Of a stretch of DNA of 52,732 nt, positions 1 to 52,732 are shown in pieces (position 1 is the stretch's first letter; every line of letters begins with the position of its first letter). The DNA comes from Candidatus Obscuribacterales bacterium (lineage in GTDB: Bacteria > Cyanobacteriota > Vampirovibrionia > Obscuribacterales > Obscuribacteraceae), in NCBI GenBank assembly GCA_019746975.1, contig JAIERK010000077.1, positions 1 to 52,732 of the forward strand, read 5' to 3'. The notes beneath the pieces were generated by a model. The model did no database searches, had not been told where the DNA came from, and saw nothing but the letters and a program-made list of their open reading frames with translations. A program made the translations under genes and the position numbers.

Positions 1-149
1 TGATGTCATGGTAAGATCTTGGATGAGTTAATGAGAGATGTCAGGGTAAGATTTCTCGGTGAGGCAATACGAACACCTGATGTCACGGTAAGATCTTGGA
101 TGAGTTAATGAGAGATGTCAGGGTAAGATTTCTCGGTGAGGCAATACGA
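1..149. repeat. Two 72-bp direct repeats with internal sub-repeats
   Basis: Positions 1-72 and 78-149 are the same sequence with one difference (t/c at unit base 9), separated by 5 bases, so the period is 77. Each unit holds two copies of a motif GATGTCANGGTAAGAT (2-17, 37-52, 79-94, 114-129). An inverted GGTAAGAT lies at 239-246. The first copy begins at the window edge, so the array may extend further left. No ORF is associated. It could be an array of protein-binding sites or the remnant end of a mobile element; neither is demonstrated. Confidence 0.9.
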
Positions 150-422
150 TCAGTGCTGCCACCGACAATAAGTAAACTATCGGCAAGCGTGCTCATCGTT
201 GGTTATTCTCTGACAACTGTGATTCCATCTACGGCAACATCTTACCAAATGCACTAGAGCCTCGTCCTTCAGGTAGGGATGCAATGTGCGACTGCGGGTC
301 AGTCAGTCGCACGTTCGTTGCGATTGGGTGTATCGCTTGATAATGGTGATGGGAGCGCCGCCGCAGGATGCGGCGAAGTAACTAGGAGACTAAAGCCATT
401 TTGCTGGTTGAAGAAAACATCG
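150..422. other. Non-coding stretch with two hairpins
   Basis: No convincing gene is seen. A perfect 9-bp stem (GTGCGACTG at 286-294 with CAGTCGCAC at 304-312, 9-base loop) and a 6-bp GC-rich stem (359-364 with 370-375) lie downstream of the minus-strand gene that ends at 423. Neither is followed by a T run, so a terminator role is only possible. Confidence 0.4.
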
Positions 423-1217
423 CTAGAAGTCGAGTAGTAGTAGCGAATCGATTGATATCGATGCGACCATGGCAAGAAAGAAATCATTGAAGTCGCAAAC
501 CTGAAGATTTGCATCCTGGTAGTCAAAGTTGCTGAACTCAACATTCTGAGCACCACTGGATTGAATAATCTCGAGGAACGAGTCCATATCAGTTGTATGA
601 GAAATGAAATTCAGATAGAACAAAACAGCTTTGGCATGCGGCGGTTCAATTGGACCAACGCAGAAAAGCATTTGCAATAGCTGAGATGAGCTAATCGAGG
701 CACCGGTCGCGGACCAGATTCTCTTCGGCGGCTCGCTGCTTTCGAAGAATGTCGGGTCGCCTCTCATTTCATTCACGGGTCCACCGTCAATTTCGAAATC
801 TTCGATATATCGAAGCATCATGTTGAGTGCTGCGGAGCTTTCTTCTTTCGGTAGCCTCGACAGAAGCCACTCTTCAGTTGACTTGAGTATTGGGTACGCG
901 ATTGTTCCGTAACAACTAAATGGTTGCTTCAGAAGATTTACTGGGCACTCCGTGCAGTGATCTTTGAGCGAGAAAAGATGTTCGGACTCGTCGAGCAGTG
1001 TCTGCACCGAGACCTCTTGTGATTGTGTCTGTCCACCCGGAGTGTAGAGGACGCGACTAATCGTGAGCTCTGATGGCGGAAGTGGGTTGCCATCTTCCTT
1101 TGCGATTTCGATGATGGCATGCGCATGTCCGCGATTCTTGATTTGGCGGATGAAATTCTCGTTGGGAAACTCATCCCTCACGGGACATTCAAAATGAACA
1201 AGGTACTCGATACTCAT
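423..1217 (-). CDS. Hypothetical protein with a clustered Cys motif
   Basis: A soluble protein of 264 residues that I cannot assign to a named family. The start is set at the ATG at 1217 because a GGGGG ribosome-binding run lies just before it; an in-frame GTG 18 codons upstream is less likely. About a third of the way in is a motif CTECPVNLL followed, some residues later, by FSCYGTIAYPI. This gives three closely spaced Cys and resembles a metal-binding or structural knuckle. The rest is predicted mixed alpha/beta with no signal peptide or membrane segment. It stands alone: the next minus-strand gene upstream is about 0.9 kb away. Coding status is supported by length and codon use; function is unknown. 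Confidence 0.72.
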   Translation of the reverse strand: MSIEYLVHFECPVRDEFPNENFIRQIKNRGHAHAIIEIAKEDGNPLPPSELTISRVLYTPGGQTQSQEVSVQTLLDESEHLFSLKDHCTECPVNLLKQPFSCYGTIAYPILKSTEEWLLSRLPKEESSAALNMMLRYIEDFEIDGGPVNEMRGDPTFFESSEPPKRIWSATGASISSSQLLQMLFCVGPIEPPHAKAVLFYLNFISHTTDMDSFLEIIQSSGAQNVEFSNFDYQDANLQVCDFNDFFLAMVASISIDSLLLLDF

Positions 1218-1273
1218 AAAACCCCCGAGGCATTCGACTAATGCGCTTGACCTACTGTAGCAGCTCAGCACTC

Positions 1274-1477
1274 CTAGATCTTGTTCAAACCGGGTGTTAG
1301 GTGAATTAATATAGTCTCTTGGCTTGTGTCCGGGAGCAGGAGCTGTAACTGTAACTTATTTCCGAGGGCGTGGCGCTCAATGACGCTACCAATATCTATT
1401 AGACAAATTACTGTTCCGGTGGGGAAAAATTGCACCATTGACGATACCATGAAAATGCATGGTTCTGATTTCGGCAA
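1274..1477 (-). CDS. Possible small ORF, 67 codons
   Basis: A short open frame upstream of, and on the same strand as, the Cys-motif protein. The product is hydrophobic in its centre and has no recognised motif. No Shine-Dalgarno sequence is seen before the first ATG or the internal ones. It may be a leader region and not a gene; it is listed only because it fills the gap in the right orientation. Confidence 0.2.
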   Translation of the reverse strand: MPKSEPCIFMVSSMVQFFPTGTVICLIDIGSVIERHALGNKLQLQLLLPDTSQETILIHLTPGLNKI

Positions 1478-1576
1478 CGACTACAGCAATGAATAGAGTG
1501 TTAGCAGCGATTCCTTTGTGCTGCGCCGCTTATCGTTTCGCATATGATATGGATAAACCAAGTTCGAGTCCTATTT

Positions 1577-1802
1577 ATGTCTAAAAAGCCAAAGAAAGTT
1601 CGAAAAAAACAACCCAGCGCAGTCATTGCGATCAACGAAAGACTCTGTGTCTGAGGACGACGAGAAGGCTTCGAAAGAATCAGTGCGTGAAGACGGCGAC
1701 AAAGCTTCTAGAGAATCTGTGCCTGAGGATGACGCGAACGCGTCGAAAGACTCCCAACCTTATGCAAGTCAGGCAGAACACGGCCGTGGCAATAGCGACT
1801 GA
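1577..1802 (+). pseudogene. Frameshifted small acidic repeat ORF
   Basis: The ATG at 1577 opens a basic N-terminus (MSKKPKKVRKK) that stops after 25 codons. From about 1641 the +1 frame runs open to a TGA at 1800-1802 and encodes a 13-residue repeat, seen three times, of the form ESVxEDDxxASK. Removing one A from the A7 run at 1603-1609 joins both parts into one product of about 74 residues: a basic head, acidic repeats and a Ser/Gln-rich tail. The repeat periodicity shows that the second frame was under coding selection. It could be a real frameshift mutation, slippage-dependent expression or a consensus error in the homopolymer. No function can be assigned. Confidence 0.45.
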
Positions 1803-2153
1803 AATGCAGCTTGAATTGCAACTGAAAAAATATTTTCATTATTGAGCAGAATAAGTCAACGGATAAATCGGAGTGAGGACCCGTCGATAATCGACTGCGA
1901 TTAAGGGGTAAAACATTCATGCCGTGTCGCCATGTCGAGGACTCCATGACAATCGAAACAGCTAGTAAGGTCGAAAGCCTCAACCAGCGCCTGGAGAGTG
2001 TTCAAAAGTTCGTAAGCACGCTTTGGGTAAGATATCAAAATCCGGTCAGATTCGTGGAATTCCGAGTGTCGCTCAAGAGAGAGCCGGACAGCAATCAACC
2101 AGCCTGCGCTGAGGCCGTTAAGATTGCGGAGCCTCAGTCAGCTCGCAATCTCG
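1803..2153. other. Gap without a supported gene
   Basis: About 350 bases separate the acidic repeat ORF from the end of the DUF4261-like gene. Short open frames exist on both strands (about 100 codons on plus from 1919, 65 codons on minus from 2098). They overlap each other, have no ribosome-binding site and resemble no family I know. Nothing firm is seen. Confidence 0.4.
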
Positions 2154-3167
2154 TCAGGCTAGTTCCGCAAACCGCCATCGCCCATATGGATTGTAGAAGA
2201 AATTATCCGGTTCGTAAGTAGTGCACTCTTCCCATCGTACACGAAGTCGCTGCCAATCTTCGTTTGGGCGAAAAGTATCACCAGATTTGAAACCGCCGAT
2301 CGTGCACTCAATCATGAGGTACAGGCTGAACACGAAAAATAGCATTACAGCGGCATTTTCGTCGGGCAGATCCTCGGTGGCAATCTTCTCCAGGATCGAG
2401 CGTGAGATAATCATGTCTGGATAACCGAGCAAATGCATTCCGCATGAATACAAATCTGTTTCTGAACTAATTGGAAACTTTACGTAGGTTCGAAAAAGTG
2501 ATTCCCAGAACTCCGGTGTATCCGCTGGTTCATCTCCTGATTTCTCGCAGAGATCAATCCAACGCTGTCCCGAATGCGCGATACCAGAACTCTCGCATTT
2601 AATTGCAACAGCTCCTGCTTCCTCAATCAACCGCCTACCAATCTGAAGAAAAACATGACTTGCTACTGGACCCTGCGCTGATGGAAAATTTCTGCTCAGA
2701 ACATAAATTACTCGAGTGTGCTCATCGATTCGTTGAAGGTCATCGTCGTCCAGAGACGAAAACACACCATAGTCGCTAACTGCAAAAGCTGTGACCATGC
2801 GCTCATCATGCTCTTGAACCTCAAACTCGATATTCGCTTCTTGAAGGATGAAGGTGGCTCGCCTTTCGAACTCCTCATCGCCAACCAGGCATAGTATTAT
2901 TTTCGGTAAACAACCATCCCCGGTTACTTCTACGCGCAGGCGATGCCAGTCTGCCCAGCAGTTCTCTGGCTCTACATCGCAGTACCCCCTGCTCTCATCC
3001 ATACCGGCAGCCGCTTCGGGTGCCACCATCATACAGACCGCATTATCGCGAACGCTGATGACCTCGTCTTCTGTCAATGGCTTTCCTTTGACCTCCTCTG
3101 CCTGAGCTAGTAGCAACGCCAGAGAAGGCGAAAAGACTGGAATCAACTGTTCATCGTTTTCTGTCAT
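2154..3167 (-). CDS. DUF4261-like protein
   Basis: A cytoplasmic protein of 337 residues. The segment SSETDLYSCGMHLLGYPDM in its C-terminal half matches the hallmark of DUF4261-type domains (a Gly-Met/Leu-Gly-Pro-Asp loop), a family of unknown biochemical role often found near contact-dependent or stress genes. The start is placed at the ATG at 3167 because AAAGGTG lies about 10 bases upstream. An in-frame upstream start at 3206 would overlap the end of the preceding gene. The gap to that CvfC-like gene is only 14 bases, so the two are likely co-transcribed. The N-terminal 130 residues are acidic and unassigned. The family call rests on motif likeness only. Confidence 0.75.
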   Translation of the reverse strand: MTENDEQLIPVFSPSLALLLAQAEEVKGKPLTEDEVISVRDNAVCMMVAPEAAAGMDESRGYCDVEPENCWADWHRLRVEVTGDGCLPKIILCLVGDEEFERRATFILQEANIEFEVQEHDERMVTAFAVSDYGVFSSLDDDDLQRIDEHTRVIYVLSRNFPSAQGPVASHVFLQIGRRLIEEAGAVAIKCESSGIAHSGQRWIDLCEKSGDEPADTPEFWESLFRTYVKFPISSETDLYSCGMHLLGYPDMIISRSILEKIATEDLPDENAAVMLFFVFSLYLMIECTIGGFKSGDTFRPNEDWQRLRVRWEECTTYEPDNFFYNPYGRWRFAELA

Positions 3168-3181
3168 AACAGCAAGCACCT

Positions 3182-4294
3182 TTATCGATTTGAGATTTGT
3201 TTCCACATTGGCGCGAGACCTTCAGCACCACCACGAATTCTTGCAATCGCGGCTTCGGCTTCAAGGCGCACTTCAAAGGCCTCATCAATCAATGCGGTCT
3301 CCAAGAATGGGAGGGCGGTTTCGTCGCCCATATCGAAGAGAAATCGAGCCGCCCTCCAACGAACGAGTTTGTTAGCATCCGACAAAGCTTGGCACATTGC
3401 AGAATGAGCAGCAAAGTCGCCAATGTCTGAGAGCGCATCCCCCGCGGTGCGCCTCACTCCGACGGACGAATCTTCTAGCATCGCGTGGCAGAGGGGTTGA
3501 ACCGCGCGTGACTCGCCGCTCGCTCCCAGCGCCGCTGCTGAAAGTCTGCGAACTTGCGGATGCGCATCGGATAATGCTCGTTGCAGCAAATCAAAACTAC
3601 CCTGCAACCGACTCAGCTCAGTCACCGCCGCCAGTCTACGACTCCAGTCTGACTCACTCAACCATTCACCGGCAACCTCGACAGTCAGCTCACGTGAAGG
3701 CTTCTGTCCGAGCGCTTGTGCCACCACAGCTGCCAGCGCCGCCTGATCAAACATCCCTTCGAATTCCTCTTTGAGCTCGTCGGCTACCTCTTCGCGTTGT
3801 CCGTACCGTCTGCCGTGATCTGCCCAGTATCGCTCTGCAAGGAAGTCCAGTCCAGTCTCGTCTTGTATGTGCATTGCAGCCTCGGTAAAGCGCGCACCAA
3901 GAGCGACACGGCTTTCGCCTTCCGAATCGGTTACTTTGATTTGAATCGGCACACCCCGAAATGTTTGCACCAGCACGTGCACCTGACCTTCGGATTCTGC
4001 GTCTTTTCGCTGTTGGTCTATGGAAGGGGTCGCAACGATTTCTTGTCCTATTACTATTGCTGTCGCACTCTCCAAAATTGGTTTCCAATCTGCGCGTGGA
4101 TCCTTATTTAGGGTTATGAAGTCCGCGCATAAAAACAGGCTCTGCAAGCCGTTTATCTGCAGTAACTCCTTCTGCCAATTCGCAGCATCAGCGCAATTCT
4201 CTTTTGTTAGCGTTACAGCGGAGCCGAGCTGTTGGTCAAGGTTGAGCTTCATGCTATTTGGGTTTGGAGTTGTTTCGACTGATTTCAACTTCAT
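3182..4294 (-). CDS. cvfC: CvfC-like protein: Nfu N-terminal domain plus HEAT repeats
   Basis: The N-terminal 85 residues carry the Nfu/NifU N-terminal signature (TTPNPNSMKLNL, then an LFLCADFITLNK strand), the small scaffold fold seen in Fe-S cluster Nfu proteins. Residues about 215-355 are HEAT-type helical repeats, including VRRTAGDALSDIG and LVRWRAARFLFDMG. Order, length (370) and the C-terminal WKQISNR all match the staphylococcal conserved virulence factor C family (about 374 residues), whose molecular role is not known. The Cys-pair domain that would bind a cluster in true Nfu proteins is absent, so a scaffold or adaptor role is more likely than cluster assembly. It precedes the DUF4261-like gene by 14 bases. 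Confidence 0.9.
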   Translation of the reverse strand: MKLKSVETTPNPNSMKLNLDQQLGSAVTLTKENCADAANWQKELLQINGLQSLFLCADFITLNKDPRADWKPILESATAIVIGQEIVATPSIDQQRKDAESEGQVHVLVQTFRGVPIQIKVTDSEGESRVALGARFTEAAMHIQDETGLDFLAERYWADHGRRYGQREEVADELKEEFEGMFDQAALAAVVAQALGQKPSRELTVEVAGEWLSESDWSRRLAAVTELSRLQGSFDLLQRALSDAHPQVRRLSAAALGASGESRAVQPLCHAMLEDSSVGVRRTAGDALSDIGDFAAHSAMCQALSDANKLVRWRAARFLFDMGDETALPFLETALIDEAFEVRLEAEAAIARIRGGAEGLAPMWKQISNR

Positions 4295-4325
4295 ATGGTT
4301 TCGTTCAGAAACAAAAAATGTATGG

Positions 4326-5189
4326 TCAAGATCCAGCTCTAGTCAACGCCGCATTCACCCTTGTATAGAGCTCCGTCAGCCCCGGTTGTAAATCCTTCAT
4401 GGCAGGATCGTTTTTCAGGCTTTCCAGTTTAACCAGCGTTTCTTGCTGAACTCCAGGGGCCAAACGCGTGACAATGGTTGGGAATGTCTCTTTCATGTAG
4501 TCAACAAGTCTTACAAGTTCGCTTGTTTTATAGCTTTGCCGCTCCGAGAGTGATTGAACTGTCCCCGCTACCACGGTCGCAAGACCAGACTTCATCCGAT
4601 CTAAACCCTGCATTCTAGTTTCATACGTCGGATCATCTTTCTTGATGGTGACAGTGAGCTCATCTACAAGCTCCAGTAACACAACTACCGTTCGCAGTTG
4701 CAAACCCATCAACTCAATGATTTCATCAGCACCGATTTTATTATTGATAAAACCAAACAGATAGACTTTAAGTGTTTCACCGCCACCATTCATGAAATTG
4801 AGCGCCTGGCCGAGCCGCGCATCTAACGGCAGTGTCCGGCTCTTCAACATGTTGAGATTTTCCGGTGATGTTATTCGTTTAAAAAACTCACCAGATTGTT
4901 TGCTTTGATACCGAGGCAGCTTTTCGTAGCTATCTTCTGCGATTTCAGCAAGCTTCTTGCTTGCTGTCACCATATCGGTCGCGCTCCACTCCCGGTCGTG
5001 CGCTGGCATTCCAAGTTGTATGTACTCCTTGGACGTGAGAGATCGATCCGCCGCAACCGTTGACGTAACCGGAGCATCCGTCGCTGTGCCAGCAGGCTCG
5101 GCGGCGAAGGACGCGGGCACGCATGACCAGAGATTTATAGTCAGTGATAGGATTATTGTCGGGAGGCTGGTGACTCGTTGATTGCGCAT
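4326..5189 (-). CDS. Secreted helical protein of unknown function
   Basis: A protein of 287 residues with a clear Sec signal peptide: a basic N-terminus, a hydrophobic core (IILSLTINLWSCVPAS) and an Ala-rich cleavage region near residue 30. The mature part is almost wholly helical, rich in Lys, Glu and Leu, with no Cys pair or catalytic motif I recognise. It starts at an ATG with only a weak GAAGA upstream. It lies 31 bases upstream of the CvfC-like gene on the same strand and could head that operon. A periplasmic or exported structural role is inferred from the signal peptide alone. Confidence 0.78.
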   Translation of the reverse strand: MRNQRVTSLPTIILSLTINLWSCVPASFAAEPAGTATDAPVTSTVAADRSLTSKEYIQLGMPAHDREWSATDMVTASKKLAEIAEDSYEKLPRYQSKQSGEFFKRITSPENLNMLKSRTLPLDARLGQALNFMNGGGETLKVYLFGFINNKIGADEIIELMGLQLRTVVVLLELVDELTVTIKKDDPTYETRMQGLDRMKSGLATVVAGTVQSLSERQSYKTSELVRLVDYMKETFPTIVTRLAPGVQQETLVKLESLKNDPAMKDLQPGLTELYTRVNAALTRAGS

Positions 5190-5375
5190 TTAGAGATCTT
5201 CATGAAAGTAATCGTAAATATACTAACACGAGAGACTAATTATTTTAGATGTACATGGACGAAGGATAAAGCTATCGACCCGTTGTCACTAGCCACCATA
5301 TTAAGTACCAACATGATCCCTTGAAGTTCGAAGAAGTCATTCGCAAATGATTTCTTCTTGATACCATGAAGGATT

Positions 5376-6845
5376 CTATCTCGCTTTGACTTGTCGTTGT
5401 TGGCGGATTCGGCGAATTTCAGTAAGCAGCTCGCGAGACGAAACGAATCGATCGCTGACATCGATGGCGGTGCATTTTGCGAGAAAGGGATTTAGGTTCA
5501 AGCTGAGTTTAGAACTTTTGTCGACCTGCGAGACTTCGAGAGGAACAGGGTCTCGACCGGTAAGTAGAAAGTGGCAAGTGCAACCTAGAGCATAAATGTC
5601 GCTTTGAGGTACCGACTTTCCTCGAAGTTGCTCTGGTGGCATATATGATTGCTTCCCGACCATTGTTCCTGTGGCTGTGCCTACGAAGGCATTGGCCGCG
5701 CCGAAGTCAATTAAAACTAGCTGACCGTCCACTCTCAAGACTAGATTGTCGGGAGTAAGGTCTCGGTGAATTACGGGTGGATCTTGGGAGTGCAGATATA
5801 CAAGAATTTCGCAAATTTGCTGGGCCCAGTTAAGTACGAAATCCTCGGGTTGCGGCCCTCGTTCTTTCACGAAACGGCGCAAATCAAGACCATCTATGAA
5901 TTCAATCACTTCATAGTGGTGGTCGTTCTCAACGAAGTGATCTAGCACTTTCGCAATGTTCGGATGATTCAATTTGCTAAGAAAGAGAGCCTCGCGGTTA
6001 AACAGTTCGATTGCCTTAGCTTTCAGCGATTCTGATGAGTTCTTGGGGATAACGGCTTCCTTAACGATAATTTGTTCGCCGTTTGTTGCTGTCGCGGAAT
6101 AAATCGCTGCCGAGCCACCACATGCGACAAGTTCTGTCACTTTTATCGCTCCGCCGCGCAGCTCGGCTTCTGGTGCCAGCGGGACGAATAGAGTGGGTGA
6201 ATACCGTGTTGAAAACTCTTCATCCCAAAGATTGGTAAAGCTGTGAAAGTTGAGTTGCTTGATACCGGATACGGTGGAAAATTCGAGTGCCACTTTATCT
6301 AGTGACGGTTCGATCTCCGCATGCGAAGCATTCGTGACTATCGCGTAGATTAGTTTTTTCAGATCAAGCTGATCGATGTTTTTGAGTTTAATGTGTATAT
6401 TTACAAGTTGCCCTTTGAAGTCCGAGTCCAGGAATGTGAGCACGAGCTGATCTGCAACAGGCATACTCGCAGAGCTTCGAGAGAAGGTTACTTTATTGAG
6501 TTGCGACCAACTCCATCTGAGTTTGCTGGCACCCCAATAGATAGCGGGAAGAGTTATATCGCTTTGGCGAAGTATAAAGTCCTTTCTGATCAAGCATGAC
6601 ATCAAGAAAAGGTAGCCTGCGACATAGAGCAAGGCGACGACGCATGCGACCGTGCGAAATGGAGACAGATGCGGCAAGTTCGTGCATATAAAATATGTCG
6701 CGACTAGAACTACTGGCCAAAATATCTTCAACGTCACCAGGTGGGCGCCGTAAACCGGCGTATTGTGAGCGATACGGAAGACACCGCTGTGGTTGGAGGG
6801 TACTGCTGGGAGCTGTGGTGCTTCGGCTTTATTGGAGGCGTTCAA
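5376..6845 (-). CDS. Membrane-anchored Ser/Thr protein kinase
   Basis: A protein of 489 residues. Two membrane helices sit at about 40-58 and 66-86, followed by a beta-rich linker (to about 230) and a C-terminal Hanks-type kinase domain. Visible motifs are a shortened glycine loop (ACGGSAAIYS, about 242-251), Lys262 in IVKEA, the catalytic loop HRDLTPDN (360-367), DFG (380-382) and PPEQ in place of APE (403-406). All residues needed for catalysis are present. The start is a TTG preceded by GAGGG and overlaps the end of the upstream paralogue by 17 bases, indicating translational coupling. It probably phosphorylates cytoplasmic targets while tethered to the membrane; the substrate is unknown. 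Confidence 0.9.
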   Translation of the reverse strand: MNASNKAEAPQLPAVPSNHSGVFRIAHNTPVYGAHLVTLKIFWPVVLVATYFICTNLPHLSPFRTVACVVALLYVAGYLFLMSCLIRKDFILRQSDITLPAIYWGASKLRWSWSQLNKVTFSRSSASMPVADQLVLTFLDSDFKGQLVNIHIKLKNIDQLDLKKLIYAIVTNASHAEIEPSLDKVALEFSTVSGIKQLNFHSFTNLWDEEFSTRYSPTLFVPLAPEAELRGGAIKVTELVACGGSAAIYSATATNGEQIIVKEAVIPKNSSESLKAKAIELFNREALFLSKLNHPNIAKVLDHFVENDHHYEVIEFIDGLDLRRFVKERGPQPEDFVLNWAQQICEILVYLHSQDPPVIHRDLTPDNLVLRVDGQLVLIDFGAANAFVGTATGTMVGKQSYMPPEQLRGKSVPQSDIYALGCTCHFLLTGRDPVPLEVSQVDKSSKLSLNLNPFLAKCTAIDVSDRFVSSRELLTEIRRIRQQRQVKAR

Positions 6846-8211
6846 GTTGTGCCCTCATCTTGCCGAGGTTGGAATATCTTTCTGTCCGATTGAATTTTGT
6901 CGCTGTCGAAATAATGCTATCCATCGCCTTGCTGACCGATTTGGAATGGTGCGAAGGACGAGATTCTGTTATTGGTTCTGGGTCTAATCCCGTGAGCATA
7001 AAGTGAAGCGTGCACCCCAGCGCGTATAAATCGCTGGACTCTCCTAGCTCACCTTTAAACTGTTCGGGCGACATATAGGAATGTTTGCCGACAACCGTGT
7101 TGGTCTTGTTGCGGGTTAACTCTTGCGACGCATCGAAGTCCATTAGTCTTACGCTACCAGACTTGTCAATCATGATGTTGTCCGGAGTTACGTCACCGTG
7201 AATGATAGGTGGGGCCAGCTGGTGCATGTACGAAAGAGTCTCACACAGCGAGGCGCCAATTTTTGCTGCTATGGCTTCATTGATGGGACCGCTCCTCGCA
7301 ACAAGCTGGCGCAGTGTATCGCCATCAATGTATTCGATTACAAAATAGCCACGCATGTCTTCGATGAAGAAATCGTACAATCTAATGATCATGGGATGCG
7401 AAATGCGTCTTAAAATCGAGACTTCCTTGATGAGATTGTCCGTTGCTTTTTTCAGTCCGCGATCATTTGCAGGAAGGATAAATTCTTTGAGCACGACCTG
7501 CGAGGGCATATCTGGAAGTCCTGTTTGCGGTAATACCGAGGCCAGATAGGCTGTGCCTTGCCCACCTCCGCTCAAGATTCGTTCGACAGTATAACTGTCG
7601 CTCAGAACTGTTCCTTCCGCAATTGTTTGATCTTGTCTAAGCCGCCGCTCCGATTTCGTTAGGCTCATGTCTTTGAGCCAGAGTTCTGTGTAGGTAGCAA
7701 TTGATTCCGACTTGGTCAACTTCACATCTCCTTTGACTGTGGCATGTGGTGCCCATGTGCGAACGCACGAGATGAGGGTAGTTGAATCGATGGTATCGCG
7801 GACATCTTCCCACAGAATTAAAACATGTGATTTGTCTTTGAACTCGAAGTAGACATAATTGGGGATGATGCTGATCTTTCGTTGCCTGATTTCGACTCTG
7901 GCGAGCCAATCCCAGGGTACAACAGGGGAGGGCGTAATGTTATCGATATTGATACTCAGTCCCTTCGCTTTGAGTTCGAGTGTTGTTCGACCGGTGTGTT
8001 TACCTACAATCAGTATCAACTGAAGAACTCCCAAGGCGAACACTGCAGCAATTTGCCACCATGCTGCAACGTCCGCCATGCTTGAAACAATCAACCAGAT
8101 TATGGTCCCTGCGATGAATGCTGACCGATAGACAAAGCTTGCGTCTTCCGCAGTAGCCATCGTCGTCGGCTCGATGACAGGGTATTTCTCGGCTTTGGTC
8201 AGATCGGACAT
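6829..8211 (-). CDS. Membrane-anchored Ser/Thr kinase paralogue with altered motifs
   Basis: A protein of 460 residues with the same plan as its downstream neighbour: two membrane helices (about 29-46 and 52-71), a linker, then a kinase domain from about 205. The glycine loop (LSGGGQGTAYLA) and Lys242 in VLKEF are canonical. However, the catalytic loop reads HGDVTPDN (338-345) instead of HRD, and the metal-binding motif reads DFD (358-360) instead of DFG. Asp340, Asn345 and Asp358 remain. Loss of the HRD arginine is tolerated in some active kinases, but Gly-to-Asp in DFG is rare, so activity may be reduced or regulated differently. The overlap with the next gene suggests that the two act together. 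Confidence 0.9.
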   Translation of the reverse strand: MSDLTKAEKYPVIEPTTMATAEDASFVYRSAFIAGTIIWLIVSSMADVAAWWQIAAVFALGVLQLILIVGKHTGRTTLELKAKGLSINIDNITPSPVVPWDWLARVEIRQRKISIIPNYVYFEFKDKSHVLILWEDVRDTIDSTTLISCVRTWAPHATVKGDVKLTKSESIATYTELWLKDMSLTKSERRLRQDQTIAEGTVLSDSYTVERILSGGGQGTAYLASVLPQTGLPDMPSQVVLKEFILPANDRGLKKATDNLIKEVSILRRISHPMIIRLYDFFIEDMRGYFVIEYIDGDTLRQLVARSGPINEAIAAKIGASLCETLSYMHQLAPPIIHGDVTPDNIMIDKSGSVRLMDFDASQELTRNKTNTVVGKHSYMSPEQFKGELGESSDLYALGCTLHFMLTGLDPEPITESRPSHHSKSVSKAMDSIISTATKFNRTERYSNLGKMRAQLERLQ

Positions 8212-8455
8212 AGTAACTGGTATTGCCTGAATTGAGCCTCGAATGATTCGACCAAAGGTCGTTCGGAACTAGTAAGATAGCTACACTTTTGTGTATTAAC
8301 GATTTTCCACATTTAGTGGTCCCCAGGCGTTTTTCAACTGAATCTCTTAATCTAGTACAGACGGTGTGGCTTGATTGGTGAGGTGTCTGTCAGTTACACC
8401 AGATCGAGGGAAGTGTGGTTGTCAGCCGACACCTTGATGTGCGGCCGCCGCGACA

Positions 8456-11272
8456 TTAGTCGAGAATTCCTGCCGCACGTGCCTTCAGCTTTATCTTTCT
8501 GATCTGATCTGCAACGGTTTCGATTTCCTTTGCGCTGAAGTCGTTTTGTTCTCTAGTCATCAGGAGCATTACAGCTAAATCTTTGATTTTGCCGCCGGCA
8601 CGCAGTACTTTGATTACAACCTGCTCTTCATCGGTAAAGTCGCTGTCCAATGTTCTTCTCAATATTTCCTCCTGATCTGCTAAACGAAGTTGTCTTTCGT
8701 GGAGGCGATTATCGTCAGTGTTTCGCGTTTTCTTTTCTATCTGGTCGCGCGATCTAGGTCCCTCTTTCAGGTCGATTGCCGGGGCTTGTGTCGAAGTGTT
8801 CCGTATGCTCAGTTCAATCTCGAGACCTTTTGGATCAGGTGGGCTCGGTAGCTTTAATTCGTTCTTTTTGCAAATTTGATCGAAGCGTCGTTCGATTTTG
8901 TCGGCGGCAATTTCTTGGATGTCTCGGACCGTGTCGAGCAGATCTACTAACCGAGCACGTGCTTCGTTGGACAGACTTTTGTCTTGAGCCGGGTCATAAC
9001 TTGTGTCTTTCAGTTGGCAATATTCGTCGTACCTCGCCTTCGTGGCAGGATCGAATTTTCCTGTGTCCATGGAGCCGAGATTGAGCTTCTGGGCTTTTGC
9101 AAATAGCTGGTCGACAATTGTGCCTCTGAGGCGTTCCCACGCTTTGCCCGTAGCAGCCTCTACGAGCTCTAATTCGTCGCAGAAGGTAGGGCAGTTTTGC
9201 AATCCTTTCTGCAGAGCATTCGTTTCTTGGACACCATATTTGTCTTGATGCGTTTTGAACGCCTTTTGCGCTTCAACTCTCGGATCGAAAACCAATTTTT
9301 CTAGAAGATTGTAGTGCTGCTCGAACTCTGGTGTATCGAGGATACGAGCTCTATCCGCACTGCAGGCACGTAATCGATCGACCAGCTGACGGTAACTCGG
9401 ATTCTCGCCATTCGCAACAAGCCGCTGTTTTTCAGCGTGGAAGGCCGACATCTCTGCGAAGACTTCGGATTCGCAGATGAAATAGCGAGAGCGCTGTCCG
9501 TGCTCATCACTAGCAGCTCTTACCGATTTCGGGTCGGCTAACGCCTGAACCACCAAATCTTGTGCCATGCTTTGTTTGACTAACGGATTGGTTGTATCGC
9601 GGGTGGCACCCAGGGTAACATCAGCCATCCGATCTCCTGCACCGGCAATAGCTTTTCGGTGCGAGTCACGCAAGACATTTTGCGTTTCTGCTGGCAATTT
9701 ATTGACGAATTGATGCGAGTAAAGATGTCCACTCTCATGAGCGACAACTCGGAAATCCCCGCCATCAGCGCTTATCATTATTTCGCAGATCGGGGGATCG
9801 AAGTGACCATAGGCGCTTGAATCAAATTGTCTTAACTTTAGTTGGTTGGGTCTATAACCTAATTCACTAAGCGATGCTACAGTGTCGGACACAAAGTTCT
9901 GTGAAACCGGAACATCATCAATGATTATGGTCATTCCGTCGAGATGTTCGGATCCAGGCTCGATACCGCGAAATTTGTATGTGCCAGGCGAAAGTGTATT
10001 TGTAACTTCTGCGTATGCAAGTTTAAGAACCTGAAATTGCTCCGACTTTTCTACGTCATTGGCGGCACGTAGGAGCTTTATTTCAGTCTCCATAAACTTT
10101 CTTTGAAGGTCAATTTCTTTCTGATCTGCTACTTCTCGAAGTAGCTCTGTCTCTGACGGATCTTTGGTCTTTTTTATCTTCTCTAAGATTGCTTCCCGCG
10201 AATCCACATCTGCCTTGAGTGCTGCAAAATCTCGGATAGCATCCAGCACTGGTCGATATTGCTTTTCGAGCTTCGAGACAATCGCTTCGGTTGGCCCGTC
10301 GAGAGGAAGCATGGACAATCTCGTGTTTGCTATACGAACAGTCTCTCTTATTTCCCTTCTTGTAGATTCTGGGATATCGTCGCGGAGGAGGCTTTGCTCG
10401 CCGGACTTCACGGTGTCTCGCAACTGTACTAGTTTTGCGAGGTCTGATCGGCCAAACGATTTCAAAATGAAATCATTCGTTTTGATCGGATCAGGAGGGA
10501 AAGGCATCGTCCTTGGACCTTCAAAGATTGACCTGTCGACGGAGTCACTTTGCGCTGCTGGATTTGCCTGGATATGCTCCAAGATTCTCGGGGAATGTAG
10601 CTTCGGTGCTTGCGATTTTTCTGCGGCCGGAAGCAGCTTATTTGAATCTGGAATCGCACGAATCTCTAAAATCCTTCCGTCAGGATGTGTAGCCGAAAGG
10701 TTACCTTGCGGGGTTCGAGTTACAATCAGACCCTTTAGCTCCAGCTCTCGCGCGATGGAATCAATGCCACCCATTTGCTTTAGCTCAGAGTGCTTAAGCT
10801 CGAGCGTGGAGAACTCTTTCTTCATTGGGCGCGCTGCTGCAAGTAGCCCGCCAAGGCCGATGACGATTGCTAAATCAAGTGCTTTTTCCTGCTCCGTGCT
10901 AAGCCTTACACCTGCATTCTCAATTGCTACCTTCGCGACAGCTTTTGTAGATTCGGATGCTATAGAAAACAGACTCATACTGGTGAGATGCTCGCTGAAA
11001 GTCTGCCCAGCTGTAGTGAGGAATTTTTCTGCCACGCTACGTTTTACCGCTTCGACCACCGCCTGTTCTTCCGCTTTGCCGAGGCTGATTCCAGCGGTGA
11101 TCAGCGCTCGATTTACGAATGGTTGCCTCGCTATAAAGTGGATTCGGAACACAAATTGCAGTTGCAGAAGGATATTGCGAGTCTGCAACAGCGAGCAGAG
11201 CGTCCTATCTCGGCAGAGCAATTTCACGCCGATCAGCGACTCAAAGAGAGCAAACTGGCCGAGTTGCGACAA
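8456..11272 (-). CDS. C-terminal piece of an inversion-split giant protein, with HExxH
   Basis: The authentic coding part runs from about 11097 down to the stop at 8456, roughly 877 codons. The 58 codons above it (11272-11098) are antisense of an inverted segment and look unlike protein. HESGH (9725-9739) is a zinc-metallopeptidase motif. About 88 residues later, SEVFAE offers a candidate third ligand Glu, as in gluzincins of the lethal-factor type. The remainder is charged and helical. If the segment 11087-11716 is flipped, this piece continues in frame from the upstream 1,637-residue ORF as residues about 1823-2698 of one protein. In the present orientation the piece lacks a native start. 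Confidence 0.75.
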   Translation of the reverse strand: MSQLGQFALFESLIGVKLLCRDRTLCSLLQTRNILLQLQFVFRIHFIARQPFVNRALITAGISLGKAEEQAVVEAVKRSVAEKFLTTAGQTFSEHLTSMSLFSIASESTKAVAKVAIENAGVRLSTEQEKALDLAIVIGLGGLLAAARPMKKEFSTLELKHSELKQMGGIDSIARELELKGLIVTRTPQGNLSATHPDGRILEIRAIPDSNKLLPAAEKSQAPKLHSPRILEHIQANPAAQSDSVDRSIFEGPRTMPFPPDPIKTNDFILKSFGRSDLAKLVQLRDTVKSGEQSLLRDDIPESTRREIRETVRIANTRLSMLPLDGPTEAIVSKLEKQYRPVLDAIRDFAALKADVDSREAILEKIKKTKDPSETELLREVADQKEIDLQRKFMETEIKLLRAANDVEKSEQFQVLKLAYAEVTNTLSPGTYKFRGIEPGSEHLDGMTIIIDDVPVSQNFVSDTVASLSELGYRPNQLKLRQFDSSAYGHFDPPICEIMISADGGDFRVVAHESGHLYSHQFVNKLPAETQNVLRDSHRKAIAGAGDRMADVTLGATRDTTNPLVKQSMAQDLVVQALADPKSVRAASDEHGQRSRYFICESEVFAEMSAFHAEKQRLVANGENPSYRQLVDRLRACSADRARILDTPEFEQHYNLLEKLVFDPRVEAQKAFKTHQDKYGVQETNALQKGLQNCPTFCDELELVEAATGKAWERLRGTIVDQLFAKAQKLNLGSMDTGKFDPATKARYDEYCQLKDTSYDPAQDKSLSNEARARLVDLLDTVRDIQEIAADKIERRFDQICKKNELKLPSPPDPKGLEIELSIRNTSTQAPAIDLKEGPRSRDQIEKKTRNTDDNRLHERQLRLADQEEILRRTLDSDFTDEEQVVIKVLRAGGKIKDLAVMLLMTREQNDFSAKEIETVADQIRKIKLKARAAGILD
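11087..11097 (+). repeat. Left 11-bp inverted repeat of the inversion
   Basis: GATTCCAGCGG, the exact reverse complement of 11706-11716. Identity stops at once on both sides. It encodes Asp-Ser-Ser-Gly on plus and Ala-Gly-Ile on minus, and marks one end of the 608-bp inverted core. Confidence 0.9.
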
Positions 11273-11638
11273 ATCAATCAGTCCGAACGAGACGGCAACG
11301 GCAGAGGTAGACTCGATCGCGTCTTGTCAGAGTTGGCCAAGCCGGAGTGGAAGGTAAATGATTGGGCTGATTGGGTTAAACACGACGGCGTGGTGATGGC
11401 TGCCTCTATAGGCGGTGCATGCGCTGCAGTTGCATTAGCAACAGCGGTCGTGGTGGCATCCGGTGGCACGGCATTACCTCTAGTCGCGACAGCGGCCGCG
11501 TTGTCTGCAGGTGGCATGATCGGCAGCCAGGCAGCTCTTGAAGCACAGCATGGTCTCGGAATGAGAAGTCACGGATCTGAGATTGGCGATCATCTGAGGG
11601 GTGAGAGGAAGGTAAACGCTGACGGCTCCTTGCGAGAT

Positions 11639-14600
11639 TCAAACATTGTCACTGATGTAGCCGGAAAATACCTCTGGGATTTCTCCGAAGGCACCGTCCT
11701 TAATGCCGCTGGAATCTATGGGGGCGAGGTGCTGGGTGAGATGCTGCTGCTCCCGATCCAGATTTTCGAGAATCGAATTGATTGCTGTGGCTCTGTCCTT
11801 CAGAGCTTTTCGCGACTCTGCATCTGTGATTGAGTCAGGCTGATCTTGTTTTACTCCCAAGCGATCTTGAATTGAGTCTCTTAACTCGCGTAACTGGTCG
11901 AAGTCCTTTTGATCGAGAGTTTTCAGTGCTTCTTTGATTCGAGCCGCGCGTTGTTGCGTGTCTTTGAAAAAATCCTCACATTTATCGCCGTTGACACCAG
12001 CTTCGATTTCTTTTTGAAGGACGGAAAGATCGGCGAATACTCGTTGGTTCAAGTCACTTAGTTTTACAAAAGCAGGCGTCGAATCGATATGTTGAAGTGC
12101 TACGTTTCGCATCACAGATGTGTCGTTACGCTTGGATAGGTGTTCTGTCGGTCGAAGTGCGGAGAGCAAATCAAGGGCATCGACTGTTGCCGCGCTTCCG
12201 GTTGGATCGATTGAGTAGTCTTTTTGGAGCAACGTCTCGAATGCTTTTTCACCGGGTAGACCCCTCCTCGAAAAAACGCCGGCGTTGATTCCTTCACCGG
12301 TAGCAAGAAGTCCGGTCTTCATTTCAGACGAGTTGTTGATACCGCCCAGACCGTAGTGCAGGGCGGTATTAAGTGCACACTCGTCCGCTTGATTGCGATC
12401 ACCCTTAGCATTGGCCGTCGAGTACTCGAATGCCTTTGTCGCAATGTCGAGTCCTTTAAGGCGAGCCACTGTTCTTTGCATGTCCAGGACATCTGAAGAA
12501 AGCGCAGTCTCTGTAAAACCAATTGCTTTAACCAGATCGCGCTGGGTCTTTTCGAACTGGGAATCGTCTGTGAGGACAGTTGGCAAGCCTTTCCAAACTG
12601 ACTTTTCGAGGTCGTGGCCGATACTTGTAATCGACTCCCAGGTGCTCATTCCGTCGGTAGTATGTCGGGCAAGTTCAGAGAGTTTTTTGTTTTTGCTGGA
12701 GACGAGATTTCCGAGATCGAGCTCCAGTGATTCTTTCTTCTTGACTGCGACATCTCGGGCTGCGACTATCTTTTTCTCGAAATCCGGCGAAGCGAGGAAA
12801 GCAATACGGGAGTCCTTTGCGTCCAGTGTATGATTGGCCATCTGGCCTAGCAACGAGAGTGAATCGATTCCTTGTGAGGTGCTGGTGAGACCTTTTCTCT
12901 GACCTGGTGTCAAATCGTTAAACTGCTTTGCATTAATCTTGATGGTGCTCAGGTCTAGAAGCACCCGTCCTTGCTGAAGTGGTGCTTGCGAGCCAGTCAG
13001 ATACTGACGCAACTTTGGCGTCAGGAGATTGACGGTATCTGCGTCCAATGTCTTTCCTGATAAAGACATTGAGGCACCATTTTGCAGCAGATCGGTTTTC
13101 CCATCATTGAGTTTGGCCCTAACGGCGTCTGTCAGCAGATTGAACTCACTCGCCGGAATTGTCTTGTTGGCTAGATCTTGTACCGATTGCGACACCGGAG
13201 CGAACACGATTACGCCCTCGAGTAACTGTCGGTGTTCTGCTTTGAGATGGGAGAGCTCTTCCTGTGAAACACCGCAATTTGCAAGAACGCTCGCCGGAAT
13301 TGCCTCTCCAGAAGCGACCTTGCCACCTCGCAATTTCGCAGCGAAATCTAGTGGTAATTTATTGACGGCGTCTGCGCTTAAATCGCGCACCGCTTTTAGT
13401 ACTGGGACGGATTCGGCCAATTGCAAATCTTTGCCGCCGAGCAAAAGGACTCGCAAATGTTCCGAGGAATTGACAGTTGTCGCATCGATGTGCCGTCCTC
13501 CGAGAGATATTGTCTGTCCCTCGTCGAGCTTTTCGTGAGAACCGCTAAACTCCGAGCGCAGGGTCTCGGGAAGTGCATTGTACATGACCATCTGATGAAT
13601 GATTTGCTGCATCTGCTCTGTTGAGTATTTCTGACTGGCTTTATCCACCAGGGCATGGAGAGCTTGATCGTCGAGTTGGCAGCCCTTTTCTTTTAACGTT
13701 GCCGCTATAGATAGCGGCTGTCCTGCACCGTGAGTCAACTTCGCAATAGCTAGTTCGATCGTCGGATTGTCTTTGTTGGCTTCTTTAATCCGCAGAAGTC
13801 GCATAAATTCCTCGGAGCCTTTAACTTCTAGGTTCGCCCCTTGCCAGTTCTTGGCGCCGAGGGCCAGCACCGCGACTGACTTCACATAAGTAGATTCTGT
13901 CGTATCTGCCATTCTCAGCAGTTGCTCAGCCGCCTTCTGTGGATCCTTGTGACCAGTTTCGAGCAGAATTTGCACCACTCGATCTGCATCCTGATCCGAT
14001 ACAGCCTTGCCAAGCTTGAGCATGGCATCGACTGCTCCCATCGGATCTGTTTTCTCTGTCAAAACGCTTCTTTGCAGTGACTTATGAACATAGTCTGGAA
14101 TGTCGTTGATGTTCAGAACGGCGGTAGCCGCTAAGGTTTTCTCGTCAAGAGTTGATGAGTCTTTACCGGCGGTATTAGTAGATAGCGTCGCCATTACGGC
14201 ATCGCGAATTTTGGGATCTTGCGAAGCGGCTTTAATTAATGCCTCTGATGCTTTGTAAGACAGGGTCCCATGATCAAGTGATTTTATTTTCGAGTCCGGA
14301 TGGATGCGTTTGTGCTCTGGATTTGCGTTATCGGAAGTATTCTGCTCTCCGACTCCTCTGGTGAGTCCCGCAAGAATTGTGATTGTTGCATCGGAGTTAT
14401 TTCGGCTGCTACAAAGCACATCGATCTGCTTTCCAAATTCGCGTCCTGCTGTTTGTCCATCATGTATCGAGAATTTGTTATTAACGCTCCCTGCGGCGCG
14501 GAGATAAAGTTCCCCTGTTGCCTTGTGATTGGCACCACCTGTAGTTATGGCTCTAGATATTCCAGACAACGCTGATTCAGTTTGTCTTGCGTATTTGAAA

Positions 14601-16552
14601 ACAGATGCTGGATCTAATTGGTTGCTGGGTTGATTGCATGCCCGATCAACAGTTGATTCGATTGACTCGCGCAAGGCTTTCCCACCAGTAGCATAGAGAT
14701 CTCTGGAAGACAGTGCTGTAGCTATCGCCGTGAATTCACTCTCTGAGAGCGACTCGCCCTTCTCAAGCAGAGTAGATAATGTTTCGACAGCTTGTTTTTT
14801 GATTTCATTGCGTTGTTGAACGGTATGATCTGCGAGGTCTGGTACGTACATCTTGTCCCTACCAACCAGGTTTCGATCCTCCGAAAGGATGATGGAAAGC
14901 GCTGCGCGCGCGTGTGGGTTATCCTCAAGTGCCTCGCATTGTAGGTGCTTAAGTGCTTTTGTTGAAGTTTCAGGAGCTTCGAGCTCACGAAGAGCCTGTT
15001 CGACAGCCAAGAAGCGTTTTAAATCGACTCCAGCAGTGGTGCAGTCTTTTGAGAGTTGCTTCAGTAATTCTTCTAACTTTTCTGGAGTCGGATTTCTTCC
15101 TAGCTCGCGGTACCCATCCTTAGCGCGCAACTCTCCGAGCGCCTCCTCCGGGCTCCAGGTCATTTTCATGCTCGCAAGCATGTCTCGGTCTCCGGTGCGA
15201 GCTTTTTCGATCATCTCTTTGAAATCATGCTTACCCGCCATCTTCACGAGGATTCGTTTGGCAAACTCATTTCCGTCTCCAGCTGCCCTGAGTAGCTCGA
15301 TGGCGTTCGTCTGTGCTTCTTTAGAATCGCCGCTCTGGATGTATTTCAAAGCGAGATCCAGCGCTTCCAAATCTCGAACCTCCTCGGAGAGCGAATTTAT
15401 TTTGCCGGCACGATCAACATCCTTCAATGTGTTTATTGCTCTGGACCGTGCGGGTGCATCGTAAGGATTTTTAAGGAAATCCGCGGCCGCCTTGTGAGAC
15501 TCCTGATTCTCGATCTTGTGTGCTGTGTCTATAGTGCTCAGAGCGTCGGGAAGATGATCTGCTAGTGTTCCGGACTTCGCGTATTTAGTAAGGGTTTCTG
15601 CGGCTTCACGAGCGACTGGGTCTGCGATCGATTTCAAATACTCGTCAACATCCTTTGGCGCTTTGCTCTTAATCTTCTGCGCGAAATCGGGAGGCGCCAA
15701 TCGGAGAAGATCAGTCACTCCCTCGGATAGGTGCTGTTTGATGGTATCAGCTGGCACCGTTTTGCCACCAAATTGTAAGAACCAGGTTGCCTCATGCGTT
15801 CTCAATTCTGCGTCCAGTAGAGATAACACCCTGAACTGCTGCTGAAGTTTCGGATCTCGAGCTGCATCTTGTTGCAGAGCTGAGAGCGCTTGAGCTGCAG
15901 CATTGCTGTCGAGCGCGTCAAAATACTCGCCAATTTGAGGCAAGCCCTGGGCGAGGAGCCACCTAGTACTGTTTGGATAATGCTCAAGGGCTAGTGGAAC
16001 AATCCTCTCGCCTGTTCGCTCAAAGTTCGCAACAACGCAATTGGGCGCTGGATTTGCAGGGTTAAGGTCTACCGACTGCTTTCCAGTCTTATCGTCGGTG
16101 TGTGTCACATCGGCACCGACCTTACCATTGTCTCCGGGTGAGCCGGCAGATATGAAATCATTATCTTTGAGGTTGGCGCTGAGATCTTGGCTGCTGTTCG
16201 TGTCAGACTTAGTAAAATTAGGCGTCTTCTCGTCGTCCTTCCCTCCGCCATCAACGGAGAAGTCGATGAATCCAATGTCTGGAAGAATGTCGTCGGTAGA
16301 GACCGTCGCCAGGTCGCTCGGAGCGGGAGCACCATCTGTGGAGTCGCCTGTCAAAATATCGAGCTGAGGCAGGCTCTTAGCCGTTGACGTCGACACCGAT
16401 GACTTTAAATCATCTGTGATTGAGTTGACCTGATCGGCCGTAGCTGAGACCACCAGGCTTGGTGTGTCACAATCTGGCTGTGCGTCGTTGTTCCTGGACT
16501 GCTGCCCTGGGTAATCTCTCATATTTGAACCCCCGTCGTTCCCCCAGGACAA
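11639..16552 (-). CDS. N-terminal piece of an inversion-split giant helical protein
   Basis: A 1,637-codon frame whose first 1,616 codons are authentic; the last 21 are antisense of the inverted segment. The N-terminus is acidic, Ser/Asp-rich and disordered (to about residue 170) with no signal peptide. The body is built of alpha-helical segments rich in Leu, Ala and Glu, resembling degenerate helical repeats. Phrases such as LTPGQRKGLTS and LTPKLRQYLTG recur at intervals of several tens of residues in the second half, and DLT/LSGKTLDA-type phrases repeat. No enzyme motif is seen in this part. Together with the flipped segment and the downstream HExxH piece it would form a protein of 2,698 residues. 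Its size and domain order suggest a large effector or structural protein; function is unknown. Confidence 0.85.
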   Translation of the reverse strand: MSWGNDGGSNMRDYPGQQSRNNDAQPDCDTPSLVVSATADQVNSITDDLKSSVSTSTAKSLPQLDILTGDSTDGAPAPSDLATVSTDDILPDIGFIDFSVDGGGKDDEKTPNFTKSDTNSSQDLSANLKDNDFISAGSPGDNGKVGADVTHTDDKTGKQSVDLNPANPAPNCVVANFERTGERIVPLALEHYPNSTRWLLAQGLPQIGEYFDALDSNAAAQALSALQQDAARDPKLQQQFRVLSLLDAELRTHEATWFLQFGGKTVPADTIKQHLSEGVTDLLRLAPPDFAQKIKSKAPKDVDEYLKSIADPVAREAAETLTKYAKSGTLADHLPDALSTIDTAHKIENQESHKAAADFLKNPYDAPARSRAINTLKDVDRAGKINSLSEEVRDLEALDLALKYIQSGDSKEAQTNAIELLRAAGDGNEFAKRILVKMAGKHDFKEMIEKARTGDRDMLASMKMTWSPEEALGELRAKDGYRELGRNPTPEKLEELLKQLSKDCTTAGVDLKRFLAVEQALRELEAPETSTKALKHLQCEALEDNPHARAALSIILSEDRNLVGRDKMYVPDLADHTVQQRNEIKKQAVETLSTLLEKGESLSESEFTAIATALSSRDLYATGGKALRESIESTVDRACNQPSNQLDPASVFKYARQTESALSGISRAITTGGANHKATGELYLRAAGSVNNKFSIHDGQTAGREFGKQIDVLCSSRNNSDATITILAGLTRGVGEQNTSDNANPEHKRIHPDSKIKSLDHGTLSYKASEALIKAASQDPKIRDAVMATLSTNTAGKDSSTLDEKTLAATAVLNINDIPDYVHKSLQRSVLTEKTDPMGAVDAMLKLGKAVSDQDADRVVQILLETGHKDPQKAAEQLLRMADTTESTYVKSVAVLALGAKNWQGANLEVKGSEEFMRLLRIKEANKDNPTIELAIAKLTHGAGQPLSIAATLKEKGCQLDDQALHALVDKASQKYSTEQMQQIIHQMVMYNALPETLRSEFSGSHEKLDEGQTISLGGRHIDATTVNSSEHLRVLLLGGKDLQLAESVPVLKAVRDLSADAVNKLPLDFAAKLRGGKVASGEAIPASVLANCGVSQEELSHLKAEHRQLLEGVIVFAPVSQSVQDLANKTIPASEFNLLTDAVRAKLNDGKTDLLQNGASMSLSGKTLDADTVNLLTPKLRQYLTGSQAPLQQGRVLLDLSTIKINAKQFNDLTPGQRKGLTSTSQGIDSLSLLGQMANHTLDAKDSRIAFLASPDFEKKIVAARDVAVKKKESLELDLGNLVSSKNKKLSELARHTTDGMSTWESITSIGHDLEKSVWKGLPTVLTDDSQFEKTQRDLVKAIGFTETALSSDVLDMQRTVARLKGLDIATKAFEYSTANAKGDRNQADECALNTALHYGLGGINNSSEMKTGLLATGEGINAGVFSRRGLPGEKAFETLLQKDYSIDPTGSAATVDALDLLSALRPTEHLSKRNDTSVMRNVALQHIDSTPAFVKLSDLNQRVFADLSVLQKEIEAGVNGDKCEDFFKDTQQRAARIKEALKTLDQKDFDQLRELRDSIQDRLGVKQDQPDSITDAESRKALKDRATAINSILENLDREQQHLTQHLAPIDSSGIKDGAFGEIPEVFSGYISDNV
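11706..11716 (-). repeat. Right 11-bp inverted repeat of the inversion
   Basis: CCGCTGGAATC on plus, the reverse complement of 11087-11097. The reading frame of the 1,637-residue ORF passes from authentic sequence into antisense sequence here and ends 21 codons later. Confidence 0.9.
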
Positions 16553-16656
16553 TTCAAGCGGACAAAGGTTACGAGAGTTTCAAATCGGCATTTAATCTTT
16601 GGAAACCGCCCATAGAATGGGCATTTTAGAGCTTTCTTCTAGTAAACTAATACTCG

Positions 16657-17705
16657 TCAATATTTCCTCAGCACGCTGAACTTGTAGATGGTTGTTTGCG
16701 TATAGACTTCTCCAGGGCACAAAATTGCACTGGGGAAATTGGCTTGATTGACTGAATCTGGAAAATGCTGTGTTTCCAGTGCAAATAGTGCTTCTTATAT
16801 GAGCCACCGTTACCGCGAATGGTTCCATCCAGAAAATTTCCGGAGTAAAATTGGATACCAGGCTCAGTCGTGTGCACTTCGAGTATGCGTCCAGAGGCAG
16901 GGTCTGCGACCTTAGCTGCGATTTGCAAATCACCATATTGCTTGTTTAAAACAAAATTGTGATCATAACCACCACTGGTATCATTTATTCTGGCTCCTAT
17001 ACGAGTCGACACGCGAAAGTCGTAAGGGGTATTGTCGACAGGTTTTAGTTCGCCTGTCGGAATGAGCGACTTGTCGACAGGTGTGTATCGGTCTGCGGCA
17101 ATCTGGACTTCATGGTTCAAAATGTCTCCTGCTCCGGCGCCCGATAGATTGAAATAGCTGTGGTTGGTCAGATTCACAGGTGTTGGTTTATCGGTTGTCG
17201 CTTCGTAATCTATGCGCAGCTCGTTGTGAAGATTGAGGGAATAGACAATCTTGCAGTCCAAATTGCCCGGAAATCCTTCATCTAAATCTTTGCTTGTGTA
17301 GGTCAATGTGAGCGCGGCGAAATTCGATTCTTTTGATGGCGTGGCCTTCCAGACGCGTTGGTCAAAGCCGTGCTTTCCACCGTGCAGAGTATTGGCACCA
17401 TAGTTTTTGAACAGTTTGTATCTCTTACCGTAAAGCACGAAGGAGCCGCCGGCAATTCGATTTGCATATCTCCCTATTATCGCGCCGAAGTACGGATGAT
17501 TATTGATATATCCATCTAGTGTTGGAAAACCGAGAGCAACGTTGGCTGATACATCGCTGGAATCAGGCGCGTGAATCGCTGTGACTATGCCGCCATAATT
17601 AGTAATGTTTACAACTAAGCCCCGAGAATTTTTCAACGTGAACAGCTCAACATGACTGCCTTCATTGAGTGTACCGAATGAGGTTGTTTCAACTTCAATG
17701 GTCAT
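16657..17705 (-). pseudogene. galM: Aldose 1-epimerase (mutarotase), frameshifted near the C-terminus
   Basis: The family interconverts alpha and beta anomers of aldoses such as galactose. Visible features are NRIAGGSF, the substrate His in LHGGKHGFDQRVW, NHSYFNLSG and EPGIQFYSGNFLDG. At about 16786-16790, after YKKH, the frame is lost. One base (or four) is missing, and the correct frame continues as [14 protein letters not shown] to a TGA at 16657. The shifted frame instead stops at 16668 with an unrelated tail. The ETQ glutamate in the lost part is the family's general base, so the protein as read should be inactive. The start is taken as the ATG at 17705, which matches the family N-terminus; corrected length is about 349 residues. 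A consensus error cannot be excluded. Confidence 0.85.
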
Positions 17706-17876
17706 TGTCTGTGGCACCAATAGTGATGCTGTCGAAACCGGAACAGCGCAGTTGGGAGACGATGGAAGGTCTACCAGGATCAATGACTAGTATAGACAAG
17801 TCACCGTCACCAGGATACTAGTCTGGAACCTGTACATACTGGAATAACCTGTTCTGTGGTTGTATCATAGGTTTTG

Positions 17877-19604
17877 ATGGTAAGCGAAAATCGAGTTTTT
17901 GAGATACCCCGTGCGCAGATTGCCACGTTGGCCAATGGTTGCAAGACTTTTGCCGTAGTGTTTGGGTTGTTGGGAATCACCTTTCCATTTTTAACCATTC
18001 CCACACATGATGCCGGATTGACTTGGATTGCCGTCATTGCGGTTGTGTTGTTTGCTTTAATTGTTGGAATCCTTCTCTGCGAAGCTCAAGTCTTTCAAAA
18101 GTGTCTTGTTTGGCGGGCCGAACTCCGACGAGACGGAGTTACTCTTCACACCTTGGCAGAGCAGATTTTTGCGCCTTGGAATGAGATGGATTCAATTGGA
18201 AAACAAGCCTGTTCGAATGGTCACACCCAATTCATTTTGCGGTGCAAGCGTGGTGCGCCTTACCGACTCCCTGCCACGCTAGACAAGACAGAGCAGCTAT
18301 TCGATCAGATACGAGCGAACATCACGACGCCATCTTTGCGCCAGTCGATGTACCGTATTCTTCAGTGCCAAACGATTGTAGCTCTACCAATAACATTGGG
18401 TATCTTCGCCTGGATTGCTAATGAAATTCCCTATTTCGGTTGGGGTTTTGCGGTACTATCAGTGTCGACATTTTTGTTCATGTGCATGTTTCTCTGCCTT
18501 GATTATGATGTTAGCGATCAGCGTGTCAAGCTTCGATCGCCACTTGCATGTTACGACTATGATTGGCGTTCGATTCGGCCTATGAGACTATCCAGTTACG
18601 TCCGGACTTCGCAAGGGTGTTTTTTCTTCTCGGGGTGGTTGCTTGATCATGAGATGTTGAAACAAACAATTCGGATTCGTTGTGCAAATCAAAGAAACCT
18701 TCTGACAGGACCTGAATTGGATTCTACCAGAGCCGATCTTGGTTACAACCGTAGTGGAATTGTAGTTGCGCTACTGTCACTTGCTGCCGGATTCGCGCCG
18801 CATTTCGGCAGCGTATATGTCGCTCCGGTAGCTGCTTTCGGTGCTGTTATGACGTTGTTTCTCGGTAAAAAGCAACCGATCTTATCGATATTGTGTCTCC
18901 TGGTATCCATTCCTGGTGTGATTGCACCATTGATGGTGCCTGATTTTGCCAGTCCTGGCAAGCCTGCTGTTTTACGATTGATTGATGTGTTCGGATCTGG
19001 TTCTCCTCTGTCTCAATTCGTTACCCCCGGACCTGTTCAAGATTTCTATGGATACCAGGTTAATCCTCCTGACTGGACTAGCAAGTTTTTGTCGCTTTCA
19101 GGAGAACACGGAAAATTGGATAAATGGCGCGGAAGAGACATTGTGTTGGGAATGTATGAACTCACTTTTATGGTCGCTCAAGAGCACGCGCCCAGCAATG
19201 AAGTCGGCAGTGCGCGGTATGAATGGTCACATCCGGCGTTACTATCGAATATCTCCAGAGTAGATTCGAGAAAACAGGAGTTTGATAGACTGACCTTTAC
19301 CATCAATGAATGGACTGCGAGTTGTGGACCGATTAATTTTTACGGGTTTGATTACATTGCCACTGATAATGGTGCAATGATTGCTTTCCGCAGTTTTGAT
19401 GGGCGACAAGCATGTGCGCGGGCGAGAGCCGAGGCGGTTATGAAGACTTTCCATCGGACTGCTACGGCCGGTATCCCGACGAAGTCTCCACCTGTTGCCC
19501 CCGCGATTAGGTCTCACATTGAAGTGGCTGCATCAAACTTGAATGCTCATGCGGGCAAGAAGAGCCATCATCGCAAAGCAAAAGAAGTGGACCACAGTCG
19601 ATAA
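17877..19604 (+). CDS. Multi-spanning membrane protein of unknown function
   Basis: A protein of 575 residues. Hydrophobic helices occur in pairs near residues 25-65, 160-205 and 280-350, separated by soluble segments that look beta-rich (for example a stretch with APWNEMDSI resembling the bacterial PH-like fold). A large C-terminal extracytoplasmic or cytoplasmic domain has no motif I know and ends in a His/Lys-rich tail. The start is the ATG at 17877, one codon after an in-frame TTG, with AGG six bases upstream. It is transcribed away from the epimerase, with about 170 bases between them. No recognised family. Confidence 0.8.
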   Translation: MVSENRVFEIPRAQIATLANGCKTFAVVFGLLGITFPFLTIPTHDAGLTWIAVIAVVLFALIVGILLCEAQVFQKCLVWRAELRRDGVTLHTLAEQIFAPWNEMDSIGKQACSNGHTQFILRCKRGAPYRLPATLDKTEQLFDQIRANITTPSLRQSMYRILQCQTIVALPITLGIFAWIANEIPYFGWGFAVLSVSTFLFMCMFLCLDYDVSDQRVKLRSPLACYDYDWRSIRPMRLSSYVRTSQGCFFFSGWLLDHEMLKQTIRIRCANQRNLLTGPELDSTRADLGYNRSGIVVALLSLAAGFAPHFGSVYVAPVAAFGAVMTLFLGKKQPILSILCLLVSIPGVIAPLMVPDFASPGKPAVLRLIDVFGSGSPLSQFVTPGPVQDFYGYQVNPPDWTSKFLSLSGEHGKLDKWRGRDIVLGMYELTFMVAQEHAPSNEVGSARYEWSHPALLSNISRVDSRKQEFDRLTFTINEWTASCGPINFYGFDYIATDNGAMIAFRSFDGRQACARARAEAVMKTFHRTATAGIPTKSPPVAPAIRSHIEVAASNLNAHAGKKSHHRKAKEVDHSR

Positions 19605-19818
19605 GCGGTGGCCTCAGAGCGAGATTAGTTGACCAACACCAACGCCATTATCACCACCCTCAAACAGGAGCCGAGTTACGATTTTTTTCTAACTGTATTG
19701 CATATTGTTTTGGATTGAACGATCGGCGTTAACGCCACGCACGTGTCCTACTTACGTTCGCTCTGCCTTGTGTTGGTACTGGTCACTGACTGGAGTGGCA
19801 GTCGTCAGCAACACGGCG

Positions 19819-20230
19819 TCAGCCAGCAGTGGCCATCGCTAGTTCTGTTGCCTCGACAGGCTTGAATCCGACATCTTTAGCACTTGCGGTCTCCGACAGT
19901 TTCAGCGCGTCTGAAGTAGCTCCGCAGCTTCATCAGCTGTTTGCTTGTCTGACGAAATCTCAGTAACCGGCGCTATCTGGAATAACTGCCTATCCAGCGC
20001 CGCAAATGGTCAATAGACCTGTCCATGCAACGGAAGTGCAAAAGCGGTGTTGCGGTCACGGTAACTGCTAGCTTCGATTAGAATGGTAAATCCGCATAGT
20101 AGGATTTCCCCTGATTAGCATCAGGAGTTATTCTCTCCTGGACGAAATCTATTGGTCTGGAAAAGCAAATGTTTCTTCTCAATGGTAAAGTAGTCGATGC
20201 GCTGTGGACGTTCGCTTGTGAGTGGAAGTT
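19819..20230 (-). pseudogene. Degraded gene with several frame breaks
   Basis: Protein-like sequence appears in pieces in different minus-strand frames: FTIEKKHLLFQTNRFRPGE (about 20150-20200), then ANQGKSYYADLPF, then SSYRDRNTAFALPLHGQVY, an in-frame TGA, then LDRQLFQIAPVTEI and DEAAELLQ, and finally ALKLSETASAKDVGFKPVE ending at a TGA at 19819-19821. At least two frameshifts and one nonsense codon separate the pieces. I do not recognise the family. The remnant lies downstream of the two histidine-kinase-like genes on the same strand, 29 bases from the end of the second. Confidence 0.42.
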
Positions 20231-20258
20231 GTTTGCCACGGCAACAAAGTTGCATAAA

Positions 20259-21698
20259 TCATAAGAACACGCGAAAAGTACTTCCCTTGTCGATGTTGCT
20301 TTCAACTTCAATTCGACCGCCGTGCGCTTCGGCAATTTGTTTGCACACCGCAAGTCCAAGTCCAAAACCCTTATTACCAACCGCGTCGTCTTTCGATGTC
20401 TGAGTGTAGGCATCAAAAATGGTGCTTAGCTTTTCCGGCGCTATACCCCGTCCAAAATCGATTACTTCGAACAGAGTCGTTTTATCATCTCCAGAAACCC
20501 GCAAAATGACCTTGGCACCATCTGGTGAGAACTTAACTGCATTGGTCAGTAGATTGACAAGCAAACGAGTAACGTTCGATTCATCCAGAACACGATTCAG
20601 ATCCCCACAATGGTTTTCGATTTCCAAAACTATGTTTTTATCTGTGGCGACTGGCTGAACGGTCGTATCGATCTTTACGAGCAACTCTGGTATCAAGCAC
20701 GTTTCTAGCGATAGCTCCATGCCATCTACTGAGCGCATCTGTCTCGTGAGTTCTAGATCGCTTTGCAAATCGATCAGCTGCTTGAGGTTGACACTGAGGA
20801 TGTGGAGCTGTTTTTGATACTTTTCCATTCCTGAGAATTGAGGAAGTCGTTCTATATCTGTGCTGAGTTGATCCAGCGGCTGCCGAATTCCATCGCAGAC
20901 GATTTCGAAGTAAAGGCGCTCGCCCTCCCTGGCTTGCTGTAGCCTTCGGGCTGTTGCTCGAAGCGCGGAGTCAAGATCTGCAATTTCGTCGGTCGCCGCG
21001 AGTTGCGGTAACATCTCTTGTCCAGAGGAGAATCTCGAGACGTTTCCTACTAGCTGCTCGGCTCGCTTCAAGATACTAAATCCTACGATTGCCATGATGA
21101 AGCCGGTTATGACCAACACTAGCATTAGTGAGACGGTAAGTCCAAAAATTACTAAATGAGATTCGCGCATGCGATTCTCGCGGGCATTTTTCGCTTGTTT
21201 CTCGAGCGCATAGCTCAACTGACGAACTGCACCTGCAAGCGCTTTGGCGCAGTCATCGCGTTGATTGAGAATCTCCAGTCCACGAGCTCCGGGTTCGATC
21301 CTTATTTTCATAAGTTCTACTCCATGTCGAGTAGCTTCGTCTACCGCTGTCCAATATGGATAGTCTGCTTCTCGATTCTTCCAGAATGCGGCGATTCGCT
21401 TCTTTGTGTCTCCGTACGAATCGAGAACCTCGTAGAGAGATCGTTCGGTCTCCGGTGACGGTTCCTTGCCGGCTCTTGTGTCTGTGGAGATCTCGTTTGC
21501 CAAAATTGCTGATTTTGTTGAAAATTCGAATAGTCTGCTCGAATATGTGATCACTGACAGAAGGCGCGCTTCCTCCCTGATTGCGTTGGACGATTGATTT
21601 AGAGAGAAGAGCAGGCAAGCGCTGAACATCGCACCAAGAATGAGAGGGCATAAGACAAGCAGCAGACCTTTGCCGAAGAGAGTTCCTTTGATCTTCAT
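20259..21698 (-). CDS. Histidine-kinase-like protein lacking the phosphoacceptor His
   Basis: A protein of 479 residues: TM1 about 12-33, a helical sensor region, TM2 about 183-207, a HAMP-like linker, a dimerisation helix and an HATPase domain. The ATP-binding boxes are intact: N box NLLTNAVKF (383-391), G1 DFGRG (414-418) and G2 GFGLGLA (444-450). The H box is not. Where kinases have SHELRTPL, this protein reads CDGIRQPL, with Asp269 at the histidine position. It can probably bind and hydrolyse ATP but cannot autophosphorylate on His. Its start overlaps the stop of the upstream kinase by four bases (ATGA), so the two are translationally coupled. Phosphorylating its neighbour in trans is the natural inference. 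Confidence 0.9.
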   Translation of the reverse strand: MKIKGTLFGKGLLLVLCPLILGAMFSACLLFSLNQSSNAIREEARLLSVITYSSRLFEFSTKSAILANEISTDTRAGKEPSPETERSLYEVLDSYGDTKKRIAAFWKNREADYPYWTAVDEATRHGVELMKIRIEPGARGLEILNQRDDCAKALAGAVRQLSYALEKQAKNARENRMRESHLVIFGLTVSLMLVLVITGFIMAIVGFSILKRAEQLVGNVSRFSSGQEMLPQLAATDEIADLDSALRATARRLQQAREGERLYFEIVCDGIRQPLDQLSTDIERLPQFSGMEKYQKQLHILSVNLKQLIDLQSDLELTRQMRSVDGMELSLETCLIPELLVKIDTTVQPVATDKNIVLEIENHCGDLNRVLDESNVTRLLVNLLTNAVKFSPDGAKVILRVSGDDKTTLFEVIDFGRGIAPEKLSTIFDAYTQTSKDDAVGNKGFGLGLAVCKQIAEAHGGRIEVESNIDKGSTFRVFL

Positions 21699-23191
21699 TG
21701 AGTCGCCTCCGAGGGGAGGGCTTCATTCGCGGAGAGTGGAAGAACAACCTCGAGTCGATCGAAGCTACTTGTGTTGCTCCATACGATTGAAGCGTTAACC
21801 TGTCGCAGTCTGATTTTTGCGAGCAGAAGCGGCAACTCGTCTGCGCGCATGTCTGCTGGATACTCGCTTGAGTCAGGGTGGTCAAAGATTTCTTGTGTCG
21901 ACCTAGTTGGAGTTTCAAAACACGGTACCAAAATCTTCACGTCATGGGTCGACTTCTCAAGTCTAGATATGATGCGAAACTTGTCCTTACCCGCCGATTT
22001 TGCCTGATTAATCGCATAGCTGAGAACGGCGTTGAGCGCCGCGAGGGTATTACCTGCATCAACGTAGACAATTGCTTCATCGCCTGCCCAAACGACCTCG
22101 ACAGCCACTTTTGTCCGTTCTAGCAATTCTGTATTTTCTTCGAGTGCTTTCTCTAGTAAATTGTCCGATGAGCAGTTCGAAAATTCGAGTTCTCTATTTC
22201 CGGATGTGAGCTTTTCGAATTCCAGTAATCGGTTTACTCGCGAATTCAGCAGTTCTGCGGAGCTCAGCATTCCATGCATGTATTTGGCAAGCGCCTCTTT
22301 TGACTTCGTATCAAGTTCGCTGTCAAGCGGAAGATGCTTAAGAAGTAACAGTTCCAGATTTAGAGTCACTGCAGACAGTGGCGTTCGAAAATCATGAGTT
22401 ATCATTGCGAAAAACTGATGTTTGTTTTCATCTAAAATTCGCAATTGGTCGGACATTTCGCAGATGGCCCGATCGAATTGACTGATTTCGTCCGCTCCGG
22501 TGAGTGGTGGTAAGTGGGGTTCGTTAGCTGCAATTCTAATCGTATTTGACTTGGCGTGCTCAACACGAGCTTTCAGGTCCCTATTGAGATATGCAAGGAA
22601 GACTACTGCCATCACCAAATCCAGTGTCAGACCAAACCACAGCCATCCTCCAATCTCATCGCGTGTTCTCTCTTGTTGCGACCGGCTGCGTTCGTCTGCT
22701 TGCTCGGTTATTACTCTGACTTTGGCTAACAGGTCGAGAAAGTTTTGTACATCCTCCGGACCTCTGAACACCTCAAATGAGCCTGTCATCAGAGAGGACT
22801 CGATATTTCGTTGATAATCTGTCATCGAACGATTTAGCTTTTTTAGCGCGTCTCGTTCTACTGACATATCTTCGGAGAGATTTGCTAATCGTTCTTGATT
22901 CTCTTTGATTTCGTCGTAGTAACCACGCAAACTAGCCATGTCTCTGGACGATAGCGAAGTGCCCTCCTTAACATTGTGTGCCATTCCCTCGACCTGTATC
23001 AGCAGATTTAGCGAATTGTTGAACAGGCGATTGTATTCGAACAATAGCTCACGAAGTCGCTTCTCTTCACGAACAACCTGTTCTGCTTCGGAAGCAAAAT
23101 GAAGTGGTATCGAAATCAACACCAGCACCAACAGCGTTGGGAGTGCGACCAGCAACAATCCTTTTTGTCTCAGCCGAAGTTTTTGCAGCAA
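21695..23191 (-). CDS. Histidine-kinase-like protein with H box but degenerate ATPase domain
   Basis: A protein of 498 residues with the same layout as its downstream neighbour: TM1 about 11-31, a helical sensor region, TM2 about 182-201 and a HAMP-like segment. The H box THDFRTPLSAV is canonical, with the phosphoacceptor His266. The C-terminal domain has lost the ATP-binding signatures: the N-box position reads LNAVLSYAINQAK without the conserved Asn pattern, and no DxGxG or GxGLG motif is present. It is thus a likely phosphate acceptor that needs another kinase's ATPase domain. The start is a TTG, with a TATGATAAT stretch some 35 bases upstream that could be a -10 element. No intact response regulator lies nearby; a fragment of one is divergently encoded at 23317. 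Confidence 0.88.
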   Translation of the reverse strand: MLQKLRLRQKGLLLVALPTLLVLVLISIPLHFASEAEQVVREEKRLRELLFEYNRLFNNSLNLLIQVEGMAHNVKEGTSLSSRDMASLRGYYDEIKENQERLANLSEDMSVERDALKKLNRSMTDYQRNIESSLMTGSFEVFRGPEDVQNFLDLLAKVRVITEQADERSRSQQERTRDEIGGWLWFGLTLDLVMAVVFLAYLNRDLKARVEHAKSNTIRIAANEPHLPPLTGADEISQFDRAICEMSDQLRILDENKHQFFAMITHDFRTPLSAVTLNLELLLLKHLPLDSELDTKSKEALAKYMHGMLSSAELLNSRVNRLLEFEKLTSGNRELEFSNCSSDNLLEKALEENTELLERTKVAVEVVWAGDEAIVYVDAGNTLAALNAVLSYAINQAKSAGKDKFRIISRLEKSTHDVKILVPCFETPTRSTQEIFDHPDSSEYPADMRADELPLLLAKIRLRQVNASIVWSNTSSFDRLEVVLPLSANEALPSEATQ

Positions 23192-23316
23192 CGCTTTGAT
23201 TCCAGTTTTTCAAATGAGCAACATTATCATATACTACCCCATAGATGTTTGCTCTGTGGTCGTTTTCGGGAATAGAAAGGGATGGATTCCCCGTAGTTGA
23301 TTAGGTCAGGGAAAAA

Positions 23317-23469
23317 TTGGCAAATCTGCTCGTAGTCGAAGATAAAAGTGACCTTGCTGATGCAATTGCCAATTGGTTGAAGGTGATTCGCACCGGCCAC
23401 TCCTGGTGGCACTCTCCTAAATGGTATAATTCTCTCCGTCGCGGCATGAAATGGCACGCTGAGTTGTAG
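23317..23469 (+). pseudogene. Response regulator receiver fragment
   Basis: A frame of 50 codons starting at a TTG with AGGG five bases upstream. Its first residues, ANLLVVEDKSDLADAIANWL, are the first beta strand, acidic pocket and first helix of a CheY-type receiver. After this the sequence no longer resembles a receiver, and the phospho-accepting Asp strand is absent. It is the remnant of a response regulator gene, divergent from the histidine kinase pair, and may have been their cognate partner. Confidence 0.6.
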
Positions 23470-23472
23470 CTG

Positions 23473-23691
23473 TTGTTGAGATGGATCAGAATTGTGGAAT
23501 CAACCGAAATCTCTCGAAGTGTGATTATTACTGGTGCAGCACAGGGTATCGGAAAGGCGATTGCGCTCCGGGTCCTCCGAGAAGGCTGGCAAGTAATAGC
23601 CACAGATAAGAATGACGAGCTGATTTGTCGAAAGAAGCTAAGGCTACTCTCGAACATTGGTGGAGCGGGATCCTTCTTTGTTGACCAATAA
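23473..23691 (+). pseudogene. Short-chain dehydrogenase N-terminal fragment
   Basis: A 72-codon frame containing VIITGAAQGIGKAIALRVL, the TGxxxGIG dinucleotide-binding motif of short-chain dehydrogenases/reductases, and the following strand WQVIATDKN. The frame ends soon after. Near 23620-23690 two other frames also look protein-like (ADLSKEAKATLE, then GGAGSFFVD), suggesting small indels before the truncation. The catalytic Ser-Tyr-Lys region is missing, so the product cannot be an enzyme. Confidence 0.6.
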
Positions 23692-24245
23692 GGAGTTTAA
23701 AGATTCGCTGTGCGGCGCATTAGTTGCACTGCTGGCTGCAGTAGACAAAGCCAATGCAGCGGCTGCAGGAAAACCTGCCGGTAAAGCAAATGCGGAGCCA
23801 TCGTTCAAAGACAAGTTCGATGTTGCTACTGTATATGGTGCTCCGCAACGGGACGAGGAAGTGCGAAAGTATACTTCGGATCTGGCGACGGATATCGGAC
23901 TGGCTGCATTTCTACTTGGATCGACATTCTTGATGCTTCGCCGCCAGCGCAATATTTATCTTGCAAATCGCGCTATTCGCGCTGAATTCGGACCGACTCC
24001 CGTGGAAGGCGCACCGAAGCAGGTGGTGTTCAAAGACTTTAAATGCGTGGGCATTAGTGAGCGATCCTGCGAGTTGCAGAACGCCAAAACTGCAGACCGA
24101 CGTGATCGGTGTAGTAACAAAGCAGATTCACAGTGAGAAGGCGTCACTGAAGGCGACGTTGGAAGTCTTGAAGACTAAGGATGTGCAACCGGATTTGCAG
24201 AAAGAAATCGAGACCCGAATCCGAGAGATGGAGGCGGGTAAATAA
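23657..24245 (+). pseudogene. Small membrane protein, frameshifted
   Basis: From about 23657 an open frame encodes an Ala-rich N-terminal part, one hydrophobic helix (IGLAAFLLGSTFLML) and a charged region ending at 24136. Near 24083-24090 (GCCAAAACTGCAG) the authentic frame appears to switch. Removing one A gives NAKLQTDVIGVVTKQIHSE, continuing as a charged coiled tail to a TAA at 24243-24245. The corrected product would be about 190 residues. No start codon with a good ribosome-binding site is visible, and the 5' end runs into the dehydrogenase fragment. No family recognised. Confidence 0.5.
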
Positions 24246-24268
24246 ATACCCTCTGGTCGGCTCGATTT

Positions 24269-25534
24269 TTACATGCTAGAGAGTAGCGCGAATGCCTGCT
24301 TCTTGGTCAATTTGTTAACGGCGACTAGAGCGCTGGCTGTTTGTTTCTGAAGTGTTAGCCGACCAGTCTCTTTTTCCCATTTTTTGACGGATGTTGTACT
24401 CGCACCAACAAGCTCCGCCAGCTCGGCTTGAGAGAGGTTTAAGCGAGCGCGCAGCTCGCGAACGTACTCGCCTGTCGGAGCGAAGTCATCCATCAGAGAG
24501 ATCACAGATTTCAACAATTTAGTATCAGGTTTTTCCAGCTTCGATGGTTTCGGAGCTTTAGGTTTTGCAGGTGCCGGCGCTTTTTCAGGTAATGAATTTG
24601 ATGATGGCAAGATTGAAATGATCGATCTCAAAAGTCTGGTATCAGGAAGGTCTTGCGCGGATGTTTTCTGCGTTTTGCCTTTCGCCGAGGTCTCTTTTTG
24701 CGACGGTTTTGACACGATAGGAGCCGTTTTTCTCTTGATCGACAAGTTAGTGTTGGGCTTCTTCGGCTCTGACACTATTGTTGTTTCTCTCACTCTTTCA
24801 TGTCTGTCGTTCTTTGGTGATTCTGGTGCTATCTCGATTCCGAACAAATCCTCGAGTTCGCTTTCGGCGATATGCTTGCTGCTGCTCTTGCCGGCTGTAG
24901 CTGCTGCTACTACGCTGTCAGCTTCGATCAGTTCAAGGTGATCGACTCCTCTCAATTGGAAAAGCAACTCTGGTCGTTCATCAAGCCGCGCTCCAACACC
25001 GTAGAGAACCGCGGCGACATGCTTACACATAACTGCATGATCCGGACAACTACAGTTGAAGGTTATTTCTTTCGGGAGAGGAAACAGCCCAGCGTCCCTT
25101 TTTGTGACAACTTCCATGACGCTCGTCGATAGCCTACCTTGAAGTAATTCCAGCAGTGAGGCGATTTTCCCTACGCAGCGGTCCTTTACCGCGCGCCATT
25201 TTTCTGCTGCCAACGGTTTGATATTGATCACCACGTCATAAAGATCGGACCCGTTAACCATTGCCTTCACTTTTCCGGGAGCGATCTCGAGGTGTACAAC
25301 TGAACCTTGACGCACATAACTGCGACCGCGAGGCAAACGATTTGCGTAATCACTGGAACCTTCGATGTGTTTGCACCAGCCCTGGCCCCAAAAGGTCGAG
25401 GCAATCTTTCGACCAGAGATTACGACGTTATCGGTATGGATCCCTCTTTTCCGAAGGTCATCCATTTTGCGCTTCGCTTTAGCTCGGCGCTCCGCAACAC
25501 TGACATATGGTTGAAAACCCCATCCCCATCCCAT
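24269..25534 (-). CDS. SWIM zinc-finger protein with C-terminal HTH
   Basis: A protein of 421 residues. The SWIM motif CSCPDHAVMCKH (161-172) supplies the CxC...CxH zinc ligands. SWIM proteins of this type are encoded beside SNF2-family helicases and are thought to assist DNA or protein binding. After a Lys/Pro/Ser-rich linker, residues about 355-400 form a helix-turn-helix of the XRE type (LNLSQAELAELVGAS). Just before it are two copies of a short motif, LPDTRLLRSIIS (about 297) and KPDTKLLKSVIS (about 336). The ATG overlaps the stop of the SNF2 gene by one base (TAATG), so the two form an operon. The added HTH suggests sequence-specific targeting. Confidence 0.9.
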   Translation of the reverse strand: MGWGWGFQPYVSVAERRAKAKRKMDDLRKRGIHTDNVVISGRKIASTFWGQGWCKHIEGSSDYANRLPRGRSYVRQGSVVHLEIAPGKVKAMVNGSDLYDVVINIKPLAAEKWRAVKDRCVGKIASLLELLQGRLSTSVMEVVTKRDAGLFPLPKEITFNCSCPDHAVMCKHVAAVLYGVGARLDERPELLFQLRGVDHLELIEADSVVAAATAGKSSSKHIAESELEDLFGIEIAPESPKNDRHERVRETTIVSEPKKPNTNLSIKRKTAPIVSKPSQKETSAKGKTQKTSAQDLPDTRLLRSIISILPSSNSLPEKAPAPAKPKAPKPSKLEKPDTKLLKSVISLMDDFAPTGEYVRELRARLNLSQAELAELVGASTTSVKKWEKETGRLTLQKQTASALVAVNKLTKKQAFALLSSM

Positions 25535-28278
25535 TACGCTTCTCCTGCTAATACGCGCTCAATATCGAGGCTAACGATATCAAGCAACTCTTTATCACTC
25601 ATCTCCGTCAAAATATTCTCAGCTCCGCCAGTCAATATACCTTCGGCTAGCTCGCTTTTCTCCGTGATCATTGCGTCGATCTTATCTTCGATGGTTCCGC
25701 GGCAAATGAATTTATGAACAAGCACATTGCGGTGCTGGCCTATTCTGTAAGCTCGATCCGTGGCTTGATTCTCTACTGCAGGATTCCACCAACGATCAAA
25801 GTGCACCACATGTGATGCAGCCGTTAGATTCAAACCCGTCCCGCCAGCCTTGACCGTAAGGACTGCGAAGGGCGGACCATCTTCCTGCTGAAACCTCTCC
25901 ACGATTCCCCGACGCTTCGCAACAGGAGTGCCACCATGTAGCACCAGTCCTGGTTGATTAAAAACCTCAGTCAAGAAAGTGGAGATAGGCTCTGTTATTT
26001 CTCGAAATTGGCTGAACACAAGAACCTTCTCTTGCCTGGACGCAATTTCCTCACATATTGATTTTAGTCGCTCAAACTTCCCGCTGTGGAGCGGATCATA
26101 TCGACCGTCAGACAAAAATTGACTCGGGTGGTTGCAAATCTGCTTGAACCTGAGAAGGAATGCGAGCACCAGCCCTCGACGTTTCATTCCGTCGACTTCT
26201 TTGAGAGTGCGAGCCAGCTCTTCTACTGACTTTGAGTACAGCGCGGTTTGATGCTTTGTGAGACCACAAAACACTTTCATCTCGGTTTTGTCAGGGAGGT
26301 CTTCAATAATTGATTTGTCTGATTTCAGTCGCCGTAATATGTAGGGACCAACAAGGTTTCGCAAAGGTGCATAGCGATTGTTTTCTCGTTCGTCTAAACT
26401 TTTGACGAATGCTTTGAACTTGGCAGACGAGCCCAAAAGACCGGGGGAAAGAAAATCAAAGAGCGACCAGAGGTCCGAAAGTCGGTTCTCGACGGGTGTT
26501 CCGGTGAGTGCGATGCGCGACTCACCTTTAAGTTTTTTTACTGTTTTCGTCTGATTTGTGCCAGGATTCTTAATGGCTTGAGCTTCATCTAATACCACCA
26601 ATCGCCAGTGGACATCGAGCAACCAGTTCTGCCGAAGGAGCATACCGTAGGTTGTGAATACGACATCTGTCTTTGCTAGTGCGTCGGTCGGGTCTTCCGA
26701 AATTGTCGCCAATTCAACTTCACTGATTTCTGATGCATGGATAAAACGAGCTGATAACGTTGGTGCAAATCGCTGCATCTCAGACTTCCAATTTGCGAGT
26801 AACGAAGCCGGTAAAACTAAAAGTGATGGTTTGTGCGGCTGTTTGTTTGTCGCCTTGATGGAAAGCAACAGCGATAAAACTTGGATGGTTTTTCCCAATC
26901 CCATATCGTCGGCTAGACAAGCGCCGAGACCAAGGCTTGAGAGCAATGACAACCAATCATGGCCGGTTTGTTGATAGGGGCGCAGGTTGCCGCGCAAGCC
27001 GTTGTTCGTCTTTTGTTTCAGCAGGCGGGCAGGATCGCGCAGTCCATGAAGAATTTCGGAAAGCCAGTCGCCGGCATTCACGAAAGCCCACTGCTCATCC
27101 GATTCTTCGAGTGAGTTACTGGTGCCGAGATCCGCTGATGCGCCTGCCAACAAACGCATTCCTTCGATGAAAGAAATACCATTGTCTGCGGACTGTTCAA
27201 TCTGTTGCCAATGAGCTAATGCCTCAGAAAGTCGCTCGCTATCGACTTCTACCCACTGACCCCTCAAAAAAATAAGACCATCATTGGCACTTAAGATCTG
27301 TTGCATTTCGTCTTGCGAAAGTTTTACATCACCCAATAACAGTTCCGCTTTGAAATCGAGCATGGCATCGACTCCAAGAGAATTCTGTTTTTTCTCACCG
27401 ATGGTGACTGCAACGCGAGGCTTCGCTCTTTTTCTCCACCAATCAGGGAGGCGCACCAGAAGCCCACTTTCTTCGAGCTTAGGGACCTCTTTTAGGAAAC
27501 GGTGAGCCTCAGGCGGGGTCCACATGAGTGGATGAAAGAGATCACTTGTTTCCAGCAGTTCTCGCACTAAATCACTCTTCTCGGAGGCTAAATGTACAGG
27601 GGAGAGTAGATTGATGAGTGCTTTTTTGTTGCGTTCTCCCGCATACTCCGTGAGGGCTTTATTGAGCGGCTGGTATTGTACCCGTCCTCCCGCTGAAATC
27701 CGTGGCGCATAGGTCGCGAGGAAGGCGAAAGGAAAGTCATTATTTCGAGTGTTTTCGGCCAGGTGAAAACACACTCGACCGACGTGGTGCCACTGAGGAG
27801 CGTGTTCCTTCAGCCAATTGCTCATGCTCGCGTTGCTAGACTCGACCTCTTGCTGCACCCATTCGTTGAGCCCGCTCCACAGTCTCGAGAGAAGATTTGT
27901 ACTCAAATACTCAGCGCCGCGCATTGGTGGCGCATTTAATACCATTTTCTCCAGATCAGGCAGCGCGGGTATTGCGATTGACTCAGCTTCGGTTGAATCC
28001 GGCGTCTGGCACAGCTCGGTGAGAAATCGACAGGCGAACTCGCGCCAGTATGATATCGAAGGTGATACCGGATTGGTTGGCCTTGAAGCACCCAGGGCAA
28101 ATAGACCGGCACTCTGATTAAGTTTGAATGCGTCGAAGAGTTTTTTTATCCAACTATCTGGTTTGCTGGAAACTTCCGATTCGAATCCGGCCAGAAGCAA
28201 TCGTCCAGACGGACTTAACGAGATTTCATAACTGGTTAAGGAAATCATTGCTGCAGGCAATTGAGCGACCCTCTGCAA
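25534..28278 (-). CDS. SNF2-family DNA-dependent ATPase/helicase
   Basis: A protein of at least 914 residues. The C-terminal half is a complete SNF2 motor: motif I DDMGLGKT (457-464), motif II DEAQ (564-567), motif III LTGTP, and the helicase C-terminal motifs VLVFSQF, GGTGLNLT and QATDRAYRIGQ (838-848). The N-terminal half matches the accessory region of bacterial HepA-like SNF2 proteins. These ATPases move along duplex DNA and remodel protein-DNA complexes. The start is uncertain: the TTG at 28278 has no clear ribosome-binding site, and the frame stays open upstream for about 30 codons without an ATG. It is the first gene of the operon with the SWIM-HTH partner. Confidence 0.92.
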   Translation of the reverse strand: MQRVAQLPAAMISLTSYEISLSPSGRLLLAGFESEVSSKPDSWIKKLFDAFKLNQSAGLFALGASRPTNPVSPSISYWREFACRFLTELCQTPDSTEAESIAIPALPDLEKMVLNAPPMRGAEYLSTNLLSRLWSGLNEWVQQEVESSNASMSNWLKEHAPQWHHVGRVCFHLAENTRNNDFPFAFLATYAPRISAGGRVQYQPLNKALTEYAGERNKKALINLLSPVHLASEKSDLVRELLETSDLFHPLMWTPPEAHRFLKEVPKLEESGLLVRLPDWWRKRAKPRVAVTIGEKKQNSLGVDAMLDFKAELLLGDVKLSQDEMQQILSANDGLIFLRGQWVEVDSERLSEALAHWQQIEQSADNGISFIEGMRLLAGASADLGTSNSLEESDEQWAFVNAGDWLSEILHGLRDPARLLKQKTNNGLRGNLRPYQQTGHDWLSLLSSLGLGACLADDMGLGKTIQVLSLLLSIKATNKQPHKPSLLVLPASLLANWKSEMQRFAPTLSARFIHASEISEVELATISEDPTDALAKTDVVFTTYGMLLRQNWLLDVHWRLVVLDEAQAIKNPGTNQTKTVKKLKGESRIALTGTPVENRLSDLWSLFDFLSPGLLGSSAKFKAFVKSLDERENNRYAPLRNLVGPYILRRLKSDKSIIEDLPDKTEMKVFCGLTKHQTALYSKSVEELARTLKEVDGMKRRGLVLAFLLRFKQICNHPSQFLSDGRYDPLHSGKFERLKSICEEIASRQEKVLVFSQFREITEPISTFLTEVFNQPGLVLHGGTPVAKRRGIVERFQQEDGPPFAVLTVKAGGTGLNLTAASHVVHFDRWWNPAVENQATDRAYRIGQHRNVLVHKFICRGTIEDKIDAMITEKSELAEGILTGGAENILTEMSDKELLDIVSLDIERVLAGEA

Positions 28279-28400
28279 ACTCTTGGTATCCGGTCCTCGA
28301 CGTGTCCCTTCGTCAGTGCGTACGACTAGAACCGCTTGCGGCGCGATCTGTTCGATAAATGCTTTATTCTTCGATCATAACCGACTGAGCGTCGAAATCG

Positions 28401-28430
28401 TCCTCAAATCAACCGTATTTGAGGATTTTT
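28401..28430 (+). terminator. Rho-independent terminator-like hairpin without a clear upstream gene
   Basis: TCCTCAAAT and ATTTGAGGA pair perfectly over 9 bases with a 7-base loop, followed by TTTTT. It points rightward, in the gap between the divergent SNF2 and YfbM-like genes, so no plus-strand gene visibly ends here. It may attenuate a leader or end a small RNA. A second stem, GGGGTG (28491-28496) with CACCCC (28513-28518), lies between it and the next gene. Confidence 0.6.
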
Positions 28431-28561
28431 ACAAGCTGATCGATAGGCATTAGATATCTGCAGGCGCTTGTCAGGTCCGTGGATGTAGACGGGGTGAAAA
28501 ACATATGTTAAACACCCCCAGGCGGCGGGAATAAAGAGTCGTTAAGTGCGAGGATATTTCG

Positions 28562-29176
28562 ATGGGAATGCGTGCCTATTACGTGCAACTCGACAGTGAG
28601 GACATGGACCAGGTCCTCAAGAATCGGCAAGCTGCTGGCGAAATGTTGATGAGCGGGAGCATGGGCGGCATCAATCCCCAGGATATGTTTCGTCAGTTGG
28701 GTATCAAGGATGCCGACTTGAGGAAGATGGAGAAAATGTTAGGACCTATCCCTGCTTTTATGAAGGGTGCTTCGACGAGCGCAACGAAACAGAAAAATCG
28801 TCCCACTCTTCAAATTGAAAAAAGCTGGCAGGCGATTCATTTTATTCTCTGCGGCGATCCATGGAAGGGCAACGGTTTGTTGCATAACGTGGTGCTTGGT
28901 GGTACCGAAGTTGGTGAAAACTTGGGTTACGGCAATCCACGCTATTTGGATCCCTTTAGAGTGGTGCAGACCTCGACTGCTTTGGATCGGCTAGGCGACG
29001 ACGAGTTCAACAAGAAAGCTCGCGCGGCTAACTTCTCAGGCAAAGACATCTATGTGTATGGCGATCGACTTTCTGGCGAAGACTACGCCGAGTTGTTGGA
29101 GTATTTCCAGGAGATCCGCGCGTTTTTCAAGGGTGCGTCCGACAAAGGGTGTGGTATCTTACTCGGTATCATCTAG
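28562..29176 (+). CDS. YfbM-like DUF1877 protein
   Basis: A soluble protein of 204 residues. The core EKSWQAIHFILCG, then VLGGTEVGENLGYGNPRYL and a helix with VVQTSTALDRL are the signatures of the DUF1877/YfbM family, whose structure is known but whose activity is not. Length is slightly above the usual 160-170 because of an inserted, Met-rich helical stretch at about residues 28-75. The ATG is preceded by GAGGA with good spacing. It stands alone, divergent from the SNF2 operon, behind a leader with two hairpins. Confidence 0.88.
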   Translation: MGMRAYYVQLDSEDMDQVLKNRQAAGEMLMSGSMGGINPQDMFRQLGIKDADLRKMEKMLGPIPAFMKGASTSATKQKNRPTLQIEKSWQAIHFILCGDPWKGNGLLHNVVLGGTEVGENLGYGNPRYLDPFRVVQTSTALDRLGDDEFNKKARAANFSGKDIYVYGDRLSGEDYAELLEYFQEIRAFFKGASDKGCGILLGII

Positions 29177-29251
29177 ATTTCGCATATGCGACCACTGTTT
29201 GCTCTCTAAGAATTATTTAGCTGTGTAGAAAGCCGCCGGTTTGCGTAGCTT

Positions 29252-29412
29252 AGAGATACAGCGCGTTTAGAGAACATAGCCGAGTTCAGAGAGCAGAGCT
29301 AGGTTCGAGATCTCATCTGAGTCGAGTAACACGGTCTGTCTCGAGTACAGATCCGATGTGGAGAACACAGCCGGTGTGGAGAATACAGCTGGTGTTTTGA
29401 ACACAGCCGTGC
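29252..29412. repeat. Degenerate tandem repeat of about 18 bp
   Basis: About nine imperfect units of the type GAGAACACAGCCGGTGTG run through this stretch; the best three are at 29358-29412. On the minus strand the 18-base period reads as six codons, giving the tail repeat HTGCVLHIGSVLE of the ORF that ends at 29313. The left half of the array lies beyond that stop codon. Confidence 0.65.
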
Positions 29413-29735
29413 TGCAGGAGCCAATTTAAATCGTCAGTTTCAAAAGACGCCACGCGACCCGTTGCATCAACATAGGCTTTCTGAACTGAGCTCGGACCGG
29501 ACTTGCTTGTTGTGGGGCCATAGAACTTGTCGGCTTTACTGAGAGTGAGCAAACATGCGGGCTTTTGATTGTTCGTCTGATCGAGAATATTGAAGCCCGT
29601 CATGTACAGCTCGCCTGGCGGTACATTCCCTCGGCTGCGAGGATCCATTCGCTGGAGCCGTCCTTGCACGCTGATTTGTGAGCCGACAAGTTTGTCCAAT
29701 TGGCGCACCAGAAGCTTGTCTTCGCTTGGAAGCAA
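29313..29735 (-). CDS. Downstream in-frame continuation of the secreted protein
   Basis: An open frame of 140 codons in the same reading frame as the secreted protein above it, separated only by its TGA (29745-29747) and three codons. The sequence LVGSQISVQGRLQRMDPRS followed by GELYMTGFNILDQ looks like an OB-type barrel. The TTG at 29735 has no ribosome-binding site. It is therefore more likely to be the C-terminal domain of one longer protein interrupted by TGA (TGG to TGA would give GGKWTTWLLP) than an independent gene. The last 30 residues are encoded by the 18-bp tandem repeat and look eroded. Family not recognised. Confidence 0.5.
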   Translation of the reverse strand: MLPSEDKLLVRQLDKLVGSQISVQGRLQRMDPRSRGNVPPGELYMTGFNILDQTNNQKPACLLTLSKADKFYGPTTSKSGPSSVQKAYVDATGRVASFETDDLNWLLQHGCVQNTSCILHTGCVLHIGSVLETDRVTRLR

Positions 29736-29744
29736 CCAGGTCGT

Positions 29745-30347
29745 TCATTTGCCGCCCTTGGTGCCCATGGCGACGTAGTAGCCTTTTCCTGGTTCGAAGA
29801 ATAGTTGACCCAGAAGCTTTTGGGAGGGATCGGATATCGTAACGTTGATGTTCGGTGCGTGCAGCTCTCCAGCTGTTCCCGGGAGGAAATCTCTCAGGTT
29901 GACCGAGTATTTGAGTGCGAAACTGCCAGGAAGTGTCGCCCAAAAGGCGTGTGTATTGACCTTTGATTCCGGAGGCGATTTCTTTCCAATATAAATAGGA
30001 AGCGAACTCAGCGTCAGCGAGGCCTTTGGAGCCAACAAGGTCTCTTCTCTGGCGCAGATTTTCGAAAAAACAAATGTTGGCGCGTTGAGGCATCTAGTGT
30101 TGTTCGACCGATCCCAGATTTCCGGTACGACGGCCGAGCCTCGTAGATACTCGACTTTCACGGGTTTTGCGGAAACATTGATGAGGCGTACGTGTGGGCG
30201 CAGTTCTGTGTCCAGATCGATGCTTGTTTGATCGAGACTTGCTTCTAAAACCAGCGGCGGTTTTACTGTTTCACTCGATCGCGCACTCATACAAAACCCG
30301 GTTAAGCACATGAAAAAGAATATGATACTTCGTACCTGTTTCATCAT
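29745..30347 (-). CDS. Secreted protein of unknown function
   Basis: A protein of 200 residues. The start is taken at the ATG at 30347, preceded by GGAAGG; frames open 20 codons further upstream but without a site. The N-terminus MMKQVRSIIFFFMCLTGF is a signal peptide. The mature part is beta-rich (an immunoglobulin-like pattern such as TELRPHVRLINVSAKPVKV) and has a single pair of Cys in TRCLNAP and FSKICAR. It ends at a TGA directly followed in frame by 140 more open codons, so it may be the truncated front of a longer protein. Role outside the cytoplasm is inferred from the signal peptide only. Confidence 0.7.
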   Translation of the reverse strand: MMKQVRSIIFFFMCLTGFCMSARSSETVKPPLVLEASLDQTSIDLDTELRPHVRLINVSAKPVKVEYLRGSAVVPEIWDRSNNTRCLNAPTFVFSKICAREETLLAPKASLTLSSLPIYIGKKSPPESKVNTHAFWATLPGSFALKYSVNLRDFLPGTAGELHAPNINVTISDPSQKLLGQLFFEPGKGYYVAMGTKGGK

Positions 30348-30360
30348 TTTTCCTTCCGGT

Positions 30361-30591
30361 TCAGTCCTGAGCTGCTGTATCACGGAGACTTCTCTTTCCT
30401 TGGCCATTCTTCAAATCACTTGATTGTAGCGACTTTGTTCCACGCAGATTTGCAATTGGATTCAGGTTCTGTAGTAAGCCTTGGGCGATTGCCTTAATTC
30501 TGGCTAATGATTCGTCCTGAGTTTTTCGACGACGCGCTTGGGCTCTTGGTGTTGGATATAGGACTCTTTTACCCGCCTTCTGCAATCGCAT
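30361..30591 (-). CDS. Small basic protein, possible first gene of the 30-kb pair
   Basis: An open frame of 76 codons ending 13 bases before the start of the secreted protein. The product is Arg/Lys/Gln-rich (RAQARRRKTQDESLARI) with no hydrophobic segment. The ribosome-binding site is weak. Strand and spacing fit an operon with the secreted protein. It could also be leader sequence. No family recognised. Confidence 0.35.
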   Translation of the reverse strand: MRLQKAGKRVLYPTPRAQARRRKTQDESLARIKAIAQGLLQNLNPIANLRGTKSLQSSDLKNGQGKRSLRDTAAQD

Positions 30592-30706
30592 TACTGGCGG
30601 GTCTTTCTAGTACAATTTGAACCTTCGCAGCACTGGTCTTTCGCCAGGCACTCTTCCGGGGCTGCGATTTAAGCGCATCCGGTAACACGCTTCGGCGGAG
30701 AATCTC

Positions 30707-33700
30707 ATGACACGACCTTTGATTAAACCGATTGGCCGAACAGTCCTGCTTACGTCGTTGTTCTGTCTGATATCCGCGGATAAGTGGCAGCCAGCCTACG
30801 CTCGTAGCGACGATAGTGGGGCGCGCTCGGCCAGGAGGCTGGATCCGCCTTCCAGTGTCTCTCGCGCTTCGTTGGATGTTACGGATGCAGCAAAGGGTCG
30901 TGGACGATTTGCCAATTCTGATGCTTCATTCCGGCAGAATGCGCGGCAGGAGTGGGCATTACGGCGGGATCAAGTATTTCGCACTCCTAAGGCTGAGCAC
31001 CGCTTCTCATCTAAATTTCAGGTAGAACAGGAGCCGATAAGCTCTTCCCCCTCATCGAATAAAGAGACACGGAAGCATGCTGCTGAGAATGGAGCGCTAG
31101 TCACCCGCGGGCAGAATGTGCCGAGGATCACTTTGGGCGTTGCGGATGGTGGTGCCACCCAGAAGCAGATTGACCTGGATCTTACTTCGACGGAATCGGC
31201 AGTTGTCCTTGGCAAAAAACTTTTCGGTGATGCTGATTCAATTCAGATTACTGTAGGTGGCGAAACACGAACATTTCGCGCTGGTGATAAAGCCACTGCG
31301 GCTGAATATCTGGCAGTTACACAAGTCGCGAATGATGGAGTTCAGAGTCTTGTGCTGAACGCGCAAGGCGGTGCGTGCGGTGGCAGATTTAGCTTGGCAG
31401 AATCTGTTTCTCGACGGGTCGATGATCTGGTCATCGCTCAGGGCGTGACTGCGATTGACTACATCGAGCACAACGAGCGTGTTCAGATCGGCGGCGATTT
31501 GACTAACTATGGTTCTATTAACGCAGTGTCTGTAGGCGAGAGAAATACGAAAATCACGCTGTCAGGAAAGAACTTGATTAACGTGGCGGGTGGCTCGATT
31601 TCGGCAGCGGAAGGCAGAACCGGTGATGCGGAGCTTCATCTAGGCAGCAGCTCGCTGACGTTGACAGTGAAAGCGGATGAGCGAATTGCAAATACTGGTG
31701 CCATCTCAAGCGATGGTTTTCTGATCCTTGATGCCGGCGATAGTATCGGAAATGGTGCTTCGACCGATTCGCTTGGAATTCAGCAAATTCCGAGTATAAA
31801 AGCTCACCAGAGCATTACATTGTCTTCTGGAACGGGCAGCTTTTCCAATGAAGGTCTGATCTCTTCCTCCCGAGGTGATATTAATCTGCTCTCTCCATCG
31901 AACAGCTCCGATATCTACGTGAAGGCCGAGCGAGGGGTTTTCGAAGCGAGCTCCGGCGACATCAATGTGCGATCCGCTGCGTACGGCGGAGATGCCAGTG
32001 TCGTTATTCAGGGTGGCGACTATCTCTCTAAAAAGCTCAATATCTTCTCGGGTGGAGGCAACATCGATGGATCTGTCGGTCAAGTTGTCGGAAGTTTGAA
32101 CACCAGAGCTGGTATTGAACACTTTTATGCGTCCACCGAGCTACTCAAGATTGGTGACAATTGCATCACTGGAGATCCAACATTTGCTAACACAACTGGT
32201 GGCATTCAGATTCAAGGTGTCAACAGCTTCGGCGAGGCTGTTGCATTTCTTGCCAATGGAGATATCATCGCCGACAGTACTGCGCAGATTGTCGCTAACG
32301 GATACGATGTATACATGGTGGCTGGTGCAAATGTCACAGTAAGCTTCGGTCCTGAGACTTCAACTGTTCCTGGGACCCAAATAGTAACTGGGACTGCGAC
32401 GGTCGATTTTACACCTGGGGCGGGCGCTGGCGGAAGCATTGACTTGAGAGCTAGCAACGTTGCCACCATAATTGATACTGGCTCCTCCTCGATAGATGGG
32501 GGAAATGTTGTTTTAGCTGCGGTCGCCAACGGTAATGTCGGTGGATTTGTGCGTCTTAACACCTCGTCGACCATTCAAACGAGTTCGACTGCGAGTGATG
32601 GCAGCGCCGGCGATGTCACTGTATATGCTGGTGCCGATCCCGCCGCGGCCGCGATCACGATTGAGCTCGGCGACGTTGTAGCCAATGCTGGACCTGGAAA
32701 CGGGGTAGCCGGCAGTATTAACATCGCGACGGTCAAGCCGACTGGGAGTAATGGCACGCCGGTGACGTTTAACTCGCTCGGTCAAGTCATCGGTGGATCG
32801 ATCACCGCAGCAACGATTTCCGCTAATGGCAAAATTTCCGTCGGTAACCTCACGAACAACTCATCTAGCTCTATGCTGGGTGGTGTGTCGGTTTCGGCTG
32901 GCTCTAGTATCTTTTGTGGTGACATCTCCAGTGCTGGCAACGTTACTTTGAAAGCCCCAGAAGTGACGGTCGGTTCGATAACTGCTGGCGGCGAAATTGA
33001 TGTGCCAACCTCGACTCTGCATGTTCTGGGTAACATCAGCTCCAGCAAATTGGATGGACAAATTACCGTTGAGAGCCAGGATGATTTGACCATCGACGGC
33101 GGTGGGTCTTTTTCGCTGACCGGTGGAGGCGCTGGACAGATCAATCTTGATGCCAACGATGACCATACCCTTGCCTTCGCATCGTCTCTGACCTTTAACC
33201 CGGGTGCCAATGGAGTTGTGACAGCCACCTCTGAGGAAGATGGAGGTGAAGTTTCCATAGCAGCAGGCGCAGTGCTGACAGTCAATGACGGTGCAGATTT
33301 CAATGTTGGTGCACCGCTACTCAATTTTCTCGGAGATGGGGCGGAGATTCACGCGACCATGGCGTCAGAGATAACCGTGAGCTCCGGTGGTGGGTTACAT
33401 TCTCTCACCATTGCATCGCCAGATAATGGTGCTGCTGCAATTAGAACCACCGGCGGTGTGATCGACATCGAGCCTACCTTCGGGCATGATCTGGTGTTCA
33501 CGAATTTCCTCAATACAGGAATGTCGACGCTCAACTTGATGGGTGGACCCGTCACGACAAGTACTGCTGCGGCTGGAACCTTCGTCCAATCAGGAGTGCA
33601 CCTCAACTCTGATAGCGCTTTGTCCATGGGAGTTGGTGCCAATGGCGGTATCATCGGTCTTGGATTTCAACCTTACGTCGGGTCTTTCGTCAACGGTAAC

Positions 33701-36700
33701 CAGACCACTCAATTTGATGGCTACAGTCTCGGCACTGTGACTCAGTTGATGCAGCAGCTCAAGAATGACGGCTATACGGACGTCGCCACTTATTCGCAAG
33801 GGTCGTTCTACTTTGCCGGGCAATTCTATGGTCCGACCGCTGCCACCGCTGGATCTAACAAGTTCAACATTCAAGCCGCGAACGCTGTAGGATTGGGAAT
33901 TTCAGCTGGTGTTTTTCAGCAGGGTGTGAATGGAGATGGATTCGTAATCGCCGACACGATGCAAGAAGTGCAGTACATTTTGAACCAGGCTCAGTTGTAT
34001 CCCGGGACAGTAAAAGAGATCATTCTTTTGAATGAATCGATTGTTGGTCCTAACTCGCTTAATCAGCTCAATACACTGATTACGCAGGCTAAGGCGTTGC
34101 GCGACAGTACGCCAATCTCCTCGGGTTCTTCCACGATGTTTTCCGCTGCGACCTTGCCCATTACGACAAGGCAAAGATGGGATGTGGTTGCTGGCGTCAA
34201 CAACAATGCCAATCCTCTGCAAGGCTCTTTGAAGACCATGCTTAACTCTCTCGAGAGCCACATATATGTGAATATGTATGCTTACTTCGACGGTAATCTT
34301 CCGACCTCGTTTTCCACTAATCCGAACGATCAGGCGGCTTTCACTACCGCTGTCACCAACAGCATGAACAGTACCCTTAATGCGCTCCGCAATGATTTTC
34401 AGGCGCAAAATATCACGATCCCTGTGCGACTTGGAGAGACCGGTTGGCCTACGCAAGGGCTTCGTGCGCCCCCGTTGTCTACGGCTCCAGCGCTTGCAGA
34501 CACAACGCTAGCTAAATGGTACTTCGAGGCAATGAAGACCTTTTCTGCCTCCAATAGCATTCCGACTGTTATTTTTCAGGCCTACGATCAGCCCTGGCAA
34601 ACAGTGCCGGCCGCTCAAGTACCGACGACGGCTGGATCGAGTGAGGGCTTTTTCGGACTCTACACAGCCAACGGGACCTCCACGGTCAACTCATTTACTC
34701 TCTCGAGTATAACGAACAAGTTCACGTCATCATCAAGCATGAGCAACGCTCGCCTTCTCTCCAATGCCGGTATGATCACGGCCAATGATATTGCGATCAA
34801 TACTCCCGAACTTGCAAACAATGGAGTGATTAGTGCTCTTCACTCAACCGGCGGTGTGGCTGTCTCAAGTTCTAGCGATTTTGATTTGACCGGTACCGGC
34901 ACCATTAGTCGTGTCGGTGGCGGCCCTGGATCGATCAGTTTTTCCACGATCGGTGCCAACGATCTGGAGGTTAGAGGCACGCAAACGATCGACGCGGGAC
35001 AGGGTAATGCCGTCGTATTCAACGCGGTTAGTGATGGCGCGTCGATGACGATCTCTCAAGGTTCTGTCATCAATCTTCCGACGAACAATACGGCCGTTAG
35101 CATCAACACGGAGCACCTGCTCCAGAACGGTATCATCAATCAACATGAGGGCACCAATCCCGGCACCACGGTTTCGATAAATGGTGCGGAGTCGAGCACA
35201 ATCGCTTCCAGCGTCGGCAACCTCGATCTAAATGGACTCGACATAAATGTTGCCAGCGGCCACCTGGCGCTCCTGTCAGCCGGCAGTATCGTCAACACTG
35301 GCTCTCAAACGACTATTCGATTGGAATCAGCCGGACACGGCGGTAACTTGATCCTGATTGCTGGTCACAGTTTTGACGAAGTCACGCTCGGCACCGAGGA
35401 TCCTATTTATTTATTGGATCCTGTTAGCAACACAACAGGTTCTGTAGACTTCAACTCCGCCGGTCATGAGGTCACCATAGATACTTCTGGATCACTGAGC
35501 GGTGGAAGGGTCGAAGTCTATGCCAACGGAAGCGTGACCTTAGGCTCAGTAAAAACCTCCGGTGGAGCAGGCTTGTCTGGCGATCTAATCGTCAAAGCAC
35601 ACGGCGTCACCGTTGGCGATGTGGACACAAGTGCAGCCTCGAGCACCAAGTTTGGTACTGTCGACATTCAGTCCGGAACGGTCACTCATGATGGTGTCAA
35701 TGTTCTGTGTGGCACTATTGACAGTGGCAGCTTCTCGGTAAGTGCGTTCGATGGCAACGTGGTCGTCGGAGCAATCACTGCTAGCGTGGCCTCGTTGAGG
35801 ACGGATGGCGTAGCAAGCTCTATCTCCTTTTCTTCGGCGCTGCCGGTTGTGCATGAGCTCAGTCTGACGTCGGGCGTCGGAACCGTCAACCTTCCGACCG
35901 CGTTGGTGACGGTCCAGGAAGATGCTGTCGGTAATGGTGGCGGAGTGGTGCTGGAAGGTGCCGTAATCAATCTTGGATCTGGATCGACGCTGACTGTAGA
36001 TGCCTCCGGCTCTGCCGGTAAGGGAGGCTCATTCTCCTACACACTGAATAGTTCTGCAGATCTCACTGTTGATTCAAGCACATTCCAAGTAGACGTAAGT
36101 GGTGCTGATGGTGGTGCTGTAATCATTGAAAATGGTGGCAATATGACTGTTGCTCCATCCGTGTTGATTGCCGGTCCAACCGACTCGAACGGCGACGGTG
36201 CTAGTTTTGCATTGCGAGCCGGGCTTAGTGCTTCAGGAAATCTTTTAGTGTTGGGAGATCTGATTGGTGCAGCCAACGGAACGGGTGTCGGTGGTTCCAT
36301 TGTTCTCGGCTCCAACAGCCTGAAGGACCTCGAAATTGGACTGAAGCAAGCCAAAAACGGTGTTCGTGGTCAAGTTTCTGTATTCGGATCAACTCCTGGA
36401 TCCTTTTCCGCGTCGAACGGTCAGGGCGGTGTTACTGTGCATCAGGACTTTCCGACCGGAGTGACGAATTTCACGGTGTCGACGGTGGGTGCTACTAAAG
36501 GTGATATCGTCGTTAAAAACGCGATAACCGCATTGGGCACAATTACCCTTTCAGTTGGTGGTGAAGGGCGGCTCTCCACACGGTTGCTTACCGGACCTTC
36601 GATTTCTCTCTCGGCAGAAGATAAGACAATCAATGCCGACCTAAATACCTCCAATCTTCAGATAGCTTCGCTCGGTTCTGTGAAGCTGCATAATTTTGGC

Positions 36701-39034
36701 ACCAACCCTATAACTATAAATGGTGCAACCGTTGGAAAAACATTTGTGCTTTCAACTGAGGGCACCATTATCACAACCAACGATATATCAGCAATTTCTT
36801 CCGTCACTCTCGAGACAAGCGATGGTGACATCAATATTGGTGGCTCTATCACGGCGTCGGATCCGGAAAAGGGTGTTGTTAACATCAACAACTTCTCGAA
36901 CGGCAATATTGTCGATGTAAACGCTGGTGGCACCGATGCAATCAGTGCCGAGCACGTCGATATCCGTGGTGGTACAGGCAGTATCGGTACTGGTTCCACG
37001 AGCGCAACCGCAGTCAGGGTCGCGACTCATAACCTGCAAGTGTTTTCCTCCGGTGCTGTCAATGTATACAACATCGGTACAGATCCAGTATCCCTGAAGA
37101 AGGCAAGCTCGCCGACGTCATTCACGATGACATCTGACTCGACGATTCTCGCATCGTCCGGAGCGTTTTCGGCAACCTCCATTTTGCTAGATACTTCCAC
37201 CGGTGCCGGCGATATAGTGTTGGACAAAGCATTAGGCAATTCCACCACCACCAGTGATATCGTTCTTAAGACTCTGAGTGGAAACATTTTGAGCAGCAGC
37301 AAGCGAATAAGTGCTTCGAATTCGGTGTCGCTAAGCACCTCAGGTGGTGGTGCGATCGGTTCTGATAGCGATGCGCTGACTATTGAATCTCCGCAGCTTC
37401 AGGTAGCCTCTTTAGGCACCGCCAATCTCGTCTCAAAGGCGGGCGCTCCTTTGCTGTTGCTGGACTCGTCTGCCAGCGGTAACTTCACATTAGCGACCAA
37501 TGGCGATCTCACTCTCAACGATATAGCAGTTACCGAAGGTTCTCTCTCGATTACTTCGGCTTCCGGGCAGGTGCAGCTGAATGCGGGCGCTACGCTCAGT
37601 GCTGATTCAGGTGGACCAGCAGGAACTGCCAGTATAACGATTCAAGGTCAAAGCAAGAAGGACAGCTCAATTCTGCTAGGCAGTGGTTCCAACGTACTCA
37701 CTTCAGGTATAGGCGGCGGCGACGTCAGTATCTTCATCGGCTCGGCACCACCACCTCCAGTCAGCGCAGTGACGCCAGGAACCACCGGCAACATCTTCGT
37801 GGTGGCGACTCTCGGAGGACAGGTCTTCGCAGATCTCAACAGTCTGATTGCTAACGGTCCGGTCAACAACCTTAGTGGGCTCGGCAAAAATGTATATATC
37901 AATGGTGGTGCCAACGCTGCTATCACTCTCGACGGTGGCGTCACGATTACAGCCGATCCACCGGCGTCGGCAGTTTCGCTTGCAGAGTCTCCTTCGATTC
38001 CGATGACTGTGCTCTCCGACGACTTGAGATCCAGTGAGATGCCTCACTCTCTCGACGCAGCAGCATTTGCTCGAGGAAATGGAATGGATTCACAATCTGT
38101 GATCAAGTCCTCAGTGTCATCGACGTTCTCATTGCCTGAAATGGTGACGGCATTTCCGGATTTTCGAACGACTCTCCTGGAGACGAGCCAGGCTCGGCTG
38201 TTTGGCGGGCAGAATTCCAATGATGTACTTGCCTCTCTGACTTCTTCGGCGAATTCGCGAGTAGCCTTGTCGTCGGTCAAAGGTTTGAGCTCTTCATTGT
38301 CTAGTTCGAAATTTGATGGTGTTATCTCGGCTGACGAATCGCAGCTTCTGCCGAGCAATCAAGTTGAATCTGATGGCGTTGATGCTGTCCATATTGATGG
38401 ACAGAAAAACGCCAGCTGGATCGCCCAGCTACACGAAGCTTCCGAAGGCCGATTGCAGGCTGCTCTCTCTGATGAGGCAATGTCCATTGGCGGCAAAGGT
38501 GCGGTGGTGTTTACTCCCACCCATGACCTCTCTCTAACGACGCCTCATGGGTCGCTCTCAATCAAACAGGGCTCAGTCGTATTCGTTGTTTTCGACAATC
38601 AATCGATGAGTATTTTCAACTTGCACGATAACCGCCAGAGCGCTGTGTCGTGGACCGACAAGAGCTCTTCGAATGTGGTGCGGCTTCGCCCCGCCCAGCA
38701 TCTCTCCATCTCTACAGCTGACGCCAAAGACTTTTGCCTGGTCAACCCTGTGGAGTCGTTTGAGTACAGAGGTATTCGAAGATCTCAACTCGCGGATGGT
38801 GCCAGTGTATTCACCTCGGAGTTTTCGCTGCCGACGGCATTCCGAAAGATTACTCCTATCAATCGTTGTTTTGCATCAAAAGCGAAAACAGCAAAGCGGA
38901 TGTCCAGCAATCTGTTGAAGACAACAGCCATTCTGGCACATCTGGACTCTTCTTCAGAGGACTTCATAACGATGCCCCATCCCCGCCTGGCGGTGTATCA
39001 AAACTCCGAACCATCGCGGCATTTGGCTCATTAA
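30707..39034 (+). CDS. Giant secreted beta-helix-type repeat protein with GH17-like domain
   Basis: A protein of 2,775 residues with a signal peptide (cleavage near residue 33) and GGAG eight bases before the ATG. Most of it is Ser/Thr/Gly/Asn-rich strand repeats (for example DGGAVIIENGGN), typical of filamentous-haemagglutinin or autotransporter-like beta-helices. Near residues 1983, 2108 and 2230 a unit of about 122 residues recurs (NLQIASLGS, NLQVFSSGA, QLQVASLGT). Residues about 984-1330 interrupt this with a glycoside hydrolase family 17-like domain: QPYVGSF, LLNES (Glu1110, acid/base position), GETGWP (Glu1244, nucleophile position) and FQAYDQPWQ. Residues about 2614-2685 resemble a FecR-type domain. 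No anchor is seen. It is probably a surface protein that binds and cuts beta-glucan. Confidence 0.9.
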   Translation: MTRPLIKPIGRTVLLTSLFCLISADKWQPAYARSDDSGARSARRLDPPSSVSRASLDVTDAAKGRGRFANSDASFRQNARQEWALRRDQVFRTPKAEHRFSSKFQVEQEPISSSPSSNKETRKHAAENGALVTRGQNVPRITLGVADGGATQKQIDLDLTSTESAVVLGKKLFGDADSIQITVGGETRTFRAGDKATAAEYLAVTQVANDGVQSLVLNAQGGACGGRFSLAESVSRRVDDLVIAQGVTAIDYIEHNERVQIGGDLTNYGSINAVSVGERNTKITLSGKNLINVAGGSISAAEGRTGDAELHLGSSSLTLTVKADERIANTGAISSDGFLILDAGDSIGNGASTDSLGIQQIPSIKAHQSITLSSGTGSFSNEGLISSSRGDINLLSPSNSSDIYVKAERGVFEASSGDINVRSAAYGGDASVVIQGGDYLSKKLNIFSGGGNIDGSVGQVVGSLNTRAGIEHFYASTELLKIGDNCITGDPTFANTTGGIQIQGVNSFGEAVAFLANGDIIADSTAQIVANGYDVYMVAGANVTVSFGPETSTVPGTQIVTGTATVDFTPGAGAGGSIDLRASNVATIIDTGSSSIDGGNVVLAAVANGNVGGFVRLNTSSTIQTSSTASDGSAGDVTVYAGADPAAAAITIELGDVVANAGPGNGVAGSINIATVKPTGSNGTPVTFNSLGQVIGGSITAATISANGKISVGNLTNNSSSSMLGGVSVSAGSSIFCGDISSAGNVTLKAPEVTVGSITAGGEIDVPTSTLHVLGNISSSKLDGQITVESQDDLTIDGGGSFSLTGGGAGQINLDANDDHTLAFASSLTFNPGANGVVTATSEEDGGEVSIAAGAVLTVNDGADFNVGAPLLNFLGDGAEIHATMASEITVSSGGGLHSLTIASPDNGAAAIRTTGGVIDIEPTFGHDLVFTNFLNTGMSTLNLMGGPVTTSTAAAGTFVQSGVHLNSDSALSMGVGANGGIIGLGFQPYVGSFVNGNQTTQFDGYSLGTVTQLMQQLKNDGYTDVATYSQGSFYFAGQFYGPTAATAGSNKFNIQAANAVGLGISAGVFQQGVNGDGFVIADTMQEVQYILNQAQLYPGTVKEIILLNESIVGPNSLNQLNTLITQAKALRDSTPISSGSSTMFSAATLPITTRQRWDVVAGVNNNANPLQGSLKTMLNSLESHIYVNMYAYFDGNLPTSFSTNPNDQAAFTTAVTNSMNSTLNALRNDFQAQNITIPVRLGETGWPTQGLRAPPLSTAPALADTTLAKWYFEAMKTFSASNSIPTVIFQAYDQPWQTVPAAQVPTTAGSSEGFFGLYTANGTSTVNSFTLSSITNKFTSSSSMSNARLLSNAGMITANDIAINTPELANNGVISALHSTGGVAVSSSSDFDLTGTGTISRVGGGPGSISFSTIGANDLEVRGTQTIDAGQGNAVVFNAVSDGASMTISQGSVINLPTNNTAVSINTEHLLQNGIINQHEGTNPGTTVSINGAESSTIASSVGNLDLNGLDINVASGHLALLSAGSIVNTGSQTTIRLESAGHGGNLILIAGHSFDEVTLGTEDPIYLLDPVSNTTGSVDFNSAGHEVTIDTSGSLSGGRVEVYANGSVTLGSVKTSGGAGLSGDLIVKAHGVTVGDVDTSAASSTKFGTVDIQSGTVTHDGVNVLCGTIDSGSFSVSAFDGNVVVGAITASVASLRTDGVASSISFSSALPVVHELSLTSGVGTVNLPTALVTVQEDAVGNGGGVVLEGAVINLGSGSTLTVDASGSAGKGGSFSYTLNSSADLTVDSSTFQVDVSGADGGAVIIENGGNMTVAPSVLIAGPTDSNGDGASFALRAGLSASGNLLVLGDLIGAANGTGVGGSIVLGSNSLKDLEIGLKQAKNGVRGQVSVFGSTPGSFSASNGQGGVTVHQDFPTGVTNFTVSTVGATKGDIVVKNAITALGTITLSVGGEGRLSTRLLTGPSISLSAEDKTINADLNTSNLQIASLGSVKLHNFGTNPITINGATVGKTFVLSTEGTIITTNDISAISSVTLETSDGDINIGGSITASDPEKGVVNINNFSNGNIVDVNAGGTDAISAEHVDIRGGTGSIGTGSTSATAVRVATHNLQVFSSGAVNVYNIGTDPVSLKKASSPTSFTMTSDSTILASSGAFSATSILLDTSTGAGDIVLDKALGNSTTTSDIVLKTLSGNILSSSKRISASNSVSLSTSGGGAIGSDSDALTIESPQLQVASLGTANLVSKAGAPLLLLDSSASGNFTLATNGDLTLNDIAVTEGSLSITSASGQVQLNAGATLSADSGGPAGTASITIQGQSKKDSSILLGSGSNVLTSGIGGGDVSIFIGSAPPPPVSAVTPGTTGNIFVVATLGGQVFADLNSLIANGPVNNLSGLGKNVYINGGANAAITLDGGVTITADPPASAVSLAESPSIPMTVLSDDLRSSEMPHSLDAAAFARGNGMDSQSVIKSSVSSTFSLPEMVTAFPDFRTTLLETSQARLFGGQNSNDVLASLTSSANSRVALSSVKGLSSSLSSSKFDGVISADESQLLPSNQVESDGVDAVHIDGQKNASWIAQLHEASEGRLQAALSDEAMSIGGKGAVVFTPTHDLSLTTPHGSLSIKQGSVVFVVFDNQSMSIFNLHDNRQSAVSWTDKSSSNVVRLRPAQHLSISTADAKDFCLVNPVESFEYRGIRRSQLADGASVFTSEFSLPTAFRKITPINRCFASKAKTAKRMSSNLLKTTAILAHLDSSSEDFITMPHPRLAVYQNSEPSRHLAH

Positions 39035-39131
39035 CACAAGGATTTGAACTCGGGCGACTGCCGGTGGAGTTCTGCTGGCGCAGTTTGACCCGGCCGTTAT
39101 CAAATGGCGAGTAGACAATGAGCTTCTCGCT

Positions 39132-39175
39132 CCGATCGAATAAGTCTATTGCGCTGACGCCGATCGAACAAGTCT
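39132..39175. repeat. Short direct repeat between convergent genes
   Basis: CCGATCGAATAAGTCT (39132-39147) and CCGATCGAACAAGTCT (39160-39175) differ at one base, with a 28-base period. They lie in the 217-base gap between the converging ends of the giant secreted protein and the papain-like protein. No hairpin with a T run is seen; role unknown. Confidence 0.6.
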
Positions 39176-39251
39176 CGCCATGACGATTTGTCTCTCGCCC
39201 GCAATTTTCGTTAACTGCTGCATGTTCTGTTGGCTATCACGAGATGCGATA

Positions 39252-41780
39252 CTATCTATGGTGTTCTTGATTCTTTTTCCATTCGGTATACTCGGCATCA
39301 GTTGGATAGCGAGTCTCAGGCTTAACACCATTAGCAGTGCACCAATCATCGTATTCTTTTCGCACCTGGACGAGCAGCTCCATCATCCGTTTTGTATCTA
39401 GAGGTTCTTCCGATGCGTGTGTGTCGGTGGCCGCGATTTTGATCAGCTCTGAAAGCGGCAGAGCATTGTCTCCGAAGAAATCGTTCTTCCGACCCCAGTG
39501 ATTGTCATAGTCTGCTCGCTTAGTCTCGGCATTGTAGTTGTCGACATTGGCGGCATGGTGCGGAGTCAAAAGAATCAGAGGGTAATTGTCTCGTTGTTTT
39601 GCAAGTTTGAGATGTTCACCAAGTTGAGGTTCATTTCGAAAGACCATTAATCTGTCATCTTTGACTTTTTCGGTTTGATACCACCAATCTCGCCATCCCG
39701 AAAGTGAGTAATCTCCTGGTCGACGTGCCTCGCTGTAACTCATCAGAGCAAGCCCATTGGCAGAACTTCCCACTACTGCCTCGTAGGTATCTAGCAAGTC
39801 TGTCGCGTCGACCGAAGGATCGTTTGCAGAAGGCTTTTCTAAAGGCTTGAGTTTGGCATCGACCATGATTCTGCCGTCATCAAAACGATAGTTCTTTTCC
39901 CGATCGAGCTTTTGAGTCAAATTGTTTTCGTAAAGCGGGGCCGGTGGATTGACGGAACAGTCCAATACCAGATCCTTTCCGTCCTTGTGACCATAGCGAA
40001 TATCGGTGCCATTTTTCTCGTTGTGAATCTGATATCTGACATTTCCTAGCACCATCGCGGCGTACTGACTGGCGAGCGACCGAATGTTTTCGGCGGGCGG
40101 ATAGCCGTCTGCATCCTCGTTGTCGTATTTTAGCCAGTCCTTCTCCAATTTGATTGTTCTCAATGTGCGTGTGGTCGCCGTTCCATGAATCGCCCCATCG
40201 GCAATCAAACCTGCCAGAATATCTGGGTCTCGTGCCAACAAGCGCTTTTCGATTGCGCTTAGAGCGCAAATTCCAAAACCGCCTTGATCTACGTCCTTGA
40301 TGTTGGCTGCTTGGCTGAGCAATTGAAGAGCTACAACCAGTCGATCTTCCGGAGCTGCGAAGGTAGGAGCACCACGGCTTGGAATCAATCTTTCCAGGTG
40401 TTCGAAAAACTTGTATTTACTCTGTTCGCTCGAGCGATGGTTACTCAAGAATTTGCCGACATCTGCCCGCAGAATATTTTCCGGGATCGCCTTACTCATT
40501 ATTTCTACGAATCGATCAGCCCTCATTGAAGCTGCTTCTCTGGGACCAGGATGATTGATTTTTCGAAGCTCTTCCTGGGCGATTCGTTTGTAGTGACTGT
40601 CGTAGTGATCAACTTTTAGTTGATCAGGTTGATGCTCTGACCGTGAAAAGAAAGATGGAAAATTCTTCCGAGGTCTAAAAAGCGTTTCAAGACTCAGAGT
40701 GAAAGCGGAATCAGATTGATCGAAGAATCCGTGGCTATCACTTGCAAAGATGTTTTGATTTGGCGATGCCAATCTGTTGGCGCCGTTGCTCCATAAGTCA
40801 GACGCTGAAAGGCTAGCTCCATTCTTCGAAAGATCTGCCGGTGTTGGTCTACTCGCGCCGGTTTTCCAAAGGTCAGATGGTGTCAGACGGCTAGCTCCTT
40901 CGATTAAAAGCTCTGTTGGTGTCGGCCTTTCCATGCTGCTATTCCAAAGGTCAGTTCGCGTCAAATCTAATTTCGAGTTATCACTGTTGCTGTTGAAGTT
41001 GAGCCGTGGCGTCCTGAGATTCATCGTGGGGGTGCCAGGCACTGCGAGCTTCGGACGTCGTGCTGCTGCAGGGTCGTGTGAAAACAACATCGGTTGTATT
41101 GTGTGCGGTTTTGAGCCGACGTTAAACAATGGCTTCTGAGCATCGATTTGCGCGCTTGCCTGAAAGTACTCGCGTGTTCTTCGGGCAGCATCCGGTCCAA
41201 ACTTTTTCTCGATTTGTCTGAAAAACTGTTTTCGATCGTAATCCGGCACTTTCGATTCACCGCTGGCGAACCGTTTGGCTGCTTCATCTAGATGTCGTGC
41301 AATCTCCGGAAAGTGTTTGTTTCGACCTTGAAGAAGTTGCGAATAGAGTCGCGGGTTGCTGGCAGCATCGGTTAGCGCAATCTGAAAATTTCGCCAATAC
41401 CTCTTATCTTGACCTTCAAGCCCATTGATTAGCCGATTAGCTGCAGAGGTTTCCAGCATAGAGTCCAGAAACTCTCTATCAATAATTCCCTTGTCGGTCT
41501 GTGCCTCTGTGGTCCCCAGAAGGATTTTGAACTCTGTACACTCGACCTTCGTGCTCTTCGGTTCGAATTCGACACTCAGCGGCTCGAAGTTGTCGAGCTT
41601 ATCGTCGTCATCATCTTCAGAAAGATCGATTACTTCTGGTTTTGTTCTGCCATCGGTCATAGAGGAAGTTTCCTGCAAAATTTCACTATACCCAGATAGC
41701 GGCTTTCTTAATTCAGCCGATATCCGTCGTAAATCTTCGCCAGGTGCAGGTTTAGGACCCGACTCCAGGGGGCTTTGCAC
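39252..41780 (-). CDS. Papain-fold-like cysteine peptidase with 13-residue repeats
   Basis: A protein of 842 residues with no signal peptide. It has an acidic patch near residue 55, a 13-residue tandem repeat at about 286-336 and a C-terminal domain with the order of a papain/calpain-type active site: Gln499 and Cys505 in QGGFGICALSAI, His741/742 in TPHHAANVDNYN and Asn760 in DNHWG. The pattern Q...GxC, H, N-x-WG is that of calpain-like peptidases. The start is a GTG at 41780; an ATG at 41660 is an alternative. The repeats and the disordered N-terminal half suggest an interaction or delivery region. Substrate unknown; the peptidase call is motif-based. Confidence 0.8.
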   Translation of the reverse strand: MQSPLESGPKPAPGEDLRRISAELRKPLSGYSEILQETSSMTDGRTKPEVIDLSEDDDDDKLDNFEPLSVEFEPKSTKVECTEFKILLGTTEAQTDKGIIDREFLDSMLETSAANRLINGLEGQDKRYWRNFQIALTDAASNPRLYSQLLQGRNKHFPEIARHLDEAAKRFASGESKVPDYDRKQFFRQIEKKFGPDAARRTREYFQASAQIDAQKPLFNVGSKPHTIQPMLFSHDPAAARRPKLAVPGTPTMNLRTPRLNFNSNSDNSKLDLTRTDLWNSSMERPTPTELLIEGASRLTPSDLWKTGASRPTPADLSKNGASLSASDLWSNGANRLASPNQNIFASDSHGFFDQSDSAFTLSLETLFRPRKNFPSFFSRSEHQPDQLKVDHYDSHYKRIAQEELRKINHPGPREAASMRADRFVEIMSKAIPENILRADVGKFLSNHRSSEQSKYKFFEHLERLIPSRGAPTFAAPEDRLVVALQLLSQAANIKDVDQGGFGICALSAIEKRLLARDPDILAGLIADGAIHGTATTRTLRTIKLEKDWLKYDNEDADGYPPAENIRSLASQYAAMVLGNVRYQIHNEKNGTDIRYGHKDGKDLVLDCSVNPPAPLYENNLTQKLDREKNYRFDDGRIMVDAKLKPLEKPSANDPSVDATDLLDTYEAVVGSSANGLALMSYSEARRPGDYSLSGWRDWWYQTEKVKDDRLMVFRNEPQLGEHLKLAKQRDNYPLILLTPHHAANVDNYNAETKRADYDNHWGRKNDFFGDNALPLSELIKIAATDTHASEEPLDTKRMMELLVQVRKEYDDWCTANGVKPETRYPTDAEYTEWKKNQEHHR
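40773..40925 (-). repeat. 39-bp in-gene tandem repeat (13 residues)
   Basis: Four units encode PTPTELLIEGASR, LTPSDLWKTGASR, PTPADLSKNGASL and SASDLWSNGANR, with partial copies on both sides. They lie between the N-terminal helical region and the peptidase-like domain and probably form a flexible or docking linker. Confidence 0.8.
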
Positions 41781-41889
41781 CCCGTAACAAGATTTGCCTA
41801 GAATATTTTGTACGGCATCGTTGAGCCAGTCTAAGCGTCTACTACCGATTCGCAGGTAGAAAATAACACTCGATCGAATATATAATCAG

Positions 41890-42270
41890 TTGCCAGTTGA
41901 TTTGTATTTACATCTCGGACCAGGCGGGTGGTATCGTCGGTTCGGAGGTTCAGGTGGACCGGCGCGCGAGGAGCCGATTAATCATAGTCATCTGAAGTAT
42001 GCTGCGATTGAGGTTCTATCTGGCTCTGCTGCACGAGATTATGATGATGTTTACCGCAGGTTGGCTAGTAGGTTTCCTGAATTTGGTCTCGCGAAAGAGG
42101 GACTTGCAGATGCGCTGGCTACCGTGGTGATGGTGGCGTATACGATGGCACAATATATCCCCGAGGACGATGCAATGGAGGCGCTCCGGTTGGGTTGTCC
42201 TTACTTCTCTGGTGAGCAGATATTCAGGATTGTTGAATTGGCTACGGGCCGGCGGCTAAGCACTCGGTAG
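41890..42270 (+). CDS. Small hypothetical protein
   Basis: A protein of 126 residues, start TTG at 41890. No Shine-Dalgarno sequence is seen, but TATAAT stands only a few bases before the TTG, so the true start is uncertain or the transcript is leaderless. The N-terminus is Gly-rich (LGPGGWYRRFGGSGGPA); the rest is helical, with a segment that looks like a helix bundle around GLADALATVVMVAYT. The stop is 8 bases before the next gene, indicating one operon with the matrixin-like protease. No family recognised. Confidence 0.55.
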   Translation: MPVDLYLHLGPGGWYRRFGGSGGPAREEPINHSHLKYAAIEVLSGSAARDYDDVYRRLASRFPEFGLAKEGLADALATVVMVAYTMAQYIPEDDAMEALRLGCPYFSGEQIFRIVELATGRRLSTR

Positions 42271-42278
42271 GTGGGTGA

Positions 42279-43952
42279 ATGCGTTTCGACATACTCAAGA
42301 ATCGGAAGAGAATCGTCGGGGCGATCATTCTCTTGTGCATGTTGATTCTATTTGAATGCGATAAGTCTTCCGTGCTCGCCAACGATCTCGACTTCAGTGG
42401 CAGTGAAGTTTTTATGGAGGAAACAACCGAGCAGAAAGATTCGAAACTCACGTGGCGGGTGTTGCAGCGTGCATTCGAACGCGTGCGACATGGGCGTCTT
42501 GATGAGGCCGATCGGTGGCTAATGTACTGCATGCTAAATGCTTCATCAGACCCGCTGCTTGAATCAAGAGAAGATGCGCAATACCTTGCAAAGGGTTTGT
42601 CTGCAATCTCCTCAAGCAGTCCGCCTTTGTCGGCAGAGAATTGTGATGTCCGCGTTCTTCAAGCGTTGATTCAAACTCGAATGGGTGATTCTCAATCTGG
42701 TGTAGAATCACTTCGCTCCGTAGCGAAGACCTGTCCTTCTTATCATTCGATGACCCAAGTAAAATCGAGAATTTGGGGGCTTGATTTAAAAATCAGTCCA
42801 CCCAAGCGCACCTACTACGTGCCTGAGCCGCGAGAGCTATCTCAGAAGGAGTTTCAAGAGATTTTAGGGCGCATAGCACGAGAGAAGATTTCGGTTTCGG
42901 AGAATCAGAAAACACTGGACGAGGCGCTTGCAGAAGCGAAAGAGGAACAGCTCGAAAAGCATTCGCGCTGGCGTGCAAATCGATATCCGCTTAAGGTCTT
43001 TATCCCCACTGATGCGAATTGCGCAAAAATCCCAGGCTACTTAATGGGTGATCGAAAATCGTTGCTATCCTCTTTTCAGATTTGGCAAACGACATTGAAA
43101 GAAACTATCAAGTTTGTCTTTGTCGATAACGCGGCAAAAGCGGACATTACTTGTGAGTGGGTAGATCACCCGGACAAGTTAGGTATCAAAGCCAAGGATG
43201 TCGTTGGTACATGCTTTAAGACCTGCGAGAGCTCATTCTCGATTGTCCACGCACGCATTAGGATTTTGACTATTGGTAGCAAAAATGCCCCTCCAGATGG
43301 GGCCGGATATCGGGCGAAGTTCTTGCGAAATGTAGCGCTTCACGAAATCGGACACGCGCTTGGCTTGGACCATTTGCCAAATGAAAAGACGATTATGCAC
43401 TTTGAGGTGTACCATCCGTTACTAGATACGCTGGCTGCCGATGACGTAAGCGCCATACGGGACATTGTTGTTGCAACACAAAAAGACGCGGCGCGAATTG
43501 CGAAGGCCGCAAGCGCCAGGCCGAAAATCGATGTTGCGAAAACAAACATAGCTTCTTCTGCTGAGCGAATCAAAAAGGACGAAGACACGATTCGATACCT
43601 TGTTACCAACGTCGATTCTCAGATTAAAGCCGCGAAAGACCTTGAGCGTTTTAACATGTTCGATCAAGCGTTTTCATTTTACAACGATGCTTTCAAATAT
43701 AGACCGAGCGACGAGAGCATACGGCAAAGTATTTGTCGGTCCGCCAACAAAGCTGGTCGCGTTGCCCTTAGAAAGGAGAAATTCGCTGAGGCAATTAGAT
43801 TTCTGAGTCGTGGGCAAGAGTTGATGAATAGGGGGATGCCGATAGAATTGCGATTGCAAATCCTTGAAAATCTACGCAACGCCTACGAAGCGAACAATCA
43901 ACGAACCGAAGCCGCAGAAGTACAGAAGCTTTTGCTGAGTGACAACTACTAG
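42279..43952 (+). CDS. Secreted matrixin-like zinc metalloprotease with TPR-type tail
   Basis: A protein of 557 residues with an N-terminal membrane or signal segment (IVGAIILLCMLILFE). The catalytic motif HEIGHALGLDH (355-365) gives three zinc ligands and the catalytic Glu. The downstream TIMHFEVYH supplies the Met-turn and LAADDVSAI the conserved helix, the metzincin M10 (matrixin) pattern. The N-terminal part (50-170) and C-terminal part (440-557) are helical, with TPR-like units such as AEAIRFLSRGQELMNRG. The ATG follows AGGTGG. Four Cys in the catalytic domain may pair after export. It probably acts at the cell surface; substrate unknown. Confidence 0.88.
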   Translation: MRFDILKNRKRIVGAIILLCMLILFECDKSSVLANDLDFSGSEVFMEETTEQKDSKLTWRVLQRAFERVRHGRLDEADRWLMYCMLNASSDPLLESREDAQYLAKGLSAISSSSPPLSAENCDVRVLQALIQTRMGDSQSGVESLRSVAKTCPSYHSMTQVKSRIWGLDLKISPPKRTYYVPEPRELSQKEFQEILGRIAREKISVSENQKTLDEALAEAKEEQLEKHSRWRANRYPLKVFIPTDANCAKIPGYLMGDRKSLLSSFQIWQTTLKETIKFVFVDNAAKADITCEWVDHPDKLGIKAKDVVGTCFKTCESSFSIVHARIRILTIGSKNAPPDGAGYRAKFLRNVALHEIGHALGLDHLPNEKTIMHFEVYHPLLDTLAADDVSAIRDIVVATQKDAARIAKAASARPKIDVAKTNIASSAERIKKDEDTIRYLVTNVDSQIKAAKDLERFNMFDQAFSFYNDAFKYRPSDESIRQSICRSANKAGRVALRKEKFAEAIRFLSRGQELMNRGMPIELRLQILENLRNAYEANNQRTEAAEVQKLLLSDNY

Positions 43953-44084
43953 ACTTTCCGAATTGTTTTTCGATGACGTAACGTTCTATCCGATTATGCG
44001 CTATGCTTCTTTTATGTCCCTGGAGTCGTTCGTAATGTGCGAATCAAATCGCCCCACGTTCGGCACTATTTACCAGGGGCATCC

Positions 44085-44450
44085 TCAATCGCAACGCATT
44101 AAATGGAACGGTGGTCTGTGATGGTACAAAGTATTAACGAAAGCCGCCAAATCCTTTGGCCATTGAGCATCAGTTCTCTTGGAAAAGTAAAGCTTGTCGC
44201 CTGGAGCGTCGCAGTAAAGAATGTCATTCAAGTTATCGCTGCGTTCACCCAAGGGTCCAAAAATTGAAAAGCAAAGACTGATTCGCGTTTTTCCCTTCTT
44301 GTGCGAATTTCGAAACAATCTCCACATTATTTGCTGGTCCTTGTCCGGAATAAACGACTCTTCAAAGGACTCATCGTCTTCGAGCTCAATTTGCCAGCCG
44401 TACTTCTCAAGAGCGGTTAACAAATCCAAGAGCCTTTCCTTAGACATCAT
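44085..44450 (-). CDS. Small hypothetical protein
   Basis: A protein of 121 residues, soluble, alpha/beta. It starts with an ATG that overlaps the upstream stop by four bases (ATGA), so translation is coupled. The sequence begins with a leucine-rich helix (RLLDLLTALEKYGW) followed by an acidic stretch and a beta-rich C-terminal half. No catalytic motif or family is recognised. Its partner gene precedes it directly. Confidence 0.7.
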   Translation of the reverse strand: MMSKERLLDLLTALEKYGWQIELEDDESFEESFIPDKDQQIMWRLFRNSHKKGKTRISLCFSIFGPLGERSDNLNDILYCDAPGDKLYFSKRTDAQWPKDLAAFVNTLYHHRPPFHLMRCD

Positions 44451-44758
44451 TCAGTCTCCGTGAGGTGGACCACTGCGAACTCCTGCCACTTAGTTTGTAA
44501 GACTCGGACCGTACAGTCAACGGTTTTTATGTGCCCAAAGATACGTGAGCAATTGCGCCGGCAGCATTGCCCTGACCAGCGGGGAAACATAACAACGGAC
44601 GGAACATAATCGGAATAGTGTTTCAATGGTTCTACAAATTTCTCCAAATCATCTGGAGTGTAGATGGGAAGCGGATTCGCGCCAGGTTCCTTTATAAGTG
44701 CCAAGCGCATTTCGGGCACGATGTATTTAAGATGTTTCTTCAAGGTTCTGCTGTTCAT
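44447..44758 (-). CDS. Small protein, faintly like the front of a RadC/JAB domain
   Basis: A protein of 103 residues. The ATG at 44758 has a perfect GGAGGT seven bases upstream, so the start is well supported. The first 55 residues (VPEMRLALIKEPG followed by IYTPDDLEKFVEPL) resemble the opening of JAB-type RadC proteins. The HxH...D metal site that should follow is absent, so it is either a truncated relative or unrelated. The second half holds CCRRNC. It overlaps the next gene by four bases; the two form a small operon. Confidence 0.6.
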   Translation of the reverse strand: MNSRTLKKHLKYIVPEMRLALIKEPGANPLPIYTPDDLEKFVEPLKHYSDYVPSVVMFPRWSGQCCRRNCSRIFGHIKTVDCTVRVLQTKWQEFAVVHLTETE

Positions 44759-45037
44759 GATTTTACCTCCGGTAATGCTGCGGCTTTCGCCTACGCAAAT
44801 CGGGGTACGGGGGCGGCTCTGCGGGTCAAGCGAATTAGTGTGACTGGCGGGGCGGACGATTGAAGTCGCGCTTGATGCGCGGTGGCGCTGCCCCCGTATG
44901 CTGGAGGCAATAGAAAGACCTTGGTCTGGTTCAACGTTGGTTGGGTTCGCACCAGCGGTTCATTTTTTTGGATCTGCCATTCAGAATCCGCTGCGGGGCA
45001 GAGATTTGGTCTTTTGGGGTATTCAGTGCCGCCCTAC
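44759..45037. other. Non-coding region upstream of the toxin-antitoxin pair
   Basis: Divergent promoter region between the 44-kb pair (minus) and AbiEi (plus). A 9-bp inverted repeat, TACGGGGGC (44806-44814) and GCCCCCGTA (44890-44898), spans 93 bases. No convincing gene is seen. Confidence 0.4.
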
Positions 45038-45168
45038 TGTACACTGACCGGACAAACCCGTAAGATCGTGCTATGTATAACCGATCTGTGTCCACTGCTA
45101 AAGTGGTTTACTTGACGTTGACCGGGGTAATCAGTAAGATCGTGCTATGAATAGCCGGTCAATGTACA
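45038..45168 (+). promoter_or_regulatory. 131-bp element with terminal inverted repeats and a 74-bp internal duplication
   Basis: TGTACACTGACCGG (45038-45051) is matched at 13 of 14 bases by the inverted CCGGTCAATGTACA (45155-45168). Inside, GTAAGATCGTGCTATG occurs at 45060-45075 and 45134-45149, 74 bases apart, each copy flanked by GACCGG on the left and CCGRTC on the right. The second copy contains the AbiEi start codon (45147). AbiEi-type antitoxins are known to bind inverted repeats in their own promoter, so duplicated operators are one reading. A small TGT...ACA-ended mobile element inserted at the gene start is another. Confidence 0.6.
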
Positions 45169-45962
45169 CTAATTCCTGGTTCTTTGCTCGACACCCAGTT
45201 TTCAGAGTCGAGGAGTTTGCCGCTGCGCGCAAGGGGACTAAGCGGGTATCTCAACATGCGTTGCTTTCACACCACATAGCCATGGGGCGGCTGCTGCATG
45301 TGCGTCGAGGGCTCTATGCGGTCGTGGCTGAAGGCTTCACGGCAGACTCTTACAGTGTTGATCCATACCTGATTGCCGCTAAGGCGATGGATGATGCCAT
45401 TATTGCCTACCGATCAGCACTCGCCCTTCACGGCTACGGTTATTCGGTGCATAAGTCAATGACGTACTTGACCACAAAACGAGAATCAACCAAATTCGAT
45501 TTTCAAGGCACCGAATATATTGGAGCCACTCAACCGAAGGCACTGATGAAGCAAGGGAAAGAATCTAGCGGCGTTGATTTGATAGATCGTGCAGGTATGG
45601 AAATTCGCGTCACTTCGCTGGAGCGAACGCTGGTGGATTGTTTTGATCGGCTCGACCTGGCTGGCGGAATCGAGGAGGTTTGGCGCTCCATGGAATCGGT
45701 TGCGTATCTCAAACTGAAGCCATTGCTTGAATATGTCGCGTTTTTAGAGAATGCCGTGACCGCCGCTAAGGTGGGCTTATTCCTGGACATGAACAAGGAG
45801 CGACTGCATTTGTCGGAGCAAGACATTGATTCTCTGCGCGAGCGGCGACCAAAGACCCCCACATATATGTTTCGCAGCGAGCGCTCTGGAAAGCTAGTCC
45901 ACGACTGGAATTTGATCGTGCCAGGCAATGTTCTTGAACGCACATGGGAGGAGCCATTTTGA
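45147..45962 (+). CDS. abiEi: AbiEi-type antitoxin (type IV toxin-antitoxin)
   Basis: A protein of 271 residues. The N-terminal winged-helix region (HPVFRVEEFAAARK, followed by HHIAMGRLLHVRRGLYAV) and the following DPYLIAAKAMDDAIIAYRSAL are typical of AbiEi antitoxin/transcriptional regulator proteins. The C-terminal half has the family's conserved VTSLERTLVDCFDRLDLAGG. In this family the N-terminal domain represses the operon by binding repeats at the promoter, and the C-terminal domain counteracts the toxin without direct stable binding. The ATG lies inside the repeated 131-bp element. It overlaps the toxin gene by four bases (TTGA). Confidence 0.9.
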   Translation: MNSRSMYTNSWFFARHPVFRVEEFAAARKGTKRVSQHALLSHHIAMGRLLHVRRGLYAVVAEGFTADSYSVDPYLIAAKAMDDAIIAYRSALALHGYGYSVHKSMTYLTTKRESTKFDFQGTEYIGATQPKALMKQGKESSGVDLIDRAGMEIRVTSLERTLVDCFDRLDLAGGIEEVWRSMESVAYLKLKPLLEYVAFLENAVTAAKVGLFLDMNKERLHLSEQDIDSLRERRPKTPTYMFRSERSGKLVHDWNLIVPGNVLERTWEEPF

Positions 45963-46930
45963 AACTCTCCAAAACCAGTCTTTTGGATGAAGCGGCGGCA
46001 ACTGGCTTTAGACCTGACACTCTTGAAAAAGTCATTCGTCTGCTTGATCTCCTTACGCAAATAAACGAAGACGACTTCTTGAAACATAGGCTGGTACTGA
46101 AAGGCGGAACGGCGCTCAATCTGTTTATCTTCGACGTACCGAGATTGTCTGTGGACATTGATGTGAACTACATTGGTGCTGCCGATCTCGATACCATGCA
46201 TAAGGAAAGACCCCGCGTAGAAGAACTGCTCACGGCAATCAGCGAGCGCGCTGGTTATACGATGAACAGGATCGCGCGAGAACATGCCGGAGGCAAATGG
46301 AGACTAGGCTATCAGAGCGCAATGGGCGGTCAGGCGAATCTCGAAGTGGATCTCAATTACATGTTTCGGGTTAGTTTCCATCCTGTCGTCAAAACTGACT
46401 CGAAAAAACTAGGCTTCAATCAAGCTCTTCAGATTCCAATTCTCGACACAAAGGAACTAACCGCAGGAAAACTTTCGGCGCTGCTAACAAGAACGGCGAG
46501 TCGAGATCTTTTCGATGCGAATAATCTTCTTCAAATTCAGGACCCGAACGATGAAGACCTTAGATTGATGTATGTTCTCTACGGTGCCATGAATCCGCGT
46601 GCAAACTGGTGTGATGTTTCGCCTGAGAATATTACGGCCGATCTGAAAGACCTGAGAGAAAAGTTGATCCCGGTTCTAAAACTTGCCGGTGCGCCAGATG
46701 GAAAACAATATGAAAAGTATGCCAGTGATCTGGTTGCTGACTGCAAGAGGCTGATGGCACCTCTGTTTCCATTGAGAGAGAATGAACGTGAGTTCATTTC
46801 GGCTTTGCGTGACAAGGGTGAATTACTGCCCGAGCTTCTTTCAAAAGAAGATGCATTTATAGAAAAGGCAAAGATGCATCCAGGTCTGCTGCGTCGTGCC
46901 GATATGTCAAAGAAGAAAGGTGCAAGCTGA
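45959..46930 (+). CDS. abiEii: AbiEii-type nucleotidyltransferase toxin
   Basis: A protein of 323 residues if read from the TTG at 45959, which has GGAGG seven bases upstream and overlaps the antitoxin stop (TTGA). An in-frame ATG at 45944 has no site. The fold signature of the DNA polymerase beta superfamily is present: KGGTALNL, SVDIDVNY (the DxD metal pair), LEVDLNY and ELTAGKLSALLTR followed by RDLFD. Toxins of this family transfer nucleotides, in some members to tRNA 3' ends, and stop growth until relieved by the antitoxin; several give phage resistance. All visible catalytic residues are intact. Confidence 0.92.
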   Translation: MKLSKTSLLDEAAATGFRPDTLEKVIRLLDLLTQINEDDFLKHRLVLKGGTALNLFIFDVPRLSVDIDVNYIGAADLDTMHKERPRVEELLTAISERAGYTMNRIAREHAGGKWRLGYQSAMGGQANLEVDLNYMFRVSFHPVVKTDSKKLGFNQALQIPILDTKELTAGKLSALLTRTASRDLFDANNLLQIQDPNDEDLRLMYVLYGAMNPRANWCDVSPENITADLKDLREKLIPVLKLAGAPDGKQYEKYASDLVADCKRLMAPLFPLRENEREFISALRDKGELLPELLSKEDAFIEKAKMHPGLLRRADMSKKKGAS

Positions 46931-46934
46931 GCCA

Positions 46935-46969
46935 CAAAAGGAAAAGGGCAGGAACGTTAGTTCCTGCCC
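46935..46969 (-). terminator. Terminator hairpin between convergent genes
   Basis: GGGCAGGAAC (46946-46955) pairs perfectly with GTTCCTGCCC (46960-46969) around a GTTA loop. Read leftward, it is followed by TTTTCCTTTTG, as expected for a terminator of the minus-strand recD2 gene. Rightward it follows the toxin gene by 15 bases but has no T run. Confidence 0.75.
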
Positions 46970-47096
46970 AGAGTAGAGCTGCGACTGTCCTTAATTCTTT
47001 AAGGCTGATGATGACAAAGTTTTAGGTTCATCATCGATGAGTGAACGATTGCGAATTCCGGTTCTGAGCTAAATGCTACCAGCCATTTATGGTCTT

Positions 47097-49325
47097 TTAA
47101 TCCATGCGATCGTCTGCCGTTGTGTGCGATAGGTGCCGTAGGCGGTGCGCCAGCGCCGTGAGCCGGCGAGCCGAACGCTTGTTCTTTACTGCCATAGCCA
47201 GTGCCTTGGGCTGTCCGATTACAACCACTAATTTCTTGCCTCTGGTCACGCCGGTGTATAGCAGGTTGCGCTCTAACATCATGTAGTGCTGCATGGCGAG
47301 CGGAATTACAACAGCCGCATACTCGGAGCCTTGCGACTTATGGATTGAGGCTGCATAGGCGAGTGTGATCTCATCCAATTCATTTACATCATACTTAACT
47401 TCGCGCCCCTCAAAATCGATGAGGAGTTCGGATTCTTCCAAGTCGATACTGGATATGGTGCCTATGTCGCCGTTGAATACTTCTTTGTCGTAGTTGTTTA
47501 CCGTTTGAAGAACCTTATCGCCAGCACCGTAACTCCACCCAAACTTCGTTACCTGCGGTCCGCTGTTCGCATTCAAGCGCTTCTGTAGCTCCACATTCAA
47601 AGAACGACTTCCGAGTCCACCGCGATTCATCGGCGTCAGTACCTGGACATCTTTTATGGCGTCGAGTCCGAATCGTTGTGGAATGCGCTCGCAGACTATC
47701 TGCAATACCTTATCGCTGATCTCTTCCGGTGTTTCCGCCGGCACGAAATAGAAGTCTGAGAGCTCCTCAGTCTTCTCCGTCTTAGCTGGCATTTGTCCAT
47801 GGTTGATTCTATGCGCGTTAACAATAATCTTCGATGTTGCCGCCTGGCGGAAGATCTCTGTTAATCTGACGACTGGTATCATTTCAGAAGATATTACGTC
47901 GGACAGAACAGCACCAGGACCAACTGAAGGAAGTTGATCAACATCGCCGACTAGCAGTAACGCTGCCGTGTCTGGGATTGCCTTGAGCAGTTGGTTCATC
48001 AAGACAATATCGATCATTGAAGCCTCGTCGACAACGATGATGTCGGCGGCTAATGGATTCTCTCTGTTGCGTTTGAATCCAAACGCTTTGGGATCAAACT
48101 CAAGGAGGCGGTGGATAGTCTTTGCTTCAAGACCAGTCGATTCGGAAAGTCGCTTGGCGGCTCGTCCGGTTGGGGCGCATAGAAGGATGTTCGCTTGTTT
48201 GGCGGCGATTATGCGGAGAATGCTATTAACTAGCGTTGTTTTTCCGACACCTGGCCCGCCGGTTATTACAAGCAGCTTGTTTTTCAGTGCAAGATCGACC
48301 GCTGTCTTCTGTGATTCGGAAAGTTGTATGTCTGCCTTGGCTTCCACCCATGGAATCGCTTTTGCGACATCTATTGTTCCCCATGGAACCTCGCCCTGGA
48401 GCAGGCGAACAACGCTTGCAGCAACGCCCACCTCTGCTCTGTGCAAAGCGGTAAGATAAAGAATGTTTCGATCATCAATCGTTTCTTCAACAAGATTTCC
48501 TTCTTTGACTTCGGTATCAATTGCGGTGCTCGAGAGATCGCCAGAAATTTCAAGTAGCTTGGACGATGTTTCCACCAGCTTGTCACGTTCTGCCGCGCAA
48601 TGCCCTTCGCCGGACAACTCTTGCAATGCGTGCCGAACACCAGCTTGAGCGCGAATCAGTGAATCCTTTGGAATGCCTAGCTTTTGTGCGATGGTATCGG
48701 CAGTCTTAAATCCAATTCCGTGAATATCCAAGGCTAACCTGTATGGATTCTCCGAGACCTTTGCAATAGCCTCATTGCCGTAAGTTCGATAAATACGAAC
48801 GGCTCTCGAAGTTCCGACTCCGTATGATTGCAGAAAGACCATAATCTCTCTGATGACTTTTTGCTCCGCCCATGCACTAACGACGCGCTCTTTGCGCTTC
48901 TGACCTATGCCAGGCAGTTCGAGCATTCTTTCCGGTGTCGCTTCGATAACATCGAAGACTCGCTCACCGAATGCTTGTACAAGCTTCTTTGCGAAGTGAG
49001 GGCCGACGCCCTTGATCATTCCAGAGCCAAGGTACTTCTCGATGCCTTCGAGCGTGCTTGGCTGCACAACTGTCAGGCGATGCGATTTGAATTGGAGTCC
49101 GTAATTCTTGTCGTTAAACCAATTGCCATGGCAATCGATGTATTCGCCAGGTGTGATGGATGCTGCGCTTCCGGTGACAGTGACCAAGTCTTGATGTCCA
49201 CGTACTTTAACCCGAAGAACACAGAAGCCACTATCCTCGCTATGAAAAGTGACGCGCTCAACTGACCCGCTCAGCGATTCTCCGGGGGGTGTAGTTGGTG
49301 ATTTCGTTTGTAGGTTTGAACTCAT
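47097..49325 (-). CDS. recD2: RecD2-type ATP-dependent DNA helicase
   Basis: A protein of 742 residues, the usual RecD2 length, starting at the ATG at 49325. The frame is open 49 codons further up, but that part is unlike the family. An OB-like N-terminal domain ([20 protein letters not shown]) is followed by helix-hairpin-helix motifs ([23 protein letters not shown]). Then comes a superfamily 1B motor with Walker [10 protein letters not shown] (about 356-364), DEAS (about 433-436), [12 protein letters not shown], and the C-terminal HKSQGSE and YTGVTRGKK motifs. RecD2 enzymes are 5'-3' helicases that act in DNA repair without RecBC. Complete and probably functional. Confidence 0.95.
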
Positions 49326-49777
49326 TAGGCAAGGCGGTCGGCGCGTTTGACCGACAACTGGGCAGGAGTATATGCGAAGGATTGGGAACCCAAGAAATGT
49401 GATTTTATCCGACTCGCTGAATGCGTACATATTGTGATTCTCATGCCGTTCAGAAGGAGCCCGGGCTGCCATCAGTACTTGGGGACATTTGCAGTTGGCT
49501 TGCTTGGAATTAGTAATCTTTTATGAGGCTTGCCTTAAGCACAAGCCAGATCCACGCTTATTTGAGCATTCGATTAGTGAACAAAAAAAACTCAGTGGGG
49601 TAAGGGCGCTCGTTGCGTGGTATCTGAAGTGAACTGTTGCTGCTGGTCCTGTGGCCACACTGGTTGGCAGCTTGCGATGGTTAATAGAAACGCCGAAGTC
49701 GAACCAATGTTTGAGAGGCAGGACAATTTGCTGGTTTCTTTCATCAACTTTCTTGCGTGACCTTGTGTTTAGACTCG
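49326..49777. other. Gap with one possible short ORF
   Basis: The only protein-like frame is on plus, 49489-49632: a TTG start, 47 codons, beginning with [19 protein letters not shown] and containing an A8 run. No clear ribosome-binding site is seen. It could be a gene remnant. Nothing else is seen in the gap. Confidence 0.3.
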
Positions 49778-50317
49778 CTACTGGTATGTTTGTGACCCCA
49801 GGCGAATCCAGCCCCCTGGGTGCTCGTTAGTGTCGCTGTGGTGCGTCCAATGTAGAACGCCGCCGCGTCTCGTCCAAATATACTCCCCTTTAATTTCAAG
49901 GATGTCGCCTTCATTGCAGGGGACTTCTTGTCCCATTGTGATGTCGTTCGCGACTAACACGGTTGTTCCGTTTGTTAGTCTTATCAGAAACTTTTGGTGC
50001 CGAAGACCATTATTGTCGGTCGGTAGTAGACGGCAGACCTGTGCGTTCACGAGTACCTCTACTTTCCGGAGATGTTGAGTTTGCGCCTGAATAATTTCTT
50101 GCTGATAACCCGTGAGGTTTTCTCCAGTATCCGGCACATCATTGGGCTTTCCAAAAGCCGCTTCGTAACCGGGCTCGTCTTCGTAAGAGAGTACGCGTTT
50201 CTGCTTGGCGTTGACGTCAGTGAGGCTTGAAGTAGATGAATTGCATCCCGATAGAAATGGCAGCAATAAGCATAGGATTGCTAAAGATGCTGATTGGGTT
50301 ACTGTGTTTATTTTCAT
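49778..50317 (-). CDS. DUF3465-family lipoprotein
   Basis: A protein of 179 residues with a lipoprotein signal: hydrophobic stretch ILCLLLPFLSGC with the lipobox Cys25, then a Ser-rich linker. The C-terminal half shows the DUF3465 pattern: a beta strand with FLIRLTNGTTVLVANDI, EIKGEYIWTRRGGVLHWTHH, then HPGGWIRLGSQTY. The fold is OB-like; the function of the family is not known. It should be anchored at a membrane facing outward. The ATG overlaps the stop of a frameshifted upstream ORF by four bases (ATGA). Confidence 0.88.
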   Translation of the reverse strand: MKINTVTQSASLAILCLLLPFLSGCNSSTSSLTDVNAKQKRVLSYEDEPGYEAAFGKPNDVPDTGENLTGYQQEIIQAQTQHLRKVEVLVNAQVCRLLPTDNNGLRHQKFLIRLTNGTTVLVANDITMGQEVPCNEGDILEIKGEYIWTRRGGVLHWTHHSDTNEHPGGWIRLGSQTYQ

Positions 50318-50521
50318 AGCTTCTCTCTGACTTGCTCATCGTCGCCTCTGGCTGCCCTCGCCATCTGAATGAGCTTTTGCGCTGACAATTCTTCATTTGC
50401 GAGTAAACTTTCTTGCCGTTGGGCGATTTATCTCAGCTAACTGATGTTTGCCCAGCATGAAGGATGCTGAAGCGCTATCGATGTTGCCAGTTCCAAACTT
50501 CGGCTTGATGTTATTTGCCAT
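50314..50521 (-). pseudogene. Frameshifted small ORF upstream of the lipoprotein
   Basis: From the ATG at 50521 a frame encodes MANNIKPKFGTGNIDSAS and continues to LGKHQLAEI. There the protein-like sequence moves to another frame (IAQRQESLLANEELSAQKL and GDDEQVREKL), ending in a TGA that overlaps the lipoprotein ATG. One extra base near 50410-50420, by a short A run, accounts for the break; 208 bases is 69 codons plus one. The corrected product is 68 residues, charged and helical. No family recognised. Nothing else is seen up to 50693. Confidence 0.45.
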
Positions 50522-50693
50522 TGTGTAGCTGCAAGCTGATGCTCATACTGTCCGAGTTTTGCATAGATCTTTGTTGGTTTCAACCATAGGAGGAGCAAGC
50601 AACTTCGGCGAGCTTTGATATCCGGTACTGCCGTGATTGGACATGTATCCGCTTTGTAGGGCTCAATTGAAAGACGTCGTCAAACTAAAAGGC

Positions 50694-51353
50694 TTAACTG
50701 AAGGTGACTCCACCCGCGTACTTAAAACTGTCGATGATCCAGGATCCAACACAAAAAGTGAGAATCGGAATTAGGGAAAGCGCCAACCATTCCAAAACAG
50801 CTTGCTTCCGTAAATTTTTCGCTTTCTTGTTGTATGGTGCAAACAGACCCAACACGAATGCAATGGCAGTAACGGATCCCGTTATGAGGCAAAGCATGTT
50901 TTCCATCGCGTTGTAGCCAAAATTGCTGGTGCCCGGGGTATTCACGCCCTGGATCGCAGTCACATCGGGGTTGCCCGCTACCTGGGCTAGTGCTGCCGGC
51001 GGTAGCGACCATATCAGGATCACCAGCGTCGCGGCTGCATAAGCACGTATGCGATTGCGCACCGGTCTTAGAGCACTCGGGCAGTTATCCAATGCGACCG
51101 TTCCGTCATCACGGCGATACATGAAGACGCAAAGGGATTCATTGCGTTGTCGCTCGAGAGTTTCGGCTAATTCATCGGGACTCATGTTCGTGAGGTTGTG
51201 GACGTTTTTCTTGCATTGCCCGCAGAATCGTACTGTGTCATCTCCATCCATTGTCAGCCAGTTGACTGAGCATGGGCTCGGAATAACCAGCGAGTTCGCT
51301 TCCGCCTGGAGATCGCGCTTCTCACTATTAGAGCAGGGATTGAACGTTTCCAT
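50694..51353 (-). CDS. Membrane protein with N-terminal Cys motif
   Basis: A protein of 219 residues, starting at the ATG at 51353 with AGGTG upstream; an in-frame TTG six codons earlier lacks a site. The N-terminal 90 residues carry a recurring bacterial motif, CSVNWLTMDGDD then RFCGQCKKNVHNLTNMSPDE, with a CxxC pair likely to bind metal. It is followed by three membrane helices at about 101-122, 152-173 and 190-209. The mRNA leader holds a perfect 10-bp hairpin directly before the ribosome-binding site. Function unknown; the motif occurs in other proteins where its role is not established. Confidence 0.8.
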   Translation of the reverse strand: METFNPCSNSEKRDLQAEANSLVIPSPCSVNWLTMDGDDTVRFCGQCKKNVHNLTNMSPDELAETLERQRNESLCVFMYRRDDGTVALDNCPSALRPVRNRIRAYAAATLVILIWSLPPAALAQVAGNPDVTAIQGVNTPGTSNFGYNAMENMLCLITGSVTAIAFVLGLFAPYNKKAKNLRKQAVLEWLALSLIPILTFCVGSWIIDSFKYAGGVTFS

Positions 51354-51368
51354 AGTTAGCACCTTCGT

Positions 51369-51394
51369 CAAACCGCGCTTTACAGCGCGGTTTG
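51369..51394 (-). promoter_or_regulatory. Leader hairpin next to a ribosome-binding site
   Basis: CAAACCGCGC (51369-51378) pairs perfectly with GCGCGGTTTG (51385-51394), loop of six. In the minus-strand mRNA this stem ends 2-3 bases before the GAAGGTG site of the gene starting at 51353. There is no T run. It could stabilise the 5' end or influence initiation. Confidence 0.55.
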
Positions 51395-51750
51395 GTCCTC
51401 ATCAAAATCGTACGGTAGTAAGTGTTGTCACGATACGATAGACGCGTCACCTGTAGAAGGGGGGAAACGATAGGTTTTTGGACGCATTAAGGCCATCGAT
51501 GGCAAGCAAGATCAAAAATCAGTCCGCTTGTGCTGAAGCCGAGTTATCTTGACCTGAGTTGTTTTAAACAACAAGATTTCAAAGTCAGGAATCTGCTATG
51601 CAGAAGCTCAAATTGTTCCAATAGCAAGTCTGACTCAATGGAGGGATTTCGCACGGGAGGGCTCCGTAAGACGATTGAAGTGATGCAAACCGAAGCAATA
51701 TGCATGCCTCCTCATCCACTTCGTATCGCACTTTTGCTTGCTGACTTTTG
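51395..51750. other. Gap without a supported gene
   Basis: About 350 bases between the Cys-motif membrane protein and the end of the Bax-inhibitor-like gene. Open frames here are antisense extensions without ribosome-binding sites. No terminator or repeat is evident. Confidence 0.4.
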
Positions 51751-52539
51751 TTACTTCCTTGCTTTGGATATAAGTCTGAGAATTTCCATATACAACCAGA
51801 CGAGAGTCACTAGCAGACCGAATGCTGAATACCATTCCATATACTTCGGCGCACCACGTTCGACACCACTTTCGATGAAATCGAAGTCGAGAACAAGGTT
51901 CATCGCAGCGATGATTACAACCACAATACTGAAGCCAATTCCGATTGGTCCGCTGTCATGGATCATCGGTATCGGCATGTGGAAACCAAAAGTCATGATC
52001 ATATTGAACACGTAAAGGAGCGCGATTCCGCCGGTTGCGGCAATCAAACCGAGCTTGAAATTCTCCGATGGTCTGACCAATTTTGATGAATAGGCAAACA
52101 GAAGTGCTAAGAAGATCCCGGCAGTCAAACCAATTGTCTGCATAACGATGCCAGGAAAATCAGCTTCATACCTTGCCGAAACCCCACCAAGAAACAGTCC
52201 TTCAAAAGCCGCATAGAACATCGACAGAACCGGCGCCGTTCGCTGTTTGAAAATTATTACAAGAGCCAGAATAAAACCGATTAATCCACCACCTATCGCC
52301 AATGGCATTGCGGCCTGCGGTGACGCACCAGCATAGTGCATCGTGAAACCAGCAAACAGAGAGGTTGTGAGAAGGAGGATGTAGCATTTCCCTACCGTGC
52401 CCTGGAGGGTCATTCTCCCACCGGTCTCGACACCGGACCCGTGCCCACCACGTCTGAGTTGGTCCTGATCTTCGAATTGATCGAAAGTCTTCGCGTTCAG
52501 GGCTGGATTGCCAGTTTTATAGGGTTTCTTCTCTTGCAT
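51751..52539 (-). CDS. Bax inhibitor-1/YccA family membrane protein
   Basis: A protein of 262 residues. After a polar N-terminus of about 45 residues come seven hydrophobic helices typical of the BI-1/YccA (TMBIM) family. AAFEGLFLGGVSARYE, FNMIMTFGFHMPIPMIHDSGP and the C-terminal pair DFDFIESGVERG and MEWYSAFGLLVTLVWLYMEIL match family signatures, with the Asp/Glu residues that form the pH-sensing pair in bacterial homologues. Members conduct calcium or modulate membrane proteases such as FtsH. The ATG is preceded by AGGAG at good spacing. Complete. Confidence 0.92.
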   Translation of the reverse strand: MQEKKPYKTGNPALNAKTFDQFEDQDQLRRGGHGSGVETGGRMTLQGTVGKCYILLLTTSLFAGFTMHYAGASPQAAMPLAIGGGLIGFILALVIIFKQRTAPVLSMFYAAFEGLFLGGVSARYEADFPGIVMQTIGLTAGIFLALLFAYSSKLVRPSENFKLGLIAATGGIALLYVFNMIMTFGFHMPIPMIHDSGPIGIGFSIVVVIIAAMNLVLDFDFIESGVERGAPKYMEWYSAFGLLVTLVWLYMEILRLISKARK

Positions 52540-52725
52540 GGACGAGCTCCTGGTACTCTACACTATGCATTGTATACCGCTATCCTGGGCAGCCTAGTTA
52601 GTTCGTACTGAATATTGTGGCTGAAAATCAGATCTGGGTGATCTTGTCAGTAGAGAAATGGCGGTGGATTTTTCCAGATGCCACCATATTCGGTAGCGAA
52701 ATGATATTTTCGAAAGGAATGGGAC

Positions 52726-52732
52726 ATGAGCG
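52726..52732 (+). CDS. First codons of a gene cut by the window edge
   Basis: An ATG at 52726 follows AAAGGA with eight bases between and opens a frame (ATG AGC) that leaves the window. The ribosome-binding site is good, but too little sequence is present to name a product. Confidence 0.35.

What the first reader, a model, noticed from the sequence alone, without database searches (positions are those of the whole stretch)
11087..11716. A 608-bp inversion between 11-bp inverted repeats splits one giant gene
The minus-strand frames ending at 11639 and starting near 11097 are separated by a segment whose plus strand is protein-like. GATTCCAGCGG at 11087-11097 is exactly inverted at 11706-11716. 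Flipping the segment makes both junctions in frame and yields one ORF of 2,699 codons, 8456-16552. The 8,097-base length is divisible by three and no stop is created. That three independent conditions hold argues strongly that the ancestral or alternative state is a single gene. It could be a reversible on/off or C-terminal-swap switch, a fixed microinversion, or an assembly event. The segment carries a hydrophobic hairpin, so orientation would decide whether the membrane-active part and the HExxH domain are made.
Basis: partly seen in the sequence, partly recalled or inferred. Interest (0 to 1): 0.88.

Follow-up and report, generated by a model that had tools for sequence, protein, structure and literature searches.

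The report
Flipped segment splits giant gene
In this bacterium (likely a Candidatus Obscuribacterales) a 608-base piece inside a very large gene lies backwards between two matching 11-base sequences, so the reading frame is cut in two, while the related genes found here that carry this piece keep it within a longer open frame; it is likely a recent accidental flip, and whether it can flip back is untested.

Summary
GATTCCAGCGG (11087-11097) is exactly inverted at 11706-11716. The segment between them has a coding-like frame only on the plus strand, against the giant minus-strand frames on either side. Frame arithmetic puts all three frames in register.

Stronger evidence is homology. Searched apart, the pieces hit relatives in the order N-M-C on one strand of one long ORF: all three in 6 of 21 ORFs, N-M in 6 more. 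A profile of the segment matched 72 places in 20 of 53 genomes of the order. Of these, 71 lie in open frames of 640-4,944 codons; the window's lies in 319. So this copy is an inversion inside a formerly single gene of a giant-protein family without a Pfam or NCBIfam match over cut-off.

A switch is not shown: no integrase- or resolvase-family match on this contig, arms that do not extend, no comparable case in about 2.1 Mb of the genome, no orthologue found, no reads to examine. Best reading: a recent microinversion at short inverted repeats, predicted to stop the full-length protein. A reversible intragenic inverton remains possible.

The parts
11717..16552 (-). N piece: front 1,612 codons of the giant gene (first listed start TTG 16552; ATG at 16522 is the likelier start)
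   Evidence: the window's own copy in the protein database, P0004, has 1,627 aa
11706..11716 (.). right arm of the 11-bp inverted repeat
11098..11705 (+). M piece: inverted 608-nt segment; coding frame 11099-11704, 202 codons, hydrophobic Gly/Ala-rich domain conserved in the family
11087..11097 (.). left arm of the 11-bp inverted repeat
8456..11086 (-). C piece: rear 876 codons plus stop
9725..9739 (-). HExxH motif (HESGH) in the C piece
   Evidence: H, E, G, H and the following L invariant in the 8 aligned sequences
9452..9466 (-). downstream EVFAE with two invariant Glu residues, candidate third zinc ligand
   Evidence: alignment A5; zinc role inferred
11639..11716 (-). present-state tail of the front frame: 25 codons past the N piece (arm included), then stop

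Best explanation
A 608-base segment inside one giant gene lies inverted between two 11-base inverted repeats, and this likely arose by a recent one-off flip at those repeats that would leave the gene unable to make its full-length protein. Shown: the segment's orientation, the repeats at both breakpoints, the frame agreement, and the forward arrangement within longer open frames in the relatives found. Inferred: the flip used the short repeats by illegitimate recombination or replication template switching; it is recent, because no stop has accumulated in any piece; and in the present state a cell would make a truncated front part without the hydrophobic domain and the HExxH domain, and perhaps a detached rear fragment from an internal start. 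What the intact protein does is not shown; the conserved HExxH...E pattern suggests a zinc-peptidase-like domain in the rear part.
For: Piecewise blastp: M hits 12 of 21 long ORFs, each time on the coding strand and behind the N match; 6 of these 12 also carry the C match behind M in the same ORF (the 20 loci had been chosen for N or C matches). A profile of 8 forward relatives, searched against the three pieces only, finds M at 3.2e-44, the end of N at 4.2e-7 and the start of C at 3.6e-4, in this order along the profile. Distances between matches are close to those in paralogue L029 (68 residues there against about 74 here at one junction, 44 against about 32 at the other), so no sizeable piece is missing. 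Segment profile: 71 of 72 matches lie in open frames of 640-4,944 codons, among them 9 of 10 in the window's own genome (1,910-4,527); the window's lies in 319 (8 of the 72 are the profile's own rows). The 11-mer occurs 10 times in the genome; no contig but this one holds two. No internal stop lies in N, M or C. About 4% of single substitutions in these pieces would be nonsense, so for neutral pieces the inversion is younger than roughly 0.9% substitutions per site (my estimate: 3 expected hits / (8,070 x 0.04)).
Against: No reads and no orthologue: the front piece found no relative in the protein database except the window's own copy (a word-limited search that scored about 8,000 candidates), and no orthologue was found in two congeners, so 'recent' and 'fixed' rest on indirect evidence. 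The genome has 29 matches to the tyrosine recombinase family over the cut-off on other contigs, so a trans-acting invertase is not excluded. The spacer inversions by template switching reported in yeast had spacers of only a few bases, and were called reversible (PMC8604942, passages); 608 nt is far longer. Of 23 in-frame starts before the HExxH codon, two (ATG 10507, GTG 10207) have a Shine-Dalgarno-like stretch, so a rear fragment might still be made.
Confidence: 0.62

Rival explanations
1. A reversible intragenic inverton: a recombinase acting in trans flips the 608-base segment back and forth between the 11-base repeats, turning the giant protein on (forward) and off (inverted).
For: Clean arms at both breakpoints, intact frames in all pieces, segment wholly inside the coding region. 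29 tyrosine recombinase matches over the cut-off elsewhere in the genome. Intragenic DNA inversions exist as a class (review PMC11868660, passages that cite them; the primary paper, Chanin 2024, was not held).
Against: No integrase or resolvase family match on this contig. Arms only 11 bp with no extension. No comparable site in about 2.1 Mb of the genome. Paralogues keep the segment in long open frames. Passages of PMC11892184 call invertases near invertons the likely candidates for flipping.
Confidence: 0.2
2. An artefact: a chimera of amplification or a misjoin in the assembly of this draft genome.
For: The sequence is one of 263 contigs; how it was made is unknown to me. MDA chimeras are mostly inverted joins, often primed at 2-21 matching bases (PMC1855051, abstract).
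Against: Those chimeras carry an intervening deletion in most cases (same abstract); here two junctions agree and spacing is close to a paralogue's. Eleven bases are shorter than the words assemblers usually use (general knowledge), so repeat collapse is unlikely to create it.
Confidence: 0.14
3. Two or three separate working genes, the present arrangement being the functional one.
For: The front frame is an intact 1,627-aa ORF (P0004); two internal starts of the rear frame have a Shine-Dalgarno-like stretch.
Against: No relative found shows this arrangement; the segment's plus frame is a fragment of a conserved domain.
Confidence: 0.04

Closest known systems
Intragenic DNA inversions / intragenic invertons (Chanin et al. 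2024; known here from recall and from citing passages in PMC11868660)
   Same: An inverted segment bounded by short inverted repeats wholly inside a coding sequence, changing the product
   Different: Only one orientation is seen here; no reads, no nearby recombinase match; the inverted state truncates the protein
Spacer inversion between short inverted repeats by polymerase template switching (PMC8604942, yeast, passages)
   Same: Perfect arms over 9 bp, spacer inverted inside coding sequence
   Different: Yeast, and spacers of a few bases against 608 here
Site-specific switches with short inverted repeats, such as the E. coli fim promoter switch (recalled)
   Same: Short arms, a few hundred bases of spacer
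   Different: That one flips a promoter and has recombinase genes beside it
HExxH...E zinc metallopeptidases (gluzincin-like, recalled)
   Same: HExxH and invariant downstream Glu residues in the C piece and seven relatives
   Different: No Pfam or NCBIfam match over cut-off and no significant PDB sequence match; structure models too poor to compare

Membership tests
intragenic inverton | inverted repeats bounding a segment inside one coding sequence | tested here: met
intragenic inverton | both orientations present in one population | not testable with these tools
   no reads available; one copy in the genome and only the window's own copy found in the protein database
intragenic inverton | recombinase gene close by | tested here: not met
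   31 PF00589 and 4 PF00239 matches in the genome, none on this contig; no other recombinase family was searched; a trans-acting enzyme stays possible
microinversion at short inverted repeats | breakpoints at inverted repeats, no loss of sequence | tested here: met
microinversion at short inverted repeats | derived state against relatives | tested here: met
   71 of 72 segment matches in long open frames; relatives are paralogues or distant homologues, not orthologues
MDA inverted chimera | inverted join with intervening deletion | tested here: not met
   spacing close to paralogue L029 at both junctions
HExxH...E metallopeptidase | HExxH plus downstream Glu conserved in the family | tested here: met
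   H, E, H and two downstream Glu invariant in 8 sequences
HExxH...E metallopeptidase | match to a known peptidase family by sequence | tested here: not met
HExxH...E metallopeptidase | peptidase fold | not tested
   models had mean pLDDT 50.0 and 37.8, so no fold comparison was run
HExxH...E metallopeptidase | catalytic activity | not testable with these tools
   needs a bench assay

The most novel reading that the evidence does not exclude
Obscuribacterales use a trans-acting recombinase to flip a segment inside a giant zinc-peptidase-like gene: an intragenic on/off switch of a whole 2,698-residue protein in a bacterial lineage from which no such switch is known to me.
Probability: 0.18. Interest if true: 0.72.

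Novelty: new member of a known kind. Interest (0 to 1): 0.42.

Why it matters
It is a clean natural case of a short-repeat inversion seen before any piece has acquired a stop, in a gene so long that the event can be read from sequence and paralogues alone. It also brings to light a family of giant proteins without a Pfam match over cut-off, with the segment found in 20 of 53 genomes of the order. If reads show both orientations, it would be an intragenic switch of an unusually large protein in a little-studied lineage; if not, it shows that split giant genes in drafts can be microinversions and should be checked before being called two genes.

Tried and rejected
Orthologue search: the front piece and its conserved part found only the window's own copy in the protein database; the rear piece found nothing in genome contigs or viral contigs, and in the genus it matched only the window's own genome (1 of 3 genomes). 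Synteny: the kinase pair beside the gene is conserved in both congeners at about 59-67% identity, but no ORF of 150 codons or more in those three loci matched any piece of the split gene. Flip candidates elsewhere: the next with coding-like composition in all three parts (in C231) lies antisense to a 603-codon ORF; the two next by the shorter outer frame (in C235 and C255; segment scores -0.097 and 0.032) are neighbouring genes on one strand. The other candidates on the list were not followed. A link between giant genes and kinase pairs: kinase matches in 1 of 20 giant loci, rejected. Structure models of the C domain and of the M domain of relative L071 were poor (mean pLDDT 50.0 and 37.8), so no fold search was run. 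A weak match of the M profile to hemolysin BL component L1 (E 0.015; 0.59) was taken as not significant and not pursued. Rfam and tRNA scans of the window gave nothing. Promoter- and terminator-like sites over the gene are no more than in shuffles. Literature searches: Obscuribacterales with 'giant' gave two papers, off topic by title; two searches on intragenic inversions or invertons found none and one found four.

Full report
What was claimed. A 608-base segment between 11-base inverted repeats splits one giant gene, perhaps as a switch.

The sequence. The arms are exact and do not extend: 7 of 20 bases agree on either side. The window is contig C226 of a 7,545,175-base genome in 263 contigs. 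ORFs: minus 8456-11272, minus 11639-16552, plus 10988-11833. Phase arithmetic gives 0 at both junctions. The length divisible by three follows from that and is not an independent condition. The segment has a coding-like composition only in one plus frame (0.167 per codon, no stop; its other five frames -0.09 to -0.36 with 5 to 12 stops); N and C score 0.161 and 0.112 in their minus frames and negative in all antisense frames (their other minus frames were not scored).

How surprising is the repeat? Repeats of 11 bp or more are common (82 pairs in the window with spacers of 50-5000 nt). What matters is that one sits at both breakpoints that homology allows; equal intervals slid along the window do so in 116 of 51,931 positions, 84 of 51,899 without the real pair. 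In 2,098,852 bases of this genome (40 stretches, about 28%; 61,140 bases are N, which inflate the count of long repeat pairs) there were 399 frame-consistent flips and 92 with coding-like composition in all three parts; the window's case has the longest outer frames (2,633 and 4,868 nt). By the shorter outer frame the next two have 1,967 and 3,095, and 3,832 and 1,633 nt, with segments that look hardly or not coding; both are neighbouring genes on one strand. The next with coding-like composition in all parts lies antisense to a 603-codon ORF.

Homology, pieces apart. N (1,612 aa), M (202 aa) and C (876 aa) were compared with 21 long ORFs from 20 loci, 7 of them in the window's own genome and 13 in other genomes of its family, chosen from matches to the front or rear piece. 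M hits 12 of 21, always on the coding strand and behind the N match; six ORFs (L029, L030, L031, L032, L034, L037) show N, M and C in order in one frame. A profile from eight forward relatives places the end of N, M and the start of C one after another (only the three pieces were searched, and the start of C is the weakest at 3.6e-4). In the 53 genomes of the order that the search covered, the segment profile finds 72 matches in 20 genomes (some genes give two matches, and 8 matches are the profile's own rows); 71 are in open frames of 640 to 4,944 codons, the window's in 319. The 640-codon case runs off a contig end; one gene in G008:C9 is broken but on one strand. So the window's orientation is likely the derived one, with the reservation that the comparison is with paralogues and distant homologues.

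No orthologue. Searches with the front piece gave only this copy in the protein database; an intact protein of 2,698 residues would have been within the length range of these searches, which score only the candidates that share most words. The genus has two other held genomes; neither matches the rear piece, G002 alone gives weak matches to the front piece, and the neighbouring kinase pair is conserved in both without the gene. A close relative does exist in public data: P0006 is 95% identical to the intact paralogue on C86 over the region searched.

Who is it? The one named relative found is a Candidatus Obscuribacterales metagenome-assembled genome (L071, JAKFUT010000033.1).

What the protein might do. 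Neither Pfam nor NCBIfam gives a match over its cut-off. The rear piece has HExxH and downstream Glu residues invariant in eight aligned sequences, which suggests a zinc-peptidase-like domain (inference; no significant PDB sequence match). The segment is a conserved Gly/Ala-rich hydrophobic domain followed by invariant Gln, Gly, Arg and Ser residues. The models were too poor to use.

How it likely arose and what it does now. A flip at the arms brings every frame into register, so the event was an inversion without sizeable loss. There is no match on the contig among 31 tyrosine and 4 serine recombinase family matches in the genome, and among the 11-mer's 10 occurrences no other contig holds two. 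A one-off illegitimate or template-switch inversion is therefore the simplest reading. Template switching between short perfect repeats inverts spacers in yeast coding genes (PMC8604942, passages), though there with spacers of a few bases. The absence of any internal stop in 8,070 coding bases with a nonsense fraction near 0.04 bounds its age at roughly 0.9% neutral substitutions per site, unless selection or flipping back keeps the pieces intact. In the present state the front frame ends 25 codons past the N piece, so the full protein would not be made. A rear fragment is not excluded: of 23 in-frame starts before the HExxH codon, 21 lack and 2 (ATG 10507, GTG 10207) have a Shine-Dalgarno-like stretch (my first check, looked at fewer starts and did not reach these two).

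Switch or accident. Intragenic DNA inversions are a known class (PMC11868660, citing passages; primary paper not held). Membership needs both orientations in one population, which cannot be tested here. I give the switch 0.2, an artefact 0.14, the one-off inversion 0.62; the corrected start-site count did not change these odds.

Noticed in passing
window 5376-8211: A pair of protein kinase genes beside the split gene, conserved at about 59-67% identity in both congeners (L213, L214, L215); each of the three genomes of the genus gives about 150 kinase matches, the number of candidates scored.
   Followed up: partly
window 30707-39034; L215:5461-13815: A second giant ORF (2,775 aa) without a Pfam match over cut-off; a relative of similar size (30% identity over its front) lies beside the conserved kinase pair in congener G002.
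   Followed up: no
L103 (G008:C9) 2751-6937: Another member of the giant family broken into two frames on the same strand, by a stop or frameshift or an assembly error.
   Followed up: no
P0006 against L030 (G000:C86): A 3,042-aa protein in public data is 95% identical to this genome's intact paralogue over the searched region, so a very close relative has been sequenced.
   Followed up: no
window 45147-46930: An AbiEii-type nucleotidyltransferase gene (PF08843) overlapping an upstream ORF without a Pfam match, possibly a type IV toxin-antitoxin pair.
   Followed up: no
window 3182-4294: A 370-aa protein that joins an Nfu N-terminal domain, a PF13769 domain and HEAT repeats.
   Followed up: no
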